In this document: positions 1 through 64,000 of the stretch, piece by piece
Position numbering within the stretch: the stretch's first letter is position 1
How the letters are laid out: every line of letters starts with the position of its first letter
Origin: Candidatus Gastranaerophilales bacterium
GTDB taxonomy: Bacteria; Cyanobacteriota; Vampirovibrionia; Gastranaerophilales; Gastranaerophilaceae
NCBI GenBank assembly: GCA_944325835.1
Contig: CALVBO010000001.1
Coordinates: 124,001 to 188,000, forward strand
Reading direction: 5' to 3'
Length of the DNA stretch: 64,000 bases
Position numbers and translations under genes: made by a program
Notes under the pieces: model-generated
The model's database searches: none
The model's input: only the letters and a program-made list of their open reading frames with translations
What the model was told of the DNA's origin: nothing

Positions 1-832
1 AAGGGCATTTTTCAGGTGTAAAGGCATCCAAAAATATAAGTTGATAAATTTTATTATCCTCCATAAGGGTCTTTCTTGCATCCTCTATATAATAGTCAAT
101 ATTAAAAACGTCCATTTTAAGGGCTTTCTGCGCCTTTTTATAGCGACTTGATATATTCAAATAATATATATTATGTAACAAGGCGTTTAAAGAGCGTACG
201 GAGGCACCAGACATCCTCTTCTTTTGCAAAAAACGGTAGTATTTAACGCCGGCATTATCAAAAAATAGAGATTTATCTTTTTCTCTCAAATACAGTTCCA
301 AAAAATCAGAATTTAAAAAGTCCGGAAAGTTTTCTGCCAATTTTTCTATCAACAAATAATTTATAAAATTGTCATAGTCATACTGTTTTTCGATTTTACC
401 GGTGCAAAGATGTTCAACTTTTTCTGTAGGCAAATTTTGATTTTCGGGTTTGTGTTTTGCGTTGCATGTAAAAAAAGGAGATAAAAATATTAATTCTTTA
501 TCTGTGTCTACTGCTTTAATATATATTTTTCTGCTAGAAATATTATCGGAATATATCGTATCGTTATGTCGGTTTACATTTACATTTTTTTTGAAAAATT
601 TTTCAAAGAAAAAATTTAAAAAACTTTTTGAATTGTATCCAATTCCGTAACAAATATCGAGAACATTTATTTCAGAAAAATTTTGCATATAGAAATCAAT
701 ATCAGCAGGCAGCACAAATTTTTCGCATGCTTCAGCGTATGCACCGAACGTTGAATGGTATATATCATTGAATTCTTTGCTGTAAAGCCCGACCGAGCCG
801 TCGTTGGTTATGTATGGACAAAAATCTTTCAT
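1..832 (-). CDS. MnmC-like SAM-dependent methyltransferase, 3' end outside window
   Basis: The reading frame is open from ATG at 832 (minus) to the window edge, giving about 277 codons. It carries a Rossmann motif I-like segment, VLDICYGIGYNSKSF, near residue 55. Close to the edge it has FLDAFTPEKCP, which matches the acidic catalytic-site motif of the DUF752/MnmC2 family that methylates the tRNA wobble uridine side chain. No oxidase domain is visible before the edge. The family call rests on these two motifs; the substrate is inferred. A stand-alone MnmC2-like protein would be about 280-300 residues, so little is missing. Confidence 0.7.
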   Translation of the reverse strand, partial: MKDFCPYITNDGSVGLYSKEFNDIYHSTFGAYAEACEKFVLPADIDFYMQNFSEINVLDICYGIGYNSKSFLNFFFEKFFKKNVNVNRHNDTIYSDNISSRKIYIKAVDTDKELIFLSPFFTCNAKHKPENQNLPTEKVEHLCTGKIEKQYDYDNFINYLLIEKLAENFPDFLNSDFLELYLREKDKSLFFDNAGVKYYRFLQKKRMSGASVRSLNALLHNIYYLNISSRYKKAQKALKMDVFNIDYYIEDARKTLMEDNKIYQLIFLDAFTPEKCP

Positions 833-967
833 TACCTTACAATTATATCATAGCAAGGCTTTCGGGCATATTGTAAAGATATGTTAACTAAAATTTAAGC
901 TGGTAACGCAATTTTTTTATATTAAAATACTTTATAGAAATGTAAGTAGTAAAGAGGATTGGGAAAT

Positions 968-1150
968 ATGAAAAATTTATTCATCATTTTAATGAACGTT
1001 TTATTTTTGTTAGTAGTTGCAGCTGATGTTGTTGCTGTAAAATATGATTGCGACACTGCTCCTGTTGTTCAAAAATCTTGCTATCAGGAAAGACAGGCTC
1101 AAACACAATACAGCAATATCGCACAAACAACTTATAACTATAATATATAA
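968..1150 (+). CDS. Small exported protein, unknown function
   Basis: 60 residues. The ATG at 968 is preferred over the in-frame TTG at 959, because AGAGGA (953-958) sits about nine bases before it. Residues 1-20 form a hydrophobic signal or anchor segment. The remainder is Cys-, Gln- and Tyr-rich. No family recognised. Confidence 0.5.
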   Translation: MKNLFIILMNVLFLLVVAADVVAVKYDCDTAPVVQKSCYQERQAQTQYSNIAQTTYNYNI

Positions 1151-1153
1151 GGT

Positions 1154-1825
1154 TTACCAGAGAGCCTTAGGCATCAGGCGGTCGTAGAACCAGACTTCAA
1201 CACCGTCATAAAAAGGCGGAAAATCAATCTTCCCGTCAACACCAATGGCTCTTACAGGGATATTAACTTTCTCGGAGGCTTTCTTCAGAATTTCATACCC
1301 TCTCACAACATCATCTTTAGATGTTTCATCGCCAAAGTGGGTGTTTGAAATAAGGCCGGTAAAATGTTTCCAATCCCTCTTTTCAACGCCTTCAGAAAAA
1401 GTTATATATTCAATAATATTTTCAACATTACAGGTTTCAAACTTAGAAGTATTCACAACAAGATATATTTCTAAGTTTGTTTCTTTTTCAATATTATTGA
1501 GGATATCCAGAATATCAAGTCCGGACGCGCCGTAGCCAACATCAATTATGATATCACCGTCAACCGAAAGACAGTTCTGTTGTGTTGGTGTAATATAGCT
1601 TCCGGCTTCACCAAGCCCGAAATATTCAGGCTGGGTAATAACTTTTATACCTTCACTTTCAAGTTGTTTTGCAATCGGACGCAATGTATATGCCGGCTCA
1701 ACCGTATCCAGATCAACAAGCGTTACGGCTTTACCCGCTTTTGCGTACTGACGTGCCCTATTCAGCGCGGTTTCAGATTTTCCGCTTGCGTAAGCCCCTG
1801 CATAAACTTCAACTTTTCTAGCCAT
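1154..1825 (-). CDS. P-loop NTPase of the MinD/CobQ-like type
   Basis: 223 residues starting MARKVEVYAG. A Walker A-like loop, GAYASGKSE, is at residues 10-18, followed by VTLVDLDTVEPAY, which resembles the switch segment of MinD/Mrp-type ATPases. DGDIIIDVGYG near residue 90 looks like Walker B. It therefore probably binds ATP or GTP, possibly loading a cofactor or partner. The specific role is unknown. It stands alone, divergent from fusA. Confidence 0.6.
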   Translation of the reverse strand: MARKVEVYAGAYASGKSETALNRARQYAKAGKAVTLVDLDTVEPAYTLRPIAKQLESEGIKVITQPEYFGLGEAGSYITPTQQNCLSVDGDIIIDVGYGASGLDILDILNNIEKETNLEIYLVVNTSKFETCNVENIIEYITFSEGVEKRDWKHFTGLISNTHFGDETSKDDVVRGYEILKKASEKVNIPVRAIGVDGKIDFPPFYDGVEVWFYDRLMPKALW

Positions 1826-1963
1826 ATTCTCCTCCGATTTTCCTTATTTTAACACAAAAAACGTTACTTGCTAAAATAATTGTTTGTGCCATAATTAAAA
1901 TAAGGCTAAATAGTAAATAGCGTATATGTAAATATAATTGAAAAAGAAAAAGGAAAAACCAAA

Positions 1964-4051
1964 ATGGCAAGAAAAACTCCATTAGAGAAAATCAGAAACA
2001 TTGGTATTGCCGCTCACATTGATGCCGGTAAAACCACTACAACTGAAAGAATTTTGTTTTACACAGGTAAAACTCACAAGCTCGGTGAAGTTCACGATGG
2101 TGCTGCTGTTACCGACTTTATGGAACAAGAAAGAGAAAGAGGTATCACAATCCAGTCAGCTGCTGTAACAGCAACCTGGAAAGGACACCAGATTAACATC
2201 ATAGACACCCCGGGCCACGTTGACTTTACAATTGAGGTTGAACGTTCACTTCGTGTATTAGACGGCGTTGTTGCTGTATTCTGCGCGGTAGGCGGTGTTC
2301 AATCTCAATCCGAAACAGTTTGGAGACAGGCTAACAGATATGAAGTTCCGCGTATGGTATTTGTTAACAAAATGGACAGAACCGGTGCTGACTTCTATCG
2401 TGTAGTTGACCAGATTAAGACAAGATTGGGTGCAAACGCTCATCCTATCAGACTTCCAATCGGTGCTGAAGATAAATTCCAGGGGCTTATTGACCTCTTT
2501 GAAATGAAAGCTTATATCTACACTAACGATCTTGGTACAGATATTAAAGTTGAAGACATTCCGGCAGATATGCTTGAAAAAGCTCAACAATACAGAGATG
2601 AACTCGTTGAAGCAATTGCAGGCGAAGATGATGAATTAATGGAAAAATACTTTGAAGACCCTGCTTCAATTACTGTTGATGAATTGAAAAAAGGCTTAAG
2701 AAAAGCAGTTTGCAACAACAAAATTGTTCCTGTTACCTGCGGTACAGCGTTCAAAAACAAAGGTGTTCAATTGCTGTTAGATTCTATCGTAGAATTAATG
2801 CCTTCACCGGTTGACGTTAAAGCTATCGAAGGTGAATTGGAAGACGGAACAAAAGTTGAACGTCACTCATCAGATGATGAACCGTTCTCAGCTCTGGCTT
2901 TCAAAGTTATGACTGACCCGTTCGTAGGTCGTTTAACCTTCTTGAGAATATATTCAGGTAAATTAACCTCCGGTTCTTACGTCTTGAACGCTACAAACGG
3001 CAAAAAAGAACGTATTTCACGTATCGTTCGTATGTATGCAGACCAAAGACAGGAAGAAGATGAAGTTTGCGCAGGCGATATCTGTGCGGCAGTAGGTTTG
3101 AAAGATACTACAACAGGTGATACTCTGTGCGATGAAAAAGCACCTATCATTCTTGAAAAAATGAGCTTCCCTGAACCGGTTATCTCTGTTGCGATTGAAC
3201 CTAAAACAAAAGCCGACCAGGATAAAATGGGTATAGCGCTTCAAAAACTTGCAGAAGAAGATCCGTCATTCAGAGTTAAATCTGATTCAGAAACCGGTCA
3301 AACCATTATTTCAGGTATGGGCGAACTTCACCTTGATATTATCGTTGACCGTATGCTCAGAGAATTCAAAGTTGACGCTAACATCGGTCAGCCACAGGTT
3401 GCTTACAGAGAAACAATCCGCGGTACCGCAGATCAAGACTCTAAATTTGCCCGTCAATCCGGTGGTAAAGGTCAATACGGTCACGTTAAAATCAGAATTT
3501 CTCCGGCAGAAGAAAACGCAGGATTTGTATTTGAAAACAAAATCGTCGGCGGTGCTATTCCGAAAGAATACATCGAACCTGCAAGAAAAGGTATGGAAGA
3601 AGCGCTTGAAGGCGGTATCTTAGCCGGATATCCTATGATTGACGTTAAAGTTGAACTTTATGACGGTTCTTACCACGAAGTCGACTCTTCTGAAATGGCG
3701 TTCAAAATCGCAGGTTCTATGGCTATCAAGGAAGGTACTAAGAAAGCTAAACCTTGTATCCTTGAACCTATGATGAAAGTAGAAATTGAAATTCCGGAAG
3801 AATTTACAGGTACTATCATCGGTGATATTTCAAGAAGACGCGGACGTATTGAAGGTCAAGAACCTCAAGGCAACACCGGTAACGTAATCGTTAGAGCAAT
3901 TGTTCCGCTGGCAAACATGTTCGGTTACGCAACCGACTTGAGAAGTAACACTCAAGGCCGCGGCACATTCTCAATGGAATTCCAATGCTACGAACAAGTT
4001 CCGGCGAACATTGAAGCTGAAATTATCGCTAAAGCCGGCGCTAAAGCTTAA
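1964..4051 (+). CDS. fusA: Elongation factor G
   Basis: 695 residues, full length for the translocase GTPase that moves tRNA and mRNA through the ribosome. G1 is [13 protein letters not shown] (17-29), the switch I segment is RERGITI (57-63), G3 is DTPGHVDF (81-88), and G4 is NKMD. The C-terminal domains IV and V continue to residue 695. It is preceded by AAAAAGGAAAAACC. It sits alone rather than in the usual rpsL-rpsG-fusA-tuf string, and ends at a strong terminator. Confidence 0.97.
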
Positions 4052-4073
4052 TTTCGCCTTAATAATTCATACT

Positions 4074-4110
4074 AAAAGAAGGGTTTTTATAAAAAGACCC
4101 TTCTTTTTTA
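4074..4110. terminator. Bidirectional intrinsic terminator between fusA and the glycosyltransferase
   Basis: 11-bp perfect stem (AAAAGAAGGGT at 4074-4084 with ACCCTTCTTTT at 4097-4107), then a T run on the plus strand and an A run on the other side. It can serve both convergent genes. Confidence 0.9.
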
Positions 4111-5133
4111 CTGCCTTTTAATTTTAAAATGAAGCCCCATTATCGTAAAAATTTTATATTTTCTGTCCCATGATTTTTTAATAGAAAATATAAATTCAAT
4201 TATTCGTAAATAATGATAATATTTAAGCCTCCGATAATTTTTAATTTTTGCTAAATCTTTGACCGGAAATAGTGTTTCCACATAGTCAATTAAGCTTTGC
4301 GAATCCTGATACAGCTTCCTTTTCTCTTTACTATTTTCATACTTTCGTAAATAATATAATGCCCCGCCTAAAAATCGCGAAAGTATATTTAATTTCAAAT
4401 CATCTTCAATGCTTTTATATAAGTCAAGATTACATAAACACTTTAAAGATATGAGATCATTTGCAATGCAATCAACTGAATTTGTCACCTGCTGCGCAGT
4501 ACCGCATCTGTAAACGTATAATGATTCGTTCAGACAGGAATATTCAGCACCGCCCAAGTAACACTCCCAATTAAAAATCATATCCTCAGCAGTAACGCAC
4601 TGCTCCTGAAATAAAACATTTGCATTCTTTAAAAATGAAGAGGACCAGATTTTATCCCAAATATAAACAAGAAAATCCGTATAAACAAGTCTATCCGGGT
4701 TAACGGCCATTTTATCAAATTGCCTTTTGCGGCTGTTATTAAAAATTGACTCATTGCCGCACTGCTCTGAAAAATTAAACACGCAAATATCACTTTGCAC
4801 GCTTGAAATTTTTTCATAGGCCTTCTGACATGCTTCCGGCAATAAATAATCATCACCGTCCAAAAACATAATATACTCGCCACGGGCTATTTTTAGCGCA
4901 TCATTTCTCGCAGTTGATACCCCTCTGTTTGTTGTGGTTATTATAATGAAATTGTCATATTTTTTATATTTATCAAGTATCTCTGAGGAATTATCCGTAG
5001 AGCCGTCATTAACACAAATACATTCTATCTCTCTCAAAGTTTGGTTATGTACACTGGACAAACACATGTCAAGATATAAGCCGACATTATACACCGGTAC
5101 AATTATCGAAACCTTAATTGCATTTTCATCCAT
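4108..5133 (-). CDS. Family 2 glycosyltransferase
   Basis: 341 residues, GT-A fold. The N-terminus VSIIVPVYNV is the nucleotide-sugar strand, VNDGSTDNS lies around residue 41, and the metal-binding DxD appears as FLDGDD around residue 91. It likely transfers a sugar from UDP- or GDP-sugar onto a cell-surface glycan. The acceptor cannot be told from sequence. No other glycan genes adjoin it. Confidence 0.85.
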   Translation of the reverse strand: MDENAIKVSIIVPVYNVGLYLDMCLSSVHNQTLREIECICVNDGSTDNSSEILDKYKKYDNFIIITTTNRGVSTARNDALKIARGEYIMFLDGDDYLLPEACQKAYEKISSVQSDICVFNFSEQCGNESIFNNSRKRQFDKMAVNPDRLVYTDFLVYIWDKIWSSSFLKNANVLFQEQCVTAEDMIFNWECYLGGAEYSCLNESLYVYRCGTAQQVTNSVDCIANDLISLKCLCNLDLYKSIEDDLKLNILSRFLGGALYYLRKYENSKEKRKLYQDSQSLIDYVETLFPVKDLAKIKNYRRLKYYHYLRIIEFIFSIKKSWDRKYKIFTIMGLHFKIKRQ

Positions 5134-5221
5134 ATATCCCTCATCAAATTAATATACTTTATGTCTTATATTTGTATCCTAGTATATAGAATTAAAATTG
5201 TCAATAAGATATCATTAAAGA

Positions 5222-5440
5222 ATGAATAGAGAATTCTTCTTTAAATTAGGCTATAAGATAAAATACGAAAGGGTAAAGAAACAGCTTTCACAATTGGAGC
5301 TGTCTTTACAAAGCGGTTTAACAACAAGAACTCTCAGCAGAATAGAAAGCGGCACGATAGACCCCAAGATTTCAACCTTAAAACGAATTGCCGATGCTCT
5401 TTGCATAGAAATAGCTGACCTATTGAAATTTGAACTTTAA
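5222..5440 (+). CDS. Small XRE-family HTH regulator
   Basis: 72 residues, essentially one Cro/C1-type HTH: LSQLELSLQSGLTTRTLSRIE, then the typical KISTLKRIADAL third-helix region. No sensor domain. Divergent from the glycosyltransferase, which it could regulate, though no operator is evident. Confidence 0.8.
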   Translation: MNREFFFKLGYKIKYERVKKQLSQLELSLQSGLTTRTLSRIESGTIDPKISTLKRIADALCIEIADLLKFEL

Positions 5441-5520
5441 ATGCGCCTTGTCAGCTTATTGCCATAACAGAGCTTCATGATATAATAAGTTTATACTAGA
5501 CTTGGTAAAGGGGATATTTT

Positions 5521-6924
5521 ATGAGTATACAACTGGCAGAGCAATACGAGGAAAACGAACAGTACGAATTGGCGCTTGAAGAATATAAAAAACTTCACGA
5601 AAAAATGCCTAAAGATTTAGGGATTTTAGAACGCCTCGGGCACCTGTGCCTTATGACGGGCGATAAGGAGTCTGCTGCTGAATATTACTCGAAAATACTC
5701 GAATTCGATGCTACAAACACAATGGTGTACGAACAGTTGTGCGATATCTACTATTCTACGGATAAGTTTAAATATTACACTTACCGCGGGAATATGAAAA
5801 ACCTTGAACACCAGTATGATTATGCTATAAGTGATTACAAAAAGGCTGTTGCAAGCACTGACAAGGAAGAAGAGATTATTCTTACCCGTTTTGCTATCGC
5901 AGGATTATATGAATTACTTAAAAATGATAACAAAGCTATCGATGAATATTTAAAAATTCTCGACCACGACAAAAAAAATGAAGCGGCTTACGTCAAACTT
6001 GCTAACATTTATTTGCGTCAAAACATAATTACAGCAGGGATTTCAACGCTTGAGCAGGCAATGAAAAACGGAGTCGACAATCGCGGTGTGCAGGAAATTC
6101 TGGCGCAATTGTACCTGAAAAACGGTGATTACAAAAAAGCTATTGAAATTTCGCAGAATGAACTTTTGAAAATCAAGTGTTACCTTGAAATGAATGAACT
6201 CAAAACCGCTATCGCTTTGATTGAAGAAGTTGAGAAAAAATACGAAAAAGAACCGCAGCTTTATATTCTCAAAGCGCAGGTTGAATTTATGCAGGAAAAT
6301 TACGACAAAGCGTTTGAATATATTGAAAAATACAATCAATTAGAGAAGAATTCACCGCTCTATTACCAGATGAAAGCGCTTATATACGAAAATAAGAATG
6401 ATGAATTTAATGAGCAGGTCTGCTGGGCTAAATATCACCTTTTGAGAGGCGAAAAAGACATTGCGATCAACGAATTTCTGCAAGCGCACCGGATTAACCC
6501 TGAGGATATTAATGTTGTGACCTCACTGGCGCTTCTGCTTGAAGAAAACAACGACAGAAACCACGCAATGGAATTTTATGAAAAATTATCAAAACTTGAT
6601 CCGCGCGATAAATCTGCGCTTTTAAAGTTGGCGGATTTCAGGGAATCAATCGGCGACTACAGAATGGCTGTAGAATATCTTGAAAAATTATTAAAATTTG
6701 ACGGCAAAAACACTGAATGCCTTAAACGAATGGCAAAAGCTTACGAAAAAATGAAGAATTTTCCGGCAGCGTGCGAATGCTACAATGAATTTTTAAAATA
6801 CAGCCATGACCTTGCTGAAAACGAAGTAATTAAAGCAAAACTTGCAAAAATCAACGGACTGGACAGCGAGGAATCCGCTGAAGGCTGGCTTGATAAAATT
6901 ATGAGCCTTTTTGCTAAGAAATAA
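5521..6924 (+). CDS. Tetratricopeptide-repeat protein
   Basis: 467 residues made of about ten 34-residue TPR units, for example QYELALEEYKKLHEKMPKD and DYRMAVEYLEKLLKFDGKN. There is no signal peptide and no membrane segment, so it is probably a cytosolic scaffold for protein contacts. Its 3' end overlaps the convergent PurD-like gene by 11 bases. Confidence 0.8.
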   Translation: MSIQLAEQYEENEQYELALEEYKKLHEKMPKDLGILERLGHLCLMTGDKESAAEYYSKILEFDATNTMVYEQLCDIYYSTDKFKYYTYRGNMKNLEHQYDYAISDYKKAVASTDKEEEIILTRFAIAGLYELLKNDNKAIDEYLKILDHDKKNEAAYVKLANIYLRQNIITAGISTLEQAMKNGVDNRGVQEILAQLYLKNGDYKKAIEISQNELLKIKCYLEMNELKTAIALIEEVEKKYEKEPQLYILKAQVEFMQENYDKAFEYIEKYNQLEKNSPLYYQMKALIYENKNDEFNEQVCWAKYHLLRGEKDIAINEFLQAHRINPEDINVVTSLALLLEENNDRNHAMEFYEKLSKLDPRDKSALLKLADFRESIGDYRMAVEYLEKLLKFDGKNTECLKRMAKAYEKMKNFPAACECYNEFLKYSHDLAENEVIKAKLAKINGLDSEESAEGWLDKIMSLFAKK

Positions 6925-8134
6925 TATCTTTACGATATTTCATTCCTTCAAACGAAATAGCTGTAATTTCGTCTGAGAGCTTCTGTTTTGCTCTGGAGAG
7001 TGTACTTGCGCTTGCAGTAAGAGTACCGACAGCACCTTTTCGTGTTCCGGAATTGCCAACACACAAATTCAAATTGTCAGGTTCATCAAGCTTGTCTATA
7101 CCTTGAATTTCATTGCCCTCATAGCGTGAAAATATTGTTACAGAAACTGACGCCAGCGCGTTTGTTTTTATAACATCATAATCATCTGCGAAAACGCCCA
7201 TTGCACACGCTTCAAATAACGTAATCAGGTTTTCATCAATAGCATTTAACAGTACCTGCGCATCTGCATCTTCAACGTATGGAGAAATACTTTCTACAAA
7301 GACCTTCTCATCCGTTTTAACGCACTTAAAACCTAAAATACCCATAAATGGATGTCCGGAACTTTCTAACGCGTTTAGAAGGCGTATAACAGTGTCTTTC
7401 ATTATTTTGAATTCATCATCTTTTGTAATTTTAAAATCCGGCATACTAGCAGCAGAGCCTTTTGTCAAATATCCGCCTTCAAATCCGTCAGAAAACTTGT
7501 ATGTAGAAACAACCCCGAGCGGCAATGCTTTGTATCCGTCCGTAACCACGTAATAAGTAAATCTGTGGCCGGAAATATATTCTTCAACAAGAATTTTATT
7601 TTCAGCACGGAAAAATAAATCATTAATAGCAATATTCGCCACAGAAATAGTCGGGCATGCAAATAAATCCTGTTCATTTAATGGTTCCGGAGTTTTAATA
7701 ACCAGCGGGAAGTTCGCATTTTTTACATAATCCAGCGCGAGCTGCGCTTTTTCAAAAACACCGAATTTAGAGGTCGGAATTTTCAGTTTATAAAGAAATT
7801 TCTTAGTTGCAGCCTCATCAATTATTTGTTTTACACTTTCATATTCAGGAGCGAAAATCATCTGGCCGTTTGCGCTAAAAAAGCTTGCAATATCAGCTTT
7901 TATGGCATTTCTGGAAACCACAATTGTCAAATCAACAGAATTTTCCAGGACAAAGCTTAAAAGTTCTGCGACATTTTCGTCCCTTATATCAACCATCTTG
8001 ACATAATCCGGCATGCCGCCGCGAAATCCGGTTACAAAAATTTCACCGCAATTGTCTAAACCGTGCAATTTTTTGACAAGGGCTACAGAGGCAATATTAT
8101 TCCCAACTATTAAAATATTCTTTTTATTTTCCAT
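6914..8134 (-). CDS. Divergent PurD-like (GAR synthetase) ATP-grasp protein
   Basis: 406 residues with the layout of phosphoribosylamine-glycine ligase: an N-terminal Rossmann strand (ILIVGNNIASVALVKKL), an ATP-grasp middle (FPLVIKTP, VEEYISGHRFTYYVV, GILGFKCV) and the PurD C-terminal strand ASVSVTIFSRYEG. The signature loops are altered. The N-terminal GGREHA-type loop is absent, and the FNxRFGDPE metal/ATP motif reads as ESISPYVEDADAQ. It may be a paralogue with a changed substrate rather than the housekeeping PurD. Confidence 0.6.
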   Translation of the reverse strand: MENKKNILIVGNNIASVALVKKLHGLDNCGEIFVTGFRGGMPDYVKMVDIRDENVAELLSFVLENSVDLTIVVSRNAIKADIASFFSANGQMIFAPEYESVKQIIDEAATKKFLYKLKIPTSKFGVFEKAQLALDYVKNANFPLVIKTPEPLNEQDLFACPTISVANIAINDLFFRAENKILVEEYISGHRFTYYVVTDGYKALPLGVVSTYKFSDGFEGGYLTKGSAASMPDFKITKDDEFKIMKDTVIRLLNALESSGHPFMGILGFKCVKTDEKVFVESISPYVEDADAQVLLNAIDENLITLFEACAMGVFADDYDVIKTNALASVSVTIFSRYEGNEIQGIDKLDEPDNLNLCVGNSGTRKGAVGTLTASASTLSRAKQKLSDEITAISFEGMKYRKDIIS

Positions 8135-8258
8135 ATTGCATATTATACTACATAAAAAGTATGATTTTCATAAATTTATATTAAATTTTCCAAAAATGCA
8201 TGCTATAATTTTGACAAAGACAAAATCTTCATTAAAATAAGGTCAGAAGAGAGGTTAT

Positions 8259-8495
8259 ATGGCAGGTCTTGTGAATTTATTAACTCGTGCGCTTATGCCG
8301 TCACAATCAACCGTTGTGGCGCCGGTAAGAACATCAACATCATCACCTTATGATAACAATCCGTTTGTAACTTATAACGGAAACACTATTTCCAATACCT
8401 ACGGGAAAAATCAGCCGGTACGCGGCGGATATTTCGCCGGATATGTAAACGGCAAACAAAATATTGTTGGTCAAAGACTTTTTATTGAGGTTTAA
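8259..8495 (+). CDS. Small protein of unknown function
   Basis: 78 residues, preceded by GAAGAGAGGTTAT at good spacing. Ser/Thr/Asn-rich, ending in a possible small beta fold (GGYFAGYVNGKQNIVGQRLF). TTGACA with a weak AAAATA -10 precedes it. It overlaps lpxK by four bases tail to tail. No family recognised. Confidence 0.5.
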   Translation: MAGLVNLLTRALMPSQSTVVAPVRTSTSSPYDNNPFVTYNGNTISNTYGKNQPVRGGYFAGYVNGKQNIVGQRLFIEV

Positions 8496-9514
8496 TTCAG
8501 AATCTTTCTTAAATCAAATTCTGTTTTTAGTTTTAATGCATAGACGTTGTTAAAACCAAATCTCTGGATTTTTACAGCGTCTTTTTCAGTTGTCACTATA
8601 TTCCCTTTAATTTGCGCAATATCTTCACGCGTATAGGTATAGTGATCTTCATAAATAAGCATTCCCTCGACTTTTAAATCACCAAGAAATTTCAAAAACT
8701 GTTCCGGTTGACCGATAGCGCAAAGCGCTGTTACCGGCTGCGATTTGTCCAGAGGCGCACCGGTTTTAATATTGTAAATAATATCAGGCTCAACACGGCA
8801 GACTCTAACGTCTTTTTCCAGCTTTTTGGCCATAATTCTTGCATACTGCTCGGCTTTTTTGTGATCGGTGTTTTTACTTACGACATAAATAATATCAGCG
8901 CGCTTTAAGCCGTTAAGATTTTCCCTGAGCGGGCCGTAAGGTAAAAGTCCCTCGTTACCGAATTTCATTTCGCTATCGACAAGAACTATGTCTGCATCGC
9001 GGTTAATTCTTCTGTGCTGGAAAGCATCATCCAGAACAATCGTTTGCACCTGAAAATTGTTAACTGCGTATTCAGCGGCTTTAACCCTATCCGCACAGGT
9101 TAAAACTATAACCTCGGGATGAGTATTTTGGGCAAGCCAAAATGGCTCATCACCTGCGTAATAGGCGTCACACTTTATATCGCCGTCAAGTTTGATAACA
9201 TTAACATTTTTATTGTCCAGATGCCCGCAGTAACCGCGCGAAATTATACAAACCTTTTCACCGTACTGTTCAGCATAGTAATTGGCAATATTAGCGACAA
9301 CAGGAGTTTTGCCGACCCCGCCGGTTGTCAAATTACCCACAGATATAACCTTTGCATTTACACAGGTAATAGGTAAAATATACTTATCATACAGGAAGTT
9401 TCTAATTATAGTCGCCGCATCGTAAAAATATGATGCAAACTTGAGCAAAGTTTTAACAATCCCCGGTAAATTGCTTGCCCTGTTATAATGAAAATTTGTT
9501 ATTTCAGTTTTCAT
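8492..9514 (-). CDS. lpxK: Tetraacyldisaccharide 4'-kinase
   Basis: 340 residues, normal length. The P-loop GGVGKTP lies around residue 65, followed by SRGY, the family motif LDDAFQHR, and LLPYGPLRE. LpxK phosphorylates the lipid A precursor disaccharide 4'-position at the inner membrane; residues 15-45 contain its N-terminal membrane-associated helix. Its presence shows the host makes lipid A and has an outer membrane. It follows the MCE gene by nine bases, so the two are probably co-transcribed. Confidence 0.93.
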   Translation of the reverse strand: MKTEITNFHYNRASNLPGIVKTLLKFASYFYDAATIIRNFLYDKYILPITCVNAKVISVGNLTTGGVGKTPVVANIANYYAEQYGEKVCIISRGYCGHLDNKNVNVIKLDGDIKCDAYYAGDEPFWLAQNTHPEVIVLTCADRVKAAEYAVNNFQVQTIVLDDAFQHRRINRDADIVLVDSEMKFGNEGLLPYGPLRENLNGLKRADIIYVVSKNTDHKKAEQYARIMAKKLEKDVRVCRVEPDIIYNIKTGAPLDKSQPVTALCAIGQPEQFLKFLGDLKVEGMLIYEDHYTYTREDIAQIKGNIVTTEKDAVKIQRFGFNNVYALKLKTEFDLRKILN

Positions 9515-9523
9515 GCCTCTATC

Positions 9524-10879
9524 CTAAAACATTAATCTAAAGAGTAAGAATCTCTTATTCAATTTTTCAGAGAATTTTCTCAAATTTGCAGTCGTGACTG
9601 TTGCATCCTCAATCATTGCCTGAATTTCTGTTTTATTCTCGCAATTTACGGAATTCAACGGTGCCAGAGCGGTTGAAATATCAAGCATTGCATTATTAAG
9701 ATTTTTAATTGAAGTCGTGATGCTACCTTTAAGCTTTTCATCTTTAGTCATAGTTTCTACAAACTCACTAATTTCATTCATATTTGAAACAATTGCCCTA
9801 AAGTCAGACGCCAGCTTTTGCGAGGATTCGTCATCACCGAATAAAATATCAATATTTTTGGAAAGAGAATTAAACGAATTTGCCGTTTCAATAACGGTTT
9901 TCTTGACATCCTCATCCTTCAAAAGAGTATTCATGTTTTCTGAAAGTTGATGAAAATCTTTTGCGGCCGATTCAGTAAGTGCCATAAGATTATCAAGATC
10001 CTCTTCCATAAACGAGTTCAATTTCGCCAGAACTTCACTCGCATCAGCCGTCAAAGAATTAATATTCCCGACAGACTTTTGAAGTTCTGTAATAAGTTCA
10101 TTGGAAAGCAGTTCATTAACCTTTTTATTGGTTTCTGTAAGCCCTTCTGCGGCACGATATTGCCATTCCATGAAGTCTGCTATTCTCATTGGTTCAATTA
10201 TCGTATACGGCGACTCCTGACTTGGATAAGGCAATACAACATCATCAAGTGTTGATATCAACATTGAATTAGGCTGATTTCTCTCAACCAGCAGCTTGCC
10301 TTTCATAAATTCCGGCAGAATCAGTCCCGGTAAATCGACAATATAATCAACTTTATATGCATAATTTGAAGTCACAATTTCGCGCAGATAATACGGAACC
10401 AGATCGCTTGAAACTACATTAATGTCCTTAATTTTACCGACGTCATAAACTTTATCATCCAACTTCATCTTAACAACATCATCTTTATAAAGAATATCCT
10501 TTGTTACCATTGGAAGATAAACCGTTCTGGTTTTAGGCGGAGTAATTTCAAGGAAGAGTTCACCTATAAGCCCCGACTGTTGAATTGAAAGTGCTGAAGC
10601 CTTTGGAATATCAATATCAGAATCTGTAATTACAAACTTAACTTTAACATAATTTTCATCTTCAGTAGTAACAGGTTCAATTTCCTCAACCTGCCCGACA
10701 CGCATCCCCATCATCTGAACTGCCGCACCCGGACGCATGCCGTTTACATCTTTAAATCGAACTTCTACCCTGTCAGCATTGGAAAATGTCCGGCCTTTAA
10801 CTCTTATTACTACACCAAGAAGCAATACCAGCGATATAAAAGCAAGAAGTCCTACCTTAAAAGATGATGAAAATTTCAT
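9524..10879 (-). CDS. MCE/MlaD-family lipid transport protein
   Basis: 451 residues. One N-terminal transmembrane helix (about 8-26) precedes an MCE domain (VRFKDVNGMRPGAAVQMMGM and VGQVEEIEP). A long, mostly helical C-terminal part of about 200 residues resembles needle-type MCE proteins. It probably forms a periplasmic channel with an MlaE/MlaF-type ABC transporter moving phospholipid between membranes; those partners are not in the window. Upstream of lpxK in one transcript. Confidence 0.88.
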   Translation of the reverse strand: MKFSSSFKVGLLAFISLVLLLGVVIRVKGRTFSNADRVEVRFKDVNGMRPGAAVQMMGMRVGQVEEIEPVTTEDENYVKVKFVITDSDIDIPKASALSIQQSGLIGELFLEITPPKTRTVYLPMVTKDILYKDDVVKMKLDDKVYDVGKIKDINVVSSDLVPYYLREIVTSNYAYKVDYIVDLPGLILPEFMKGKLLVERNQPNSMLISTLDDVVLPYPSQESPYTIIEPMRIADFMEWQYRAAEGLTETNKKVNELLSNELITELQKSVGNINSLTADASEVLAKLNSFMEEDLDNLMALTESAAKDFHQLSENMNTLLKDEDVKKTVIETANSFNSLSKNIDILFGDDESSQKLASDFRAIVSNMNEISEFVETMTKDEKLKGSITTSIKNLNNAMLDISTALAPLNSVNCENKTEIQAMIEDATVTTANLRKFSEKLNKRFLLFRLMF

Positions 10880-10952
10880 TAAATATCCCCTTTATAATGT
10901 TGATAGGCTTATTGTAACAGAAAAAATAAAAAAGTTAAATACTTAATAAAAC

Positions 10953-11744
10953 TTACAGATAATTTGCCAGAATATTTCTTACATACTGCTGTGTTTCTTT
11001 ATAAGGCGGAACCCCGTCATATTTATCAACTGTCCCCGGGCCGGCATTGTAAGCCGCGAGAGCCAAAATTATATTTCCATTATAACGTTCAAGCATGGAT
11101 TTTAAATATCTTACCCCGCCGTCAACATTCTGCACAGAATTGTATGGGTCTTTAACCCCTAAACTCTTAGCGGTTGCAGGCATTAATTGCATTAAGCCCA
11201 TAGCACCGGCTTTTGAGGTAGCTTTCGGGTTATAATTTGACTCCTGACGAATTACTGCATTTACAAGTTTTTCATCAACGCCATGCTTTTCGCAAATCTG
11301 AGAAATTAAATCGACAAGCTGCCCTTTTTCTGCGGGTTTTGCCGAAATATTTTGAGAATTTCGAACCTTATTCACCTGCTCAATACTTTTATTAAGATTG
11401 CTGCGCTGTAAAGCCTCGATTTCACCATAAAGATTATCAACATCATCTTGCGGCTTACTTAATCTGGCATTAACACTCTTAACTTTAGGATTTAATAGAA
11501 GCTGACCGAAATTAACCGACTGCGGCATAGATGACTGCAATGCCTCATTAAACGATTTTGGCATGTTTACAGGTAAATCCGAATTTGTAAGAGGGGCTTG
11601 AACACTTTGATTTGCCTGCTGAACAGTCTGCGGATAAAGCCTGTTTAAATGCGCGTTCATCTGCGCCGCCCTTTGCATTGCCGCACTCTGTCCGCCCGTA
11701 TTCAATAAATTCTGTATAAAACTTGAAAACATATACCCCGCCAA
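10953..11744 (-). CDS. SLT-domain lytic transglycosylase
   Basis: 263 residues. Residues 1-140 are Gln/Asn-rich and low in complexity. The C-terminal 115 residues form a Slt/MltE-like domain with catalytic Glu in [10 protein letters not shown], then [13 protein letters not shown] and [10 protein letters not shown]. It cleaves peptidoglycan glycan strands. The long leader lacks a clear signal peptide, so export could follow an unusual route or the domain may serve an envelope machine. Confidence 0.88.
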
Positions 11745-11867
11745 GTCTTAATTACTACATCTATTCTAGCACAATTTAGTCAGTTGGTATCCTCCAAATA
11801 GATTAATGATTATAAATTTAAAGTCAAAAATAATAGTTTATGCTATACTAAAATTTGAGGAGTCAAT

Positions 11868-12533
11868 ATGGTAATGCAAGAAGAGGCTTTTGATAATTTT
11901 AATTTTTCAGATGAAATTTTAGATCAAATTCAGCAAAATATTCAAAGTATTATTGAAAATTTTGATGTTCCGGAGGACAACAAACTGGATGTAATCAGAA
12001 AAATTAACTTTATGTACACAAAAACCAAAGAATTAAGTATAACGGATGCTCTGACTGGTCTTTTCAACAGACGGCATTTTGAAAATACTGCTGATAGGGA
12101 ATTTCTGCGGGCCGTAAGGTACAAAAACGACCTGACCTTTGCGGTTATTGATATTGACTTTTTCAAAAAAATTAACGACACCTACGGGCATTTATGCGGC
12201 GATAAAATTCTAAAAGAAGTAGCTTTCCTGTTGAATGACAGTTTCAGAAAAACTGATATAGTATTTAGATACGGCGGCGAAGAGTTCGTAATAATCCTGA
12301 CAGAAACAAATGCTGAAAATGCAAAAATTCCGCTTGAAAGACTGCGCGAAAAAGTTGAAAAAAATAACTTTAAATTTAAAACACAGGATTTGAAGGTTAC
12401 AATAAGTATAGGTTACGCTTCCAACCTTGATGACTGTGAGGACGCAACAGAACTTTTTGATTTCGCGGATGATGCTTTGTATAAGGCTAAAGAAAACGGC
12501 AGAAATCAGATTAGAAATTATATTAAGGAGTAA
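11868..12533 (+). CDS. GGDEF diguanylate cyclase
   Basis: 221 residues. An approximately 50-residue helical N-terminus is followed by a complete GGDEF domain: DALTGLFNRRHF, VIDIDFFKKINDTYGH, and the active-site RYGGEEF. An inhibitory I-site RxxD (RKTD) sits five residues before GGEEF, so product inhibition is expected. It makes c-di-GMP from GTP. No sensor domain or membrane segment. This matters for the PilZ motif seen in the adhesin at 52770-61847. Confidence 0.93.
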   Translation: MVMQEEAFDNFNFSDEILDQIQQNIQSIIENFDVPEDNKLDVIRKINFMYTKTKELSITDALTGLFNRRHFENTADREFLRAVRYKNDLTFAVIDIDFFKKINDTYGHLCGDKILKEVAFLLNDSFRKTDIVFRYGGEEFVIILTETNAENAKIPLERLREKVEKNNFKFKTQDLKVTISIGYASNLDDCEDATELFDFADDALYKAKENGRNQIRNYIKE

Positions 12534-12536
12534 AAT

Positions 12537-12884
12537 ATGAAAAAATTTTTCACACTATTTGCAGCATTATTACTTATGTGCGGCAGTGCATTTGCTGAAG
12601 ATTTCAGCAGCGTAAAAGCAAAACATATCTTAGTTGATACAAAAGCAGAAGCACTAAAAATAAAAACAGACATTGATGAAGGTGGAAGCTTTGATTACTA
12701 TGCACAAAAATATTCAAAATGCCCGTCCGGCAAAAACGGCGGCGAGCTTGGATATTTCGGCAGAGGACAAATGGTTCCGGAATTTGAAAATGCAGCATTT
12801 AACGGCGAGGTAGGTAAAGTTAGCGAGCCGGTTAAAACGCAATTCGGCTGGCATTTAATCATGGTAGAGGACAAAGTAAAATAG
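12537..12884 (+). CDS. Exported parvulin-type peptidyl-prolyl isomerase
   Basis: 115 residues. A clear signal peptide (MKKFFTLFAALLLMCGSAFA) is followed by a single rotamase domain: KAKHILVDTKAEA, CPSGKNGGELGYFGRGQMVPEFE in two blocks, and QFGWHLIMV. It likely folds periplasmic or outer-membrane proteins. Three bases after the GGDEF gene, so the pair is probably one transcript. Confidence 0.9.
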   Translation: MKKFFTLFAALLLMCGSAFAEDFSSVKAKHILVDTKAEALKIKTDIDEGGSFDYYAQKYSKCPSGKNGGELGYFGRGQMVPEFENAAFNGEVGKVSEPVKTQFGWHLIMVEDKVK

Positions 12885-12987
12885 CCAGCCTCCGTCATTT
12901 TGCGTACATTTAAGGGACTTTTTAAATAAGAAATAAAAAAGTGCTTGCAATTTAAAATTCAGCATGTATTATAAAGAAGTACCCGAT

Positions 12988-13062
12988 GCGGGGGTAATTC
13001 AGTGGTAGAATGCCTCCTTGCCAAGGAGGATGTCGCGAGTTCGAGCCTCGTCTCCCGCTCCA
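12988..13062 (+). tRNA. tRNA-Gly (GCC), 3' part supplied by the prophage
   Basis: 75 bases with complete cloverleaf: acceptor GCGGGGG/CTCCCGC, anticodon arm CCTCC TTGCCAA GGAGG giving GCC, T-loop GTTCGAGCC, discriminator T and encoded CCA. The bases from 13018 onward form the attachment core, so the functional 3' half was replaced by phage DNA at integration. Confidence 0.97.
13018..13059 (+). other. attL core (42 bp)
   Basis: Identical over 42 bases to 51274-51315; covers the anticodon-loop to acceptor half of tRNA-Gly. First mismatches are C versus T on the left and C versus A on the right. Confidence 0.95.
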
Positions 13063-13063
13063 T

Positions 13064-14218
13064 TTAAATGCTAGTATCCACGTACCTTTTAGGGAAGTGG
13101 ATAATTTTTTTATTTAGGCTATTTTCTTTCATGCTCATATTTTGCTCATATTTTTTTGAAAAAATATTCCCGATTTTCTCTGTCGCTCGCGCTACCATAT
13201 CACTGTTATTTCGTGCATATATATTTAAGGTTGTTTCACTTTTGGCATGACCTGCCTGATTCTGTGCAAACTTTACACTTAAACCGCTCGATAATACCAT
13301 ATCTATATATGAACCGCGCAAATCATGAAGCCGTACTCGTTTATTTATTTCGCATAACTCTAACAGTGGATACCAAAAACGCTGCCGCAAATTGTGAGGG
13401 TTTAAATAATTACCAGCTCGGTTAGGAAAAAGTATAGGGTTTTCTTTATCTGACCTCCTTATATGCTCCCGCAAAACTCCGGCCAGTTCGTCAAATATGT
13501 ATATCTTCCTATTTGAACTCTCTGTTTTCGTTTTGTGTACAAGCCGATTTTTTGTAAACTGTTTATTAATTAATAACGATTTTTCATCAAAATTAAAATC
13601 ATCTTTTGTTAACGCAAATATTTCACCTTCCCGTGCGCCGGTACCAACAAAAGTATAAAGCAACGCATAATATTCTGGATACGAGCGCAGGCATTCCTCT
13701 AACACCATTTTTATTTCTTCTATAGTTAAATGGTTTATATCTGCCTTCGGTAACTCCGCCTTTTCAACTTTATCAAATACGTTATAATCAAGAAGGCCAT
13801 GCTTGATACAATAATTAACCGCTGCTTTTGCCATCTTTAAACTATCTTGCGCAACATAAGCACTGGATTTTTCTATATCATCAAATAAACCCTGCCAGGT
13901 TATTGAATCAATTTTATCATATCGAATATCTTCGACAGCTTGAAAATATTTCTTATAATACCTTTCATAAGTCTCAATTGTATTTATAGCATACTTTTTT
14001 CTGGCTTTATCAAGATAATGTTTAAAAATCTGGCCATAAGTTATATTTTGGTTATCCGGATTTACATTCTCAAACTTGCTTAAATGTCTTTTTGCCTCTT
14101 TAATCGTGTCGTAAATCCCTGAGGTATGCTGCTTACCAAAAATATCATAGTAAGTTATTGTGTATTTTACGACTTCGCCCTTTTTAGTCTTTATCCTTTT
14201 TTTGCTTATTCCTGCCAT
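13064..14218 (-). CDS. int: Tyrosine-recombinase integrase
   Basis: 384 residues. An N-terminal arm-binding beta domain (about 1-50) precedes a SAM-like core-binding domain (about 60-150) and the catalytic domain. Catalytic residues are visible: Arg in GTGAREGE, Lys in KTKTESSNRKI, His and Arg in LHDLRGSY, His in AGHAKSETT, and Tyr in TLNIYAR. It ends two bases from the tRNA-Gly CCA. Its 3' end also contains the tRNA terminator and a putative arm site. Confidence 0.96.
   Translation of the reverse strand: MAGISKKRIKTKKGEVVKYTITYYDIFGKQHTSGIYDTIKEAKRHLSKFENVNPDNQNITYGQIFKHYLDKARKKYAINTIETYERYYKKYFQAVEDIRYDKIDSITWQGLFDDIEKSSAYVAQDSLKMAKAAVNYCIKHGLLDYNVFDKVEKAELPKADINHLTIEEIKMVLEECLRSYPEYYALLYTFVGTGAREGEIFALTKDDFNFDEKSLLINKQFTKNRLVHKTKTESSNRKIYIFDELAGVLREHIRRSDKENPILFPNRAGNYLNPHNLRQRFWYPLLELCEINKRVRLHDLRGSYIDMVLSSGLSVKFAQNQAGHAKSETTLNIYARNNSDMVARATEKIGNIFSKKYEQNMSMKENSLNKKIIHFPKRYVDTSI
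13075..13111 (+). terminator. Phage-supplied terminator for tRNA-Gly inside the int 3' end
   Basis: Stem TATCCAC (13075-13081) with GTGGATA (13097-13103), followed by ATTTTTTTATTT. It lies antisense to the last integrase codons. Confidence 0.75.
13133..13163 (+). repeat. Putative integrase arm-type site, left copy
   Basis: A 31-bp sequence with two tandem GCTCATATTT-like units. It recurs with one mismatch at 51119-51149 in the same orientation near attR, so the two copies would flank the core in attP. Binding by Int is inferred. Confidence 0.6.
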
Positions 14219-14430
14219 TATTCTACCCTACCTAAGACACTCAAAACTTCACTTTCCGAAATCTTCCAAACTCCACGCTTATAGCGCCTGATGAACCCGT
14301 TGGAATGTAATTTATATAAATATCCGATTTTCATTTGATGCTTTAATGCAAAGTCTTTAAAACTCATTAAATCATCCGGCGTTCTACTAATTAAACGTTC
14401 CCTACTAAATTTAATAACATTATTCTGCAT
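14218..14430 (-). CDS. Excisionase-like small HTH protein
   Basis: 70 residues, basic. A winged-helix/AlpA-like pattern (SFKDFALKHQMKIGYLYKLHSNGFIRRYKRG) is followed by SESEVLSVL. Its stop overlaps the int ATG by one base. Position and size fit an Xis directionality factor. Confidence 0.6.
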   Translation of the reverse strand: MQNNVIKFSRERLISRTPDDLMSFKDFALKHQMKIGYLYKLHSNGFIRRYKRGVWKISESEVLSVLGRVE

Positions 14431-14513
14431 AATTCCTCCAAAAATTAAAATAACTTCATGAAGTTTTCTTCATGAAGTTTTGTAACATTGTATTTATTCC
14501 TATAACAAACAAT

Positions 14514-14762
14514 TTAAAAGCTACAATATTTGTATGTATCAAATTCTAATAATTCATTTAATTCTTTAATTTTTTCTTTTAATTCTTTAATTCTCCTCTC
14601 CTGAAGTATAGTTACCAGCATTAATAGACAAAAAGTTACATCATTTACTAACACAATAAAATAACTCATTTTAAGAGGTATACCTTTCATCCAGCATAGT
14701 ATATCAACTAAAGTATTAGCAATAAATATGCCTAATAAAAAAATACTAAATCTATATTTCAT
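14514..14762 (-). CDS. Small membrane protein with coiled-coil tail
   Basis: 82 residues. ATG at 14762 is chosen because AGGAGAAGATT precedes it. Two hydrophobic segments (about 4-22 and 28-50) precede a charged heptad-like tail (RRIKELKEKIKELNELLEF). No family recognised. A phage-encoded membrane effector is possible. Confidence 0.5.
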   Translation of the reverse strand: MKYRFSIFLLGIFIANTLVDILCWMKGIPLKMSYFIVLVNDVTFCLLMLVTILQERRIKELKEKIKELNELLEFDTYKYCSF

Positions 14763-14781
14763 AATCTTCTCCTTTATATTG

Positions 14782-15465
14782 TTACATTGCATAGCTGAAC
14801 AGGTCATTTTGCACAGCGGGGTTAAGTTCACTGTAAAAAGCATTAACAAATTCTTTTTTGATTTCAAATCCGTATGCTCTGCGGTTCAGCTGCTTAGCTG
14901 CTAATAATGTGCTGCCGCTTCCTGCGCAGGGGTCAATGACAACATCATTTACATCCGTAAACAGCGAAATTAATCGTTTAAGAATGAATATTGATTTTTG
15001 TGTCGGATGTATTTTTGGCGTTACGGTATCCTTATTCATAGGCATAGAATTAAAAACCATTTGGCCATTATTGTTAAATTTTGGCAATTTATCCCGATAA
15101 AAAAGCAGCGCATATTCTGTATTGCCGACAATACGCATATTGGCCTTCAAGACCTGCGGGCTGTAAGTTTTAAATTGATACCCATTATTTTCAACCAGCT
15201 TGTATAATGAATAGAGCCTACATTTAATTGTTTTCTCGTTTAACTCCAGATGTTCAGCTATTTGTTTTAGTATGCCGGCACCATTTAAAATCGTGTCGAT
15301 AATCTCCTCTTCGGCTTCGGTCGCCCCCGGAATAAATTTTGTAGTAAAAATTTTAGGTGGACCTAAAGTTTTTATTAATTGGATAACGGAAGATTTCATC
15401 CTGCAATGTTGTTCCATTATCTGACCTGTTAAGCAACCCTCGCAACACACCCGCGCTGGTAGCAT
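14782..15465 (-). CDS. C-terminal half of an N4/N6 DNA methyltransferase, probably non-functional
   Basis: 227 residues at most. The C-terminal half is a clear beta-class DNA methyltransferase end: HPTQKS, then DVVIDPCAGSGSTLLAAKQL (motif I, SAM binding) and YGFEIKKEF. The N-terminal half, where catalytic DPPY should be, instead has an HTH-like stretch (LKQIAEHLELNEKTIKCRL). Only 24 bases separate it from the upstream gene, so no catalytic motif is encoded nearby. The start is uncertain: ATG at 15417 is an alternative. Either a decayed gene or a re-used DNA-binding module. Confidence 0.6.
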   Translation of the reverse strand: MLPARVCCEGCLTGQIMEQHCRMKSSVIQLIKTLGPPKIFTTKFIPGATEAEEEIIDTILNGAGILKQIAEHLELNEKTIKCRLYSLYKLVENNGYQFKTYSPQVLKANMRIVGNTEYALLFYRDKLPKFNNNGQMVFNSMPMNKDTVTPKIHPTQKSIFILKRLISLFTDVNDVVIDPCAGSGSTLLAAKQLNRRAYGFEIKKEFVNAFYSELNPAVQNDLFSYAM

Positions 15466-15489
15466 TCAATTGCCCCGGGAGTCCAGTAT

Positions 15490-15888
15490 CTATATTTTTT
15501 CGTAACCGGTATCATTCTTGATATCCTTCAAGTTTTTAATATGTTCGATATAGATTTTAAGTTTGTTTTGTAGCTCCTCGTTTTCATCTCTAAGGAAATC
15601 GCAAAGCTCCTCTTTTGCTTCAAGACATTTAGTAAGTAAATGAATATGATTTTCAGCTTTATCAAGCTTTATTTGCAGCTCTGCAACTTCCATTAGCGAT
15701 TTATTCTCGCAGTCTTTACAATCTTGTTTCATTTCTGCTTCTCCTTCCAATTTAATTATTTCTTGTTTTGTTTTTAATATTGCCCAAGAGGACAAAAAAC
15801 ATTTGTCAAATGCTTTCAGATCATTGCAATTGTCGATATTGTTTAATATTTTATTCAGATTTTTTAGAAGTTTTTTTTCTCTTTCCAT
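15490..15888 (-). CDS. Coiled-coil phage protein, unknown function
   Basis: 132 residues, strongly helical. A long coiled coil covers about residues 65-125 (LMEVAELQIKLDKAENHIH), with a central CKDCENK. No recognised domain. It lies in the early operon between two methyltransferase-like genes. Confidence 0.45.
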   Translation of the reverse strand: MEREKKLLKNLNKILNNIDNCNDLKAFDKCFLSSWAILKTKQEIIKLEGEAEMKQDCKDCENKSLMEVAELQIKLDKAENHIHLLTKCLEAKEELCDFLRDENEELQNKLKIYIEHIKNLKDIKNDTGYEKI

Positions 15889-15897
15889 CTTTCCTCT

Positions 15898-16497
15898 TTA
15901 TTTACAAATAGCTTCGAAAATGTACTGACCGATTTCAGGCTTTACGCAGTTTCGTAAAATCTTACGTCTGTCATAATTGCTGAAATCTTTCAAAATGTTT
16001 ATATCTATTCCGTAAATTTTTGCCATTTCTTTTGGTTTGTCCCGTATATCAGTAAAATTGCGTTCAAATTGGATAGACATTATAAATTTATTTGACCAGA
16101 AAAAATGTCTGTCTATTACAAAAGACGGGTCAATCAATGCTTTATAGTAAGGTTTTACATTCTCTATTACCCAATTTCCTTTAAAGAAATGTTTTAAAAG
16201 TATGATTTCCTGGTATAAAGTCATGTCTGGGTAAACACTATCCCAACCGTTCGATTCAAAAGTTAAACGCAAAGCTGAATGTGTCGGGCAGGGCGGGCTT
16301 GCCCAGATAAAGTCAAACTCTCTGAAATGCTGCCTTAGATATTCATGCGCATCGTCGATGATTACCGTATCATTCGGGTATAAATCCTGATAGATTTTAG
16401 CAATATCAGGGTTAATTTCAACGGCTGTAATATCGTGCTCATTTCCCCATAGTTTGCGGTTCCCACCGATGCCGGCGTAAAGATTAAGTATTTTCAT
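15898..16497 (-). CDS. Short C5-cytosine DNA methyltransferase-like protein
   Basis: 199 residues. SAM motif I is LNLYAGIGGNRKLWG (4-18), the catalytic Cys loop is WASPPCPTHS (around residue 90), and motif VI is WVIENVKPYY. It is shorter than bacterial C5 methyltransferases and has little room for a target-recognition domain, as in compact phage versions. It could modify phage DNA against host restriction. The catalytic cysteine is intact. Confidence 0.78.
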   Translation of the reverse strand: MKILNLYAGIGGNRKLWGNEHDITAVEINPDIAKIYQDLYPNDTVIIDDAHEYLRQHFREFDFIWASPPCPTHSALRLTFESNGWDSVYPDMTLYQEIILLKHFFKGNWVIENVKPYYKALIDPSFVIDRHFFWSNKFIMSIQFERNFTDIRDKPKEMAKIYGIDINILKDFSNYDRRKILRNCVKPEIGQYIFEAICK

Positions 16498-16515
16498 TGT
16501 CTTTTCTTTCTTCAG

Positions 16516-16902
16516 TTAACTAAATGCCTTGCTGATTATGTCTTTAATTCTTTTAAATACATAATCTAATATTGACCAATCTTCTTCTTCGATAAATTCC
16601 TCAATCTCCTCAAGCGCCTTACGGTAGCGGGCACGCTCATCAGAAGCCTTATCGCATAATTTTTTATTTAACAATGCGCTATCTTTGTAATGGTCATACC
16701 ACTTATATTTTTCTTTCAGCTCCTCGCACTCCTGCGTTTTGCGGACGAGCTGTTTGTAATCCTCAAAAATTTGACAATTATCATCACAAATTGGCAAATT
16801 CTTGCATGATTCGGAAAAACAAGAACAATAAGGTTGTCCATCAAATTTCTTTACATTTAATAATTTATATTTGCAGATTATCTGCTGTTCTTTATCTGTC
16901 AT
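16516..16902 (-). CDS. Cys-rich coiled-coil phage protein
   Basis: 128 residues. The N-terminal half has six Cys in a CSCFSESCKNLPICDDNC cluster, a possible zinc site. The C-terminal half is charged and helical. No family recognised. Early operon. Confidence 0.45.
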   Translation of the reverse strand: MTDKEQQIICKYKLLNVKKFDGQPYCSCFSESCKNLPICDDNCQIFEDYKQLVRKTQECEELKEKYKWYDHYKDSALLNKKLCDKASDERARYRKALEEIEEFIEEEDWSILDYVFKRIKDIISKAFS

Positions 16903-16972
16903 TGTTCACCTCTTTTAAAAATGCTTTGGGGCGGTTTCCTGCCCCGGGACCATATCATGTATGGTTATGCCC

Positions 16973-17308
16973 TTAATCAGCAACGCTTCTTAATTCTTGT
17001 TCCAGCGGGTCAAATTCTTGAGCTTTTTTAAACTCCCAGTAACCAACAGGAAGCACGCAATCATCATGGCGTTCTTTGATTACACAGCCGACCGTTGTCG
17101 GTTCGTTAACTTTCGCATAAAGAACTCCGTCACGTTTGTAAAATTCAATGTTTTTATCTTTGACAAGCACCTGATGATGATTGCCTGTCACCTCGCTTTC
17201 AGCGATTCTTACATAACCGTTTACAGGTGTTATCGGGTTTAATCCTTCCGGTAATTTTTCAATTTGTCTGATAACACATTCTCCGTGAAATAATACTTTG
17301 TTTGTCAT
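16973..17308 (-). CDS. Phage protein of unknown function, all-beta
   Basis: 111 residues from ATG 17308, which has AAGGAG upstream; the earlier in-frame start at 17326 would overlap that site. Strand-rich (GYVRIAESEVTGNHHQVL, VLYAKVNEPTTVG), with GYWEFKKAQEFDP near the end. It is directly downstream of the repeat protein at 17326-18564, with which it may form a unit. Confidence 0.45.
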   Translation of the reverse strand: MTNKVLFHGECVIRQIEKLPEGLNPITPVNGYVRIAESEVTGNHHQVLVKDKNIEFYKRDGVLYAKVNEPTTVGCVIKERHDDCVLPVGYWEFKKAQEFDPLEQELRSVAD

Positions 17309-17325
17309 AAATTTTCTCCTTTTCA

Positions 17326-18564
17326 TTATGCGATTGCTGTAATTTCTAAACTTTCAGGGTCAATTCCGTTTAAGCGAACTTTTAACCCCTCTAAGATTGT
17401 TTGTGGTTGTTTACTGGAATTCGGATTATAGCAGCATTCCAGATGATAAATTCCTGGTACTGTCTGGTTTTTCATATACAAGTACGGAAGATAAGCGTAA
17501 GTCGTAAATATCGCTGACATATCTATCAGCTTATACTCTGATTTTTTATACCATTCAAAATTGCGGGTTCCTTCATGATTTTCCCAGGTATCCATAAGTT
17601 TGCCTAATGACACCATACGTTCAATACCATACTTACGTATGAATTCAGCCTTAATATCTGCATTTTGCTCTTTCTTGAAAAAATCAATATCTAAATTGCT
17701 AGCAGGCGTTTCAGCTAGATATTGAGGAACTCTAACGCCATTTAAAGCCCACACACTAAATCCATCAGCGTATTTTACAGCAGGTTTGCCATCTGCGTGT
17801 AATCGTGTTCCAATTTGATTTATTTCAACAGGCTTCTGGGAAATTATACAAACACTATCTAATGGAAAAATAGGACCGAATTTTACTGTATTTACCCACC
17901 AATCATAATTAGATTTTACGTTGTCATAGCTTATATTTAAGACTTCGGTGAAATAACTATAAAAAGCCCAAATATTGGCATCCAAACTGCCGTAAAAATA
18001 AGGGGAGATAAATGCAATTAATTCGGAATCCCACACGGAATCCCACACGGAATCCCTCACGGAATCCCTCACGGAAGCCCTCACGGAATCCCACACGGAA
18101 TCCCACACGGAAGCCCACACGGAATCCCTCACGGAAGCACTCACGGAAGCCCACACGGAATCCCACACGGAAGCCCACACGGAATCACTCACGGAATCCC
18201 ACACGGAATCCCACACGGAATCCCTCACGGAATCCCTCACGGAATCCCTCACGGAATCCCTCACGGAATCCCTCACGGAATCCCACACGGAATCCCTCAC
18301 GGAAGCCGAAATATTCTTGATTGGGAATTTATAACCTTTTTCTGCAAACGCAAACATGTTAACAATTATCCAAGCGGAAAGTGGACTTTCCGCAATAATT
18401 ACCGGGACCTTTGGTTTTTTACGTATGTTCTCATAAAAGTAATCGCTCCATTGCTGCGCATCTTCTTTTGTAAATCTTTCAGTTGATAAACCCAATTTAA
18501 TCCATTTATCGCGATATATTGCCATTTGCTCTTTTTGTTCTTTTGTTAATTTTGTAATCATCAT
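17326..18564 (-). CDS. DUF6745-like protein with a tetrapeptide-repeat insert
   Basis: 412 residues. A helical N-terminal part (KEQMAIYRDKWIKLGLSTE) leads into about 24 tandem tetrapeptides of form x(D/A)SV at about residues 85-180, where x is Arg, Trp or Ser. A conserved-looking C-terminal domain follows (NQIGTRLHADGKPAVKYADG, TRNFEWYKKSEYKLIDM). The C-terminal part resembles proteins I associate with DUF6745, of unknown function. The repeat has a strict 12-bp period and should be length-variable. Two ATGs at the start; either could be used. Confidence 0.6.
   Translation of the reverse strand: MMITKLTKEQKEQMAIYRDKWIKLGLSTERFTKEDAQQWSDYFYENIRKKPKVPVIIAESPLSAWIIVNMFAFAEKGYKFPIKNISASVRDSVWDSVRDSVRDSVRDSVRDSVRDSVWDSVWDSVSDSVWASVWDSVWASVSASVRDSVWASVWDSVWDSVRASVRDSVRDSVWDSVWDSELIAFISPYFYGSLDANIWAFYSYFTEVLNISYDNVKSNYDWWVNTVKFGPIFPLDSVCIISQKPVEINQIGTRLHADGKPAVKYADGFSVWALNGVRVPQYLAETPASNLDIDFFKKEQNADIKAEFIRKYGIERMVSLGKLMDTWENHEGTRNFEWYKKSEYKLIDMSAIFTTYAYLPYLYMKNQTVPGIYHLECCYNPNSSKQPQTILEGLKVRLNGIDPESLEITAIA
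18024..18309 (-). repeat. 12-bp coding minisatellite
   Basis: About 24 copies of a 12-base unit (GTG-TGG/AGG/AGT-GAT/GCT-TCC on the coding strand). Units differ almost only in the second and third codons, giving VWDS, VRDS, VWAS, VRAS, VSAS and VSDS. Confidence 0.9.
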
Positions 18565-18596
18565 TTTCCTTTCTCAATTTGGAATGTTAGCTGTTT

Positions 18597-18845
18597 TTAT
18601 TCAACCTTCAAAAACTTATTCTGATATGCCCAGTGAATGAGTTGCGAGCGGTTAACAACCTCGGCTTCGCGTATAAGAAAAGCCACTACCCTTGCAACCG
18701 CAGATGTTGACAACTTAAGCATCTGCGCAATTTCTTTGTCAGTATAGCCATTTGCTATACCATTGAGAATTCGATATTGTTTGTTATCAATTTGTTTTAT
18801 TTTTCTTCGTTTTTTTGGTTTTATTTCTGGTTGTATTTCGTTCAT
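18597..18845 (-). CDS. LuxR/GerE-type HTH protein
   Basis: 82 residues. The basic N-terminus (KPKKRRKIKQ) precedes a helix-turn-helix of the LuxR C-terminal class: ILNGIANGYTDKEIAQMLKL, then STSAVARVVAFLIREAEV. No receiver domain. Likely a phage transcription regulator. AAGGAA lies before the ATG. Confidence 0.65.
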   Translation of the reverse strand: MNEIQPEIKPKKRRKIKQIDNKQYRILNGIANGYTDKEIAQMLKLSTSAVARVVAFLIREAEVVNRSQLIHWAYQNKFLKVE

Positions 18846-18942
18846 TGTTTGTTTCCTTTTTGTTAAAATTTCATACGTTGTTTTAAATGCGTTTTAAGGC
18901 GGGTTAAAATTAAAATAGGATTGGGATATACCTATCGGGGCA

Positions 18943-19212
18943 TTAACTCGCAAAATCACCCCTGTTCAATCTGCTCAGATTTGATTTTTTATTCCGTTCA
19001 AATTGTATTCTTTTTTGATTTTTAATTTCTAATTCTTTTTTGGTTAGATTGCTGTCGGGTGTTTGAGCATCAAAATCAATGCCGAGTTTTTCGGCACATT
19101 CCTTGCAATATTTCCAATCCGGCGGAAATGTTGTACATCTTGTTAAATCTTTATCAATCCAGATTGCATCACATTGTTTGTTTCTGCATATATGAGCTAC
19201 AAATGTTGGCAT
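18943..19212 (-). CDS. Small putative zinc-ribbon protein
   Basis: 89 residues. CRNKQCDAIW and WKYCKECAEKLG provide two Cys pairs that could hold zinc. The tail is basic. Unknown function. Overlaps the HNH gene by 16 bases. Confidence 0.5.
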   Translation of the reverse strand: MPTFVAHICRNKQCDAIWIDKDLTRCTTFPPDWKYCKECAEKLGIDFDAQTPDSNLTKKELEIKNQKRIQFERNKKSNLSRLNRGDFAS

Positions 19213-19772
19213 AATATTTCCTCTTTCTTTTTTAAGGCTTCTTCTACTGTTTTAAATCTGCCATAGAAAATTCCTTTTATTGACAGGTAAAATTTGTTAT
19301 TTTTTTTGTCAAAACAAATATACTTATAGCCACTTGTATTTGCTTTTGATAATGAAAAATTGTTGTTATTTTCAGCGATAGTGCATATTTTTAGATTAGA
19401 CTTCCGATTGTCAAACCTGTCGTGGTTAATATGGTCAACGCACATATCAGATGGGCAATTAGTAATCAGTCTGTGTAAATAAAGTTTTTTAGGATGTTGA
19501 TTATACAAATTGGTTGAAATATAAAACTTATTTTCACCTACTTTATCAATTGCCCATTGAAACTGCGATACTTTTGGGATGTCCTCTTTATCAATTAAGA
19601 TTTTTTGAATTCCATATTTTGTAGAATTTATTATAATTTCTGCGTGATTTTCTTTTATTTCAATTAAATTGTTTCTTTGTGCTTTTCTGTAACAATTCAT
19701 TGAACAATATTCTCTTTTTTTCTCTTTGTGATTAAACTCTAACCCACAAAATTTGCATATATATTTATACAT
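19197..19772 (-). CDS. HNH endonuclease, homing-type
   Basis: 191 residues from ATG 19772, which has GGAGGGG upstream. An N-terminal zinc ribbon (CKFCGLEF, CSMNCYRK) precedes an HNH motif (CVDHINHDRFDNRKSNL) and a C-terminal AP2-like DNA-binding segment (SGYKYICFDKKNNKFYLSI). Free-standing HNH/AP2 proteins of this type usually nick DNA near their own insertion site and spread between phages. Confidence 0.85.
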   Translation of the reverse strand: MYKYICKFCGLEFNHKEKKREYCSMNCYRKAQRNNLIEIKENHAEIIINSTKYGIQKILIDKEDIPKVSQFQWAIDKVGENKFYISTNLYNQHPKKLYLHRLITNCPSDMCVDHINHDRFDNRKSNLKICTIAENNNNFSLSKANTSGYKYICFDKKNNKFYLSIKGIFYGRFKTVEEALKKKEEILCQHL

Positions 19773-19847
19773 TTTCCCCTCCATTATTGCAATAATTCTT
19801 GCTACGTTCAGCTAACCGTGAATTGCGGCAAAAGTGCATTACATAGT

Positions 19848-20273
19848 TCATAAAAGTTTCTCCTGTTTAATGTTTGTAGGGTTCCATTGGGTATATTCTT
19901 TCATTTTTGAAATTGTGATTTCTATTCGGGGGTTGTGTTTATCGTGAAAAACCCTTGAGCCATCGTGCGCAGCAATAATATCGCGGTTATCATCAAGAAT
20001 TAAACCCGCCTTAACCATTGCATCATCTATCGCATTCAACAGGTTTGCAAGGTCAACCCGGCGGCGTGTTTCAACATAAAACACGCACTCCAGATTGACG
20101 GGGTAATTTACAATCCCGGCTTCTGCCCTGACACGGTTAAGATACGGCAGACATTCTCTTTCAAACTCCCTGTATTGCTGTGACGGAATTAAAATAGGCC
20201 TGCCCTTTACCGTGATTATTTGCCCTGAATTTTTCTTTGTCACAGGCTTTACCGGAATTGTAAACTTTATCAT
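19848..20273 (-). CDS. rusA: RusA-family Holliday-junction resolvase
   Basis: 141 residues, normal length. Typical start FTIPVKPVTKKNSGQI, then the acidic metal site RRVDLANLLNAIDDAMVKAG and LILDDNRDI. It cuts four-way junctions made during phage recombination and fits with RecT and the nuclease upstream. Confidence 0.9.
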   Translation of the reverse strand: MIKFTIPVKPVTKKNSGQIITVKGRPILIPSQQYREFERECLPYLNRVRAEAGIVNYPVNLECVFYVETRRRVDLANLLNAIDDAMVKAGLILDDNRDIIAAHDGSRVFHDKHNPRIEITISKMKEYTQWNPTNIKQEKLL

Positions 20274-20290
20274 CTATTCCTCACCCTCTC

Positions 20291-20812
20291 TTACTTCGTA
20301 TTATCAACTATTAAGCTCATTTGTTTCGTTCTTGTTTCGCCGTTGATATAGGCTTTTGCTTTCGCAATTACTTCGTGTAGAAGCTCAACATCTTTTCCGG
20401 ATATGGCAAGCGTTGTTTCTGACATATTTTCTTTGTAAATCGGGATTTGTCCTGTGGAAATATTAATCACATTGCCTTGCTTGGTAAATGTATAGACAAC
20501 GCTAAAAAGAACTTTTTTCAAAAATCCGGATTTATCATAATCAAAATTAATCGCGTTCATTCGGATATCTGCAAGCTTTGTCCTGAAAATTGGTAAAATT
20601 TCACCGAAAATATCTTTTGTGTTTTGGAAAAGATTTTTAAATTCTTCCGTACACTCTTCTTTACCTGTGAAAGTGCCTGCGTTTAATGCTGCATCAGTAT
20701 CATTGCTGTAAGTAACAATTCCTCTCCCTTCTTTTAGCTGAATTCTTTGGATGAACATTCCCTTAACATTTGTGGTGTTTTCTTCTTTTTCCTTCGTTGC
20801 GGTTTTAGCCAT
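20291..20812 (-). CDS. Phage recombination-cluster protein, unknown
   Basis: 173 residues, no recognised family. Mixed alpha/beta with a Lys/Glu-rich start. Position between the replication organiser and RusA suggests a role in DNA metabolism, for example ssDNA handling. Overlaps the upstream gene by eight bases. Confidence 0.45.
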   Translation of the reverse strand: MAKTATKEKEENTTNVKGMFIQRIQLKEGRGIVTYSNDTDAALNAGTFTGKEECTEEFKNLFQNTKDIFGEILPIFRTKLADIRMNAINFDYDKSGFLKKVLFSVVYTFTKQGNVINISTGQIPIYKENMSETTLAISGKDVELLHEVIAKAKAYINGETRTKQMSLIVDNTK

Positions 20813-21551
20813 TTTTCTTCTCCTCTTTTGGTTTTATAAATTTCAAATTATCCCGCAGAATTTGTATATCTGCAGGCGGTTCTTCATTTTTTTCGGGCGG
20901 AACCTCTGATTTTATTTCATATCGCTGCGCTCTTTGTTTTTCTTTCTCCATTCGTGATTTCTCTTCTTTGAGAATGTCAATATAACCACCGTTCTCGATT
21001 AACTTGTTAACGTATGGCTTAATATTTCTTGCTCCATTTTCTTTAGCATACTTGCGTAAAATTTTCATATCCTCAGAAGAAATTTTTTCACACACACTTT
21101 TTTCTTTAGTGTGTGTGTTATATAAATCTATACTTTTTATATTCTTGTTTAATGTTTTAGTTATAGTGTTGGGGAGCTGTTGGTGAAGCTGTTGGGAAGT
21201 GTGTTGGTGAACGTAATTATTTGGATCCTGATAATACGCGTATTTAGTGACTTTCAGACGTGTTCCGCGTGTTGTTTTTTCTGTTGTTAACTGTGTTGTT
21301 GAATCCGTGGGGCTCAATGTTTTCGCCCATCTCAGGAATTCGTATATCTGAAACGTAGTCACACCGGGGATTTTAGTTTGTTTAAAATTAAAAATATACT
21401 CCCCTATATCATTTTTTTTTGTTTTTTTATAACTAACCAAAGCAAGTATGTAAATCCAAATTTTTAAATATTCGGCGGGTTTTTGCCAGATTTCTGATTC
21501 AATGATATTCCTAGCAAGTAGGATATAACCACCTTGAATTTTATCTGTCAT
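20805..21551 (-). CDS. Phage replication organiser, winged-helix N-terminus
   Basis: 248 residues. The N-terminal 110 residues resemble phage replication O/DnaD-like starters: GYILLARNIIESEIWQKPAE, then YEFLRWAKTLSP and RGTRLKVTKYAYYQDP. The C-terminus is charged and may recruit a helicase. It would start phage DNA replication; the origin often lies inside such genes, but no iteron set was seen here. Confidence 0.65.
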   Translation of the reverse strand: MTDKIQGGYILLARNIIESEIWQKPAEYLKIWIYILALVSYKKTKKNDIGEYIFNFKQTKIPGVTTFQIYEFLRWAKTLSPTDSTTQLTTEKTTRGTRLKVTKYAYYQDPNNYVHQHTSQQLHQQLPNTITKTLNKNIKSIDLYNTHTKEKSVCEKISSEDMKILRKYAKENGARNIKPYVNKLIENGGYIDILKEEKSRMEKEKQRAQRYEIKSEVPPEKNEEPPADIQILRDNLKFIKPKEEKKNG

Positions 21552-21576
21552 TTACCCCTCCATTACCTTAACTCGT

Positions 21577-22377
21577 TTAATCAATCAATGCCGACATCAA
21601 AATAGGTTTTGTGATTACCTTTGTTTCTTTGCACCAGTCGCAGCGGCCGCAGCGTTCGGGCATTATCTCACCTGATTTTAAAAGCTTGATACGTTCAACG
21701 CCGCACTTAGCACCCACCAATGCGCCGTCAAGTTCCGGCTGCGTAATTTGAATTAACTCAATAGCGGTCGTCTTGGTTTTATCTGCTACCGCTATAAAAC
21801 AAGGTAGTTGCTTGCCGGTGTTAAGTTCAACCACTTTTTGATAAATCGCTAATTGAAAATCATAGCCATAATTTTCTATAAAATTCAGATTACGGCCAAC
21901 CCCGGGAACATAAAATCTTTCGTAAATATCTTTGACTACTTTTAAATCAACGATAGCCTTATCCTTTAAGTAGCTGTCCATTTTGATTTTCCAATCAACA
22001 CCGAAAAGATTAGCGGTCATTATGGTTTGTTTTTCTCCCGAAAGATACTGCATAAATTTACGGTCTTTTTCGATTCTTGATATGATGTTTTCGGCTTGAA
22101 CATATTCAGCCTTGAGAGAACCGTCTTTTTTGAAGATATCGGGATTATTTTCTTTAAACCTTTCAAGAGTGCCCTCCACATAACTATCAACATAAGAACC
22201 TACTAACAATGCTGTTGTAGGTTCTTCTTTGTATTCTCCATTCAGTTTGGCAATCGCTTTAGCTTCGCAACCCTTACGCCCGAGGGTTCCAAAAAAGTCT
22301 TTATACTGACTTACACTTAAATACTTCCGATTAATCTCCGGCGTGTAGTAATTGCTGTTGTTCAACTTCTGCTTCAT
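21577..22377 (-). CDS. PD-(D/E)XK exonuclease, RecE-like (DUF3799)
   Basis: 266 residues. Start MKQKLNNSNYYTPEINRKYL and LSVSQYKDF match the DUF3799 group. Nuclease motifs appear as KMDSYLKDKAIVDLKVVKD. A Cys cluster, RCGRCDWCKETK, near residue 245 may bind a metal or Fe-S cluster as in related nucleases. It would resect double-stranded ends for the RecT-like annealase, with which it overlaps by 47 bases. Confidence 0.75.
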   Translation of the reverse strand: MKQKLNNSNYYTPEINRKYLSVSQYKDFFGTLGRKGCEAKAIAKLNGEYKEEPTTALLVGSYVDSYVEGTLERFKENNPDIFKKDGSLKAEYVQAENIISRIEKDRKFMQYLSGEKQTIMTANLFGVDWKIKMDSYLKDKAIVDLKVVKDIYERFYVPGVGRNLNFIENYGYDFQLAIYQKVVELNTGKQLPCFIAVADKTKTTAIELIQITQPELDGALVGAKCGVERIKLLKSGEIMPERCGRCDWCKETKVITKPILMSALID

Positions 22378-23014
22378 TTTTTACATCCTGTTTTTCTTGG
22401 CTGTCGACCTGTTCCGGTTCTGCAAATACATCTACAATTTCACTTTCTTCAATTGGTTTTATGTCTGTGGCTTCATCTTCTGTTAGCATTCCGTTCATTA
22501 TTTCAGGACAATAAAGACGCCCGAAAAAAGCAGCAGCACGGTATCTTAACATCAACTCCGGCATTGTCTTCCATTTTGAGCCGCTTTTACCAAGCCAACC
22601 TTCATTTTTCGCCATTTCCATTGTGATTAGTGGGCCTACAAGCTTATCGCCTGTAGTTTTTTCTACCGCATAAGCTCTACATTTTGTACGGTTGGCATCC
22701 ATTTCAAATTTCAAACCACCGTTAAAACGTCCGCTTGCATTGATGCAAGATATAATGAATGTACTTGCCCAGCTCGGTTTCCCCTGAACAATGTACATAT
22801 TTTGCATTACTAAAAACGGACTTAATTTTAGACGGTTACTAAGTTCTAATGCAATGATACAGTTCTCAGGTTTATTTTTATAAACCGCCGGTATCATATC
22901 GCTTTTTGCGAGTTGCTCCGCCATTTTCATAGCGTTGTTGAAATTTTCCTCACCACTGAATACTGATAAAGTCGCATCAGATTGCGGCATTGTTGTTAAT
23001 TGTGCTTCTGCCAT
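22331..23014 (-). CDS. recT: RecT-family single-strand annealing protein
   Basis: 227 residues. Core motif KPENCIIALELSNRLKLSPF, then MQNMYIVQGKPSWASTFI and INASGRFNGG match the RecT/Redbeta group. Acidic tail. It anneals complementary strands during phage recombination. Confidence 0.75.
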   Translation of the reverse strand: MAEAQLTTMPQSDATLSVFSGEENFNNAMKMAEQLAKSDMIPAVYKNKPENCIIALELSNRLKLSPFLVMQNMYIVQGKPSWASTFIISCINASGRFNGGLKFEMDANRTKCRAYAVEKTTGDKLVGPLITMEMAKNEGWLGKSGSKWKTMPELMLRYRAAAFFGRLYCPEIMNGMLTEDEATDIKPIEESEIVDVFAEPEQVDSQEKQDVKNEAEVEQQQLLHAGD

Positions 23015-23051
23015 TTTCTTCCTTTCTCGGCTTAAGCCGGTTTCTTAATTT

Positions 23052-23216
23052 TTAATACGGGATGTCGAAATCCTCATTTTCTTCCATTATTATTCTTTCG
23101 CGTAGTTTTGCATCTTCTACGCTTTCCCACGCCTGAAACTCATCATTCCAGAGTAAATCATCATTTTCAAATTCTGAACGGCAGATATAGAATTCTTCTA
23201 AAAATATTTCTTCCAT
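23052..23216 (-). CDS. Very acidic small protein
   Basis: 54 residues, with AGGAG seven bases before ATG 23216. More than one third Asp and Glu (for example RIIMEENEDFDIPY). Phage proteins of this type can mimic DNA, but there is no direct evidence here. Confidence 0.5.
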   Translation of the reverse strand: MEEIFLEEFYICRSEFENDDLLWNDEFQAWESVEDAKLRERIIMEENEDFDIPY

Positions 23217-23261
23217 TACCAGCTCCTAAGTTTTAGCATTATCTTAATTGTGGATTTCGGC

Positions 23262-23369
23262 TCAGCCGACCAGCCAATAATGTTGATATCCATAGGCTAT
23301 AAGCCCTATGCAAAACGTAAATAGTATCATTCCGGCGATAATTTCGCCGATAGTGTTTTCATCATTCAT
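23262..23369 (-). CDS. Small single-pass membrane protein
   Basis: 35 residues. AGGAGAAAAAACA precedes ATG 23369. One hydrophobic helix spans residues 9-28 (EIIAGMILFTFCIGLIAYGY). No family recognised. Confidence 0.45.
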   Translation of the reverse strand: MNDENTIGEIIAGMILFTFCIGLIAYGYQHYWLVG

Positions 23370-23604
23370 TGTTTTTTCTCCTATATAAAGGCGGAGATAG
23401 CAAGCTATGACAACTAGAAAGGATGTTGTGTAATACAATTCTTGCTATCCCTTAATACTTCAAAGAAAAGGCGATGTGGAGTATTTGGGGTTTACATCGC
23501 CAAGAGTTTAGTTTTGGTAAAAAATTAAAAACAGCCCGCCTATTGGTCGATGACGGGCAGAGAAAGGAGACCACCAATAAGTGGCTGTTAATCTTTTGAA
23601 ACTT

Positions 23605-23631
23605 AAAAAAATCGCAGAAAATTCTGCGATG
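23605..23631 (-). terminator. Intrinsic terminator before the recT operon
   Basis: Stem ATCGCAGAA/TTCTGCGAT (23612-23620 with 23623-23631), followed in the leftward direction by seven T. It would stop early transcripts unless antiterminated. Confidence 0.8.
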
Positions 23632-23771
23632 TGATGTGTGTCTTAAATGGATGACATATTAAACCTGTAGCCGGCGCAGGTGCAAGCATCGCAGGTAATT
23701 AATTAACTAGGTATTTAACAACAAATGTACAACAGGTAAATGTATATTTATCTGCGCCGGATGCAAGTTTA

Positions 23772-23846
23772 AAAAAACTCTTATCACGGCACCACTTTTT
23801 TAAATAGTATCCGGTAATACTTCTGGTGCCGGGTAAAAGTTTTTTG
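23772..23846. terminator. Long imperfect bidirectional terminator hairpin
   Basis: Arms of about 23 bases containing GGCACCA/TGGTGCC (23788 and 23824), flanked by A and T runs so that each strand ends in T-rich sequence. Inner stem GTAT/ATAC. Confidence 0.65.
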
Positions 23847-24110
23847 TTGCTTTTTTACACTATCATTGCATGTCGGGTTTCGTGCGCTACCGCCCAAGAG
23901 CTATATTTATAGTGGAGCCCGCTTCTCACGGTTAGCTAATAGCCACTTAAATTTTTAGATGCCGGGTTGTTTCCCTGGCGGGCTTACGCCCAAATTTATT
24001 AAAGATTAATTTTTCATTAATCAGTAATCGCATGCCTTAAAACCTATGGTATACATGGATTACTGAACATTTCTGATGTTCTAGTCCTAAAGAGAGGAGG
24101 AATTAGGGAT

Positions 24111-24386
24111 ATGTCAATCAAAATGATAAGTTATGACTTGCATAAACCGGGTCAAAACTATGACAATCTTATTGATGCAATCAAATCTTACAATGGTTAT
24201 TGCAAAATCAATGAGAGTGATTGGTTAATTTCTACGGCAGATAGCTGCAGCAACATAAGGGATTTTTTGAAAAAATTTATTGATACAAATGATACCTTAT
24301 TTGTTGCTGAACTATCTTCAAAACCCGGTTGGTGGGCATCTTATAACCTTAGAAAAGGTGCCGTAGATTGGCTTAATAGTTTGTAA
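24111..24386 (+). CDS. Cas2/VapD-like (SinR-type) small protein
   Basis: 91 residues, with GAGAGGAGGAATT before the ATG. The start MISYDLHKPGQNYDNLIDAI matches the ferredoxin-like first strand of Cas2/VapD-fold proteins. It continues with ESDWLISTADSCSNI, TNDTLFVAELS and a Trp-rich WASYNLRKGAVDWL end, as in stand-alone phage and plasmid relatives. There is no CRISPR array or cas1, so it is not an adaptation gene. RNase activity is possible. Opposite in strand to the early operon and abutting the structured block. Confidence 0.65.
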   Translation: MSIKMISYDLHKPGQNYDNLIDAIKSYNGYCKINESDWLISTADSCSNIRDFLKKFIDTNDTLFVAELSSKPGWWASYNLRKGAVDWLNSL

Positions 24387-24558
24387 ACAATACTAAAAAG
24401 CCTTCTTTTTTATAGTAGCTTTCGCAGCTATGTTCTTTACCGTCAAAGCTGCTTGTTACTATTTTTTTACCGTCCAAAGATTGAACTTTAAAAACTTCTG
24501 CGGACGGATTTTCTTTTAGGATGTCCTTAAGCTGTAATAAGACTTGATTTATATCCAT
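24373..24558 (-). CDS. First small gene of the early operon, unknown
   Basis: 61 residues, with GGAGAG before ATG 24558. Mixed alpha/beta (VLLQLKDILKENPSAEVFKV). Overlaps the Cas2-like gene tail to tail by 14 bases, so the two transcripts are antisense there. No family recognised. Confidence 0.5.
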   Translation of the reverse strand: MDINQVLLQLKDILKENPSAEVFKVQSLDGKKIVTSSFDGKEHSCESYYKKEGFLVLFTNY

Positions 24559-24699
24559 TATTCTCTCCTTTCTATTAAACTTTCAATGTGCTCTCAATTT
24601 TCCACAGCAAAAGTAAGCCGGTTTGACGGCTTCACTTAGACCGGTTGTTAAGTTTTGCAACCCGCCTGTGTGATTTTCTTTATTTACCCTTTTGCCTTA

Positions 24700-24790
24700 T
24701 TACCGGTGGGTTTCGTACGCTTTTCCGTTTCGCTTTTTTCACTGGTGCGACCAGCCGCACTACTTCCCACCTTGAAATTATTGCCGGTTT
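24700..24790 (-). promoter_or_regulatory. Structured leader element downstream of the early promoter
   Basis: On the leftward transcript GGTGGG and CCCACC enclose a GTGCG/CGCAC hairpin and the motif AGCGTACGAAACCC. That motif recurs as AGCGCACGAAACCC at 23875-23888 in the structured block. A cis-acting antitermination or binding element is possible; function is inferred only from position. Confidence 0.4.
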
Positions 24791-24848
24791 AGAATACAAT
24801 AGTTAAATCTCTATATTATTCTTGTCGCATTCCATTTCCGACATTTTT

Positions 24849-24877
24849 AGTATAACAGAATCAAATTAAATTGTCAA
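24849..24877 (-). promoter_or_regulatory. Early leftward promoter
   Basis: TTGACA (24877-24872), exactly 17 bases, TATACT (24854-24849) on the minus strand. It lies between the repressor gene and the early genes, where a CI-type repressor would bind. Confidence 0.8.
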
Positions 24878-24933
24878 GAAAATACCAATAAAATAACAAC
24901 ATAAATCAAAGAAAATTATATGGGTCAATAAAT

Positions 24934-25626
24934 ATGAATATTAGTGAACTGCAAAAAGAGTTAACAGAACGTAACATTAATATACCTGCGTACAAAATTG
25001 CCGAAATTTGGGGAATGGATGAAACAAGTTTTAGTAAAAAAAAGAAAAATGGGACAGCAATCAAATTAAAAAATATAGAACAACTTGAGCAGGCCTTGAA
25101 AATTAATTTGACTAAAAGAGATTTACCCAAAGAAGCCCCTATGACCAAAGATGAGATTTTAAAGGAACTTGAAGAAATTAAAGAACATCTAATAAATACC
25201 ACCAAACCGGTGAGTGGCACCATTAACTTAACTTACAGACCTGATGTTTCTTTATCTGCAGGTTACGGCATTGAAGTTTATAATGAAGCCGCGCAAACAT
25301 TTGCTATTGATTCAAGATTGTTAACAACAGAAAGAGGAAACAAGATAAATCCTAAATATTGTGAGATTGTGGCTGTTGCCGGTAATTCGATGTACCCTGA
25401 ATATAGAGAAGGTGACAGGGTAATTATTAATAAAGCTGATACAACTTTAACAGATGGGCAAATTTATGCCATTCGATACCGCGGGCAATGTTTTGTAAAA
25501 GAAATAAATTTATTACCTGATAAAATAAAATGTATTTCCTTGAACAAGGAATATGATCCGTTCTATATCAATGAAAACGAAGATTTCGTAGTAATTGGTA
25601 GAATAATCCCGAGAATAAGATTATGA
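24934..25626 (+). CDS. S24-family (CI/LexA-type) phage repressor
   Basis: 230 residues. The N-terminal 60 residues form a divergent HTH. The C-terminal S24 peptidase has Ser152 in GNSMYPE and Lys189 in QCFVKE as the dyad. SAG-YG at 108-112 is a likely self-cleavage site (Ala109-Gly110). It would hold the early promoter off and be inactivated by RecA after DNA damage. Divergent from the early operon. Confidence 0.92.
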   Translation: MNISELQKELTERNINIPAYKIAEIWGMDETSFSKKKKNGTAIKLKNIEQLEQALKINLTKRDLPKEAPMTKDEILKELEEIKEHLINTTKPVSGTINLTYRPDVSLSAGYGIEVYNEAAQTFAIDSRLLTTERGNKINPKYCEIVAVAGNSMYPEYREGDRVIINKADTTLTDGQIYAIRYRGQCFVKEINLLPDKIKCISLNKEYDPFYINENEDFVVIGRIIPRIRL

Positions 25627-25638
25627 GGTACCTTTATA

Positions 25639-26064
25639 TTAAGCCCCATGGTCATATGATGAAAAATCCCAATCAATCCACAAAACATAACATATAGCTT
25701 TATATCTCCATCCAACAATTCTGGCTTTGTTCGAAACTCTAAAAATAGTAACATTTTTTACATTATTATAAAAGTTTGTTTTTGGCAACGCAACTTTTAG
25801 TTTTCTCAAACTGGTTAATCCAACGATTTCAACGCCAGTACGTTTTTTATCACCATTAAAATTATCCCAAGGTGTTTTAGAATAATTATGTAAACTTTGT
25901 AATAAAGAGCATTTTAAACTCTCATTAGATTTTGCGCTATTAAGACTATAATCAGTATTATTAACAATATACTGAAAACTAAATGCTGGACAGTCTTTAT
26001 CACCAGTAATCGCTTTTAAACTTTGTGACTCTTCATACTTTTGTGATTTTATTTTACCTGACAT
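25639..26064 (-). CDS. Putative toxin of a Panacea-type toxin-antitoxin pair
   Basis: 141 residues. Its C-terminus, VGWRYKAICYVLWIDWDFSS, then YDHG, resembles small RelE-like or otherwise uncharacterised toxins that accompany Panacea antitoxins. It starts two bases after the Panacea gene stops, the usual antitoxin-first order. Toxicity is inferred. Confidence 0.6.
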   Translation of the reverse strand: MSGKIKSQKYEESQSLKAITGDKDCPAFSFQYIVNNTDYSLNSAKSNESLKCSLLQSLHNYSKTPWDNFNGDKKRTGVEIVGLTSLRKLKVALPKTNFYNNVKNVTIFRVSNKARIVGWRYKAICYVLWIDWDFSSYDHGA

Positions 26065-26066
26065 AA

Positions 26067-26546
26067 TTAATTAATTTGAGTTTTAAAAAAAGCTAACATT
26101 TTACAATCAGTAATAATATCATTTCTCTTAGTTTCTAGCCAAGGGATTTCATCATGAGTCATATTTCTTAATTTCCAAGCAGAAAATTGTCCATATACTT
26201 GATAAACTTCATCTAAAATTTCCATTATTTCAGGGAATTTTTGTAATTCGTGATATTCCAGATCTTCTGTTCTTGTAATGGCAGCTCGTCCATTTTGTTT
26301 ATATTTATCATATAAACATCTAACAACAGGGCCATGTTCCCAAGCTTCAATGGGTTCATCAAAAAGTTTTTTCCCTGTTAAAGCCATAACAAAGCCTTGC
26401 GCATAATATACTAATTTTTGCAATTTTAAATTAGATATACAATCTTCTGTTTCAATATCTAATTTATCAAGAAAATAATTTGCGACTTCTTCTACAGGTA
26501 TACTATAACTTTCTATTTTGTTTTGTTTATCCATCATTGCAATCAT
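26067..26546 (-). CDS. Panacea (SocA/DUF4065)-domain antitoxin
   Basis: 159 residues, nearly all one Panacea domain: ISNLKLQKLVYYAQGFVMAL, LFDEPIEAWEHGPVVRCLY and KLRNMTHDEIPW. This domain neutralises unrelated toxins encoded next to it, and such prophage pairs can block other phages. It sits beside the repressor, the usual place for genes active in the lysogen. Confidence 0.82.
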   Translation of the reverse strand: MIAMMDKQNKIESYSIPVEEVANYFLDKLDIETEDCISNLKLQKLVYYAQGFVMALTGKKLFDEPIEAWEHGPVVRCLYDKYKQNGRAAITRTEDLEYHELQKFPEIMEILDEVYQVYGQFSAWKLRNMTHDEIPWLETKRNDIITDCKMLAFFKTQIN

Positions 26547-26830
26547 AATATGTAAATCCTATCTTTTTTGCCTTCATCTATAGTATATAAAAAATTATAG
26601 TCAATTAAATTGCTCTAAACGAATGATTTTGTAACAAAATACTAACCTAAAAGTAGTAATCATATTTTAGCATTTAAATTTCATTCGGGCTACTGATATA
26701 TTATTCCCACTACTAAATTTAATCTATCAACCACAATAGAGCCTTTTTAAAGTTTCTTTACAATAGCAAGAACTAATTTATATGTCAATTAGCTTTAAGG
26801 GTAATTTTACAATTTTAAGTATTGATAATA

Positions 26831-27070
26831 TTAGGCTTTTAGCAACATATCATAGATTTTATCTAATTTTTCTTTAATTTCTTCAATATCGCTTTTCATT
26901 TCTGAAATAGCTATATCATGTGTTTCTTTGAGCACAAATTTCTTTTCCAGATTATGTTCAAAGATAGTAAAACGCTTTTCTAGCTGTTCTGGCGTAACAA
27001 AAATTTTATTTTGCCAGATAAAACCAAGGATAACTATTATTAGTGGTGCATATTCAAAAAAATATGTCAT
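26831..27070 (-). CDS. Small membrane-anchored coiled-coil protein
   Basis: 79 residues. An N-terminal hydrophobic helix (YAPLIIVILGFIW) is followed by a charged coil (SEMKSDIEEIKEKLDKIYDML). Overlaps the next gene by four bases. Could be a lysis accessory (holin or spanin-like), but no signature is present. The 284 bases upstream to the antitoxin hold no gene I can support. Confidence 0.45.
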   Translation of the reverse strand: MTYFFEYAPLIIVILGFIWQNKIFVTPEQLEKRFTIFEHNLEKKFVLKETHDIAISEMKSDIEEIKEKLDKIYDMLLKA

Positions 27071-27393
27071 TTTTCAATCCTCTTTGTTAAAGCGTCCAAT
27101 TTTGATAAAATGTTTTCTCTCATATCGTAAAAATCAGTTTCTAAGCGATTTAATTTTTTATTTATCTCGTGAATTTCCTGATTATTTTCAACATTCTGCT
27201 CTTTTACGGTTTTGTTTATAAAATCTGGTGATACAAGAGGAAATTTATCAAGAAATTGTGCGCTTAAATCTTTGCTATGCTTGCTAAATATTTTTAAACT
27301 ACTAAGTAGACCACCTAGGTTATGTAATAAAAACAGTAAAAGACAAATAATTAAAAATATTAAAACAGGCGCGAAATTAAATGACATTTCCAT
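27067..27393 (-). CDS. Membrane-anchored coiled-coil protein
   Basis: 108 residues. Residues 8-30 are a strong membrane helix (VLIFLIICLLLFLLHNLGGLL in part). The C-terminal half is a coil (IHEINKKLNRLETDFYDM). Same architecture as its downstream neighbour, suggesting a two-protein membrane complex. Confidence 0.45.
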   Translation of the reverse strand: MEMSFNFAPVLIFLIICLLLFLLHNLGGLLSSLKIFSKHSKDLSAQFLDKFPLVSPDFINKTVKEQNVENNQEIHEINKKLNRLETDFYDMRENILSKLDALTKRIEK

Positions 27394-27602
27394 TAGTGAT
27401 TATCCTTTATTCTTATCCATGCAGGATCTTTGAAATCAACAAGCAGATTAAACAAATTACTTTTATTATCATTAGGAGAATTCCAGGCAATTTTTAAGAT
27501 GCTGTTATCTCTAGGATTAAAAGAATAGTTCACATTCACATCTTCCGGTATACCTAATAACCTGCTTAAATAGTTATTATTTTGTCGATTTTCATTTTCC
27601 AT
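27393..27602 (-). CDS. Small protein, unknown
   Basis: 69 residues, Asn-rich, soluble (ENENRQNNNYLSRLLGIPED). Stop and start overlap with the next gene by one base, so it is translated with the two membrane proteins. Confidence 0.4.
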   Translation of the reverse strand: MENENRQNNNYLSRLLGIPEDVNVNYSFNPRDNSILKIAWNSPNDNKSNLFNLLVDFKDPAWIRIKDNH

Positions 27603-27642
27603 ACTTTTATTTTATTATAATCCAAAAACGGGCAAAAACAAA

Positions 27643-27664
27643 AGAAGCCCAATAGCGGGCTTCT
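27643..27664 (-). terminator. Intrinsic terminator of the late operon
   Basis: Stem AGAAGCCC/GGGCTTCT around a six-base loop, followed leftward by TTTTGTTTTT. Confidence 0.8.
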
Positions 27665-27691
27665 CTGGAATTGAGGAGTATGTCTATTTTC

Positions 27692-28156
27692 TTATTCTTT
27701 GTCGTATTTAATCCGTTTTTTGGCATTGTTATATGCTCTTTCAGAGGCTACACCACAGTAATCAGGATCTTCAAGGTAATTTTTAGCCATTTTTAAATAA
27801 TAGCTTGATTCAGTGAAGATGTTGCAATAATCGGAGTAAAGCATATTAACAGAATACGCATAATCATATTCTGTGTACTCTTTTCTGTCAAAATCTATAC
27901 CGGAAAGTCTTATAATATCTTCAACACTCCATCTTGCACCGGAGCCCTTGTTGTCTACCCAGTCAAGTAACTGTACGGCATTTTCATACAGCTCTTGTGT
28001 GCCTATGTGACAACCGTATTCTTTCTCCATTTCGTATTCTTCAAGGGCTTCATATGCGACATCTTCCATTTTATCAAAAAACATCATCATCATATCTTCT
28101 GCGATATTTGGATATTTATTTTTAAGATTATTGTATTTTGTTATGACTTTGTGCAT
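27692..28156 (-). CDS. Acidic phage protein, unknown
   Basis: 154 residues from ATG 28156, where AAAGGAGG gives the clear ribosome site; the upstream in-frame ATG at 28174 is not needed. Helical, rich in Glu, Tyr and Met (IAEDMMMMFFDKMEDVAYEA). Similar-looking genes occur in gut phage late operons, without known function. Confidence 0.5.
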   Translation of the reverse strand: MHKVITKYNNLKNKYPNIAEDMMMMFFDKMEDVAYEALEEYEMEKEYGCHIGTQELYENAVQLLDWVDNKGSGARWSVEDIIRLSGIDFDRKEYTEYDYAYSVNMLYSDYCNIFTESSYYLKMAKNYLEDPDYCGVASERAYNNAKKRIKYDKE

Positions 28157-28166
28157 ATTTCCTCCT

Positions 28167-28505
28167 TTAAGCATTACACTTACATTTTGGAGTATTAAAC
28201 AGGATTACATAAGGGGTTGCAGTACCTTCCGCGACATAAGCGCCAATGTACTTACATCTGCAAGGTAATTTGTCGCTTAGAACCGGTAAGGAATATTTAT
28301 TTAATAAAGATACAGCCGTGCCGTTTATGACTATTTGAACAGGTAAAGGCGCGCCGGTTACATTTGCCCCAATATTTTTGCACACTATCAGCTCAAAACA
28401 ATCTAATGAACTAATATTGCTGGAATTCGTAACAGTTAATGAAACGTTCGTTTCCGTTGTTGTTACATTTTGTACGTAGTGAATATTATGATTACAATTA
28501 CACAT
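28167..28505 (-). CDS. Cys-containing beta-rich phage protein
   Basis: 112 residues. Start MCNCNHNIHYVQNVTTTETN and end FNTPKCKCNA; the middle is strand-rich (CFELIVCKN, PVQIVINGTAVSL). Probably a virion surface or decoration component, inferred from position among late genes. Confidence 0.45.
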   Translation of the reverse strand: MCNCNHNIHYVQNVTTTETNVSLTVTNSSNISSLDCFELIVCKNIGANVTGAPLPVQIVINGTAVSLLNKYSLPVLSDKLPCRCKYIGAYVAEGTATPYVILFNTPKCKCNA

Positions 28506-28563
28506 AAAATAGTCCTTTCATTATTAAAAACGGAGTACGGCAAAATACCGCACTCCGGAGGTT

Positions 28564-29217
28564 TTAAACACAGCCGCATCCACAGCCGTTAAAATAGTTT
28601 GCGGCCTGATATGGTGAACAGGTCGGATATGCCGGAATAGGAACCGGTCTTAATGTATTGATAATATTTGCGCTTTGAGCAAGTTGGGATAATTGGAAGT
28701 TCGCAGACTGTATCATCTGACTTTGTTCTGCTACTTTATCTCTAAGAGCTTGAGTAACATTGTGATTAATCAACGCTCTTGTAGCTTCGCCGTCTTTTTC
28801 AATTGCTCTGACAATTTCGCAAGTATTTTTTGCGTTTTCGTATCTTACCGCATCAATATTGCGGTTAGTTTCGCAGCAGCATTGTTGAGCAGTAGAACGA
28901 TTTTCTGCAATTGCTGAACCAAGGTGGTTAAACCCTTGCAACATTGTAGTATTCTGTGCATAAAAACCGTCACAAAGTCCGTTTTGAATACCGTCAAGTT
29001 TTCTTAAAATTGATTGAGTATCAAACCCTTGTTGCATTTCAACTTGAGTTAATCCGCTGCCGTTTCGGTTCCAGCCATAGCCGCCACCGCCGAACAGAGC
29101 AAAAAGGATAATAACCCAAATCCAAGAACCGCCCAGACCATAACCATCGCCATAATAACCGTTATTGTTGCGTGTTACTGCCGCAACATCAGCGGGTGTC
29201 ATTCCGTCCATTGCCAT
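28564..29217 (-). CDS. Gly/Cys-rich membrane-associated phage protein
   Basis: 217 residues. A hydrophobic segment (SWIWVIILFALFGGGGYGW) near residue 30 is followed by a helical region with a CCCET cluster and a Cys-rich end (NGCGCGCV). The type is common in gut phage late operons, with unknown function. It could sit in the virion or host membrane. Confidence 0.5.
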   Translation of the reverse strand: MAMDGMTPADVAAVTRNNNGYYGDGYGLGGSWIWVIILFALFGGGGYGWNRNGSGLTQVEMQQGFDTQSILRKLDGIQNGLCDGFYAQNTTMLQGFNHLGSAIAENRSTAQQCCCETNRNIDAVRYENAKNTCEIVRAIEKDGEATRALINHNVTQALRDKVAEQSQMIQSANFQLSQLAQSANIINTLRPVPIPAYPTCSPYQAANYFNGCGCGCV

Positions 29218-29297
29218 TTTTACCTTCTTTCTTAATCTTAATGTATGTACTTAAATCAACGCAATTATGCGGAATATCAACGCTGAAAGCGGAGTAA

Positions 29298-29516
29298 TTA
29301 AAACGGTTTAACCATTTTTATTAAATTGTCGACATCTATATTTTGTGATTTACAAATATTTCTTACGTATTCTTCTAATTCCTGTGGACTTTTACCCTGC
29401 ACAATATGCATAATCTGCTGAAACTGCGGCGTACCTCCGAACATCTGCATCATCATACCCATAGGGTTTTGAACTCTGGAAAGCTGCTGAAGCATTGGCA
29501 TAATATTATTTAACAT
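29298..29516 (-). CDS. Met-rich small phage protein
   Basis: 72 residues. The start is Met-, Gln- and Pro-rich (NPMGMMMQMFGG); the end is helical. Overlaps its neighbour by 11 bases. Function unknown. Confidence 0.45.
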   Translation of the reverse strand: MLNNIMPMLQQLSRVQNPMGMMMQMFGGTPQFQQIMHIVQGKSPQELEEYVRNICKSQNIDVDNLIKMVKPF

Positions 29517-29955
29517 TGCTTCTTACCTCTTTTTTAAGCGGTTCCGGTTCTTTATTCGCAAGCATAGAATATAAGGCGTCTAGTTTGTCATTTAATGCCT
29601 TGTATTGTTTTTCGGATAAGTTTACACCCTGCGGGGTGTTTTCATCCGTTGCCGGGGCTTGTGTAAGCTTAAATGTTTGAAAAATTGCCGAGCCGTCCTG
29701 CAGGTTTAATTGTTTTAAATAAATTTCGCCTTTTGCTTTATTAAAGAAGAAAATCGGATTTCCCGATAAATCTGCCTGAGTTGCATTTGCTTCATCCGCA
29801 TTTGAAACCGGAATTGTTTTAAAGCCTGTGTTTTGCTGCGGCATCGGATTTTGTGTAAATTGTGGATATTGTGCCTCTAATTGGTTTAATCTCTGCTGCG
29901 GGGTCAAATAGGGGTTGTATTGATTGTAATTGTATCCGCCTGTAAAATTCATCAT
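29506..29955 (-). CDS. Phage protein of the PQQRLNQLE type
   Basis: 149 residues. An Asn/Gln/Tyr-rich N-terminus (NYNQYNPYLTPQQRLNQLE) precedes a conserved-looking strand block (NPIFFFNKAKGEIYLKQL). A family often found in gut phages near the next three genes. Likely virion-associated, unproven. Confidence 0.5.
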   Translation of the reverse strand: MMNFTGGYNYNQYNPYLTPQQRLNQLEAQYPQFTQNPMPQQNTGFKTIPVSNADEANATQADLSGNPIFFFNKAKGEIYLKQLNLQDGSAIFQTFKLTQAPATDENTPQGVNLSEKQYKALNDKLDALYSMLANKEPEPLKKEVRSNVK

Positions 29956-29999
29956 AAAAATAAAACCTCCATAATTTTTATTATGAAGGTTTTAGCCGA

Positions 30000-30251
30000 T
30001 TATAACTGTACAGTTTTGGAAAGGATATAATAAAACTTTATTAGAACATTATCTTGTATCATATAAAATTTTCTCTCTGAAATATTAAGTTTGGCACAGG
30101 TATTAAGAACCATTCTATTTTCAGCAAAAGTATAAATTACTAACCATTTTTCTAATTCTGTCAGGTCCGGATGATTGGCCAAATCCCTAATTTTCTGTAT
30201 TTCTTTATTCTTATAAAGAAATTTAAGATATTTTTTAACTTTGTTTTTCAC
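30000..30251 (-). CDS. Small helical protein, unknown
   Basis: 83 residues. It resembles a short sigma-like or HTH fold (LTELEKWLVIYTFAENRM, then KLNISERKFYMIQDNVL), which could be a late-gene activator. Overlaps the DUF1353 gene by 17 bases. Confidence 0.45.
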   Translation of the reverse strand: MKNKVKKYLKFLYKNKEIQKIRDLANHPDLTELEKWLVIYTFAENRMVLNTCAKLNISERKFYMIQDNVLIKFYYILSKTVQL

Positions 30252-30714
30252 TTCCCCACCCGCAGAACCGCTGATAATTATCCACGGCCAGATACATAGC
30301 TTGAGCTTTCACTTTTGACACTCCGGCTTCACGTAATAGAGCACGAAAGACTTTTGAAGAGAAATTGCGGTCATTATCGACATAATTGTGATTAATACAC
30401 AAGACATCGTGAATTAAAGATGCAATTAAAAAGCGCGGGTCTGTGTTGGAGCCTATTATGCGCCAGAACAGACGCGGAATGCTTGCGCCATCGTAACAAA
30501 ACCCTTTGAAGATTGGAAACTCGTATTTTTTATCTTTTTTCAAATCAACAAGTGTAACGTTAAAGCGGTGAATGTTTTGAAACGGATATTTGGCAATAGC
30601 CTTTTTGTCGATTGCGGGCATTTCAGGGGTTATTACACGGATAATCACAAGCGGCTTATGGTCAAAATATATCTCTAAATCTTTGTCTTTGTACCAAGTG
30701 ATTAAATTTTCCAT
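30235..30714 (-). CDS. DUF1353 phage protein
   Basis: 159 residues. GFCYDGASIPRLFWRIIGS, then DPRFLIASLIHDVLC and the downstream acidic segment match the DUF1353 family, common near tail genes of phages; activity unknown. The conserved His-Asp in LIHD suggests a hydrolase-like metal site. Confidence 0.8.
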   Translation of the reverse strand: MENLITWYKDKDLEIYFDHKPLVIIRVITPEMPAIDKKAIAKYPFQNIHRFNVTLVDLKKDKKYEFPIFKGFCYDGASIPRLFWRIIGSNTDPRFLIASLIHDVLCINHNYVDNDRNFSSKVFRALLREAGVSKVKAQAMYLAVDNYQRFCGWGSEKQS

Positions 30715-30775
30715 TTCAAAATCTCCATATAAATACTATACCGAACCTATTTAGAGTGATTATAGGTTTTATTCG

Positions 30776-30810
30776 CAGACGGGGGGATTTTTTAATCCCC
30801 CTGTAGTCTG
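30776..30810. terminator. Strong hairpin with weak T tract
   Basis: Outer CAGAC/GTCTG and inner GGGGGATT/AATCCCCC around an A/T loop. No convincing U run, so termination is uncertain. Confidence 0.4.
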
Positions 30811-30812
30811 AA

Positions 30813-31043
30813 CTACTTCGTTGATGAAGTAGCGGGTACGTCTTTAATCTTGCCATTGATGATGATATTGATACAAAACCAGGATTTAGTATTCTTTATT
30901 GATTGCTTATTTTCTGATGCGGGCGCCTTTTCAAGGTTTATAACCGCATAACCTTGCTCGTTATTAATAGTTTGTTGCGGTTCTGCATAACATTTAATTG
31001 ACGAAAACAAAACAATTGCAAGCATTAAAAATATAGTTCTCAT
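30813..31043 (-). CDS. Small exported phage protein
   Basis: 76 residues with a signal peptide (MRTIFLMLAIVLFSSIKCYA). The remainder is short and polar. Might be a lysis accessory or a lysogenic conversion peptide; nothing specific is recognised. Confidence 0.5.
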   Translation of the reverse strand: MRTIFLMLAIVLFSSIKCYAEPQQTINNEQGYAVINLEKAPASENKQSIKNTKSWFCINIIINGKIKDVPATSSTK

Positions 31044-31047
31044 TGTA

Positions 31048-31593
31048 TTACTCCTTTACTATTAACGGTTTTGCGGTAAAGTCACTAGATAGTTGTAAAA
31101 AGCATTCCTGTACAAATTCTGACGTTACGTTTTTTACTTCCTGCAGAGACTCCATATAATCCATACTAAATTCTTCTGTAAAATCGGGTTCTTTATATGT
31201 AATAATCGGGACTGCCTGTCCGGTCTGGATACCCATTGATATAGTAGGCAATAAATCGGATAGAAAATCCTTTATTTCCCCGGTTGCCATATTTACCTTG
31301 CGTCTAATGTAACCGAGAGATGTCAAGAAAAATTCTTTTGCAAATTGTTCTTTACGCTGCTTAATTAATTCTTCTTCTGTTGGTTTATAAATTTCTTTTA
31401 TTTCAAAGCGGCGTACGATTTGGGTTTCTGTATGTGTGATTATATCGCCATTTTCGTCCTGTTCCTCGACTTCAACTTCTGCAGGCGCGCTATCAATTTC
31501 ATCAATATAGCAATCACCGCGCTTGTTACACCATTCGGCAGCTTCCGGCGGGTATTCAATCTCAAATATCTGTCCTATAAAAAATTCTTCCAT
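31048..31593 (-). CDS. Tail-fibre accessory protein, possible assembly chaperone
   Basis: 181 residues. N-terminal beta part (FFIGQIFEIEYPPEAAEWC), an acidic linker, then a helical part. It lies directly downstream of the fibre gene beyond the invertible segment, where fibre assembly genes usually sit. No domain named with certainty. Confidence 0.5.
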   Translation of the reverse strand: MEEFFIGQIFEIEYPPEAAEWCNKRGDCYIDEIDSAPAEVEVEEQDENGDIITHTETQIVRRFEIKEIYKPTEEELIKQRKEQFAKEFFLTSLGYIRRKVNMATGEIKDFLSDLLPTISMGIQTGQAVPIITYKEPDFTEEFSMDYMESLQEVKNVTSEFVQECFLQLSSDFTAKPLIVKE

Positions 31594-31635
31594 TTAATTT
31601 TCTCCTTTTAATTTTATTATCCCCCCACTGCGAAC

Positions 31636-32110
31636 CGGCAATGGCATCATCCTACAGTGGGGGAGCATAGGCGCTGTAACAGTTAATCAAAACTTGACTA
31701 CAAGTTTTAATACAAGTTTTACCGCAGCCCCTAAAGTAATAGTTTCTATCAATGGTACATGGGCAAACGAACCAGTGTTCACCGTGGCAGCTGTAACTAC
31801 TTCAAACTTTACTGTACATCTATCAAGCTCTGGTAATGATTCAAGTGGTTGTAGTGGTTTTTACTTTGCAATCGGATATTAATATCCGATTGCTAGCCAT
31901 CGCATTACATTTCCACCGCTACTATGTTGACCAGAAAACGTACTTGTAGTTACACTAGTGACCGAGCAGTGACTTTGACCATTACTATTCGTTGTGTCAA
32001 TGATTATTGGTGCATAGTTAGTTGTAGTAAATGGTGTTGGAAGGGTCACAGTATAATTTGTCGCTGTTTGATTTGTCAAAATCCCCCACTGTAGGATGAT
32101 GCCATTGCCG
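31636..32110. mobile_element. Invertible segment exchanging tail-fibre C-termini
   Basis: Perfect 29-bp inverted repeats at 31636-31664 and 32082-32110 flank 417 bp with two convergent coding ends. Each repeat encodes GNGIILQWG in the fibre frame. Flipping would replace the present end (ILTNQTATNYTVTL onward) by the stored one (SIGAVTVNQNL onward), both finishing with AIGY-stop. No dedicated invertase gene is visible; the only site-specific recombinase in the window is Int. Confidence 0.9.
31665..31882 (+). other. Stored alternative tail-fibre C-terminus (silent)
   Basis: The open frame continues straight from the left inverted repeat, has no promoter or ribosome site, and encodes about 71 residues ending SGFYFAIGY. 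The expressed end finishes MRWLAIGY. The two stop codons overlap inside a 26-bp palindrome (31868-31893). Confidence 0.85.
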
Positions 32111-33975
32111 AGTTTTAAATACCCGTTGGCGGCTTTTTTGATACCAGTTGTTGTAATAACGGAATTGACTATATCGCTTGCAGGCGCTTGTATAAAGTTA
32201 CGTCCGGAAACGGTTTTGCCGATTAGAAGATTTGCATAACTGGTCGCGCCATTTAAGCTTTTACCACACAAAATTTCAACATATTTGTTGCCTGAAACAT
32301 TTTCAATATATCGAACACTACCGGCTACTCTATTATTCTTATCCTTTATATCTACCAGCGGGTATGCCCGATTTGTGGATGGCGCAACAGTATTGGCAAT
32401 ATCCAAGATGTCTGAATTTACTGTTAATAAACCGTCTACATTAAGGTCATTGCCTACATTAAGGTCATTGCCTACATTAAGGTCATTGCCTACATTAAGG
32501 TTGTCATTAAACGTTTTTGTATCCTCAATGGTTTCATTGCCAGTAACATGTACAACTTCATTGTTCTTTGCAAGCGAGACAGTTTGAGGGATGTTTAGTG
32601 ATTGAATAACACCATTTTCAACGGTATTGTCCGTATAGCTAAATATTATACCTGATAATTCATTGCCTGAATTAATCATTATATTTTTTACGCTGTCATA
32701 ATCCGCATCACTATAAATAGCAATAGCATTACGCGCATAGACTAATTTACCATTGAGTCTTGTATAATCAGAGTCATAAGTTGTCAGATAAATCTTTTCA
32801 GTTGTAAAATCCTGATTTTTTAACGTGCCGTCCTCATTCCTGTAATTAGGAATAAGCATACGGACGCCTTTATCTATCCACAGGCTTGAGCCAATATAGC
32901 CAAAACCGTTAAATACCTGCTGAATGCTACCGGGCGTACCGCTGGCCGTATAATTCAAAATCCCGAGCGGTAAAGTGTAATTTGCGATTTCCCACGCAGA
33001 ATTTACATAACGTTTTACAAGGTTTGTGCTTGTATCATACCACATAGTTAAATTTACTGGTGATGCCGGAGCGGTAGGGCCGCTAAAACATCTGTCAATA
33101 GGTGTTCTGTATACATTTTGAGCACCGTTTAAGCCTAACATTACCGTTGTAGTTTGGATATTGTTTAAGGTTATATCTGCCGTAACAGTGATGTAATCAA
33201 ATCTCGGTGTGGTGCCGTCAGCTTCAAACCCGTTAGGCTGTATGCCGATAGTACCGGCTTTGATAATAATATTTGTGCCGTTATCCACCAGATTAACCCG
33301 CTGCGGGATTTCAAGAACACAGTTAGTAAGCTGCGTTTTGTTGAGAAAATGCTTTTCGCCAACTGCGCTTAGGTTCGATAGGTCAACTGTTGCTCTGCCA
33401 TCAATCCCTGTAGTTATAATTTTGTTGTATTCATTCGTCCCGGCTTCACCTATTTGGGCGAGAGCTGTTGTTTGTACCGTTTCAATACTATTTATTGCGT
33501 CAGTTTTAGAAGTTGCGACATCGCTCAAAGCGGTTGTCGTAATGCGGTTGATATCCTCAACGCCTTGTATAACAGCGTTTTCTATTTCTTCAACCTTTCC
33601 GGCTGCAGCGTTATTAATACCCTCAACGCCGGCAGATCCTGCGATATTAAGACTTGCCAGCCCGTCCGAAATAATTGTACTTAACTCTTCTGAATATGTA
33701 TTATAGTTAGTATTTAATAAATCTGAAAGATTTGCGGCTGTTTCTGCGGCAGCTTGTGAGACTTCCGCAGAGGATTGCGAGTTTTTTGCCCAATATTTAG
33801 AAGAATAATCTTCATTTTGGACAAGTCCATCCATGTTTGTTGCCCATAATTTCGCAAGCGTTGAATAATAATGGGATGGATTTTCTTCGATTTGTACCGA
33901 ATTTTTAACGTTTTTTATACCAACCTGTAAACTTTGTGGTTGACTCGGTGTAACTTGAACTTGAACTTCTCCCAT
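31879..33975 (-). CDS. Tail fibre with phase-variable C-terminus
   Basis: 698 residues. The N-terminal 60 residues are a virion-attachment type start (EVQVQVTPSQPQSLQVGIKN). A helical stalk (SSAEVSQAAAETAANLSDLL) and beta-rich shaft follow, with about four GNDLNV repeats near residues 495-510. The C-terminal tip of about 66 residues lies inside the invertible segment. It binds the host surface receptor; the tip likely sets host range. Followed upstream by two further fibre-like genes. Confidence 0.88.
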   Translation of the reverse strand: MGEVQVQVTPSQPQSLQVGIKNVKNSVQIEENPSHYYSTLAKLWATNMDGLVQNEDYSSKYWAKNSQSSAEVSQAAAETAANLSDLLNTNYNTYSEELSTIISDGLASLNIAGSAGVEGINNAAAGKVEEIENAVIQGVEDINRITTTALSDVATSKTDAINSIETVQTTALAQIGEAGTNEYNKIITTGIDGRATVDLSNLSAVGEKHFLNKTQLTNCVLEIPQRVNLVDNGTNIIIKAGTIGIQPNGFEADGTTPRFDYITVTADITLNNIQTTTVMLGLNGAQNVYRTPIDRCFSGPTAPASPVNLTMWYDTSTNLVKRYVNSAWEIANYTLPLGILNYTASGTPGSIQQVFNGFGYIGSSLWIDKGVRMLIPNYRNEDGTLKNQDFTTEKIYLTTYDSDYTRLNGKLVYARNAIAIYSDADYDSVKNIMINSGNELSGIIFSYTDNTVENGVIQSLNIPQTVSLAKNNEVVHVTGNETIEDTKTFNDNLNVGNDLNVGNDLNVGNDLNVDGLLTVNSDILDIANTVAPSTNRAYPLVDIKDKNNRVAGSVRYIENVSGNKYVEILCGKSLNGATSYANLLIGKTVSGRNFIQAPASDIVNSVITTTGIKKAANGYLKLGNGIILQWGILTNQTATNYTVTLPTPFTTTNYAPIIIDTTNSNGQSHCSVTSVTTSTFSGQHSSGGNVMRWLAIGY
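32436..32500 (-). repeat. 18-bp tandem repeat in the fibre shaft
   Basis: About 3.6 copies of a unit encoding DLNVGN; copies are identical, so length variation by slippage is likely. Confidence 0.85.
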
Positions 33976-34355
33976 TAAATACCCTCGACTTTCTTTGGAT
34001 AAACATTTATTGAATTTAAACTTCCTATTGTTCCATTACCTAAGATGTAAGTATCTTCTACTTTTGTGCCGTCATCTTCCACATAGCAGGCTTTAATCCC
34101 ATAGTAATATGTTTCTTTTTTCTGCCCTTCCGGTACAGTTAAAAGGTCGGTTAAATCTCCGGTGACAAAAATAATAACTTCTGGAGATCTGAAAGATTCA
34201 ACCATTACTTCGGTACCTATTGGAGTCCGATCTTTATCCTGCATTGCAAAATAAATGGCATAATTTTTATCGGTCGGAATACCTTTTAAAGGTATTTCCA
34301 TACTATCGCCCTGAATAATGCTTATATTTCCATTTTCATCAATCTCAAAAGCCAT
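33975..34355 (-). CDS. Tail-fibre base or connector protein
   Basis: 126 residues, all-beta (NISIIQGDSMEIPLKGI, YYYGIKACYVEDDGTKVEDT). The start resembles baseplate/upper-fibre immunoglobulin-like modules. Its stop overlaps the fibre start by one base, so translation is coupled. Confidence 0.55.
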   Translation of the reverse strand: MAFEIDENGNISIIQGDSMEIPLKGIPTDKNYAIYFAMQDKDRTPIGTEVMVESFRSPEVIIFVTGDLTDLLTVPEGQKKETYYYGIKACYVEDDGTKVEDTYILGNGTIGSLNSINVYPKKVEGI

Positions 34356-34364
34356 AAAACCCTC

Positions 34365-34904
34365 TTAAATTCTCATATAACCGCACAGATTAACCCAGTT
34401 TATAGAACCGGAGATTGTAATTTTCCTGCCAGCTCCAACAGGTACAACAGTCAAACATATACTTTTTGAGGAGCGACCCGCATCTCCGTCAAGCTGTAAA
34501 ATAGTTCTTGCACTCATAACATCTGTTGCCACAGTCGCGTTATTCCCTGATTTTTGATCTACATACGCATTAATCCATACAAGATATTGTTTACCGTCAT
34601 TAGGCAGATAAGAATTCAGACTTGTAGTTCCGGTACTTAAAGCCAAGCTTTTTTGTGTAAATGTACGACTGTTAATAGTGTCTATCTGCTCTGTTAATTT
34701 TTTATTTAATGTATCAATATTATTTTGTAATGTTTTTTGCACTGAACTTAAATTAGATTGAATACTATTAATTTGTGTAGCCAAATAATTCTGTAGTGTT
34801 TCGGCGTTATCAGAAATTTTATCTAAAAGATATTGGTTGTTACTGTTGGTTTCGGACGCCAAAATTTTTTCACCGGAGTTAAAATTAATTAAATAATCAG
34901 CCAT
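34365..34904 (-). CDS. Short fibre or spike protein
   Basis: 179 residues. A long coiled coil (about 30-90, with LQNNIDTLNKKLTEQIDTI) is followed by a beta tip (GRKITISGSINWVNLCGYMRI). Trimeric short-fibre architecture, inferred. Confidence 0.55.
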   Translation of the reverse strand: MADYLINFNSGEKILASETNSNNQYLLDKISDNAETLQNYLATQINSIQSNLSSVQKTLQNNIDTLNKKLTEQIDTINSRTFTQKSLALSTGTTSLNSYLPNDGKQYLVWINAYVDQKSGNNATVATDVMSARTILQLDGDAGRSSKSICLTVVPVGAGRKITISGSINWVNLCGYMRI

Positions 34905-34936
34905 AATTTCACCTCTTGTTACAATTATTATAGAGG

Positions 34937-34964
34937 TTTACAAATCGGGTATATCATGTATAAT
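34937..34964 (+). promoter_or_regulatory. Promoter of the plus-strand cargo genes
   Basis: TTTACA (34937-34942), 16 bases, TATAAT (34959-34964). It directs transcription against the late operon. Confidence 0.7.
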
Positions 34965-34988
34965 GTTCATAAGAAAGAAAGGGGTCGG

Positions 34989-35717
34989 ATGAAAAAGTTT
35001 GTTGGTTTGTTGCTTTCTTTGTTTATATTTTGTCCATTATCGTTTGCGGATTATTGGGTAAATGTAGATAATACTGTTAGTTTAGACGTCGAAAGTCTTA
35101 TGATGACTGATGATGAATGTTGTGATATGTTATTATATGTTGATAGAAAACATTCGGGCGTAAAAAGAGGTTGGCGTAGAAAAGCTGTAGGTGCAATAAT
35201 TCATGTTAATATGAATTTAGTTACTAAAAAGATGAAAGGAATAGAATTAAAACAAGTAGATAAAGAAAGGAATATTTTATATACTGAAAAAATAGAAGAT
35301 AAAGGTTATACTAGTTTAGGTGTTTTTAAAAATGTTCCTAGATATATAAGTAGACTTGCTTTAGAATTAGAAATAAAATCAACAGGTGACCCCGATTGGC
35401 TAAAAATTTTTGAAAAAACATGGATAAGAAAAAACACTATTAAATTTAATCATAACGGCGTTTCTTTTTGGGAAAAAACACTAAATAGCAAGGATTTAAA
35501 CTTCCCAGATATATATGGTCAAAAAGTTTGGTATATAATGCAGCATAATACTATCGACTGTTATAATAAAACATTTGTACAAGGGGAATTGGTTGTTTAC
35601 AATACTAAAGGAAATGTAATAATAGAAGACGAAAATAATTATATAAAAACACGTGTATTACCAGATACAAGAGGTGAATTTATGTATAATTATTTTTGTT
35701 CCGCTATATTAAAATGA
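34989..35717 (+). CDS. Exported cargo protein with adhesin-E-like features
   Basis: 242 residues from ATG 34989, preceded by AAAGGGG. Signal peptide at residues 1-21 (LLLSLFIFCPLSFAD). The C-terminal part (VWYIMQHNTIDCYNKTF, then LVVYNTKGNVI and a final FC pair) recalls the surface-adhesin-E pattern of paired cysteines. Own promoter and reversed strand in the late operon mark it as a moron, probably expressed in the lysogen and acting at the envelope. Confidence 0.6.
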   Translation: MKKFVGLLLSLFIFCPLSFADYWVNVDNTVSLDVESLMMTDDECCDMLLYVDRKHSGVKRGWRRKAVGAIIHVNMNLVTKKMKGIELKQVDKERNILYTEKIEDKGYTSLGVFKNVPRYISRLALELEIKSTGDPDWLKIFEKTWIRKNTIKFNHNGVSFWEKTLNSKDLNFPDIYGQKVWYIMQHNTIDCYNKTFVQGELVVYNTKGNVIIEDENNYIKTRVLPDTRGEFMYNYFCSAILK

Positions 35718-35739
35718 TAGATTTTTCAGGGGTTTAAAA

Positions 35740-36075
35740 ATGAATAATACAGAGAATAAAAATAATAGCAATAATAATGATGATTTGGGATGTTTGGGTT
35801 TTATAATAATAATACTTATTGTTGTGGCTTTATTTAATTGTGATAACTTCCCGGAATGGAATTTCTTAGGCTTGGATCTTGATTTTGAGAAAAAAGAGTA
35901 TACACCTATTGTTTATGAAAACAATTTATATTTGATAAATCAAAAAAATGGTAAAACATATATATTAAAACGAGATGTACTGGGGAAAAATTCCTATTAT
36001 TCATACCAGTTGCTTACAAAACCAAAACAAAAAAGTAAAATTAATAGTGATGACCCTTTAGGACTATCTTTTTAA
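35740..36075 (+). CDS. Cargo membrane protein, unknown
   Basis: 111 residues. An Asn-rich start is followed by one membrane helix (CLGFIIIILIVVALFNC), then a soluble tail (ENNLYLINQKNGKTYILKRD). It follows the exported protein by 22 bases in the same transcript. Overlaps the convergent virion gene by four bases. Confidence 0.5.
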   Translation: MNNTENKNNSNNNDDLGCLGFIIIILIVVALFNCDNFPEWNFLGLDLDFEKKEYTPIVYENNLYLINQKNGKTYILKRDVLGKNSYYSYQLLTKPKQKSKINSDDPLGLSF

Positions 36076-37817
36076 TTTGTTAATTCCGCCCCACCACCAA
36101 GTATTAATGGAATAAGCCAATTAGGCACTTCTTTATCAGCATTTTGATAAAGTTTCCCAAGATTTTTAATAGTTCCGCGCGCCATTATTTTAGGTGATAC
36201 CGCCGCAAGTGCACTTAAAGCGCCTATTGGTCCACCAAGAGTGCTCCCGAGAGCTAAAGCCCCAACAGCCCTGCCCGCGGAAGCTGCGACGGGTCTAAGA
36301 ACATTATTCATAAAGCCTTGTTCGCCGCCACTTCCGCCGCCTTGCCCCGGTGCGAATTTTTCTAACGCTTCACGCGCTCTAATTTTTTCAAGTTCAGGCA
36401 TAAATTTTACACCGGTTTTATTTTGTAAATCTTCTAAGGCATTTTCAAATTTCAAATCATTTCTATTTGACAATAAACGCGGGTTTCTTTCATACATATT
36501 ACCAATAGTGTTTCTGATATTATTTATTTCCTCTTCTGATTTAATGAGAGTTTCAGCATCCTTATAGAATTTATTTTGATTTGGTAAAAATGTGTCGAGA
36601 TTTTTAAGACGTTGGTCTAAACCGGTTTCTATACTACCTGTACTACCTATATTGTGTAACTTTTTAGCGATAGTATTTTCACTATCTAGCCCACGTTCTA
36701 AATCCATAACTAAAGAATATCTGTCATTTGGGGCCGCATATTCAGGCGCGACACCTCTTAGGTAGTTGTTGATTTGTTCCGCGGTACCTCTCGCCGCAGC
36801 TGCTTGCGTACCCTCTTTTGCTCCTGCGGCTTGATAACCAATATCGTATAAATCTTCTTTTATACGGTGTAAATCTCTAAGAGTTAAACCTTTTTTAGAC
36901 AATTCATCGTTAATTAAATTCATAACCCTAGGAGCGTTTCTTTTGGCAGAGTTATAAACACCGCCCTCACCAAAACTGTTAATTACACCATTTACAGCGT
37001 TTTGTATTCCTTTATTTTTAACTTCTTTGTTGTTCAAATTTTGTAAAATATTTACTATTTCATTGCCGGCATTTTCTTTTAAAGTATTCATGCCGCTTGT
37101 AGCTTTTTGTCCGAGCTTATAGAATTCTTGCGCAAAATCCTGCGATGTTGGCAACATATTTTTTGCTTTTGTCAATTGCTGTTCTATTGGTTGATAAGCG
37201 GTATCGGCATCAAATTTCCCTTTGAAGATAGAGTTTCCGGCGAGTTCATTTTCAAGTGCCAATTTAGAATATTTATGCGGCACGGAGGTTAAACCCTCAA
37301 GTACTTTAGTTGTTGTACTTTGGAAGTTAGGATTTTCAATAGCCTTTTTAATTCCATAACCGGCAGCGGGTAGAGCGGCGCCGAGAACACCGCCGCCAAC
37401 CGCTCCGCCAGCTATTCCGCTTAAATCTCCCTTATCTTTTAAGCTGTCCAAACCTCCGATAATACCGCCTTGATATGCTCCGGTTGCCGCCATGTTACCG
37501 ATTTTGGCGAGCTTGCCCGCGCCTTGTAAAACTTTGGCTTGCGGGAGAAACGCATAAGCACCGATATCAACAGCCGGTGAAAATTTGTTTAAAACGCTTT
37601 CATCTTGAATTTCTCGCGCCCTGTTATATGCTTGCGGTAATGTTTCGCCAAACCGTAAAGCTCTAATCGGCGCGGCAATACCTGCGGTCGCCTGTTTAAC
37701 AAGCCCGCTAGGAGTTAAATCAATACCTTTCTTTTGTTCAACCTCAAATCCCTCAGGTAGTCCATTCGGCATATATTCTATTTCAAATCCCTCAGGTAAA
37801 CTTACAGTGCTTGCCAT
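36072..37817 (-). CDS. Putative internal virion / DNA-ejection protein
   Basis: 581 residues, mostly helical. Gly/Ala-rich hydrophobic stretches lie near residues 105-160 (GAYQGGIIGGLDSL, GGAVGGGVLGAALPAAGYG) and near the C-terminus (ALALGSTLGGPIGALSALAAV). These could insert in the host envelope, as podovirus ejection proteins do. Family not identified; position after the tail genes supports the role. Confidence 0.55.
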   Translation of the reverse strand: MASTVSLPEGFEIEYMPNGLPEGFEVEQKKGIDLTPSGLVKQATAGIAAPIRALRFGETLPQAYNRAREIQDESVLNKFSPAVDIGAYAFLPQAKVLQGAGKLAKIGNMAATGAYQGGIIGGLDSLKDKGDLSGIAGGAVGGGVLGAALPAAGYGIKKAIENPNFQSTTTKVLEGLTSVPHKYSKLALENELAGNSIFKGKFDADTAYQPIEQQLTKAKNMLPTSQDFAQEFYKLGQKATSGMNTLKENAGNEIVNILQNLNNKEVKNKGIQNAVNGVINSFGEGGVYNSAKRNAPRVMNLINDELSKKGLTLRDLHRIKEDLYDIGYQAAGAKEGTQAAAARGTAEQINNYLRGVAPEYAAPNDRYSLVMDLERGLDSENTIAKKLHNIGSTGSIETGLDQRLKNLDTFLPNQNKFYKDAETLIKSEEEINNIRNTIGNMYERNPRLLSNRNDLKFENALEDLQNKTGVKFMPELEKIRAREALEKFAPGQGGGSGGEQGFMNNVLRPVAASAGRAVGALALGSTLGGPIGALSALAAVSPKIMARGTIKNLGKLYQNADKEVPNWLIPLILGGGAELTN

Positions 37818-39154
37818 TGTCCATCCCTCATAATCATTCTTTTACCTTGTTTGTTTTTGATAACTGTACCCTCTGCATAGCCAGGGTTTAAGGATTCCGT
37901 CGCAGTATTATTGTTTCCCCAATATTGTGACATTGTATCAAAACCGCTTATATCGTAACCAGCGCGCCCATAAAAATCTAAATCCGTATTATATTTATTT
38001 ACTAACATTTGATGTAATTGTTGAGCTTTTTTATTTAATACGGCTGTTGTATCACCTAATTTAGGGATGATCTGATCATACTTATATTCATCCTCTTTTC
38101 TCAGTACACCTCCCTCTAACCCCTTACCAATAACTTGTTTATAAGTTTTAACATATTGATTAAAGGCTTGTACATCAGTATCAAATGGATTTAATTTTGC
38201 CGCTTGCGCAATTCCCGGTGTTACAGCGCGTTTAGGAAGTTTGCTTATTTTATCCTTTAATGTGTTCATTTGTTCTACACCTTGAGCAGTTGCACTTAAT
38301 CCGTCGCTTGCACCCGTAGTTAATATCCGCCCTGGTTTATTTTTCAATTTAGCCCAACCCATAGCATTTTCTATCGCATCTTGCCGTTTCTGATACTCGA
38401 ATTTTTCTTGAGCCAAGATTCTACTTATTTCATTTTGCTGCTGTTGTGCATCAAAATACATTTTACGCCATGCCGCATTATCTTGTAAAGTTTTTGCATC
38501 TAGGATATTTTTATATGTACTGTCAGTCATATAACCACGGAGATTTGATGTATCAAGCCCTTGATCTTCTAAAGAATTTCTATAAGCTTGGTCTCGCAAT
38601 CTATTACTTTGATTTAACATCCCTGTTTGCGCACCGTAGACAAGAGCATCCAAACCGCTCCCGCCAGTAGCACCGACAAGCCCGCCAATAAGCAAACTAC
38701 GCCCTAAAGGGCTATCACCAATACGCGCCAAGGAGCCAAGTCCTTCACCCAGTCTATATGCAAAACCTTTACGCCTACCATCAGAAAGCGTATTATTACC
38801 AAAGTTATTCATTGATATAGCATTATTACGATTTTCATTATAGCCGCTCGCTATATCGCTGAATAGCCCTGGCCTATAATCCCGAATGGTAGTCATTTCA
38901 GCTGAATTATTTTCAGGATTAATTGTTTGGATATTCTCTTCTAATGTTCGACCAAATAAGCTTTCCTTAGGCGTTAAAGGTTTCACCCTATTTTGCAGAT
39001 GTAAAGATTGTGCAGTATCAATGTTACCATCATCGCCTAATTGAATCGTATCAAGCTGCGGCGTGCTATCCGGCCCAAGTTTATCAAAAAGCGTATTACT
39101 AGCATTTGTAATTTTATTACCGGTAGTTGTTAATAAATCAAATAAATTTACCAT
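37802..39154 (-). CDS. Putative internal virion protein
   Basis: 450 residues. A central Gly-rich hydrophobic part (LLIGGLVGATGGSGLDALVYG), a helical Gln-rich middle, and a soluble end. Overlaps the next gene by 16 bases. Likely a second ejection component, inferred from order. Confidence 0.5.
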   Translation of the reverse strand: MVNLFDLLTTTGNKITNASNTLFDKLGPDSTPQLDTIQLGDDGNIDTAQSLHLQNRVKPLTPKESLFGRTLEENIQTINPENNSAEMTTIRDYRPGLFSDIASGYNENRNNAISMNNFGNNTLSDGRRKGFAYRLGEGLGSLARIGDSPLGRSLLIGGLVGATGGSGLDALVYGAQTGMLNQSNRLRDQAYRNSLEDQGLDTSNLRGYMTDSTYKNILDAKTLQDNAAWRKMYFDAQQQQNEISRILAQEKFEYQKRQDAIENAMGWAKLKNKPGRILTTGASDGLSATAQGVEQMNTLKDKISKLPKRAVTPGIAQAAKLNPFDTDVQAFNQYVKTYKQVIGKGLEGGVLRKEDEYKYDQIIPKLGDTTAVLNKKAQQLHQMLVNKYNTDLDFYGRAGYDISGFDTMSQYWGNNNTATESLNPGYAEGTVIKNKQGKRMIMRDGQWQAL

Positions 39155-39163
39155 TATAACCCC

Positions 39164-39469
39164 TTATTTTTGAATTAAATATTCATATAAACTAACTTGC
39201 GGGGCTTGCTTTTGTACTTCTTCTCCTATTGCGCCCCAAGTAGGTTGTGAAGTTTTTTTCTGGAATAATTGACTTAAACCAGATGAATTATTACTGCCTT
39301 GATTTGTCGTTAGCGGCTGTTGTTGACTTTGAATAGGTTGAAAGCCGGCTCCGGAACCGCCGAAAATACTTCCAGCATTACTTAACCCATAAGAAAGCGT
39401 GTTCAAACCATTTCTGAAATTTTGAAAACTTTGTTTTGCCAGTTCACCCCAAGGTGTCATACTTCCCAT
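39164..39469 (-). CDS. Small Gln/Ser-rich virion protein
   Basis: 101 residues of low complexity (QSQQQPLTTNQGSNNSSGLS). Starts on the stop of the S74 gene (one-base overlap). Possibly a third ejection protein. Confidence 0.45.
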   Translation of the reverse strand: MGSMTPWGELAKQSFQNFRNGLNTLSYGLSNAGSIFGGSGAGFQPIQSQQQPLTTNQGSNNSSGLSQLFQKKTSQPTWGAIGEEVQKQAPQVSLYEYLIQK

Positions 39470-40272
39470 TATGCGACCTCTCTTTCTTTATTCAATTTAT
39501 TATAGTCAACATGTTTTATACCATTAATAACAATAACGGCTTCTGGCATTATTTTTTCAATTTCCTGCGCCATGACACCTATCTGCTTGCCGTTTGGCAA
39601 GTTATAACCTTCTTTATACTCAAATTCATACCAATTAATACCATTTATTTTACCAATTGGACGAATATTCTTTTTTAATCTAATATCAGATGTCGCAATT
39701 CCAGCAGCGCTACTTGCTAATGTACCATATAGTGCATTGTTATATGCGTTTGCTTGATTATTTAATTGTGCTTGATTTAAATTAAAGTTATTTACGTTGT
39801 TAGCATTATTTTGCGAACCGGTATTGACACCGGTCAAATAGTTATATAAGGTATTAGAGGTATTTAAAAGGTTTGACAAATTATTTTGCTGTCTATTATA
39901 ATAGCTGTCGTATAAATCAGTTGTTTGTCCAGCCAATGTATCAGCAAATGCATTCGTCGCAGCTTGCAAGCCTGATGAGCGCATAAGCCCCCTATTTGCA
40001 AGTTGTGATAAAACAGAAGTATCATAATTCTGTGTAGCTGTTTTATTCAACTGATTTTGATAAGCTTGGAAATTAGCATCATTTGAATAATCGTTGGATA
40101 ACATATTATTAAGCGTAGAATTAACATTATTACCTACGGTGTTCATTGTGCTACTCATCCAACCTGCAGGATTGTAACTTGTACCGCTTTTATCGGTTGT
40201 GGAAGAACCAAACAAGCCACCAGTGTCGTAAGTTGCTTTTGCGTATTCAGGCGTTTTTTTACTTTTACCCAT
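39469..40272 (-). CDS. Virion protein with C-terminal S74 self-cleaving chaperone
   Basis: 267 residues. Residues 1-195 are Asn/Gln-rich and helical. The end is a peptidase S74 intramolecular chaperone: SDIRLKKNIRPIGKINGINW, then KQIGVMAQEIEKIMPEAV and HVDYNKL. Such domains trim themselves off just before SDIRLK after helping trimers fold. S74 is usual on fibres, but this protein sits among ejection proteins. Confidence 0.7.
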   Translation of the reverse strand: MGKSKKTPEYAKATYDTGGLFGSSTTDKSGTSYNPAGWMSSTMNTVGNNVNSTLNNMLSNDYSNDANFQAYQNQLNKTATQNYDTSVLSQLANRGLMRSSGLQAATNAFADTLAGQTTDLYDSYYNRQQNNLSNLLNTSNTLYNYLTGVNTGSQNNANNVNNFNLNQAQLNNQANAYNNALYGTLASSAAGIATSDIRLKKNIRPIGKINGINWYEFEYKEGYNLPNGKQIGVMAQEIEKIMPEAVIVINGIKHVDYNKLNKEREVA

Positions 40273-40630
40273 GTTTATACCTCATATATTTGTCATTTCC
40301 AAGATATATAAATCCGGCTTTTTTTAGGACTAATGCCGCGTGCTTTAATGGCGTATATGCGACAATATCTTCATCAAAAGCATTACATATTTTAATAATA
40401 GCCCGTACATTATCCGGCATATTTTTTCTAATAGAAGTACCTGACAATGTAAGTTCATTACCCTCACGTTGTATAGTAATGAAACCGCGTAAAAAGCCTT
40501 TTACTTCATCATAAAAGCAAAATAAATAAGGATTATTGACCAACCAATCGAAATCATATTGAGAGGGCATTGGCCGACTCTCGTAAAGCATTTTAAATTC
40601 TTCCAAATCTCTTATGTGGTCAATAATCAA
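40265..40630 (-). CDS. GNAT-like (DUF2833-type) phage protein
   Basis: 121 residues with a GNAT-like pattern: FCFYDEVKGFLRGFITIQ, NVRAIIKICNAFDEDIVAYT and ALVLKKAGFIYLG. Short podoviral acetyltransferase-like genes sit at this place by the tail genes. A TTG start at 40630 is used; it overlaps the upstream TGA (TTGA), implying coupled translation. Confidence 0.6.
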   Translation of the reverse strand: MIIDHIRDLEEFKMLYESRPMPSQYDFDWLVNNPYLFCFYDEVKGFLRGFITIQREGNELTLSGTSIRKNMPDNVRAIIKICNAFDEDIVAYTPLKHAALVLKKAGFIYLGNDKYMRYKHG

Positions 40631-40743
40631 TTTTTTATCGTTCCTATAATTCTATCTTTTTCAACATCGCTGTATTTTACTTTATTTTTTTTATATGATT
40701 TATCAGTATTTTTATCACTCAATAATTCATAAAGGGATACCAT
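40627..40743 (-). CDS. Short leader gene coupled to the GNAT-like gene
   Basis: 38 residues (start MVSLYELLSDKNTDKSYKKN), ending in a TGA that overlaps the next TTG start. A weak ribosome site only. Its ATG is directly back to back with the plus-strand ATG at 40744. Confidence 0.4.
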   Translation of the reverse strand: MVSLYELLSDKNTDKSYKKNKVKYSDVEKDRIIGTIKN

Positions 40744-40962
40744 ATGTTTTCGCTTTCTATTGTTTTAGGTTTTTTTATTTGTTTATTTGCTGTTGTTTTG
40801 TTACCGGTATCTATTTGTATAACAATTTTAGTGTTATCAAATAAAATTGCATCACCGGCCATACATAATAAAATTTTAACTTTATTTAATATATGTGTTA
40901 GTTTCTTTTATTTTATTATAGGTTTCTGTTATATTCTAAATAAATTCTTCATATCTGATTAA
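40744..40962 (+). CDS. Small two-helix membrane protein (plus-strand insert)
   Basis: 72 residues with AAAGGG upstream. Two hydrophobic helices (about 4-32 and 44-66). Reversed to the late operon. A superinfection-exclusion peptide or a holin is possible; no family recognised. Confidence 0.5.
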   Translation: MFSLSIVLGFFICLFAVVLLPVSICITILVLSNKIASPAIHNKILTLFNICVSFFYFIIGFCYILNKFFISD

Positions 40963-42512
40963 CGTCCCTTTGTTTTAGTTTTAACTTTAATATTTTTAAA
41001 CTCCATAGAGTTAATAAAAAAGCCTTGTCCTAAAGTATCAGTAAAGATTTTAACTCCTATTGTATACCAGGTTTGCGGTGTCGATATTTCAACAACAGTT
41101 TTTTTGTATGTGTTTTCTTCTGAATATCTTGCGCTATCATAACATTCTTCGGCGGTTGCTTCTGCGCTATCTTCAGAAGCGAAACGGCCTGAAACATTTT
41201 GGTTGAGTTTAACACGTTTGGGATTTTTAGGCTTGTTATTAACTATTAACTGTACCCAAAAATCATTAACATAATCTGCATTAAGCGTTAATAAAAGCGG
41301 GGTTTTTTGTTTTTTTAGATTGGAATTAGAACCTGCATTTATGAAATTTGTCTGATAAATACAGGGAAAGAATTGACCGGAAAAATCTTCATTAATATTT
41401 TCAACGTAAATATTTCCCAGAGCATCTCCTGTAAAGATATTATTTTCGCTAAGAAGTAAAGTAACGATATTTTGTTCTTGCCTTGTAAGCCATTCTTGCT
41501 GCATATAGTCATAGATTAAAATATTATCATTTATTAGACACCAAATCTCGTTACGATTATCATAGATGCAGGAATACATTTTAAAAGTTTCAATTTTTTT
41601 AAAATAGGATTGAATTTCTTTAGCTGCGGGTCCATTAGGTCGTATTTGTCCGGTGGTATCAGTAGCAGACAGATAATAAACATTTTTCTGATTATTATCA
41701 TAGAAGAATAGGAATAAATCGTGCTTAACAAGCGATTGATAAGAATAGCATCCGATACCTGCGGATGTTGTCATTACAGAATTTGTAGTGTCATTAGGCG
41801 TTGTATTCAAAAGAGTACAGGTATCATCAGTAAAAATATATAAACCGCCAGTAAAGGCAAAAACAGCTGTTACTTTTTTAGAAAAATCAATATACCAAGC
41901 ATCAGCAATATCTTGCGGGTTATCATCCCATTTATATATATCATTCTGGTGAGAGGAATGAACACCATAATCAGAAGCAACTACAAGAAATCCGTTCCAT
42001 TCTGTCATAGACAGCCATTTTATAGTTCTTCCTAAATAATCCTTTGCTGAAATGGTTTGTACCCTATCCCCATAAGCAGAATCGGCGGTAAAACAAACCG
42101 TTTTAGCCTCAACACCGTTAGTGAATACGAAAACATCATAAGCCGATGAGGACATAGTAATGGCATTACATTGACCGGTTTTAGTTAAATCATCAATAAT
42201 TATTTCTAAATTATCAGCAAGATTTATATAGAATAAAGTTCCTTTTGTGTCATTTTCAGCATAAATAAATTTGTAATTAATACCTTCTTGTTGAGATTTA
42301 AAAATTCCAATAGTTTTATAACCCTCAGGCAATAAATAAGCAACAGCATTGCCATACATAGATTTAATCCCTGTATTGGCCCCTATTTCTGTTTGAACCA
42401 GTTCAACATTAGAACAGGTTATAGCAGAAATAGCACCACCAGAGTTTACTCCGTTAAATTCCCGTATACCTTTAAATTTTTCAAAAATAAGAGGTTCAAT
42501 TACATATGACAT
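40959..42512 (-). CDS. Tail nozzle protein (P22 gp10 / T7 gp12-like)
   Basis: 517 residues from ATG 42512, which overlaps the stop of the adaptor gene (TAATG); a longer in-frame TTG start is not needed. Beta-propeller-like content (WLSMTEWNGFLVVASDYGVH, FAFTGGLYIFTDDTCTLL, FSGQFFPCIYQTNF). Gene order after the adaptor and size fit the tubular tail B / nozzle of short-tailed phages. Confidence 0.72.
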   Translation of the reverse strand: MSYVIEPLIFEKFKGIREFNGVNSGGAISAITCSNVELVQTEIGANTGIKSMYGNAVAYLLPEGYKTIGIFKSQQEGINYKFIYAENDTKGTLFYINLADNLEIIIDDLTKTGQCNAITMSSSAYDVFVFTNGVEAKTVCFTADSAYGDRVQTISAKDYLGRTIKWLSMTEWNGFLVVASDYGVHSSHQNDIYKWDDNPQDIADAWYIDFSKKVTAVFAFTGGLYIFTDDTCTLLNTTPNDTTNSVMTTSAGIGCYSYQSLVKHDLFLFFYDNNQKNVYYLSATDTTGQIRPNGPAAKEIQSYFKKIETFKMYSCIYDNRNEIWCLINDNILIYDYMQQEWLTRQEQNIVTLLLSENNIFTGDALGNIYVENINEDFSGQFFPCIYQTNFINAGSNSNLKKQKTPLLLTLNADYVNDFWVQLIVNNKPKNPKRVKLNQNVSGRFASEDSAEATAEECYDSARYSEENTYKKTVVEISTPQTWYTIGVKIFTDTLGQGFFINSMEFKNIKVKTKTKGR

Positions 42513-43177
42513 TACCAAATCACCCTGCTTTGTATTTTTTTAGGCTTGCAAGCCCTAAGGAAAAGACGCCACGCTTCATTAAATTCATTTATAGTCGGTC
42601 GATAGTTTTCGTCCTGCTCATCTTTCATATTTGTAATAATTGTGCGTAAAACAAGACAATCCATAAATAAATATTCAAGATTTGAGGGCAGATTTATATA
42701 ATCGCCAGCATTTTCAAATTCAAACTTTTTCTTCTTGGTTTTGTAGTCAATAATTGGCTTGAATTGATTATAAACAATATTATAATTATAAGTTCTATCT
42801 GGTATAGGATAGAGCCTGATTTGAGATTTCGGATTGGAGTATTCAATCCAATATCCTGTAGGCTGGCCAATTAAACTTTTATCATAAGAGCTGTTATCAC
42901 CAATAAATTCTAATTCATCAAGAGTATCAGCATTATAAATACTATTGATTTGCCCTTCGGGCATAGAATAATATTCAGAATTTTTATCTGTTTCAAATGA
43001 TTGTTCAGCACTACGAAATGGAAAATCAACCAGATTAGTAAGGTAACGCATAGCAAAGTTAAGCTCTGCTTGAGCCTGGAGACTGTCCTCGCTTTCAAAT
43101 ACCATATCATCAGCATTGAAGCCGCTCCAAGCTCTACGTCCTAATTCTGTTAAAAGTCTTTGCGCTGTAATAGTCAT
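42512..43177 (-). CDS. Head-tail adaptor (P22 gp4 / T7 gp11-like)
   Basis: 221 residues. Helical start (TAQRLLTELGRRAWSGF), then AELNFAMRYLTNLVDFPFRS, which is typical of tubular tail A proteins, and LYPIPDRTYNYNIVYNQF. It joins portal and nozzle. Start and stop codons overlap on both sides (TAATG). Confidence 0.75.
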   Translation of the reverse strand: MTITAQRLLTELGRRAWSGFNADDMVFESEDSLQAQAELNFAMRYLTNLVDFPFRSAEQSFETDKNSEYYSMPEGQINSIYNADTLDELEFIGDNSSYDKSLIGQPTGYWIEYSNPKSQIRLYPIPDRTYNYNIVYNQFKPIIDYKTKKKKFEFENAGDYINLPSNLEYLFMDCLVLRTIITNMKDEQDENYRPTINEFNEAWRLFLRACKPKKIQSRVIW

Positions 43178-43491
43178 TAATCTATAACCTCAATCTGGTA
43201 CATATCTCTGTTGCTACTGTCTTTAGTAATAACTTTCAGAGCACCTTCTTTTAAACTTTTCCTTGCTGCTTTGTTGCCGCTCCCTATAAAAGTTTCAACC
43301 AAATCACCAGTGACTATAATTGGTTTATTTTTCACTTGAAGATTAGTGATTTTATAGCGAACGCTCTCATCCTCATAAGTTTTGATTATTTTTGTTTCAG
43401 TAATAGGTTCATTGCCAAGTATTAAATCTTCTGTAGTGGCCTTTTTAGTTTCAGTCACTTTTCTTACTAAACTTTTATTTGTAGTTGCCAT
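43177..43491 (-). CDS. Small virion protein after the coat gene
   Basis: 104 residues from ATG 43491. The longer frame to 43683 runs into the coat gene and is not used. N-terminus MATTNKSLVRKVTETKKATT, then strands (YKITNLQVKNKPIIVTGDLV). Possibly a head-completion protein. Confidence 0.55.
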   Translation of the reverse strand: MATTNKSLVRKVTETKKATTEDLILGNEPITETKIIKTYEDESVRYKITNLQVKNKPIIVTGDLVETFIGSGNKAARKSLKEGALKVITKDSSNRDMYQIEVID

Positions 43492-43506
43492 ATATAAATA
43501 CCTCTT

Positions 43507-43534
43507 ATTTAAAAAGCGGGGCAAGATCCCCCGC
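43507..43534 (-). terminator. Attenuator after the coat gene
   Basis: Stem GCGGGG/CCCCGC (43516-43521 with 43529-43534), followed leftward by TTTTTAAAT. It would make the coat message more abundant than the tail genes. Confidence 0.6.
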
Positions 43535-43546
43535 CTTGATAGTGTT

Positions 43547-44407
43547 CTATGAAAGTGTGAATGTTGCTGTTGCCAAACATTTTGGTTGGACAACTTTTGC
43601 ACCGTACACATACAATCCTCTAACGAAATCGCCAAAATAGTCTTTATCTTTGATTGACTCAACCTTGGTAATTTGTTCTGCAAATGTAATACCTTCGGAT
43701 GTACCGGCCAAGATACCGAAGCCCTCGGAGTTTTTCACATTTGTAGACTGTTTAATATCAAACCCCGCATACTGCATAATAGTACCTTTTCTAATTGTTT
43801 GATCGCCGAGCGTAGTAGCATGTTTAGCTTCTTCTGATTTTCTCACTACCGCAAGGATTTCAGGCGGTAAGATTAAGAAAGGTCTTTTGCCATCTTCGCC
43901 GAGTCCGTCAGCGCCAATAGCATTCGCGCGGGCCAATTTTGTAAACATATCCACACAAATCCCATAAATTGTTTCCGGAGTAATTGCAGTTGTCCCCATT
44001 TGGTTATCTGTATGAGCGCCTGCCATCCCAATAGTGTGAAGATATGCATCTTTAACATTAACAACCTGCTTTTTCGCTTTGTTAGTATATTTCTGCAAAT
44101 ATTCTACATTTGCCTGTACTTTTTCTATATCTTTAACGACAAATGCAAAGTTTTTAGCTTGATCAACTTTCAATACAAGAGTTTCACCGTTTAGTTCTTG
44201 ATATTGAATTGGAGTATCGTCATCATGCGTGTTGACAGTAACATCACCAATAGCTTGAATATGAACCGTATCACCTTGATTTTTGATTTCGCCTTCCCAA
44301 TTACGATTCACGCAATCTATCATAACTCCGTAATCCATAATATCTTTTAGTAACAATTTACTCCATAACTGGGGACGGAATAAACCCTCTTTAACTGTTG
44401 TAACCAT
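43547..44407 (-). CDS. Major capsid protein (P22 coat-like)
   Basis: 286 residues, HK97-fold P22-coat group: NRNWEGEIKNQGDTVHIQAI, VLKVDQAKNFAFVVKDIEK, and KRPFLILPPEILAVVRKSEE. It forms the icosahedral shell with the scaffold encoded just before it. Confidence 0.85.
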   Translation of the reverse strand: MVTTVKEGLFRPQLWSKLLLKDIMDYGVMIDCVNRNWEGEIKNQGDTVHIQAIGDVTVNTHDDDTPIQYQELNGETLVLKVDQAKNFAFVVKDIEKVQANVEYLQKYTNKAKKQVVNVKDAYLHTIGMAGAHTDNQMGTTAITPETIYGICVDMFTKLARANAIGADGLGEDGKRPFLILPPEILAVVRKSEEAKHATTLGDQTIRKGTIMQYAGFDIKQSTNVKNSEGFGILAGTSEGITFAEQITKVESIKDKDYFGDFVRGLYVYGAKVVQPKCLATATFTLS

Positions 44408-44421
44408 GTTTTAATCTCCTT

Positions 44422-45402
44422 TTAAATAAAAGCTGCTAATCCTTTTTGCGCATAAATTTTATCAAATTGTGCCTGTGGCATCTTTTCGAGATCTTCCTCG
44501 GAATATTTTTCTTTATTCTCTGGAATAAAAGTATTTGAGCTAATTTGTGCGGCCTTTTTAGTTTTTTCAATGGTTTTTTGAGCTTCATATTCTGCGATAG
44601 CTTGTTCTTTAGCCGTAGCTTCGATTTTTGAGACAACATTAATGAATGCCTGCATATCCTCTTTAGAATTAATAAATCCGGCGTTACAGAACTGTTGCAA
44701 TGCTTGTGCTCTGCCCTCATTATTTTTTAATTCGTTAAGGAAATCTGGGAACTCTGTTTTAAGAGTTTCGGCAAGATTGCGCGTATTCTGGTCTGCTATT
44801 TGTGCCTGCTGTGCTTGATATTCACTAATTAGCCTATGTTGAAGACTATTTTTAGCGAGTGTTACATTTTCGATAATAGATGGCGGAAAATAGCGCTTAG
44901 CCTCTTCTAGGTACGCAGGATGCGCCGTCTGATAATACTGCAATAAGTTGTGTCGTACAGCCTCTATATATTCAGGATTGATTGAATTCAGATTATTAAC
45001 ATACTGCTCGAATTCTGCGACCTGAACACTTTCTGCGATACGCTGTTCTTGTGGGGATTGAAACCCTTTGCTTCTTGCTTCATTCAAATTTTGTTGTTCG
45101 ACTCTTTGTGCATTAGCTTGTTGTTGAGCAAGCAAATCATTATATTTTTGCTCAAAATCAGACGCTTTAGTATATACGCCCTGTAGCTCTTTGTAACCTT
45201 TTTCAAGGTCTTCAACGCTTTTGTACTTGTCAGCGTATAAACGTGTTTCTTGCGTTTTTGTTTCGGTTCCAGCCGCGGCATCTCCCGTTTCAGGTTCAAC
45301 AGTTGAAGTGCCTGTGTTATCAGGTTCAACATTTGTTGAGGTGTCCTCTACGGGTGTTTCAGCGGGTGTTGAAATTTCCGTTACTGTGCTTTCGTCTGCC
45401 AT
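44422..45402 (-). CDS. Scaffolding protein
   Basis: 326 residues. Acidic, Thr-rich N-terminus (TSTNVEPDNTGTSTVEPE), long helical middle, Lys-containing C-terminus that would touch the coat. Located between portal and coat, as in T7 and P22. Confidence 0.72.
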   Translation of the reverse strand: MADESTVTEISTPAETPVEDTSTNVEPDNTGTSTVEPETGDAAAGTETKTQETRLYADKYKSVEDLEKGYKELQGVYTKASDFEQKYNDLLAQQQANAQRVEQQNLNEARSKGFQSPQEQRIAESVQVAEFEQYVNNLNSINPEYIEAVRHNLLQYYQTAHPAYLEEAKRYFPPSIIENVTLAKNSLQHRLISEYQAQQAQIADQNTRNLAETLKTEFPDFLNELKNNEGRAQALQQFCNAGFINSKEDMQAFINVVSKIEATAKEQAIAEYEAQKTIEKTKKAAQISSNTFIPENKEKYSEEDLEKMPQAQFDKIYAQKGLAAFI

Positions 45403-45405
45403 TGA

Positions 45406-45603
45406 TTAACTTCTCCTTAATTGTTCTACCTTGTCTGGGATTAGTTTAATTTGCTGTAAGAGTTCACACATTCCCTTAATTTCGCTTGCTTCGCGATTTT
45501 TACAGGCGTTTGAGGTAATGTAATCCGAGAGGTAAGTAACAAGTGCGTTTCCCTCGGCTGTTGCCAGCAAATTTCTAACTTTGACAAGGTTTTCTCTGTC
45601 CAT
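45406..45603 (-). CDS. Small helical phage protein
   Basis: 65 residues (RENLVKVRNLLATAEGNALV), basic and helical. Three bases before the scaffold. Unknown. Confidence 0.5.
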   Translation of the reverse strand: MDRENLVKVRNLLATAEGNALVTYLSDYITSNACKNREASEIKGMCELLQQIKLIPDKVEQLRRS

Positions 45604-45634
45604 AAGCTAACAATAGCAGAGTGCGAAACGGGCA

Positions 45635-46099
45635 TTAATTTCCAATTAAAAGTTCATATAAAGACTTACTATTATAATCTTGATTATAATTTTTCTTTGC
45701 TTCTTCTAATGCATATTGCATAATTTCTTCTTTATTAGCTTGAGGATTATTTTGTGCATAATTAATTCCACGCCAATTGTTTCTTAAGTCTATAAATTGG
45801 TCTTCTATTGGTTGTCCTGCATAAAAATCCCGCGCTTCTTTTAAACCGCCCATAAATCTAGTAAATTTAGGGTTATATTCTTGGGTCATTAATGCAGGAG
45901 CAACAATATGTCGCATAGAATTTTTAATATTTAAACCTTGTGTATCATTTCGGATATTAACATTTGGTCTAATATAAAAATCATCAAGCATAGCATTTGT
46001 GTTAGTCCATATAGCTAAAGGTTTAAGGGGGTTATATTTACCCATTTTGTCGTATCTTAAATGTTTTGACATTGATTTATATATCGGATCTTTTCCCAT
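45635..46099 (-). CDS. DUF6973-like phage protein
   Basis: 154 residues from ATG 46099 with GGAG upstream. NSMRHIVAPALMTQEYNPKF, then KEARDFYAG and DLRNNWRGINYA resemble the His/Asp/Asn pattern of DUF6973-type proteins. Between portal and scaffold, so possibly packaged in the virion. Activity unknown. Confidence 0.5.
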   Translation of the reverse strand: MGKDPIYKSMSKHLRYDKMGKYNPLKPLAIWTNTNAMLDDFYIRPNVNIRNDTQGLNIKNSMRHIVAPALMTQEYNPKFTRFMGGLKEARDFYAGQPIEDQFIDLRNNWRGINYAQNNPQANKEEIMQYALEEAKKNYNQDYNSKSLYELLIGN

Positions 46100-46133
46100 T
46101 GTCAAACTCCCAATTTTGTGGTATCATATAATT

Positions 46134-46253
46134 ATGCAAAAAATTTTTACAAGTTTTACAGAATATTTTTTTAAGTCAATTATAGTTTGCTTAATTGCAG
46201 GTTATATTTTACTGGGCTTATTTTTTTTACTAACAGCCATTATTGGGGATTAA
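46134..46253 (+). CDS. Short single-helix membrane peptide (plus-strand insert)
   Basis: 39 residues. One membrane helix (IIVCLIAGYILLGLFFLLTA). No ribosome site, but TTGTCA-17-TATCAT lies just upstream, so it may be leaderless. Reversed to the late genes. Confidence 0.4.
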   Translation: MQKIFTSFTEYFFKSIIVCLIAGYILLGLFFLLTAIIGD

Positions 46254-48201
46254 TATTCTGTGTCAACGCATTTTCTCTAGCTTGCTGTCTGTACATATTC
46301 ATTTGTACTTGCTGATTAGCACGGGTTTGCATTTGCTGTTCTTGTTGTTGCTGCTGATATTGTTGCTGTAACTGCGTTAATTGTTGACTAAACATTTGTA
46401 CAATTTGTTTTTGCATTTCCGGCGGAATTTGATTAAGCTGCTGTGCAAATTGCATTGCCGGAGTTTCATCCTGTAAGAATTTCTCAGTATTGTCAAATCC
46501 TGTCATTTCAAGTGCTGTAGTAATAACCTCACGCCAGTTCACCATAGCAAATAATTCTGGATTTTGTCCTATAGCGTTAAACAGATTATAAACCTCTTGA
46601 AACTTACTTTTTCGGTCAAATATAGCGTTCCTGTCTTCATAGATATAGTTATATTCAGCTTGTCTTATTTCATTTGTTATTTTGTATTCAGTATTTTTTC
46701 CTTTTTCCTGTGCGTATACAAAATCCGTACCGTCTTTAAACATGGCTAAAAGCTCAGCCACATTTTTAACCATAGGGATAGTACAGTCCTGATAAATAGT
46801 ATCCAAATCTTTACCCGATTGCGCAGTTGCACCTTTATCAGCAAGACTTAATTCTGTGGCCGTTTTATCTTTTTGCGTGACATTACCGTACATATTCGCA
46901 TTAACACTTGAAATATCAGATATTTTTTGAGTAAGTAACGCGAGTAATGTCTCAATCCCGTTTGCCGATACCTCAATTGCATTAGGAAGACTGCCAGCAT
47001 ATCCACTTTCTATTTCAAAAATTTTACCCGGAGCAAGTACTATATTGCCATTTTTATCGGTATTATTTTCTGTCAATAGCCCTTCATTGACCCAGTATGA
47101 GGGATTGGCGGTTAATTTCTGCACATCAAAAGCAACATTGGTTAATGTTTCTTCTTCTCTGCACATATCCTTAGAGGCTTTTAATTTAGATATACCTCGC
47201 TTAGTCAACGGGTCATATTCTAATGCACACAGAATAAACGGGTTAATATACATCGGATTTTCTTCAAACCTTATAAGGTATTTGCCTGCCAAAACCTCAG
47301 CTATATAATTTTTGTATAGCTTACCTTCTATTTTAAAATCTCCGTGCGCATAGAGTACGGAATACTGTCCAGAATATTCATTATAGTCCCGCAAGTCAAC
47401 AAGCTCTTTTTTGTTTTCGGATGCATCTTCTTTGATATTTTTCAAATCAGCAAGCATATCATCAGTAATTTTATAGACCTTATTAGCTTTGATATTATCT
47501 AGATTTTCAAATCGTTTATAAATCTTTATACAGCTATCCCAGCTATCCTTATTGCGTAATTTGTATTTAGAATAATCAAAAACAAACATAAACGGCGAAA
47601 TACTTTCAACCCTGGCATTTTCATATATTGGGACTTCAACATCTTGTAGCGGAATTTGTTCATAACCAGCACCTTTTAATGAGCGTAATACGTTCATTAA
47701 AATAAATCCGACCCCTTTTATTTGACGCTTAACTATTTTTTTTCTCTGCTCCCAATCGGTTTTTAAAATAATTTCCCCAATATCAAGTAAATTATCAATG
47801 CCTTCATCAAACTGTTTACCAACATCCATTTTATTGAGCGAATCGACAATGGCGGCTTTTTGCAGTTTTGCTAACTGCTGTGTTCTTTCGTCAGTCCCCC
47901 TTACATCAAACATTTGTGAAGGATTAGCCCACATCTCACGCCACATCATAGCCTTTATAGCTCTTTTGATATTATAAAGCCCGTTAAGTTTAACATCAGA
48001 TTTCCAAGCCAGTTCGCCATCAAGTTTTCGCACCGGTTGATTTAAATAAACTTCCCGCATAATTTCACGCGCGGTATCAATTTGTGTCTGTCTGTCTTCA
48101 TCCCATTGTTGAAATTTATCAGCAAGTTGTTTCGCAAAGTTATCGCGCTGTTCGCCTGTTAGTTCTTTATTATCCTCTATGATTTCTGTTTTAATTTCCA
48201 T
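46240..48201 (-). CDS. Portal protein
   Basis: 653 residues, the usual size of podovirus portals. Features include RAIKAMMWREMWANPSQMF, FMFVFDYSKYKLRNKDSW and a Gln-rich C-terminal tail (QQYQQQQQEQQMQ) that could form the barrel. It follows the large terminase directly and forms the DNA entry vertex. Confidence 0.85.
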   Translation of the reverse strand: MEIKTEIIEDNKELTGEQRDNFAKQLADKFQQWDEDRQTQIDTAREIMREVYLNQPVRKLDGELAWKSDVKLNGLYNIKRAIKAMMWREMWANPSQMFDVRGTDERTQQLAKLQKAAIVDSLNKMDVGKQFDEGIDNLLDIGEIILKTDWEQRKKIVKRQIKGVGFILMNVLRSLKGAGYEQIPLQDVEVPIYENARVESISPFMFVFDYSKYKLRNKDSWDSCIKIYKRFENLDNIKANKVYKITDDMLADLKNIKEDASENKKELVDLRDYNEYSGQYSVLYAHGDFKIEGKLYKNYIAEVLAGKYLIRFEENPMYINPFILCALEYDPLTKRGISKLKASKDMCREEETLTNVAFDVQKLTANPSYWVNEGLLTENNTDKNGNIVLAPGKIFEIESGYAGSLPNAIEVSANGIETLLALLTQKISDISSVNANMYGNVTQKDKTATELSLADKGATAQSGKDLDTIYQDCTIPMVKNVAELLAMFKDGTDFVYAQEKGKNTEYKITNEIRQAEYNYIYEDRNAIFDRKSKFQEVYNLFNAIGQNPELFAMVNWREVITTALEMTGFDNTEKFLQDETPAMQFAQQLNQIPPEMQKQIVQMFSQQLTQLQQQYQQQQQEQQMQTRANQQVQMNMYRQQARENALTQNINPQ

Positions 48202-48249
48202 ATAAATACACCTCTAAAAAATAGTGTAGAGGATGTAAAATCGGCCATT

Positions 48250-49548
48250 TTATCTAATTGGGAAATAGAAATCAACCAGATAACTGGCAGCATCAAATGG
48301 ATGTTCAAGAAATTTAAGCGAATTTTCATTTTTAATCTGCGCATAGGTTGGCACATCGACTATATCGGTACCGGGCTTATATTTAAGATTATGAATGTTA
48401 TACAATAGCTTTTCACATCGTTTATCAATTAAAATCCGCCTTTCGCCGTTATGGTTGCAGACCATAGCATTAAAAGCAGCTATACGGTTCTTTATAGGCG
48501 GATTAAACGAGCGCAGTTGAATTCTTATTTGTTTATCAGGATAATGCCTTTGAAGAGTTTTTTTAATTATGACATAATTAGAGAATTCACTTTGCGTGCT
48601 GCGGTTATCACCTGATGCATCTCCATTAATAATTATATCGCCTTTATGATTTGGATAACGTTCAATAACGGCATTAATTGTCCGCTGTGTTGAAGTATTT
48701 TCTAGGACGAATTCGTCAAAATAAAAAACTTTATCCTTAGTTTTATGCGCACAAATACAGCTCATCGGATCCACGTTAAAATCCCAGGTAAGATGCAGCG
48801 GCAAATCCGATTGATAGTGTAAATCCTTAATGTTATCAGATGTAAACCCTTTTACAACAAGGCCTGAAGTGTAGTCGCCAAATTCGCCGAGTACATTAAT
48901 CCGATAATATTGCTCATCATAAGCTTGTTTTAGGGAGTCTACGAAATCAGAAGCAAGAAATTTATTTTGAGTAGTTGGTGCTTGAATAAGCCTATAGTTG
49001 TCTTTTTTTTCTTCAACAAAATATTTATAAATCCAGCCTTTGGCGGGTTCGGGGTTAGTATGCCCAAAGAGGCGATATTTAAAGTCTTTATCTTTCCATT
49101 CGGGCTTAATTGCTTGCCTAAGACGCCCCAGAAGCATTTTAAATGTACTTTCAGGGATATCTGACATTTCTTCAAGCTCAATAAAACCGAGGTTAAGTGA
49201 TTTCAATTTGTTAGGTTCTTGCATATGCCTGAATAGTATTTCGGAGCCGTTTTTAAAAATCAATTTACTTTCTGCAACCTTAAATTCATAATGTATATTG
49301 ATTTTAAATTCCATGTTATCAAGATGCTCAAAATAAGTTTTAAGAGTTGTGTCACGTACAAGCGGGTAAGTTTGCGCACCAACAAGCCCACGAATACCCG
49401 GATATTTAAGTGCTAACAAAATACCCAACAGAGAGCCGCAAAATGTTTTACCTGAGCCATAACCACCTTGATAAAGAGCGATATCGCGTGGAAAATCGTG
49501 TGTAATAAGCATAAAATCCTTTTGAGCTGGTAGAAGTTCGTATTCCAT
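48250..49548 (-). CDS. terL: Large terminase subunit
   Basis: 432 residues. Walker A is GGYGSGKTFC (around 29-38). FIELEEM is Walker B with the catalytic Glu. The nuclease domain has Asp residues in LTWDFNVDPMSCICAH and INGDASGDNRST. It cuts and pumps phage DNA into the prohead. Confidence 0.93.
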   Translation of the reverse strand: MEYELLPAQKDFMLITHDFPRDIALYQGGYGSGKTFCGSLLGILLALKYPGIRGLVGAQTYPLVRDTTLKTYFEHLDNMEFKINIHYEFKVAESKLIFKNGSEILFRHMQEPNKLKSLNLGFIELEEMSDIPESTFKMLLGRLRQAIKPEWKDKDFKYRLFGHTNPEPAKGWIYKYFVEEKKDNYRLIQAPTTQNKFLASDFVDSLKQAYDEQYYRINVLGEFGDYTSGLVVKGFTSDNIKDLHYQSDLPLHLTWDFNVDPMSCICAHKTKDKVFYFDEFVLENTSTQRTINAVIERYPNHKGDIIINGDASGDNRSTQSEFSNYVIIKKTLQRHYPDKQIRIQLRSFNPPIKNRIAAFNAMVCNHNGERRILIDKRCEKLLYNIHNLKYKPGTDIVDVPTYAQIKNENSLKFLEHPFDAASYLVDFYFPIR

Positions 49549-49549
49549 A

Positions 49550-49846
49550 CTACAACCCTTTTATTTTTACAACAGGTAATTTAATATCAACCGCATCAAT
49601 CTCAACAGCTTTGCGTTGCGGATAGATATATTTAAGCAGGTTTAAACAAATATGCGCTTTCAAATCATCTTTATCTGTATTGCAACAAATATTTTTAAGC
49701 TCTTCGAGCGGGTCAAACGAGCCAAGAGCTTTAACAAATTCAAGAGTTTTTTTGTTGGGAGTTCCTTTTTGTCTTCCACCCCTTCGTTCGCCCTTTTTAG
49801 AACCACCTTTTGATTTTGTTTCGCTATTTTTTACTACTTTAGCCAT
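49550..49846 (-). CDS. Small terminase subunit-like protein
   Basis: 98 residues. Lys/Arg/Gly-rich start (GSKKGERRGGRQKGTPNKK), then a helical body. It ends one base before terL begins. DNA recognition role is inferred from position and charge. Confidence 0.65.
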   Translation of the reverse strand: MAKVVKNSETKSKGGSKKGERRGGRQKGTPNKKTLEFVKALGSFDPLEELKNICCNTDKDDLKAHICLNLLKYIYPQRKAVEIDAVDIKLPVVKIKGL

Positions 49847-49912
49847 AAAATGAGTATAACACTTGTGGTATCAGGCTTTTAGACGGATTATTGAAAGGTT
49901 ATAATATTAACT

Positions 49913-50386
49913 ATGAAACGAATCATAATCCACTGGACGGGCGGCACTAATCAACCTAATACAACTGATTTTGAGCATTATCATTACCTGATAAACGGTG
50001 ATGGCTTGATTATTAAAGGTAAATATAAACCGGAAGATAATTTAAATTGTAAAGACGGGAAATATGCAGCACATACAGAAATGGGCAATACAGATTCTAT
50101 TGGCGTTGCACTTTGCGGAATGAAGGGTTATACCGAGAATGGCGATACTTCTTATCCTTTAACACTAAAACAATGTTTAGAAGCCTTTAAGCTTATCGCA
50201 AAGCTCTGTAAAGAATACCACATACCGGTTACACCCAAAACAGTTCTTACGCATTACGAATTTGATTGCAACAGAGGAAAGCCGGGCAGAAAGATAGATA
50301 TAATTTATTTACCGCCATTTCCAAATATTCAAAAAAATGAAATAGGAGATTTTATAAGGAATAATATAGAAACAAAAGACCCTTAA
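49913..50386 (+). CDS. N-acetylmuramoyl-L-alanine amidase endolysin
   Basis: 157 residues, single Amidase_2 domain. Zinc ligands are likely His7 (IIIHWTGG), His114 (VLTHYEF) and Asp129 (GRKIDI); AAHTEMGN carries another His at 54. It cuts between glycan and peptide at lysis. No signal peptide, so it needs a holin. Placed on the plus strand, apart from the leftward late genes. Confidence 0.9.
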   Translation: MKRIIIHWTGGTNQPNTTDFEHYHYLINGDGLIIKGKYKPEDNLNCKDGKYAAHTEMGNTDSIGVALCGMKGYTENGDTSYPLTLKQCLEAFKLIAKLCKEYHIPVTPKTVLTHYEFDCNRGKPGRKIDIIYLPPFPNIQKNEIGDFIRNNIETKDP

Positions 50387-50415
50387 AGACCTTAAATGTT
50401 CTACTAGCCCGGATT

Positions 50416-51042
50416 TTACACCGGGCATTCTTTTACGTAATTAACTGCTTGCTGCAATAATATTCCTTTACGGCATAGTCTAAGAACTTTAATATATGTG
50501 TTAATTTTCTGTTTCATATTATAATTCTCGATCCAGTCTAATTCAATTTCTTCAATAATACGATCTTTCGGATCGCGTGCTTCATAAGCTTCCTGATAAT
50601 ACGTAAAATTATTAAATGATATTTTAACAGAATCACTATGAAATACCGGACGATTTTCTAAATATTTAACTAAAAGGCTTTTAAGGTTATTTAATGTTTT
50701 AAATCTAAAAATGTGTTTTTGATCTCCAAGATGAATTTTTTTCCCTTCTTCATCTTTTGCATAGCATAATAATTTGAGTTTATCAAAATCTTTACGGGTA
50801 TAGCTTTTCAAAGTTATAAGGTCAACGTCAGGATAGTTTTGTATAACTTTGTCAAAGTTTTGGTCTGTAATAGCGGTACAGAGGGCATTATATTTTGTAA
50901 AATCGCAAGCGTAGACTGAATAAAATTTTTCCCATTTAGGTTCAACGTAATGAATTCTTTTTTTTACCTCGGATTTATTTTTTTCAATTATATAATTTTG
51001 AGTATCTAATAAAGAATGTTGAATAAACGAATTAGACGTCAT
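50416..51042 (-). CDS. Unknown prophage-end protein
   Basis: 208 residues from ATG 51042 with GAGGG upstream. Charged, mixed alpha/beta (YYQEAYEARDPKDRIIEEIE). No family recognised. Last gene before attR, a place for accessory or defence genes. Confidence 0.45.
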   Translation of the reverse strand: MTSNSFIQHSLLDTQNYIIEKNKSEVKKRIHYVEPKWEKFYSVYACDFTKYNALCTAITDQNFDKVIQNYPDVDLITLKSYTRKDFDKLKLLCYAKDEEGKKIHLGDQKHIFRFKTLNNLKSLLVKYLENRPVFHSDSVKISFNNFTYYQEAYEARDPKDRIIEEIELDWIENYNMKQKINTYIKVLRLCRKGILLQQAVNYVKECPV

Positions 51043-51118
51043 GATACAAAGGCCCTCAAGAAATATTTTAGAGAATTTGAAAACGGGCAAAACAAAGGGG
51101 GTAGCTAATAAAAATTTT

Positions 51119-51149
51119 GCTCACATTTTGCTCATATTTTTTTGAAAAA
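51119..51149 (+). repeat. Putative integrase arm-type site, right copy
   Basis: 31 bp, one mismatch to 13133-13163, same orientation, 125 bp from the attR core. Confidence 0.6.
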
Positions 51150-51273
51150 CTGTGAAAAATGTAAAAAAAAATAAAATATTCAAAATTAAAGAGTTGGTCA
51201 AAAACCCCTTAATATTGGATATTTTGGAGATTTTATAAAAATTATAAAATGAATAAAAAATAGAAAAATAGAT

Positions 51274-51315
51274 TTGCCAAGGAGGATGTCGCGAGTTCGA
51301 GCCTCGTCTCCCGCT
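51274..51315 (+). other. attR core (42 bp)
   Basis: Direct repeat of the tRNA-Gly 3' half. Followed by AATAG rather than CCA, so the displaced host copy would not encode CCA. Confidence 0.95.
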
Positions 51316-51320
51316 AATAG

Positions 51321-51348
51321 AAAACACTCATCGTCAGATGGGTGTTTT
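51321..51348 (+). terminator. Terminator of the displaced tRNA end
   Basis: Stem AAAACACTCATC with GATGGGTGTTTT (one G-U), then T run. Confidence 0.75.
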
Positions 51349-51488
51349 TTATTAGCCGGATGATAGCGGCGAAAAAACGCTTTGGGCGAGTTGCGTGAGC
51401 GAGCTGAGGCTGGAGTGTTTTTGTTGATAGGGCTGTGAAGCCCTGAAACAAAACACGGAATTGCCGTTACACGCGAGCAAACAAGAGA

Positions 51489-51509
51489 CGAGCCTCGTCT
51501 CCCGCACCA
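51489..51509 (+). pseudogene. Relic tRNA 3' end with CCA
   Basis: CGAGCCTCGTCTCCCGC is identical to the last 17 bases of the att core before the discriminator, followed here by ACCA. No tRNA 5' half precedes it. The 140 bases between it and the attR terminator hold no gene. Confidence 0.7.
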
Positions 51510-51510
51510 T

Positions 51511-51543
51511 AAAAAAGACTCATCTGTTGATGAGTCTTTTTTA
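51511..51543 (+). terminator. Terminator after the tRNA relic
   Basis: AAAAAAGACTCAT/ATGAGTCTTTTTT stem with T run. Confidence 0.85.
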
Positions 51544-51564
51544 TTATATCTAATATAAAAGCTA

Positions 51565-52578
51565 TTACCCGAAGGTTTTGAAGGAGGATTCAACGTTCTT
51601 TTCAATAACTTTCGTTACCGCATCAAGCTCGTTGGAGATTGCATCCTGCTCTGTATCAAGCTGCTTTAATCTTATCTCTAAATCCTTGTCCTCTGTCTGG
51701 ATTATTTCTATCTTCGCATTGATTTCTTGTACATCTTTGTCGTATTCTGCTTTGTCATACTCATATTGATTCATTGCATCATTATATGCATCTTCATCTT
51801 TTACTGTACTTGTCGTTAAGGAGTACGTCGTTAAATTCCCGCTTTCATCCTCTATAGTTATATTTATATAACGTCCCGTTGAATCCTGTTCCAAAAACGC
51901 AGTGACTCCCTTTAACTCTTCGCTTACCTGTGCACTGCCCTTTGTATATGCACCTATATACGATACAGATGTATTCGTACTGTCATACGTTGCTCCGTCC
52001 AATACAGATTTATTGTAAAACGTCGGAACATACGCTCCCGTTGATTCGTTCTTCACATATCTTACCAACCACGTATCTGTTCCGGTTTGGCTGTATTTCT
52101 CATTCAATAAATCTATATAATGCTTTTCATCTTCCAGTAACGCTTTTTTGTTATCATCGGAAAGGCTCGCATAATATGGATCATTTGGATCCGCTACGCC
52201 TAACTCCCTTAATGTAGTACTTCCTACATTATATGTACCGTCATCATTCTTTATTATTCTGCTCGGCGTTGACGCTACTATTGCATCATTGTCTGTATAA
52301 TTCCTTAAATATGAAATAGTATAACTTCCGTCTGCATGCGCTATCAAACTGGTTAATTGGTTCGTTAACGCTCCGTCACTAAATGAATATATTGTCTTTG
52401 TATAATCTTGCACTGAAGGCGGTTGCGGAACATTCATCCCCAATAAGTTCGTATAATAACTTGCTGATTGGTTAGATAATGCAGTCCGTTGTTGGTTGAT
52501 CTGCTGACCTTCATATTCAACGTTTGTCTTTCTCGCCGTGAGGCCCAAAAACCTCGCCTGGCTCGCTGCCATACCCAT
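51565..52578 (-). CDS. Host protein of the MAASQARFL type, unknown
   Basis: 337 residues. The helical start MGMAASQARFLGLTARKTNV, then EYEGQQINQQRTALSNQSA recalls flagellin- or hook-protein-like N-terminal coils. A beta middle (YTISYLRNYTDNDAIV) and a C-terminal coiled coil (DKDVQEINAKIEIIQTEDKD) follow, so the two ends could pair. No signal peptide. I think such proteins recur in this bacterial group, but the function is unknown. Confidence 0.5.
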   Translation of the reverse strand: MGMAASQARFLGLTARKTNVEYEGQQINQQRTALSNQSASYYTNLLGMNVPQPPSVQDYTKTIYSFSDGALTNQLTSLIAHADGSYTISYLRNYTDNDAIVASTPSRIIKNDDGTYNVGSTTLRELGVADPNDPYYASLSDDNKKALLEDEKHYIDLLNEKYSQTGTDTWLVRYVKNESTGAYVPTFYNKSVLDGATYDSTNTSVSYIGAYTKGSAQVSEELKGVTAFLEQDSTGRYINITIEDESGNLTTYSLTTSTVKDEDAYNDAMNQYEYDKAEYDKDVQEINAKIEIIQTEDKDLEIRLKQLDTEQDAISNELDAVTKVIEKNVESSFKTFG

Positions 52579-52716
52579 AACAGATGTTCCTTTCGTTCGT
52601 TCCCTTCAGCCGCTTCGACCTTTATCTTAACGGCTTGCGTTTCCTTGTTATATGTATCGGCAGTTCTTTATTTAAACTTTAATTTTTGCATGCTTTTTGT
52701 TACATTTCGTTACAAT

Positions 52717-52752
52717 AAAAAGAACCAACCTCATTTGAGATTGGTTCTTTTT
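52717..52752. terminator. Terminator of the adhesin gene
   Basis: Stem AAAAGAACCAA/TTGGTTCTTTT with T runs in both directions. Confidence 0.85.
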
Positions 52753-52769
52753 TATATTGTTATTACAGA

Positions 52770-55700
52770 TTATTTGATAAGTGATATATTATCATTTTCT
52801 GTATCAAATGGTCTTGCAACTGAATCAATTTGCTGTTCAAGTTCTTGTACAGATTGCATTTCCATTTCTTGTTGTTTTTGGAGTTTTGCCTGAGCTATTG
52901 AATCCTCAATAAGAATATTCATATATAGAATATTGTTAGCTGTTGCCTCATCAAGGTTTACAAATTCTGCTCCGGCGCGGTGCTTAGTAGCTGATACAAC
53001 TTTAATATCTGTGTCAATTACAATATCACCGTATGTAATCTGAACTGGAACCACATCGCCAACATTCAACGTTTCGTTATGTGTTACCGCAACACCGCCT
53101 CTTGAGATATCAATTACAGATTCTACTTGATCATTTGGTGCCAGAGTCAATGGAATGCTGTTACCGCCGACATCAAAACGCATTGTTTGACGTTTATCCA
53201 TTGCTTCTATGTTATGATCCATAGTTCTTTGTTTATATGTATATTGATATCCGACTTCCGGAAGAGGACTAGGGTCATCCGGATCAGGATCCGGTGTAGG
53301 ATCCGGGTCAGGTGTTGGATCAGGATCAGGATCTGGATCTGGATCTGGATCTGGGTCTGGATCTGGATCAGGGTCTGGATCTGGATCTGGATCTGGGTCT
53401 GGATCTGGGTCTGGATCTGGATCAGGATCTGGGTCTGGATCTGGATCAGGGTCTGGATCTGGGTCTGGATCTGGGTCTGGATCTGGATCAGGATCTGGGT
53501 CTGGATCAGGGTCTGGATCTGGATCTGGGTCTGGGTTAGGATCTTCAATTTCTAACGGAGTTGCGTCAACTATACCGTCATCAGGGTCAACATTTGTTGA
53601 ACCGTCAGTGAAATCGCCATCACCTTCCGGATAATAGTAGTTTCTTTCATCCTTGTCGTGACCGATATCTGTTACATCATCAGGTCTTACTGCCTTATGA
53701 GTTAATGTAAGGTCTTCACCTTCAAATGGTTTTGTTGCATCGTTTTCGATTTTAGAGAAACCGTCTTTGTTAATCTTAGATTGTACACCGTTAGCGTATG
53801 CTCTATCTGCAACAACTGTTAAGTTGCCTCCATTTTGCAGACGACCTTCGTCAATTACAACTCTGGAATCTGCCCAGTGGTTAACACCGTCAATCATTGT
53901 ATTGTCAAGTCTTGTTCTTGTATTGATATCAAGAGCTTTGATTGTAGCATTGTGAGGTGTAATATCACCGTTAGGTCCATAGTAATCTACCGGAGTTTCA
54001 GGTACAGAACCTAATTTGTGAATTTGAAGTGCTGCACCGCGGGTTACAACATTTATATCGTTTGCTGCAGTAATTTCATCAATGATTGTATTACCTGAGA
54101 ACTCAATATTTGCAGAACCTTCTCTTGAGATTATTGTGCCAGCATTTGTATCATAAGCATCATCCAGGCCTTTCAAATTCATATCTTTGATAGACAAGAA
54201 ATCAACTTCTTTATCAGTATTTCTTTGGTTAAATGTAACAGCTTTATCAGATGTACCGATTGTATTGCTTGCGATTAAGGAAATTGCCTCACCTTCAACG
54301 TTTGCAACTGTATCATCTTTTGCTGCATTTAGAATTGATGCGCTTGTATCAGTTGTTTCACCGGCCAACAAGAGAACATCACCTTTTGCATGAACCTGAT
54401 TAATATTCAAATCAGCTTCTTTACTTGCAATATTGATAACCAAATTATCTTTATTGCCATCGGCTCTTAATGTATTTGCTGTTACCGTACCAGCAACTTC
54501 AACATTAATTGATTTTGTTAAATCTCTTGAAGTTGGTAAAATTCCAGAGTCAACATATCCGCCGATTGTACCGTTAATAGCTTTAGCGCTGAAATCACCG
54601 CCCGCTTTAACAATTGTATTTGTTGTACCTGCATTCAGAATGCTTCCGTTATATGAATATAAGTCAACATTTCTTCCTGCGGTCAGGTTATTTGAATTAT
54701 CAGTTGTTGTAGTACCGATAACAATATTATTATCTTTAGCATCTACAATGATATCATTAGCAGCTGTCACGTGACCTTTTGCTTGGAAATCTTCTGTACC
54801 GAAGCTTTGGACACGAACATCGCCTTTATCTGCGGTAACATTAGCTTCATCACTGATAATAATGCCTTTACCAATGTTTTGAATACTTACATCACCGGAA
54901 GTTACCTGTCCGTCAATTTGGATATCACCAGATCTATTATTGATATAGATAATACCTTCGTTATCAATTGTAGAAGTGTCGGCGATTGTCAAACCGGTTC
55001 CGTCATTTGTGATTTCTGCATCTGCACCGCCGATTATATCGCCCGAAACAAGTGTTGCACCTGTTCCGTGGTTTCTGATTACAAGGTTACCGGCATTGTC
55101 AATAGTACCACTCATTGTAAGATCTGTACCATTTTCACTGTTGATAATGTTAGTTTTAAGCTCATTATCAATCGTACCGCTAACTGTTAATGCACCTGTA
55201 CCATTATTTGTAACTATCAGGTTGCCTTCATTATCAACATCACCGGTTAGTGACAGGTCAGTTCCTTCATTTGTAATTGTGGTGTTGCCACCATTTATAA
55301 TATCAGCACCTACAGCCAATGCGCCGGTTCCGTTATTTGTAATTTGTAATGAGGTTGCGTTGGTGATTGTACCATTTACTGTTGCATTTCCAGCATTTTC
55401 GCTATTAACAATGTTAGTCCAATCTTTATTGTCAATTGCACCGGACATTGTTAAGTCACCTGCATTATTCGTGATTTTTAAACCACCCTGGTTAGTAATA
55501 TTGCTTGCTTCAGTGAATGTCAATCCGTCCGCACCGTTATTAGTAACCATCATATTGCCTGAATTATTAATAACACCAGCCATTGTTAAGCCTGAACCGT
55601 TATTTTCAAATTCAGAGTTGCCGCCGTTAGTAATTTCGCCGTCAACAAGCATAGCACCTGTTCCGTTATTTCTTACCAACAGAGCATCAGCATTATTGAT

Positions 55701-58700
55701 TACACCGTTAAGTGTCATATTTTTAGCAGTTTCGGAGTTAATAATATTGGTAATAGCATCGTTATCAACTGTACCATTCATTAATAATGAACCTGTACCG
55801 TTATTTGTGATAATCAAATTACCGGTATTATCAATTGTACCGCCAACAGTTAAATCAGTTCCGGCATTTGTGATTTCTGTATTGGCACCGTTAGTGATAT
55901 CTGCACCAACATTCAATGCACCTTTACCGTCATTAATTATGTGTAAAGAATTTGTATTATTTATTGTGCCATTTACTGTTGCGTTATTTCCGCTGTTCAA
56001 AATTTGTGTTTGAACTCCGGTATTGGTTAACGCGCCGGCTAAAGACATATCTCCAGCATTATTATCTAATACTAACATGCCGTTTGCAGAAATGCTGCTG
56101 TCCTCGGTCGTTGTGAAACCGCCTGTACCATTATTCGTGATTTCTAAGTTATTAGAGTCGTTAATTGTTCCCGAGATGTTTAGTGCTGAACCGTTATTTA
56201 TAATTTCAGCATCCGCACCGTTGGTTATCGCACCACTTACATCCAATGCTCCGGTTCCATTATTTTGAACCAATAAATCACCGGTATTATTCAATGTACC
56301 ACTTATGCTCAATGCTTCGCCGGCATTTGTGATTTCTGCATCGCCACCGTTGAGTACTTCACCAGTTAGTGACAAATCGCCGTTGCCTTCATTTCTTACT
56401 ACTAAGTTACCGGCATTATCTAACTTACCGCCTAAAGTCAAATCTGTTGCTGTTTCGCCGTTAATAATATTAGTTATGCCTTCATTGTCCACAGTTGAAG
56501 TCATTGTTAATGCGCCGGTTCCGTTATTCGTTACTATAAGGTTGCCTTCATTATCCAGACTTCCACCAACTGATAAATCGGTTCCTGAATTTGTAATAGT
56601 TGTATTATCACCGTTTACAATATCCGCACCAACAGATAAGAAACCTATTCCATCATTGATGATATGTAATGAATTTGCATTATTAATTGTACCATTTACG
56701 GTTGCGTTGTTACCGCTGTTCAATATCTGAGTTTGAACTCCGGTATTGGTTAACGCGCCGGCTAAAGACATATCACCGGCATTATTATCTAATACTAACA
56801 TGCCATTTGCAGATATATCGCTTGTGTCGGTTGTTGTTAAACCGCCTTCACCATTATTCGTTACTTGAAGGTTATTTCCATTGTCTATCACGCCGGAAAT
56901 ATTCAACGCACTGCCGTTATTCGTTACTTCTGCATCTTTTCCGTTCGTTACGCTGCCGGAGATATCTAACACGCCGGCGCCGTTATTTTCTACTAGCAAG
57001 TCGCCACTATTATTCAACGTGCCGCCTATAGATAAGTCCTTACCACCATTCGTTATCTCTGCGTCACCACCATTGATTACGTCACCCGTTAATGACAGGT
57101 CGCCGCTGCCGGCATTTCTTACCACTAAATTGCCCGCATTATCTAATCTGCCGCCAACCGTCAATTCTGTTCCGTTGGCACTATTAATTATGTTCGTTAT
57201 CCCTTCATTATCTACGGTTGAAGTCATTGTTAATGCGCCGATGCCGTTATTACTTACAAGCAGGTTACCTGCATTATCTATACTGCCGCTAACGCTCAAG
57301 TCAGTTGCGGTTTCACCATTCGTTATCGTGGTATCGCCACCGTTTGTTATGCCAGCACCTACACTTAATGCGCCTGTGCCGTCATTGATTATATGTAACG
57401 AATCTGCATTCGTTATCGTGCCATTTACGGTCGCATTATTTCCGCTGTTCAGAATTTGCGTTTGTGTTCCGTCGTTTGACAACAAGCCGCCAAGGTTCAT
57501 ATCACCTTTCGTATTGTTTACTATCAAAAGACCATTACTATTTCTTATTTCACTCTTTTCTGTTGTCGTTAAACCGCCCAAACCGTTATTCGTGATTTGT
57601 AAGTTATTCGCATTCGCTATTACGCCCGAAATATTCAACGCATTTCCGTTATTCGTTAGTTCGGCTTCTCCATTATTCGTTATTGTGCCGCTTACGTCTA
57701 AATCGCCACGGCCATTATTTTCTACAAGCAAGTCGCCTGTATTATTTATTGTGCCGCTTATAGACAAGTCGTTACCAGCATTCGTTATTTCACTATTTGC
57801 TCCGCTTATTACGTCACCGGTTACGGACAGGTTGCCTGTTCCGTTATTTCTTACTACTAAATCTTTCGCGGTATTTAATGTACCACCTAACGTTAAATCT
57901 GTTCCGGTTGCACCGTTAATAATGTTCGTTATTCCTTCATTATCTACTGTTCCGGACATATTAAGTGCTCCGCTGCCGTTATTACTTACAAGCAGGTTGC
58001 CTTCATTATCTATTGTGCCAGATACGCTCAAATCTGTTCCCGCATTCGTTATCTCGGTTTGACCGCCATTCGTTATGTCGGCACCTACGCTTAATGCGCC
58101 GGTTCCGTCATTTTCTATATGTAACGAATCTTTATTATTTATTGTGCCGTTTACGGTTGCATTATTTCCGCTGTTCAATATCTGAGTTTGAACTCCGGTA
58201 TTGGTTAACGCGCCGGCTAACAACATGTCTCCGGCATTATTATCTAATACTAACATGCCATTTGCAGAAATGTTGCTGTCTTCAGTCGTTGTAAAACCGC
58301 CTTCGCCATTATTTGTGATTGCTAAATTTTGTGAATCATTAATTGTTCCGGAGATATTTAATGCTGTACCGTTATTCGTAATTTCTGCATCTAAGCCGTT
58401 CGTTACGCTGCCGGATATATCCAACGCACCTGTACCGTTGTTTTGAACCAGAAGGTCGCCACTATTATCCAGTGTGCCGCTTATGCTTAATGCTTTTCCA
58501 GCATTCGTTATCTCGGTTTGACCGCCGTTAATTACGTCACCGGTTAGTGACAGGTCGCCCGTTCCGTTATTTCTTACTACCAGATTTTCGGTATTATTTA
58601 ACTTGCCACCCAACGTTAAGTCGGTTGCGGTTTCGCCATTTTGAATATCGGTTGAGCCGCCATTCGTTATATCGCCGCTTAACGTCAACGAGCCGCTTCC

Positions 58701-61700
58701 GTTATTAGTTACCTTTAACGTGTCACCGTTTTTAATTACGCCGGATAATAATGCATCCGTTCCTTCATTCGTTACGGTTATATCACCATTATTATTCGTT
58801 ATGTCGCCGTCTACGGTCATTGTTGTGCCGCTATTGCTCAATAAGATATTTCTATCATTTTCTATTGTGCTATCGACAAGCATTGTGCCGCTGCCAGCAT
58901 TCTCTATTCTTAAGTCGTTTCCGTTATCTATTGTTCCTGTTACGCTTAAGTTCGTTCCTTCATTTCTTATTTGGGCATTATTGCCATTCGTTATTCCGGC
59001 ACCTACGCTCAAGGAGCCTTTGCCTTCATTCAATATTGCCAAATCTTTTGTATTATTTATTGTGCCATTTACGGTCGCGTCTTGACCTTTATTCAAGATT
59101 CGGGTCAATATTCCAGTATTCGTTACGCTGCCGTTCATATCCAGGCTGCCGGCATTATTCGTTATATACAGCAACCCGCCATTTTCTATACGGCTTTCTT
59201 CGGTTGTTGTTAAACCTCCTTCACCATTATTCGTTACTTGAAGGTTATTTCCATTGTCTATCACGCCGGAAATATTCAACGCACTGCCGTTATTCGTTAC
59301 TTCTGCATCTTTTCCGTTCGTTACGCTGCCGGAGATATCTAACACGCCGGCGCCGTTATTTTCTACTAGCAAGTCGCCACTATTATTCAACGTGCCGCCT
59401 ATAGATAAGTCCTTACCACCATTCGTTATCTCTGCGTCACCACCATTGATTACGTCACCCGTTAATGACAGGTCGCCGCTGCCGGCATTTCTTACCACTA
59501 AATTGCCCGCATTATCTAATCTGCCGCCAACCGTCAATTCTGTTCCGTTGGCACTATTAATTATGTTCGTTATCCCTTCATTATCTACGGTTGAAGTCAT
59601 TGTTAATGCGCCGATGCCGTTATTACTTACTATTAGGTTGCCGCCGTTTTCTATTACTCCGCCAACGGAAAGATTTACGCCTTCATTAGTAATAGTAGTA
59701 TTTTTAGTATTATCAATATCGGCATTTACAACCAGGTCAGCATTTTTATTATAAATTACAGTATTACCGCCGTTAGTTATATCAGCAGTAACGTTCATGC
59801 CTTGAGTACCCGTATTTTTAAGTTCTAAATACTGATCATTATTAATCGTTCCACCAATATTAGCAGAAGTTCCGGAATTTGCAATCATAGCTTCTGTACC
59901 TTTATTGGTAACAGTACCAGCCATATTTAAAATTCCGGCAGTATTTTTAATATATAAATTACCGTCATTAGTAATTGAGCTTCCGGCTTCAAAATTCATA
60001 CCATTTTTTGCATTGTTGGTAATAAATAAATTATTGCCGTTTGTAATTGAACCGGTTTGGGTATATTTATCACCATTATTGGTAATAGTTGCATCATTAC
60101 CGTTTTTAACAGTACCGGAAATCAATAACGCACCGGTTCCGTCATTTTTGATAAATAAATTTTTAGCGTTATCAATTACGCCTGAGATAGTAGCTGTAGT
60201 ACCGCCAGCGTTATTGTTTATTTGTAAACGGGAACCGTTATTATCAATGTTACCGCCAACATTCAATGCTCCGGCATTATTTTCAATATCAAACATACCG
60301 CCGTTGGTTATATCAGCAGTATTTGCGATTGTTAAACCATTTGAACCGTTAGTATGGGTAACATTCAAATAACCGTCATTATCAATTGTACCTGAAACCT
60401 TCAGTCCGCTGCCGCTATTTGAAATATAAGTATCTCCGCCGTTATCAATTGTGCCACCGACATTCAAACTGCCAGAGCCGGTATTATGAATTGATAATCT
60501 TTCAGAGTTATTAATCGTACCGGATAAGTTTGCAGAGGTACCGCTGTTTTTAATTTCAGTAACAGAACCGGTGTTTGTAATATTACCGGCAATATTCAAA
60601 ATACCTTTCTGGTTATCAACTTTAATAAATCCGTTTGCATTGTCAATATCCGCGTTAGAAGTGATTTCCATACCGCCATTGCCAGTATTTCTGAGAGTTA
60701 AGTCGTTTCCGTTATCAATTCTGCCGCTAACTTTCATATTGGAGCCATTGTTGGTAAGAATAGTGTTGTTGCCGTTATAAATATTGCCGGAAACCAATAA
60801 AGCTCCTGTTCCAGAATTTGTAATAGTCAAATCAGTAGCGTTATCAATGTCACCAGAAACTGTTAATGCATCTCCGGTATTAACAAGTTGTGTAAATTTA
60901 CCGTCGTTGATGATGTTACCGGAAACTGTTAAATCACCGGCATTATTAGTCGCAGAAATAGTACCAACATTGTTGTTAATTTCACCATTAAGTGACATTC
61001 CTTGTGAACCTTCATTAGTAAGCTTAATATAACCGGTTCCGTCAGAAACGTTTTTCATGACACCGTCAAGTGACATTCCTTCATTTGGTCCGTATGAAGT
61101 AATAGAAATAACACCATTGTCATTTCTCAAAGAATTACCGGATGCACCAAGCCCGTCGATGTTAACAAGTTGTGAAAAGAGATCTTCGCCCATTGATAAG
61201 GAAGTAATTTTACCGTCATGGTCAACACCGGCAATAATACCGCCGCTTTCCAAAAGATTTACGCCCGCTGCATTAATATCAACGGTATCCCTAGAAATGA
61301 CTTTACCGGCAATGGTTACAATGCCGGTTCCTTGTGAATCTGTAAGAGTTCTTAAATCGCTATATAACGTCGGTGTCGATTGGATACTGCCTTTAAATTT
61401 TTCATAGTCCTCAGTTGTCGGAGTCATAACTTGTAACGAGCCGACATTCAATACGCCGCTGGCACCAACGACCATCCCCTCAGGCGAGATAAATACCAGA
61501 CCGCCATTAGAGAATGAACCGTCAGCTTTCAATGTGTTAACGATACCGTTAATATCAATTCTGTTGTTAACCAGGTTAACGAATTTAGCTATATCAGCAC
61601 CGTCATAGTTCATTATAAAATTAGCAATATCGCCTGCATCCAGCTTGAATTGATCATATTTTCTAAAACCTACATCCTTGTTTATACCGGTAGGGTCAAT

Positions 61701-61847
61701 GTTAAACACACCATTTTCACCGGTGACATTAGAAATATCACTGGCTGCTAACACTGGTATAAACAACATTTGATGAGTGAGAAACGACGCAATTACAACT
61801 GCTGAAAACAATTTTCTCGCTTGTCTGCACTTCTTCGTAATGTTCAT
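52770..61847 (-). CDS. Giant filamentous adhesin with C-terminal PilZ motif
   Basis: 3025 residues. Signal peptide at 1-35. A two-partner-secretion (FhaB N-terminal) domain covers about 36-200 (GVFNIDPTGINKDVGFRKYD, RIDINGIVNTL, GMVVGASGVLNVGSLQVMTP). A beta-helix of about 100 repeats (DLTITNNGTGALLVSG type) runs to about 2400, then non-repeat beta regions. A Pro-Asp linker covers about 2765-2855. A PilZ-like domain follows, with RQTMR near 2883 and DISRGG near 2911, the c-di-GMP-binding RxxxR and D/NxSxxG motifs. A Gln-rich coil ends it. It likely mediates surface attachment. No TpsB transporter is in the window. AAAGGAAG precedes the ATG. Confidence 0.85.
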   Translation of the reverse strand: MNITKKCRQARKLFSAVVIASFLTHQMLFIPVLAASDISNVTGENGVFNIDPTGINKDVGFRKYDQFKLDAGDIANFIMNYDGADIAKFVNLVNNRIDINGIVNTLKADGSFSNGGLVFISPEGMVVGASGVLNVGSLQVMTPTTEDYEKFKGSIQSTPTLYSDLRTLTDSQGTGIVTIAGKVISRDTVDINAAGVNLLESGGIIAGVDHDGKITSLSMGEDLFSQLVNIDGLGASGNSLRNDNGVISITSYGPNEGMSLDGVMKNVSDGTGYIKLTNEGSQGMSLNGEINNNVGTISATNNAGDLTVSGNIINDGKFTQLVNTGDALTVSGDIDNATDLTITNSGTGALLVSGNIYNGNNTILTNNGSNMKVSGRIDNGNDLTLRNTGNGGMEITSNADIDNANGFIKVDNQKGILNIAGNITNTGSVTEIKNSGTSANLSGTINNSERLSIHNTGSGSLNVGGTIDNGGDTYISNSGSGLKVSGTIDNDGYLNVTHTNGSNGLTIANTADITNGGMFDIENNAGALNVGGNIDNNGSRLQINNNAGGTTATISGVIDNAKNLFIKNDGTGALLISGTVKNGNDATITNNGDKYTQTGSITNGNNLFITNNAKNGMNFEAGSSITNDGNLYIKNTAGILNMAGTVTNKGTEAMIANSGTSANIGGTINNDQYLELKNTGTQGMNVTADITNGGNTVIYNKNADLVVNADIDNTKNTTITNEGVNLSVGGVIENGGNLIVSNNGIGALTMTSTVDNEGITNIINSANGTELTVGGRLDNAGNLVVRNAGSGDLSLTGDVINGGDAEITNGGKDLSIGGTLNNSGDLLVENNGAGVLDISGSVTNGKDAEVTNNGSALNISGVIDNGNNLQVTNNGEGGLTTTEESRIENGGLLYITNNAGSLDMNGSVTNTGILTRILNKGQDATVNGTINNTKDLAILNEGKGSLSVGAGITNGNNAQIRNEGTNLSVTGTIDNGNDLRIENAGSGTMLVDSTIENDRNILLSNSGTTMTVDGDITNNNGDITVTNEGTDALLSGVIKNGDTLKVTNNGSGSLTLSGDITNGGSTDIQNGETATDLTLGGKLNNTENLVVRNNGTGDLSLTGDVINGGQTEITNAGKALSISGTLDNSGDLLVQNNGTGALDISGSVTNGLDAEITNNGTALNISGTINDSQNLAITNNGEGGFTTTEDSNISANGMLVLDNNAGDMLLAGALTNTGVQTQILNSGNNATVNGTINNKDSLHIENDGTGALSVGADITNGGQTEITNAGTDLSVSGTIDNEGNLLVSNNGSGALNMSGTVDNEGITNIINGATGTDLTLGGTLNTAKDLVVRNNGTGNLSVTGDVISGANSEITNAGNDLSISGTINNTGDLLVENNGRGDLDVSGTITNNGEAELTNNGNALNISGVIANANNLQITNNGLGGLTTTEKSEIRNSNGLLIVNNTKGDMNLGGLLSNDGTQTQILNSGNNATVNGTITNADSLHIINDGTGALSVGAGITNGGDTTITNGETATDLSVSGSIDNAGNLLVSNNGIGALTMTSTVDNEGITNIINSANGTELTVGGRLDNAGNLVVRNAGSGDLSLTGDVINGGDAEITNGGKDLSIGGTLNNSGDLLVENNGAGVLDISGSVTNGKDAEVTNNGSALNISGVIDNGNNLQVTNNGEGGLTTTDTSDISANGMLVLDNNAGDMSLAGALTNTGVQTQILNSGNNATVNGTINNANSLHIINDGIGFLSVGADIVNGDNTTITNSGTDLSVGGSLDNEGNLIVTNNGTGALTMTSTVDNEGITNIINGETATDLTLGGKLDNAGNLVVRNEGNGDLSLTGEVLNGGDAEITNAGEALSISGTLNNTGDLLVQNNGTGALDVSGAITNGADAEIINNGSALNISGTINDSNNLEITNNGTGGFTTTEDSSISANGMLVLDNNAGDMSLAGALTNTGVQTQILNSGNNATVNGTINNTNSLHIINDGKGALNVGADITNGANTEITNAGTDLTVGGTIDNTGNLIITNNGTGSLLMNGTVDNDAITNIINSETAKNMTLNGVINNADALLVRNNGTGAMLVDGEITNGGNSEFENNGSGLTMAGVINNSGNMMVTNNGADGLTFTEASNITNQGGLKITNNAGDLTMSGAIDNKDWTNIVNSENAGNATVNGTITNATSLQITNNGTGALAVGADIINGGNTTITNEGTDLSLTGDVDNEGNLIVTNNGTGALTVSGTIDNELKTNIINSENGTDLTMSGTIDNAGNLVIRNHGTGATLVSGDIIGGADAEITNDGTGLTIADTSTIDNEGIIYINNRSGDIQIDGQVTSGDVSIQNIGKGIIISDEANVTADKGDVRVQSFGTEDFQAKGHVTAANDIIVDAKDNNIVIGTTTTDNSNNLTAGRNVDLYSYNGSILNAGTTNTIVKAGGDFSAKAINGTIGGYVDSGILPTSRDLTKSINVEVAGTVTANTLRADGNKDNLVINIASKEADLNINQVHAKGDVLLLAGETTDTSASILNAAKDDTVANVEGEAISLIASNTIGTSDKAVTFNQRNTDKEVDFLSIKDMNLKGLDDAYDTNAGTIISREGSANIEFSGNTIIDEITAANDINVVTRGAALQIHKLGSVPETPVDYYGPNGDITPHNATIKALDINTRTRLDNTMIDGVNHWADSRVVIDEGRLQNGGNLTVVADRAYANGVQSKINKDGFSKIENDATKPFEGEDLTLTHKAVRPDDVTDIGHDKDERNYYYPEGDGDFTDGSTNVDPDDGIVDATPLEIEDPNPDPDPDPDPDPDPDPDPDPDPDPDPDPDPDPDPDPDPDPDPDPDPDPDPDPDPDPDPDPDPDPDPDPDPDPDPTPDPDPTPDPDPDDPSPLPEVGYQYTYKQRTMDHNIEAMDKRQTMRFDVGGNSIPLTLAPNDQVESVIDISRGGVAVTHNETLNVGDVVPVQITYGDIVIDTDIKVVSATKHRAGAEFVNLDEATANNILYMNILIEDSIAQAKLQKQQEMEMQSVQELEQQIDSVARPFDTENDNISLIK
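53281..53548 (-). repeat. Hexanucleotide repeat encoding (Pro-Asp)n
   Basis: About 40 units of GATCCA-type sequence on the coding strand with silent third-base changes, giving about 85 residues of alternating Pro and Asp. Confidence 0.9.
56827..57257 (-). repeat. 431-bp intragenic duplication, copy 1
   Basis: Matches 59200-59630 with one difference seen (G/T at the 18th base); offset 2373 bases, exactly 791 codons. Confidence 0.85.
59200..59630 (-). repeat. 431-bp intragenic duplication, copy 2
   Basis: See 56827-57257. Flanking repeats of the same adhesin are much less alike. Confidence 0.85.
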
Positions 61848-62052
61848 AAGGACTTCCTTTCGACATATATCTCTTTAGTATTGCAATAATATCACTTCTT
61901 TATACTCTTTTCCAGCATTTGTAACGAAATTTAACGATAAATCTCTATACACATGCGCATGGAAATAGCTACTTATTATTTTAATAAGTAGTATAAAAGT
62001 CGGAAATTGCTAGTAAAACTTTAATTCTTAACAATTCTTATCTTAATAATTC

Positions 62053-63507
62053 TTAACTTTTCTGAGTCAAACGCGTGATACTCCAATATGAAGCGTGAAA
62101 AATGATTAAAAGAAGAATCATTTTTAATGCCGGCAGTAAAACTAATTTATCCAGCACAAAAAATACACACAATCCGTATGGAATCAAAGAAAGAAGTATC
62201 GGATTTAAAATTTCTTTCGGATACTTGATTTGTAACCCCGGAATAATGATTATCAAACTCAAAACAAGATAAAATAAATTTGCAGAAAAAGTGGCAATTC
62301 CGACACCAATGAGTGAATATTTCGGGATTAATACAATATTCAAAATAATACCCAAAATCCCTGATAACAGCTTCAACACAAAATCTATCTGGGTTTTATT
62401 CGCAAGGTGATATTGCAATGTTGTATAATCCGTCAGAGCAAGGAAAAATGTCCCGAATGCAAAATACGGAATTATCTTATACGCAATGTAAAAATTCGGA
62501 TTTGAAGAAAAAATATGTACGTAATCCAAAGAATAAATTGACATTGTCAAAACTAACGGAAGCGCAATCAAAATGTAATACCCGACAAATTTTGAAACAA
62601 TCGGCGAAACATCATAATTTTCTTCGTAAAGATTTATAATACGCGGAACCGCCGCCACAGTAATCGTTGAAAAAATAGTCATTAATAGCGGCAAAGTTAA
62701 ACCGTAAGCTACCCCGACAATACCAACATCGCTAAATCCGCTGATACTGTTCATAATAAATTTATTACTTTGATTGATTATCCAGGCACTCAATGACGTT
62801 GCCGCAATAGGAATACCGTATTTTACAATAGGAAATACCGAATTCCATTCAATTTTTTGCAGTTTAAAATGTTTAAGTATATCACTTTGAAAAATCAGTA
62901 ATATATCCGTTAAAGTTATTGAAATCGCCATACCAAGAAGCAACGCAAGCGCTCCAAGATGATACAATTTAACAAATAGAACAGAAAGTCCAATTGTCAA
63001 AATCTGGTTTAAAATGGTCGAGAAGGTAAATGCTATGGATTTCAACTGTGCACGCAAGAGTTGAAATAGCAATGCACGTATCGCTACAGGTATAATCAAC
63101 AGTAAAATTGAAATAAAATATTTCGCTTGAATATTAAAAAAGCTGTAAAATTGCTCCCTGAACAAAAATGCAATACAAAACATTATGAACAGGTTGCTGG
63201 CAAGCATTATAACCAGTGTTGTCAAATATTTCGGGATATTATGGGTCAATTGATTCTGTCTGAAAAATCTCAAGCCCGAAAGTCCGACCCAGTCTGAAAA
63301 CAAAATACATAAAAATGAAAGCAAAGCAATTGACAACGAATATAACCCGTATTCTTCCGGAGAGAGTATACTGGTATAAACAGGCACGATAAGGGCATTC
63401 CCCAGCATACCGCAGATTTTAGACGGTGCATACTTGAATACATCCTTAAAAATCTCTTTTATCTGATATTGTTCTACATCAGCTCTTATAGCTTTTACTT
63501 CTTCCAT
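62053..63507 (-). CDS. Polysaccharide flippase (Wzx/MOP family)
   Basis: 484 residues with about 12-14 membrane helices. Start KYAPSKICGMLGNALIVPVY and SPEEYGLYSLSIALLSFL are typical of MOP-family oligosaccharide flippases. It moves lipid-linked sugars across the inner membrane for capsule or O-antigen. Its ATG shares one base with the rimO stop (TAATG). Sugar ligase and polymerase genes are not adjacent. Confidence 0.85.
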   Translation of the reverse strand: MEEVKAIRADVEQYQIKEIFKDVFKYAPSKICGMLGNALIVPVYTSILSPEEYGLYSLSIALLSFLCILFSDWVGLSGLRFFRQNQLTHNIPKYLTTLVIMLASNLFIMFCIAFLFREQFYSFFNIQAKYFISILLLIIPVAIRALLFQLLRAQLKSIAFTFSTILNQILTIGLSVLFVKLYHLGALALLLGMAISITLTDILLIFQSDILKHFKLQKIEWNSVFPIVKYGIPIAATSLSAWIINQSNKFIMNSISGFSDVGIVGVAYGLTLPLLMTIFSTITVAAVPRIINLYEENYDVSPIVSKFVGYYILIALPLVLTMSIYSLDYVHIFSSNPNFYIAYKIIPYFAFGTFFLALTDYTTLQYHLANKTQIDFVLKLLSGILGIILNIVLIPKYSLIGVGIATFSANLFYLVLSLIIIIPGLQIKYPKEILNPILLSLIPYGLCVFFVLDKLVLLPALKMILLLIIFHASYWSITRLTQKS

Positions 63508-64000
63508 TAATTTTCACTTTCTACTATTTCACCAAACAAGTCATATTCATCAGCTTTTGTAATTTTAACCGTTACAATATCGCCCGGACAACATTCAGAT
63601 GAAGTATTTGCGTACACCAGCCCGTCAATTTCCGGAGCATCGTATTGCGAACGCATAATTATTACACCCTCATCCGTAATTGCTTCTACTAAGCATGGAA
63701 TTAAGTCACCAATGCGTGACATATTCTTTTCTAAAGAGATAACTTTCTGCGTTTCCATGATAGATTTAAAACGCTGATGCTTAACCTTTTTAGCAATTTG
63801 AGGCTTTAATGAATAAGAGTATGTACCCTTTTCACGACAATATTCAAAAACCCCGAGTCTTTCAAATTTTGTACGCTTGATAAATTCATGCAATGAATTA
63901 AACTGTTCTTCAGTTTCACCAGGATAGCCGACAATAAAAGTCGTTCTAAGCGCAATCCCCGGAACAAGTGCACGAATTTTCACAATCAATTCATCATAAT
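63507..64000 (-). CDS. rimO: Ribosomal protein S12 methylthiotransferase RimO, C-terminal part
   Basis: 164 residues visible, open to the window edge; the frame continues upstream as YDELIVKIRALVPGIALRTT. IALRTTFIVGYPGETEEQF is the late radical-SAM segment, and the end is a TRAM-like domain (LIPCLVEAITDEGVIIMRS, IVTVKITKADEYDLFGEIVE). RimO adds methylthio to Asp of ribosomal protein S12. The 4Fe-4S CxxxCxxC site lies outside the window. Confidence 0.9.
   Translation of the reverse strand, partial: YDELIVKIRALVPGIALRTTFIVGYPGETEEQFNSLHEFIKRTKFERLGVFEYCREKGTYSYSLKPQIAKKVKHQRFKSIMETQKVISLEKNMSRIGDLIPCLVEAITDEGVIIMRSQYDAPEIDGLVYANTSSECCPGDIVTVKITKADEYDLFGEIVESEN

Follow-up and report, generated by a model that had tools for sequence, protein, structure and literature searches.

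The gene-free region at 23396-24065 probably belongs to the untranslated leader of an early-left (recT) operon, as its downstream part, with tandem terminators that would be overcome by boxA-type antitermination. It lies in a 64-kb stretch of DNA (64,000 nucleotides, here called the window) that contains a prophage: an integrase-like ORF (13064-14218; named by eye from the ORF) adjoins a tRNA-Gly gene (12988-13062), the only tRNA of the window. This reading draws support from the excess fold, the U-tracts on the minus strand only, and the S24 repressor and promoter that diverge beside the region. Several further lines of evidence favour it: a boxA match stands at the right place and on the right strand, relatives carry boxA and a covarying hairpin in the same slot, phage and rRNA boxA matrices find each other's sites, sense terminators outnumber antisense ones, the closest RecT relative (locus L073) has the same order of elements, and a further relative (L050) has boxA at the same place. 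The original prediction had offered, as one option, a recT-operon leader working by attenuation or antitermination, and this option is now favoured by orientation, synteny, the tandem minus-strand terminators and the boxA-like site. Terminator-antiterminator leaders as such are an already known kind.

Prophage setting and neighbouring genes

The genes and signals flanking the region were as follows; Pfam and PHROGs profile searches covered 10 neighbour proteins.

24934-25626, plus strand: CI/LexA-type repressor (Peptidase_S24), divergent to the leader (Pfam/PHROGs profiles)
24849-24877, minus strand: early-left promoter candidate, TTGACA-17-TATACT with TG ahead of the second hexamer (11 of 12 matches; consensus match only)
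24373-24558, minus strand: 61-aa ORF, first in the leader transcript (ORF list)
24111-24386, plus strand: 91-aa ORF (phrog_1090), antisense to the leader (ORF list, PHROGs)
23262-23369, minus strand: 35-aa membrane-peptide ORF, first past the leader (sequence)
22331-23014, minus strand: recT (Pfam/PHROGs)

Since the region stands between the divergent repressor and promoter on one side and the recT series on the other, a minus-strand transcript starting at 24877-24849 must cross it to reach recT. The early operon after the leader runs in the order 35-aa peptide, 54-aa ORF, recT, DUF3799 exonuclease-like gene and DnaD-like gene, and its 35-aa ORF resembles a 33-aa ORF of a relative, L005 (one comparison only, 41% identity, E 8e-5). 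The 91-aa and 61-aa ORFs converge and overlap at their 3' ends (24111-24386, plus; 24373-24558, minus). The pair is kept together in L045 (1-1000; 68% and 50% identity), where a CRISPR-like array (35-nt repeats, 65-nt spacing) ends about 400 bp away. That the phrog_1090 protein might be Cas2-like was a guess, and profile searches of this protein gave nothing.

Three other places in the window were noted in passing. A 412-aa ORF (17326-18564, minus) contains a long run of (W/R)DSV-type repeats and has a relative with the same repeats at L172 1794-2981. A SocA/Panacea-domain protein (26067-26546, minus) adjoins an ORF of phrog_8366 (25639-26064, minus), possibly as a Panacea-type toxin-antitoxin pair. 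A 3025-aa ORF (52770-61847, minus) has numerous internal repeats, ends in a DPDPDP tail and looks, by eye, like a giant surface-type protein.

Among named phages, no nucleotide relatives were found, and a single-sequence search for RecT in viral contigs gave none. TerL relatives were present at 19 loci, one of which (L022) has a boxA leader; the window-type RecT was absent from 14 searched records of these relatives, and a copy of the leader from 5 searched records. Short AT-rich matches were treated as chance.

Stems and terminators of the leader

The leader carries the following elements, given in the direction of the operon.

24573-24594, minus strand: boxA-like site AGAGCACATTGAAAGTTTAATA, immediately 5' of the Shine-Dalgarno of the 61-aa ORF (phage matrix)
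23885-24008, minus strand: hairpin element with GGGC-GUAA-GCCC (23991-23980), GCC-A-GGG-6 nt-CCC-GGC (23979-23961) and AGUGG..CCACU (fold, model search)
23773-23845, minus strand: terminator T1, a long imperfect hairpin followed by GTTTTTTT (inverted repeat I2, terminator scan)
23659-23772, minus strand: 114-nt stem-loop TTAAAC..CCGGCGCAG / CTGCGCCGG..GTTTAA (inverted repeat I1 and fold)
23611-23630, minus strand: terminator T2, ATCGCAGAATTTTCTGCGAT followed by TTTTTT (strict terminator rule)
23530-23589, minus strand: terminator T3, a long hairpin and U-tract, where an inner hairpin GCCCGUC/GGCGGGC either excludes the long one or takes part in a pseudoknot (strict rule, fold)
23470-23501, minus strand: terminator T4, GGCGATGT..ACATCGCC followed by TTTTCTTT (strict rule)
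23396-23449, minus strand: final stem GATAGCAAG..CTTGCTATC, ahead of the first operon ORF (fold)

Overall, 23396-24065 is much more foldable than shuffled sequence on both strands (z -5.96 on plus and -6.42 on minus, with none of 60 shuffles per strand as stable). Slightly wider intervals gave -4.17 (plus) and -6.98 (minus) for 23380-24110 (20 shuffles per strand) and -4.47 (plus) and -8.94 (minus) for 23370-24110 (25 shuffles), while eight 500-nt control pieces of the window ranged from -3.18 to +0.54. Fold energy favours the minus strand without deciding between the two. Stem I1 (23659-23679/23752-23772, 21 nt, 86%), whose loop carries AGGT direct repeats, stem I2 (23773-23794/23824-23845), I4, I12, I19 and others are in the inverted-repeat list, and the folds add stems at 23396-23404/23441-23449, 23470-23477/23494-23501, 23611-23630 and 24022-24029/24058-24065 as well as two hairpins in 23961-23991. 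The dense RNA-like stems originally predicted here are thus confirmed by the repeat list, the folds and the shuffle scores of both strands. So is the lack of a supportable ORF: the region is without a credible gene, and among the listed ORFs of at least 40 aa none longer than 41 aa falls wholly inside it. One arm of stem 24022-24029/24058-24065, CAGTAATC, has five copies in the window compared to 1.7 expected and could be an operator-like, protein-binding dyad. The part of the leader between promoter and boxA (24573-24842, minus) is also structured (z -3.54) and includes a terminator-like hairpin at 24632-24615.

The pairings at 23531-23590 that were predicted to be unable to form together proved real at 23530-23589: on the minus strand, AACAGCC..GGCTGTT with TATTGGT..ACCAATA bars the nested GCCCGTC..GGCGGGC. 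A further alternative is an H-type pseudoknot, formed by TATTGGT/ACCAATA and GCCCGTC/GGCGGGC together. In the leader of L005 (about 7880-7920, minus), CTATCAAAG..CCCC-TTTGATAG-TGGGG has the same motif order B-C-B'-C' (pseudoknot or exclusive hairpins) as this part of the window.

By the criterion of a G+C hairpin followed by a U-tract and co-oriented with the operon, 23370-24110 contains an intrinsic terminator array co-oriented with the recT operon, with three strict terminators in the sense (minus) direction, none in antisense, and the imperfect T1 in addition. Two intrinsic terminators had been claimed before; their presence stands and their number is revised to three strict and one imperfect, all on minus. 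T1 could serve both directions, because it runs into GTTTTTTT on the minus strand and into GTTGCTTTTTTAC on the plus strand. The U-tracts tell the strands apart, T2, T3 and T4 passing the rule on minus and none passing it on plus. The suggestion of a plus-strand RNA, drawn from a G-U pair, found no support: the GCCCGUC/GGCGGGC stem pairs fully on minus only, with a C-A mismatch on plus, and the G-U pairs of the folds (12 of 203 on minus, 19 of 198 on plus) settle nothing about the strand. Counted over 15 leaders (the window and 14 relatives), 17 terminators are sense and four antisense; at least one sense terminator is found in 10 of the 14 relatives and none, by the same rule, in the other four.

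boxA sites and the covarying element of relatives

The boxA-like site was located with a phage matrix built from 12 phage leaders, the window site not being among them. At 19.3 bits, 24594-24573 (minus) tops the 127,958 positions of the window (next 9.7 bits), a score to be read beside random sequence: of 60 random sequences of 64 kb, one or more reached 20.9 bits. A matrix made only from three rRNA boxA sites gave the window site 10.2 bits, which is rank 10 in the window and rank 1 of 1452 leader positions. When the phage matrix was applied to two host rRNA operons, its top two matches in each were one upstream and one downstream of 16S (L163, 22.1 and 26.8 bits; L164, 22.1 and 24.6 bits, the downstream site of L164 lying in the 16S-23S spacer). 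No 16S rRNA was found in the window's own genome assembly. In the other direction, the rRNA matrix places the phage site first or second within the locus for 13 of the 14 relatives; only L068 departs from this, and it has other boxA copies nearby. Judged by these matches, the relatives' covarying element has an rRNA-type boxA as its conserved start. L050 has a 20.4-bit boxA at the equivalent place, directly ahead of a small ORF, and two more downstream; its 51-aa ORF and the 61-aa ORF of the window share position only, since BLASTP gave no alignment between them. A few matches of at least 14 bits fell outside leaders and rRNA operons (for example in L017, L028 and L034).

Relatives were sought in the same bacterial family, whose genomes may be those of gut Melainabacteria, in 288 or 383 genomes depending on the search. 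A RecT relative was present in two other genomes of 288, and the same arrangement of the 91-aa ORF in one of six other genomes carrying that ORF. These three loci have in common a stretch between repressor and early operon, on the operon strand, that starts like TGTACATTGACAATTTAATA and continues as a bulged hairpin. A covariance model of this element built from them (R1) had matches in 12 of 383 genomes. The window's own genome is not among these, and the window itself lacks the covarying element, its best weak match being 10.3 bits at 24026-23952 (E 0.17). Across the 12 sequences, 99% of 209 cells are paired and 15 of 22 pairs have changed on both sides (compensatory), in an alignment that was fitted to the structure and so favours the covariation score; none of 500 shuffles equalled this, and slid versions paired at most 44%. 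The 12 loci gave no Rfam match at E up to 0.1. Covariation in homologues, to which the original prediction had looked for support, is strong in the syntenic element of relatives; for the window's own stems the test covered only a short stretch in three sequences.

The setting of these leaders is similar to that of the window. The upstream divergent gene is a Peptidase_S24 protein at nine of ten tested loci and a Cro/C1-type HTH protein at one (L050 and L068 excluded from the count). The closest RecT relative, L073 (72% identity), has a promoter, a boxA-like site and two large-loop terminators in that order. Of the 14 relatives, 10 have a sense strand that folds better than its antisense counterpart, and four do not. 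Compared to the relatives, whose sense-strand z ranges from -0.98 to -4.62, the window leader (-8.94) is its own, more structured version, with z of about -6 to -9.

Proposed mechanism and alternative readings

The fold, the U-tract orientation, the boxA match, the synteny and the covariation in relatives are observations; from them we infer transcription of the leader, termination within it, NusB binding and antitermination. Starting at the 24877-24849 promoter, transcription would run along the leader on the minus strand to recT, and the three or four intrinsic terminators in series would stop leakage from the repressed prophage or incoming transcription. Once the repressor is lifted, RNA polymerase would cross the boxA-like site at 24594-24573, which, like the boxA of rRNA operons, would recruit NusB/S10 and modify the polymerase, and the modified polymerase would then pass the terminators and reach recT and the replication genes. 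The structured leader RNA would probably act as a boxB-like or put-like partner, a part that may fall to the covarying hairpin after boxA in relatives and perhaps to 24008-23885 in the window. For E. coli, PMC5725501 describes a Nus complex that, lacking N, prevents Rho-dependent termination. On that account boxA alone may not pass intrinsic terminators; if these are to be passed, structured RNA or a further phage protein would have to supply what boxA alone would not.

An alternative explanation, which we consider rather unlikely, is direct control of recT, acting through translation, a protein or a small RNA: the serial terminators and the mutually exclusive pairings at 23530-23589 would exert it with unmodified polymerase, and the boxA-like site would govern how the 61-aa ORF is translated. 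The exclusive pairings themselves and the leaders from which a terminator is missing would fit such regulation, as would the position of boxA a few bases from the Shine-Dalgarno; PMC5725501 describes boxA sites no more than 50 bp away from start codons, which may regulate translation, and the placement at the 61-aa ORF is like theirs. However, the boxA of relatives lies far from any start codon and is joined to a covarying hairpin, and polymerase would have to get past serial terminators standing between the inducible promoter and the essential early genes. The boxA-type antitermination leader has points counting against it as well, namely the E. coli account of the Nus complex, the covarying element missing from the window, the random-sequence boxA score, the weak rRNA-matrix score of the window site, the four of 14 relatives without a sense terminator, the four of 14 without a better sense fold, and the ORF antisense in the leader.

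Another possibility is that a short phage RNA of about 230 nt (24008 to T1) lies within the leader as a free-standing small RNA and is no leader device. This touches the hairpin element, for which a model was built from 24008-23885 of the window alone (R3). Its best non-self matches in 383 genomes were G380 (29.0 bits) and G042 (24.6 bits), which are singly not significant since their per-genome E values of 0.006 and 0.08 were obtained across 383 genomes. The G380 and G042 elements are, by their alignment, clearly homologous to each other (Smith-Waterman score 86, shuffles at most 34). A hairpin GS-CA-GRG-6 nt-CYC-(A/G)-SC, after which AUCYAAAAA follows, is common to window, G380 and G042 and shows compensatory changes. 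The window scored 41 with L172 (none of 300 shuffles as high) and 40 with L171 (five of 300 as high), and G380 and G042 are thus probable distant homologues of the element. No further copies were found in viral contigs, and 46 genomes of one genus gave only the self match and one 26-nt match. In G380 the element is sense and belongs to the early operon, where a relative of the window gene at 17326-18564 comes after it; in G042 late genes surround the element, which is antisense to them and has a terminator behind it. The mutual homology of the two elements and the terminated, antisense position in G042 would suit a small RNA; the lack of a sigma-70 promoter match ahead of the element in the window or G042, the non-significant single matches and the shuffles equalling the L171 score make it improbable.

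It is highly improbable that the inverted repeats act at the DNA level, as a replication origin, protein-binding sites or a mobile-element relic. The repeats are long (the 114-nt one encloses AGGT direct repeats), but the region is single-copy in the genome, the U-tracts are on one strand only, and the syntenic element of relatives covaries as RNA. Iterons were rejected because the repeat motif is hardly above chance in the window (54 vs 40.6). A large ornate RNA of the GOLLD/ROOL kind, proposed originally and suggested by a phage-borne, long, structured and gene-free region in a prophage, has a negligible chance of being correct: no Rfam family reached its gathering score here, the window's sole match being the tRNA, a relaxed threshold gave nothing relevant at E up to 5, no tRNA adjoins the region, and its position and polarity are those of an operon leader. 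GOLLD and ROOL often lie near tRNA islands, according to PMC12286853.

Among known systems, rRNA-operon boxA antitermination (the NusB/S10/NusA/NusG/SuhB complex) has the same kind of boxA, the phage matrix finding both rRNA sites in two host operons. It differs in that the boxA of relatives stands in phage early leaders and is followed by a covarying hairpin and intrinsic terminators, and the match of the window is weaker and precedes a small ORF. Similar to lambda nut (boxA and boxB, with N protein), there is boxA and then a hairpin in an early-left operon, with a divergent CI-type repressor and downstream terminators; the phage leaders have a larger bulged hairpin and an rRNA-type boxA, no N-like arginine-rich ORF was recognised by eye, and the nut-like hairpin directly after boxA is present in relatives and missing in the window. 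The two-stem put RNA acts through the zinc-binding domain of RNA polymerase. HK022 put is likewise a structured RNA below PL, and such an RNA could let polymerase pass intrinsic terminators; according to PMC9378689, put suppresses intrinsic termination too and measures about 70 nt with two stem-loops, which sets it apart from the window leader, likened to it by description. canT of Tn916 is a structured cis RNA of 452 nt by which the terminators that insulate this mobile element are overridden (PMC11658703). It resembles the leader as a long structured cis RNA leading past insulating terminators, a likeness by description to another element in another host. The leader is not assigned to nut, put or canT.

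We tentatively suggest, as a possibility we would not yet call likely, that temperate phages of this family have a new class of processive antitermination RNA, consisting of a captured rRNA-type boxA and a non-Rfam covarying bulged hairpin upstream of tandem, often large-loop terminators. The window would be a separate, extra-elaborate version, in which the hairpins of 24008-23885, common to two other elements, replace the standard one, with a put-/canT-like RNA in place of N. If so, phages of a barely studied gut lineage would open their early operon with an rRNA-type signal, and the covarying RNA element (12 of 383 genomes) is directly testable for processive antitermination. A search of one open-access library found no description of a boxA and hairpin leader of this type. 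A Faecalicatena orotica locus with a RecT relative (L079) has a 22.2-bit boxA match at 9522-9543 (plus) and a weak match to model R2 (16.4 bits, E 0.42); these matches may point to similar leaders outside this bacterial family.

Follow-up and report, generated by a model that had tools for sequence, protein, structure and literature searches.

A candidate two-state tail-fibre tip switch with short coding repeats in a Gastranaerophilales prophage

We describe a 475-bp segment (31636-32110, arms included) of a Candidatus Gastranaerophilales prophage that probably serves as a two-state tail-fibre tip switch, with homology-driven inversion of the RecT type slightly favoured over inversion by a recombinase acting in trans. 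The segment, which lies in the 64,000-nt stretch of DNA analysed here (the window), consists of two alternative C-terminal tip domains placed tail to tail between inverted repeats. In our model, inversion would join the silent tip in frame to 631 constant residues of the fibre and leave the other tip parked without a start, such that phage progeny could display either of two glycan-binding feet. The exchange may proceed through the 29-bp identity of the repeats, by annealing with the phage RecT and exonuclease or by host RecA, during lytic replication. Both the flipping and its route are inferred, a single orientation being known with one genome per species. The principle of invertible tips is known; the window segment differs in the absence of a dedicated flipping enzyme next to the tips.

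The prophage (13018-51315) is inserted at a tRNA-Gly gene of its host, a metagenome-assembled genome, and is bounded by 42-bp att repeats, with attL (13018-13059, plus strand) at the 3´ end of the tRNA gene and attR (51274-51315, plus strand) at the right end. Its genes include terminase, portal-like and tail genes, and one otherwise ordinary prophage protein (17326-18564) carries a tract of SVRDSVWDSV-type repeats. Just beyond the prophage, an open frame of 3025 aa (52770-61847) is accompanied by numerous long frames on the opposite strand and appears to encode a very large host protein.

The tail-fibre gene (31879-33975, minus strand, 698 aa; phrog_1396 tail fiber) reads ...NGIILQWGILTNQ...LAIGY*, and its last 78 residues form the expressed tip, a Gp53-like_C domain (31879-32109, minus strand; PF21882, 1.3e-11; model pLDDT 88.5). 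The silent alternative, 80 residues matching Gp53-like_C and H_lectin (31637-31882, plus strand; PF21882, 6.7e-10; PF09458, 2.7e-6; pLDDT 92), sits between the fibre stop and the next gene, a fibre-associated gene on the minus strand (31048-31593). It reads NGIILQWGSIGAV...FAIGY* and finishes at 31882 with a TAA stop (31880-31882), and upstream of the repeat it has no in-frame ATG, GTG or TTG. This tip is nonetheless a full, stop-free domain with a PF21882 score nearly equal to that of the expressed tip (45.3 and 39.8 bits for the two tips; gathering cut-off 24.9), and such intactness in a startless domain is unexpected for a copy long out of use. The tips are about 37-38% identical to each other, and when 29 domains sampled from the host family are compared with the silent tip, the expressed one is its closest relative. 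An 18-bp tandem repeat encoding three to four NVGNDL units is found in the fibre gene ahead of the tip (32436-32501).

The two tips meet tail to tail, with their stops overlapping at TTAA. The sequence-only reading had placed both AIGY-stop ends in a shared 26-bp palindrome (31868-31893); the palindrome is real, but it exists because two identical 15-nt ends (GCAATCGGATATTAA) overlap at TTAA and is no separate element. Flipping 31636-32110 in silico converts the 698-aa fibre into a complete fibre of 703 aa with no stop inside. The same reading was right that the swap is in frame, while its count of about 66 residues replaced by about 71 needs a small correction: downstream of QWG, the flip would exchange about 67 residues for about 72. 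AlphaFold models of the tips have pyocin-foot or H-lectin folds; in Foldseek searches they match R-type pyocin fibre feet, the AP22 phage protein gp53, the receptor-binding domain of the Pam1 tailspike and the Helix agglutinins (probability 0.97-1.00, TM to query about 0.6-0.8, E 1e-3 to 0.3). Given the resemblance of the models to pyocin feet, gp53 and Helix agglutinins, it is plausible that both tips bind glycans.

Database searches returned few relatives. In IMG/VR, neither the fibre nor a second tail protein has a close relative, nor do the fibre or tip proteins of the two analogous phages described below (G002 and G019), and for the silent tip the collection yielded distant homologues only (31-52% identity). 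Neither tip was matched among INPHARED phages. The nearest fibre homologues in the searched collections, at 58% and 47-53%, have the shaft in common and different ends.

The repeats that bound the segment are perfect, as had been noticed from the sequence alone: the left arm (31636-31664, plus strand) and the right arm (32082-32110, minus strand), 29 nt each, are 100% complementary across a spacer of 417 nt. This perfect repeat is far above chance; no other exact inverted repeat of the window at gaps of 40-2000 is as long, the runner-up having 17 bp, and the longest inverted repeat per simulated window was 13-16 bp (n = 15, order-1 Markov, whole window). The 17-bp repeat itself (25169-25185 and 26870-26886), the second longest of the window, spans an interval that includes a SocA/Panacea antitoxin-like gene. 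Translation bears out that each arm encodes GNGIILQWG in frame with its tip, as the opening codons of the silent tip on the left and as identical codons within the expressed fibre gene on the right. GNGIILQWG is the conserved entry motif of the Gp53-like receptor-binding domain, and no motif of that domain is more strongly conserved than the one under the repeat. Even granting conservation of the protein motif, we estimate the chance that all nine codons are identical in both arms by coincidence at roughly 1 in 10^4, calculated from codon degeneracy with equal codon use assumed. An identity so improbable indicates that the two arms have a recent nucleotide history in common, and since the arms agree even at every synonymous site, whereas identity between the tips has fallen to 38%, homogenisation of the arm probably came later than the divergence of the tips. 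Just outside the left arm, the inner end of the repeat recurs in part as CCCCCACTG (9 bp; 31622-31630, minus strand), which is possibly what is left of a third tip junction that existed earlier.

The arm has few marks of a recombination site. Its internal dyad is no stronger than in shuffles (p 0.88), and similarity to the 42-bp att repeat or its core was not found (p 0.36). Further copies are absent from the host genome and from 287 relatives (288 genomes, up to 3 mismatches), and an exact scan of IMG/VR gave no match. From these features of its sequence, nothing about the window arm would seem to point to a site-specific enzyme.

We consider inversion through the 29-bp identity slightly more likely than inversion by a site-specific recombinase, and put the homology route at a little under an even chance. 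Counted in its support are a repeat with no dyad, att likeness or other copy, and the presence in the prophage of a RecT-type single-strand annealing protein (22331-23014, minus strand; PF03837, 5e-9; phrog_561, 2e-74), a phage exonuclease that is its presumed partner (21577-22377, minus strand; PF12684, 2.8e-70; phrog_1227, 5e-74) and a RusA-type Holliday junction nuclease (19848-20273, minus strand; PF05866); the Erf/Rad52 protein and exonuclease VIII of the G019 phage are counted as well. Unrelated repeats in the three phages fit homology, but the sites of the G002 phage, one of which has a strong dyad, look like those of a site-specific recombinase. The pairs Red, RecET and Erf/exo invert DNA between inverted repeats in lambda, where the repeats were 800 bp, and pairing is cited as needing at least 23-27 bp with Red-beta and 31-34 bp with RecA (PMC3945230). 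The 29-bp repeat exceeds the Red-beta minimum, a threshold that belongs to Red-beta and not to the RecT of the prophage; since it is only slightly above that threshold and below that of RecA, inversion by homology could be an infrequent event. Genes for annealing proteins are also probably widespread among such phages, and finding them here is therefore weak evidence. In the sequence-only reading, the flip was necessarily the work of Int, of a host recombinase or of a phage enzyme supplied in trans. That a site-specific recombinase must act does not follow, because the arm has no dyad, att likeness or other copy, a RecT/exonuclease pair is present, and pairs of this kind do invert DNA (PMC3945230).

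A two-tip switch could also be inverted in trans by the integrase, by a host tyrosine recombinase of about 190 aa, the size of FimB or RecV, or by a serine recombinase encoded on contig C10, and we regard this as a real possibility, though not the one we would choose. The tyrosine integrase (13064-14218, minus strand) is the only site-specific recombinase of the prophage and lies 17 kb from the tips. Its action on att-like repeats was considered and set aside, the 29-bp arm not being similar to the 42-bp att repeat. No serine invertase is found in the prophage, as the earlier reading also noted, and the only Resolvase-family gene of the genome, that on C10, is closest to Tn552 and gamma-delta resolvases and not to Gin/Hin, which argues against this enzyme. 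The host does encode ten tyrosine recombinases, one of which (the integrase) is within the prophage, and three of about 190 aa match FimB/FimE invertase models below cut-off; similar short recombinases are present in the G002 and G019 hosts. Precedents exist as well: an inversion between 8-bp repeats in bifidophages, with no recombinase nearby, was ascribed to an enzyme in trans (PMC6109161), and RecV of C. difficile is reported to invert several loci. Against a recombinase in trans speak the properties of the arm given above, the lack of a site common to the three analogous phages, and the lack of a serine recombinase in the whole G019 host genome. The three short host enzymes (L041, L042 and L043, on contigs C31, C14 and C4) are catalytic-only tyrosine recombinases; two are encoded directly 5´ of glycosyltransferase genes, the third has cell-surface-type genes in its vicinity, and they are candidates for chromosomal phase variation.

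The arrangement might instead be static: a second tip would have been acquired in reverse, by capture or by duplication, and the repeat would be the footprint of that single event or of gene conversion in a segment that no longer flips. This reading, which we consider unlikely, would account for the single known orientation, with no sister strain in the other orientation among the sequences examined, for the expressed tip being the closest sampled relative of the silent one, as after inverted duplication, and for the coincidence of the repeat with the most conserved motif of the domain. It is harder to reconcile with a silent tip that is full, stop-free and scores nearly like its expressed counterpart, with an arm whose synonymous sites point to probable later homogenisation, and with the recurrence of the arrangement in unrelated phages. 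That strain variants were chimerically joined during assembly is very improbable. The draft genome comprises 44 contigs and the related records are metagenome-assembled, but a join of variants would not yield a complete reversed second domain with overlapping stops, the locus lies within a 251-kb contig that contains a complete prophage with matching att repeats, and the same kind of layout occurs in two independent assemblies.

Classical invertible tips are those of enterobacterial phages with serine invertases. The Mu G, P1 C and e14 P segments have a Gin-type serine invertase encoded alongside, or for e14 also in other prophages, that acts on dyad-type sites, and the Min shufflon of p15B combines several tips and multiple sites with a serine invertase. 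Tips are exchanged by inversion in Min as proposed for the window segment, which has two tips and one inversion. Mu G (Gin), P1 C (Cin) and e14 P (Pin) share with the window segment opposite alternative C-terminal fibre ends that can be inverted, repeats inside the coding region, and a constant N-terminus outside. The logic of an invertible tip is well supported by the anatomy, in the intact silent tip, the in-frame flip and the two analogous loci, and the likeness to Mu and P1 drawn from the sequence alone is apt in the sense of "works like". In contrast to all three, a serine invertase is missing from the window prophage, the site lacks a dyad, and the segment consists of the two tips only. 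The e14 P segment has 16-bp repeats and PinQ (PMC12529663). A 26-bp-class site with an internal imperfect dyad, a feature of Gin and Cin, is not what the 29-bp arm presents, which agrees with the earlier remark, judged here by dyad symmetry, that the sites are not hix-like; with no invertase and no dyad site, the window cassette is not of the Gin/Cin family.

Comparable systems occur in bifidobacterial prophages. The Rin system, like the window segment, belongs to gut prophages, has variable receptor-binding C-termini that inversion swaps, and has repeats in the coding region; its tyrosine invertase is encoded next to several tips, and its sites are 11 bp long (PMC6109161). A dedicated armless tyrosine invertase beside the tips and at least three tips and sites, both Rin features, are absent at the window segment, where there are two tips, two full repeats and a third copy that is merely a 9-bp partial; lacking an adjacent tyrosine invertase and having only two tips, the cassette is not Rin-type. 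The closest precedent is a second bifidophage locus (Bb423phi2 versus 689b-1), in which a segment of about 500 bp with 8-bp repeats is inverted between genomes, likewise at the 3´ end of a gene and with no recombinase nearby (PMC6109161). There, inversion was seen in genes without an assigned function, whereas the window segment has a 29-bp repeat, its genes are identified as fibre tips, and inversion is the proposed explanation.

Two further prophages of the host family carry analogous cassettes. A PF21882 search of 288 family genomes, with loci fetched, gave about 66 fibre ends, and tip-flanking repeats were present at three of these Gp53-like loci (the window, G002:C24 and G019:C14). The family of the 31048-31593 gene is present in 47 of the 288 genomes, and none of 34 further fibre-side loci with it has tip-flanking repeats. 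The G002 and G019 prophages are unrelated to that of the window, their repeats differ from its repeat, and an in-silico flip gives a full in-frame fibre at both.

At the G002 locus (L077, 9250-10950), the end of a 240-aa fibre converges on a reverse tip with overlapping stops, and the flip gives 229 aa. Its dyad-rich sites of 14-22 bp comprise ATAATATCTATTAT twice and a longer third copy (9622-9635, 10273-10286 and 10918-10950 (ATAATATCTATTATAGATATTAT)) with a strong dyad; a Phage_tail_APC assembly gene is located between sites 2 and 3. With the strong dyad at one of them, these sites look like site-specific recombination sites, and for this phage they would favour a site-specific enzyme in trans. 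Elsewhere in the family, the site type has scattered 2-mismatch matches only, one each in six other genomes. A dif-like (XerCD) nature of the sites found no support, pattern matches being about as frequent as those of a reversed control.

At the G019 locus (L080, 10375-11600), the fibre tip lies between 92-bp perfect inverted repeats together with a reverse tip that differs from it in kind and a fibre-associated gene, a 39% homologue of the window gene at 31048-31593. The flip changes the fibre from 1086 to 1081 aa and puts the start of the downstream gene on the last base of the fibre stop, an overlap that would be expected of a tip-plus-partner unit; the layout of the unit resembles both Mu S-U/S´-U´ and e14 stf-tfa. 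The phage encodes an Erf/Rad52-type annealing protein and exonuclease VIII.

Two other loci were rejected as tip cassettes. In an IMG/VR sequence (L241), the 13-bp repeat flanking a tip is at chance level and a silent tip is absent. At G147:C8 (L217), the repeats lie outside the fibre; these inverted 32-bp dyad repeats (4961-4992 and 5367-5398), upstream of a type IV pilin-like gene, are possibly a promoter inverton or regulator sites.

Invertible fibre tips let temperate phages hedge their host range, and a literature search returned no work on inversion in phages of the Gastranaerophilales. Here, three different cassettes occur in one rarely cultured gut lineage, at least one of them without a recognisable invertase or recombination site, which raises the question of whether the general annealing recombination of a phage can drive a phase switch. 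It is tempting, though at present speculative, to suppose that Gastranaerophilales phages have repeatedly built invertase-free tip switches from short coding repeats and their own annealing recombination (RecT or Erf with an exonuclease). If so, their phase variation would rest on inversion programmed through short homology instead of site-specific recombination, and if annealing recombination does drive such switches, searches based on invertases would miss them.
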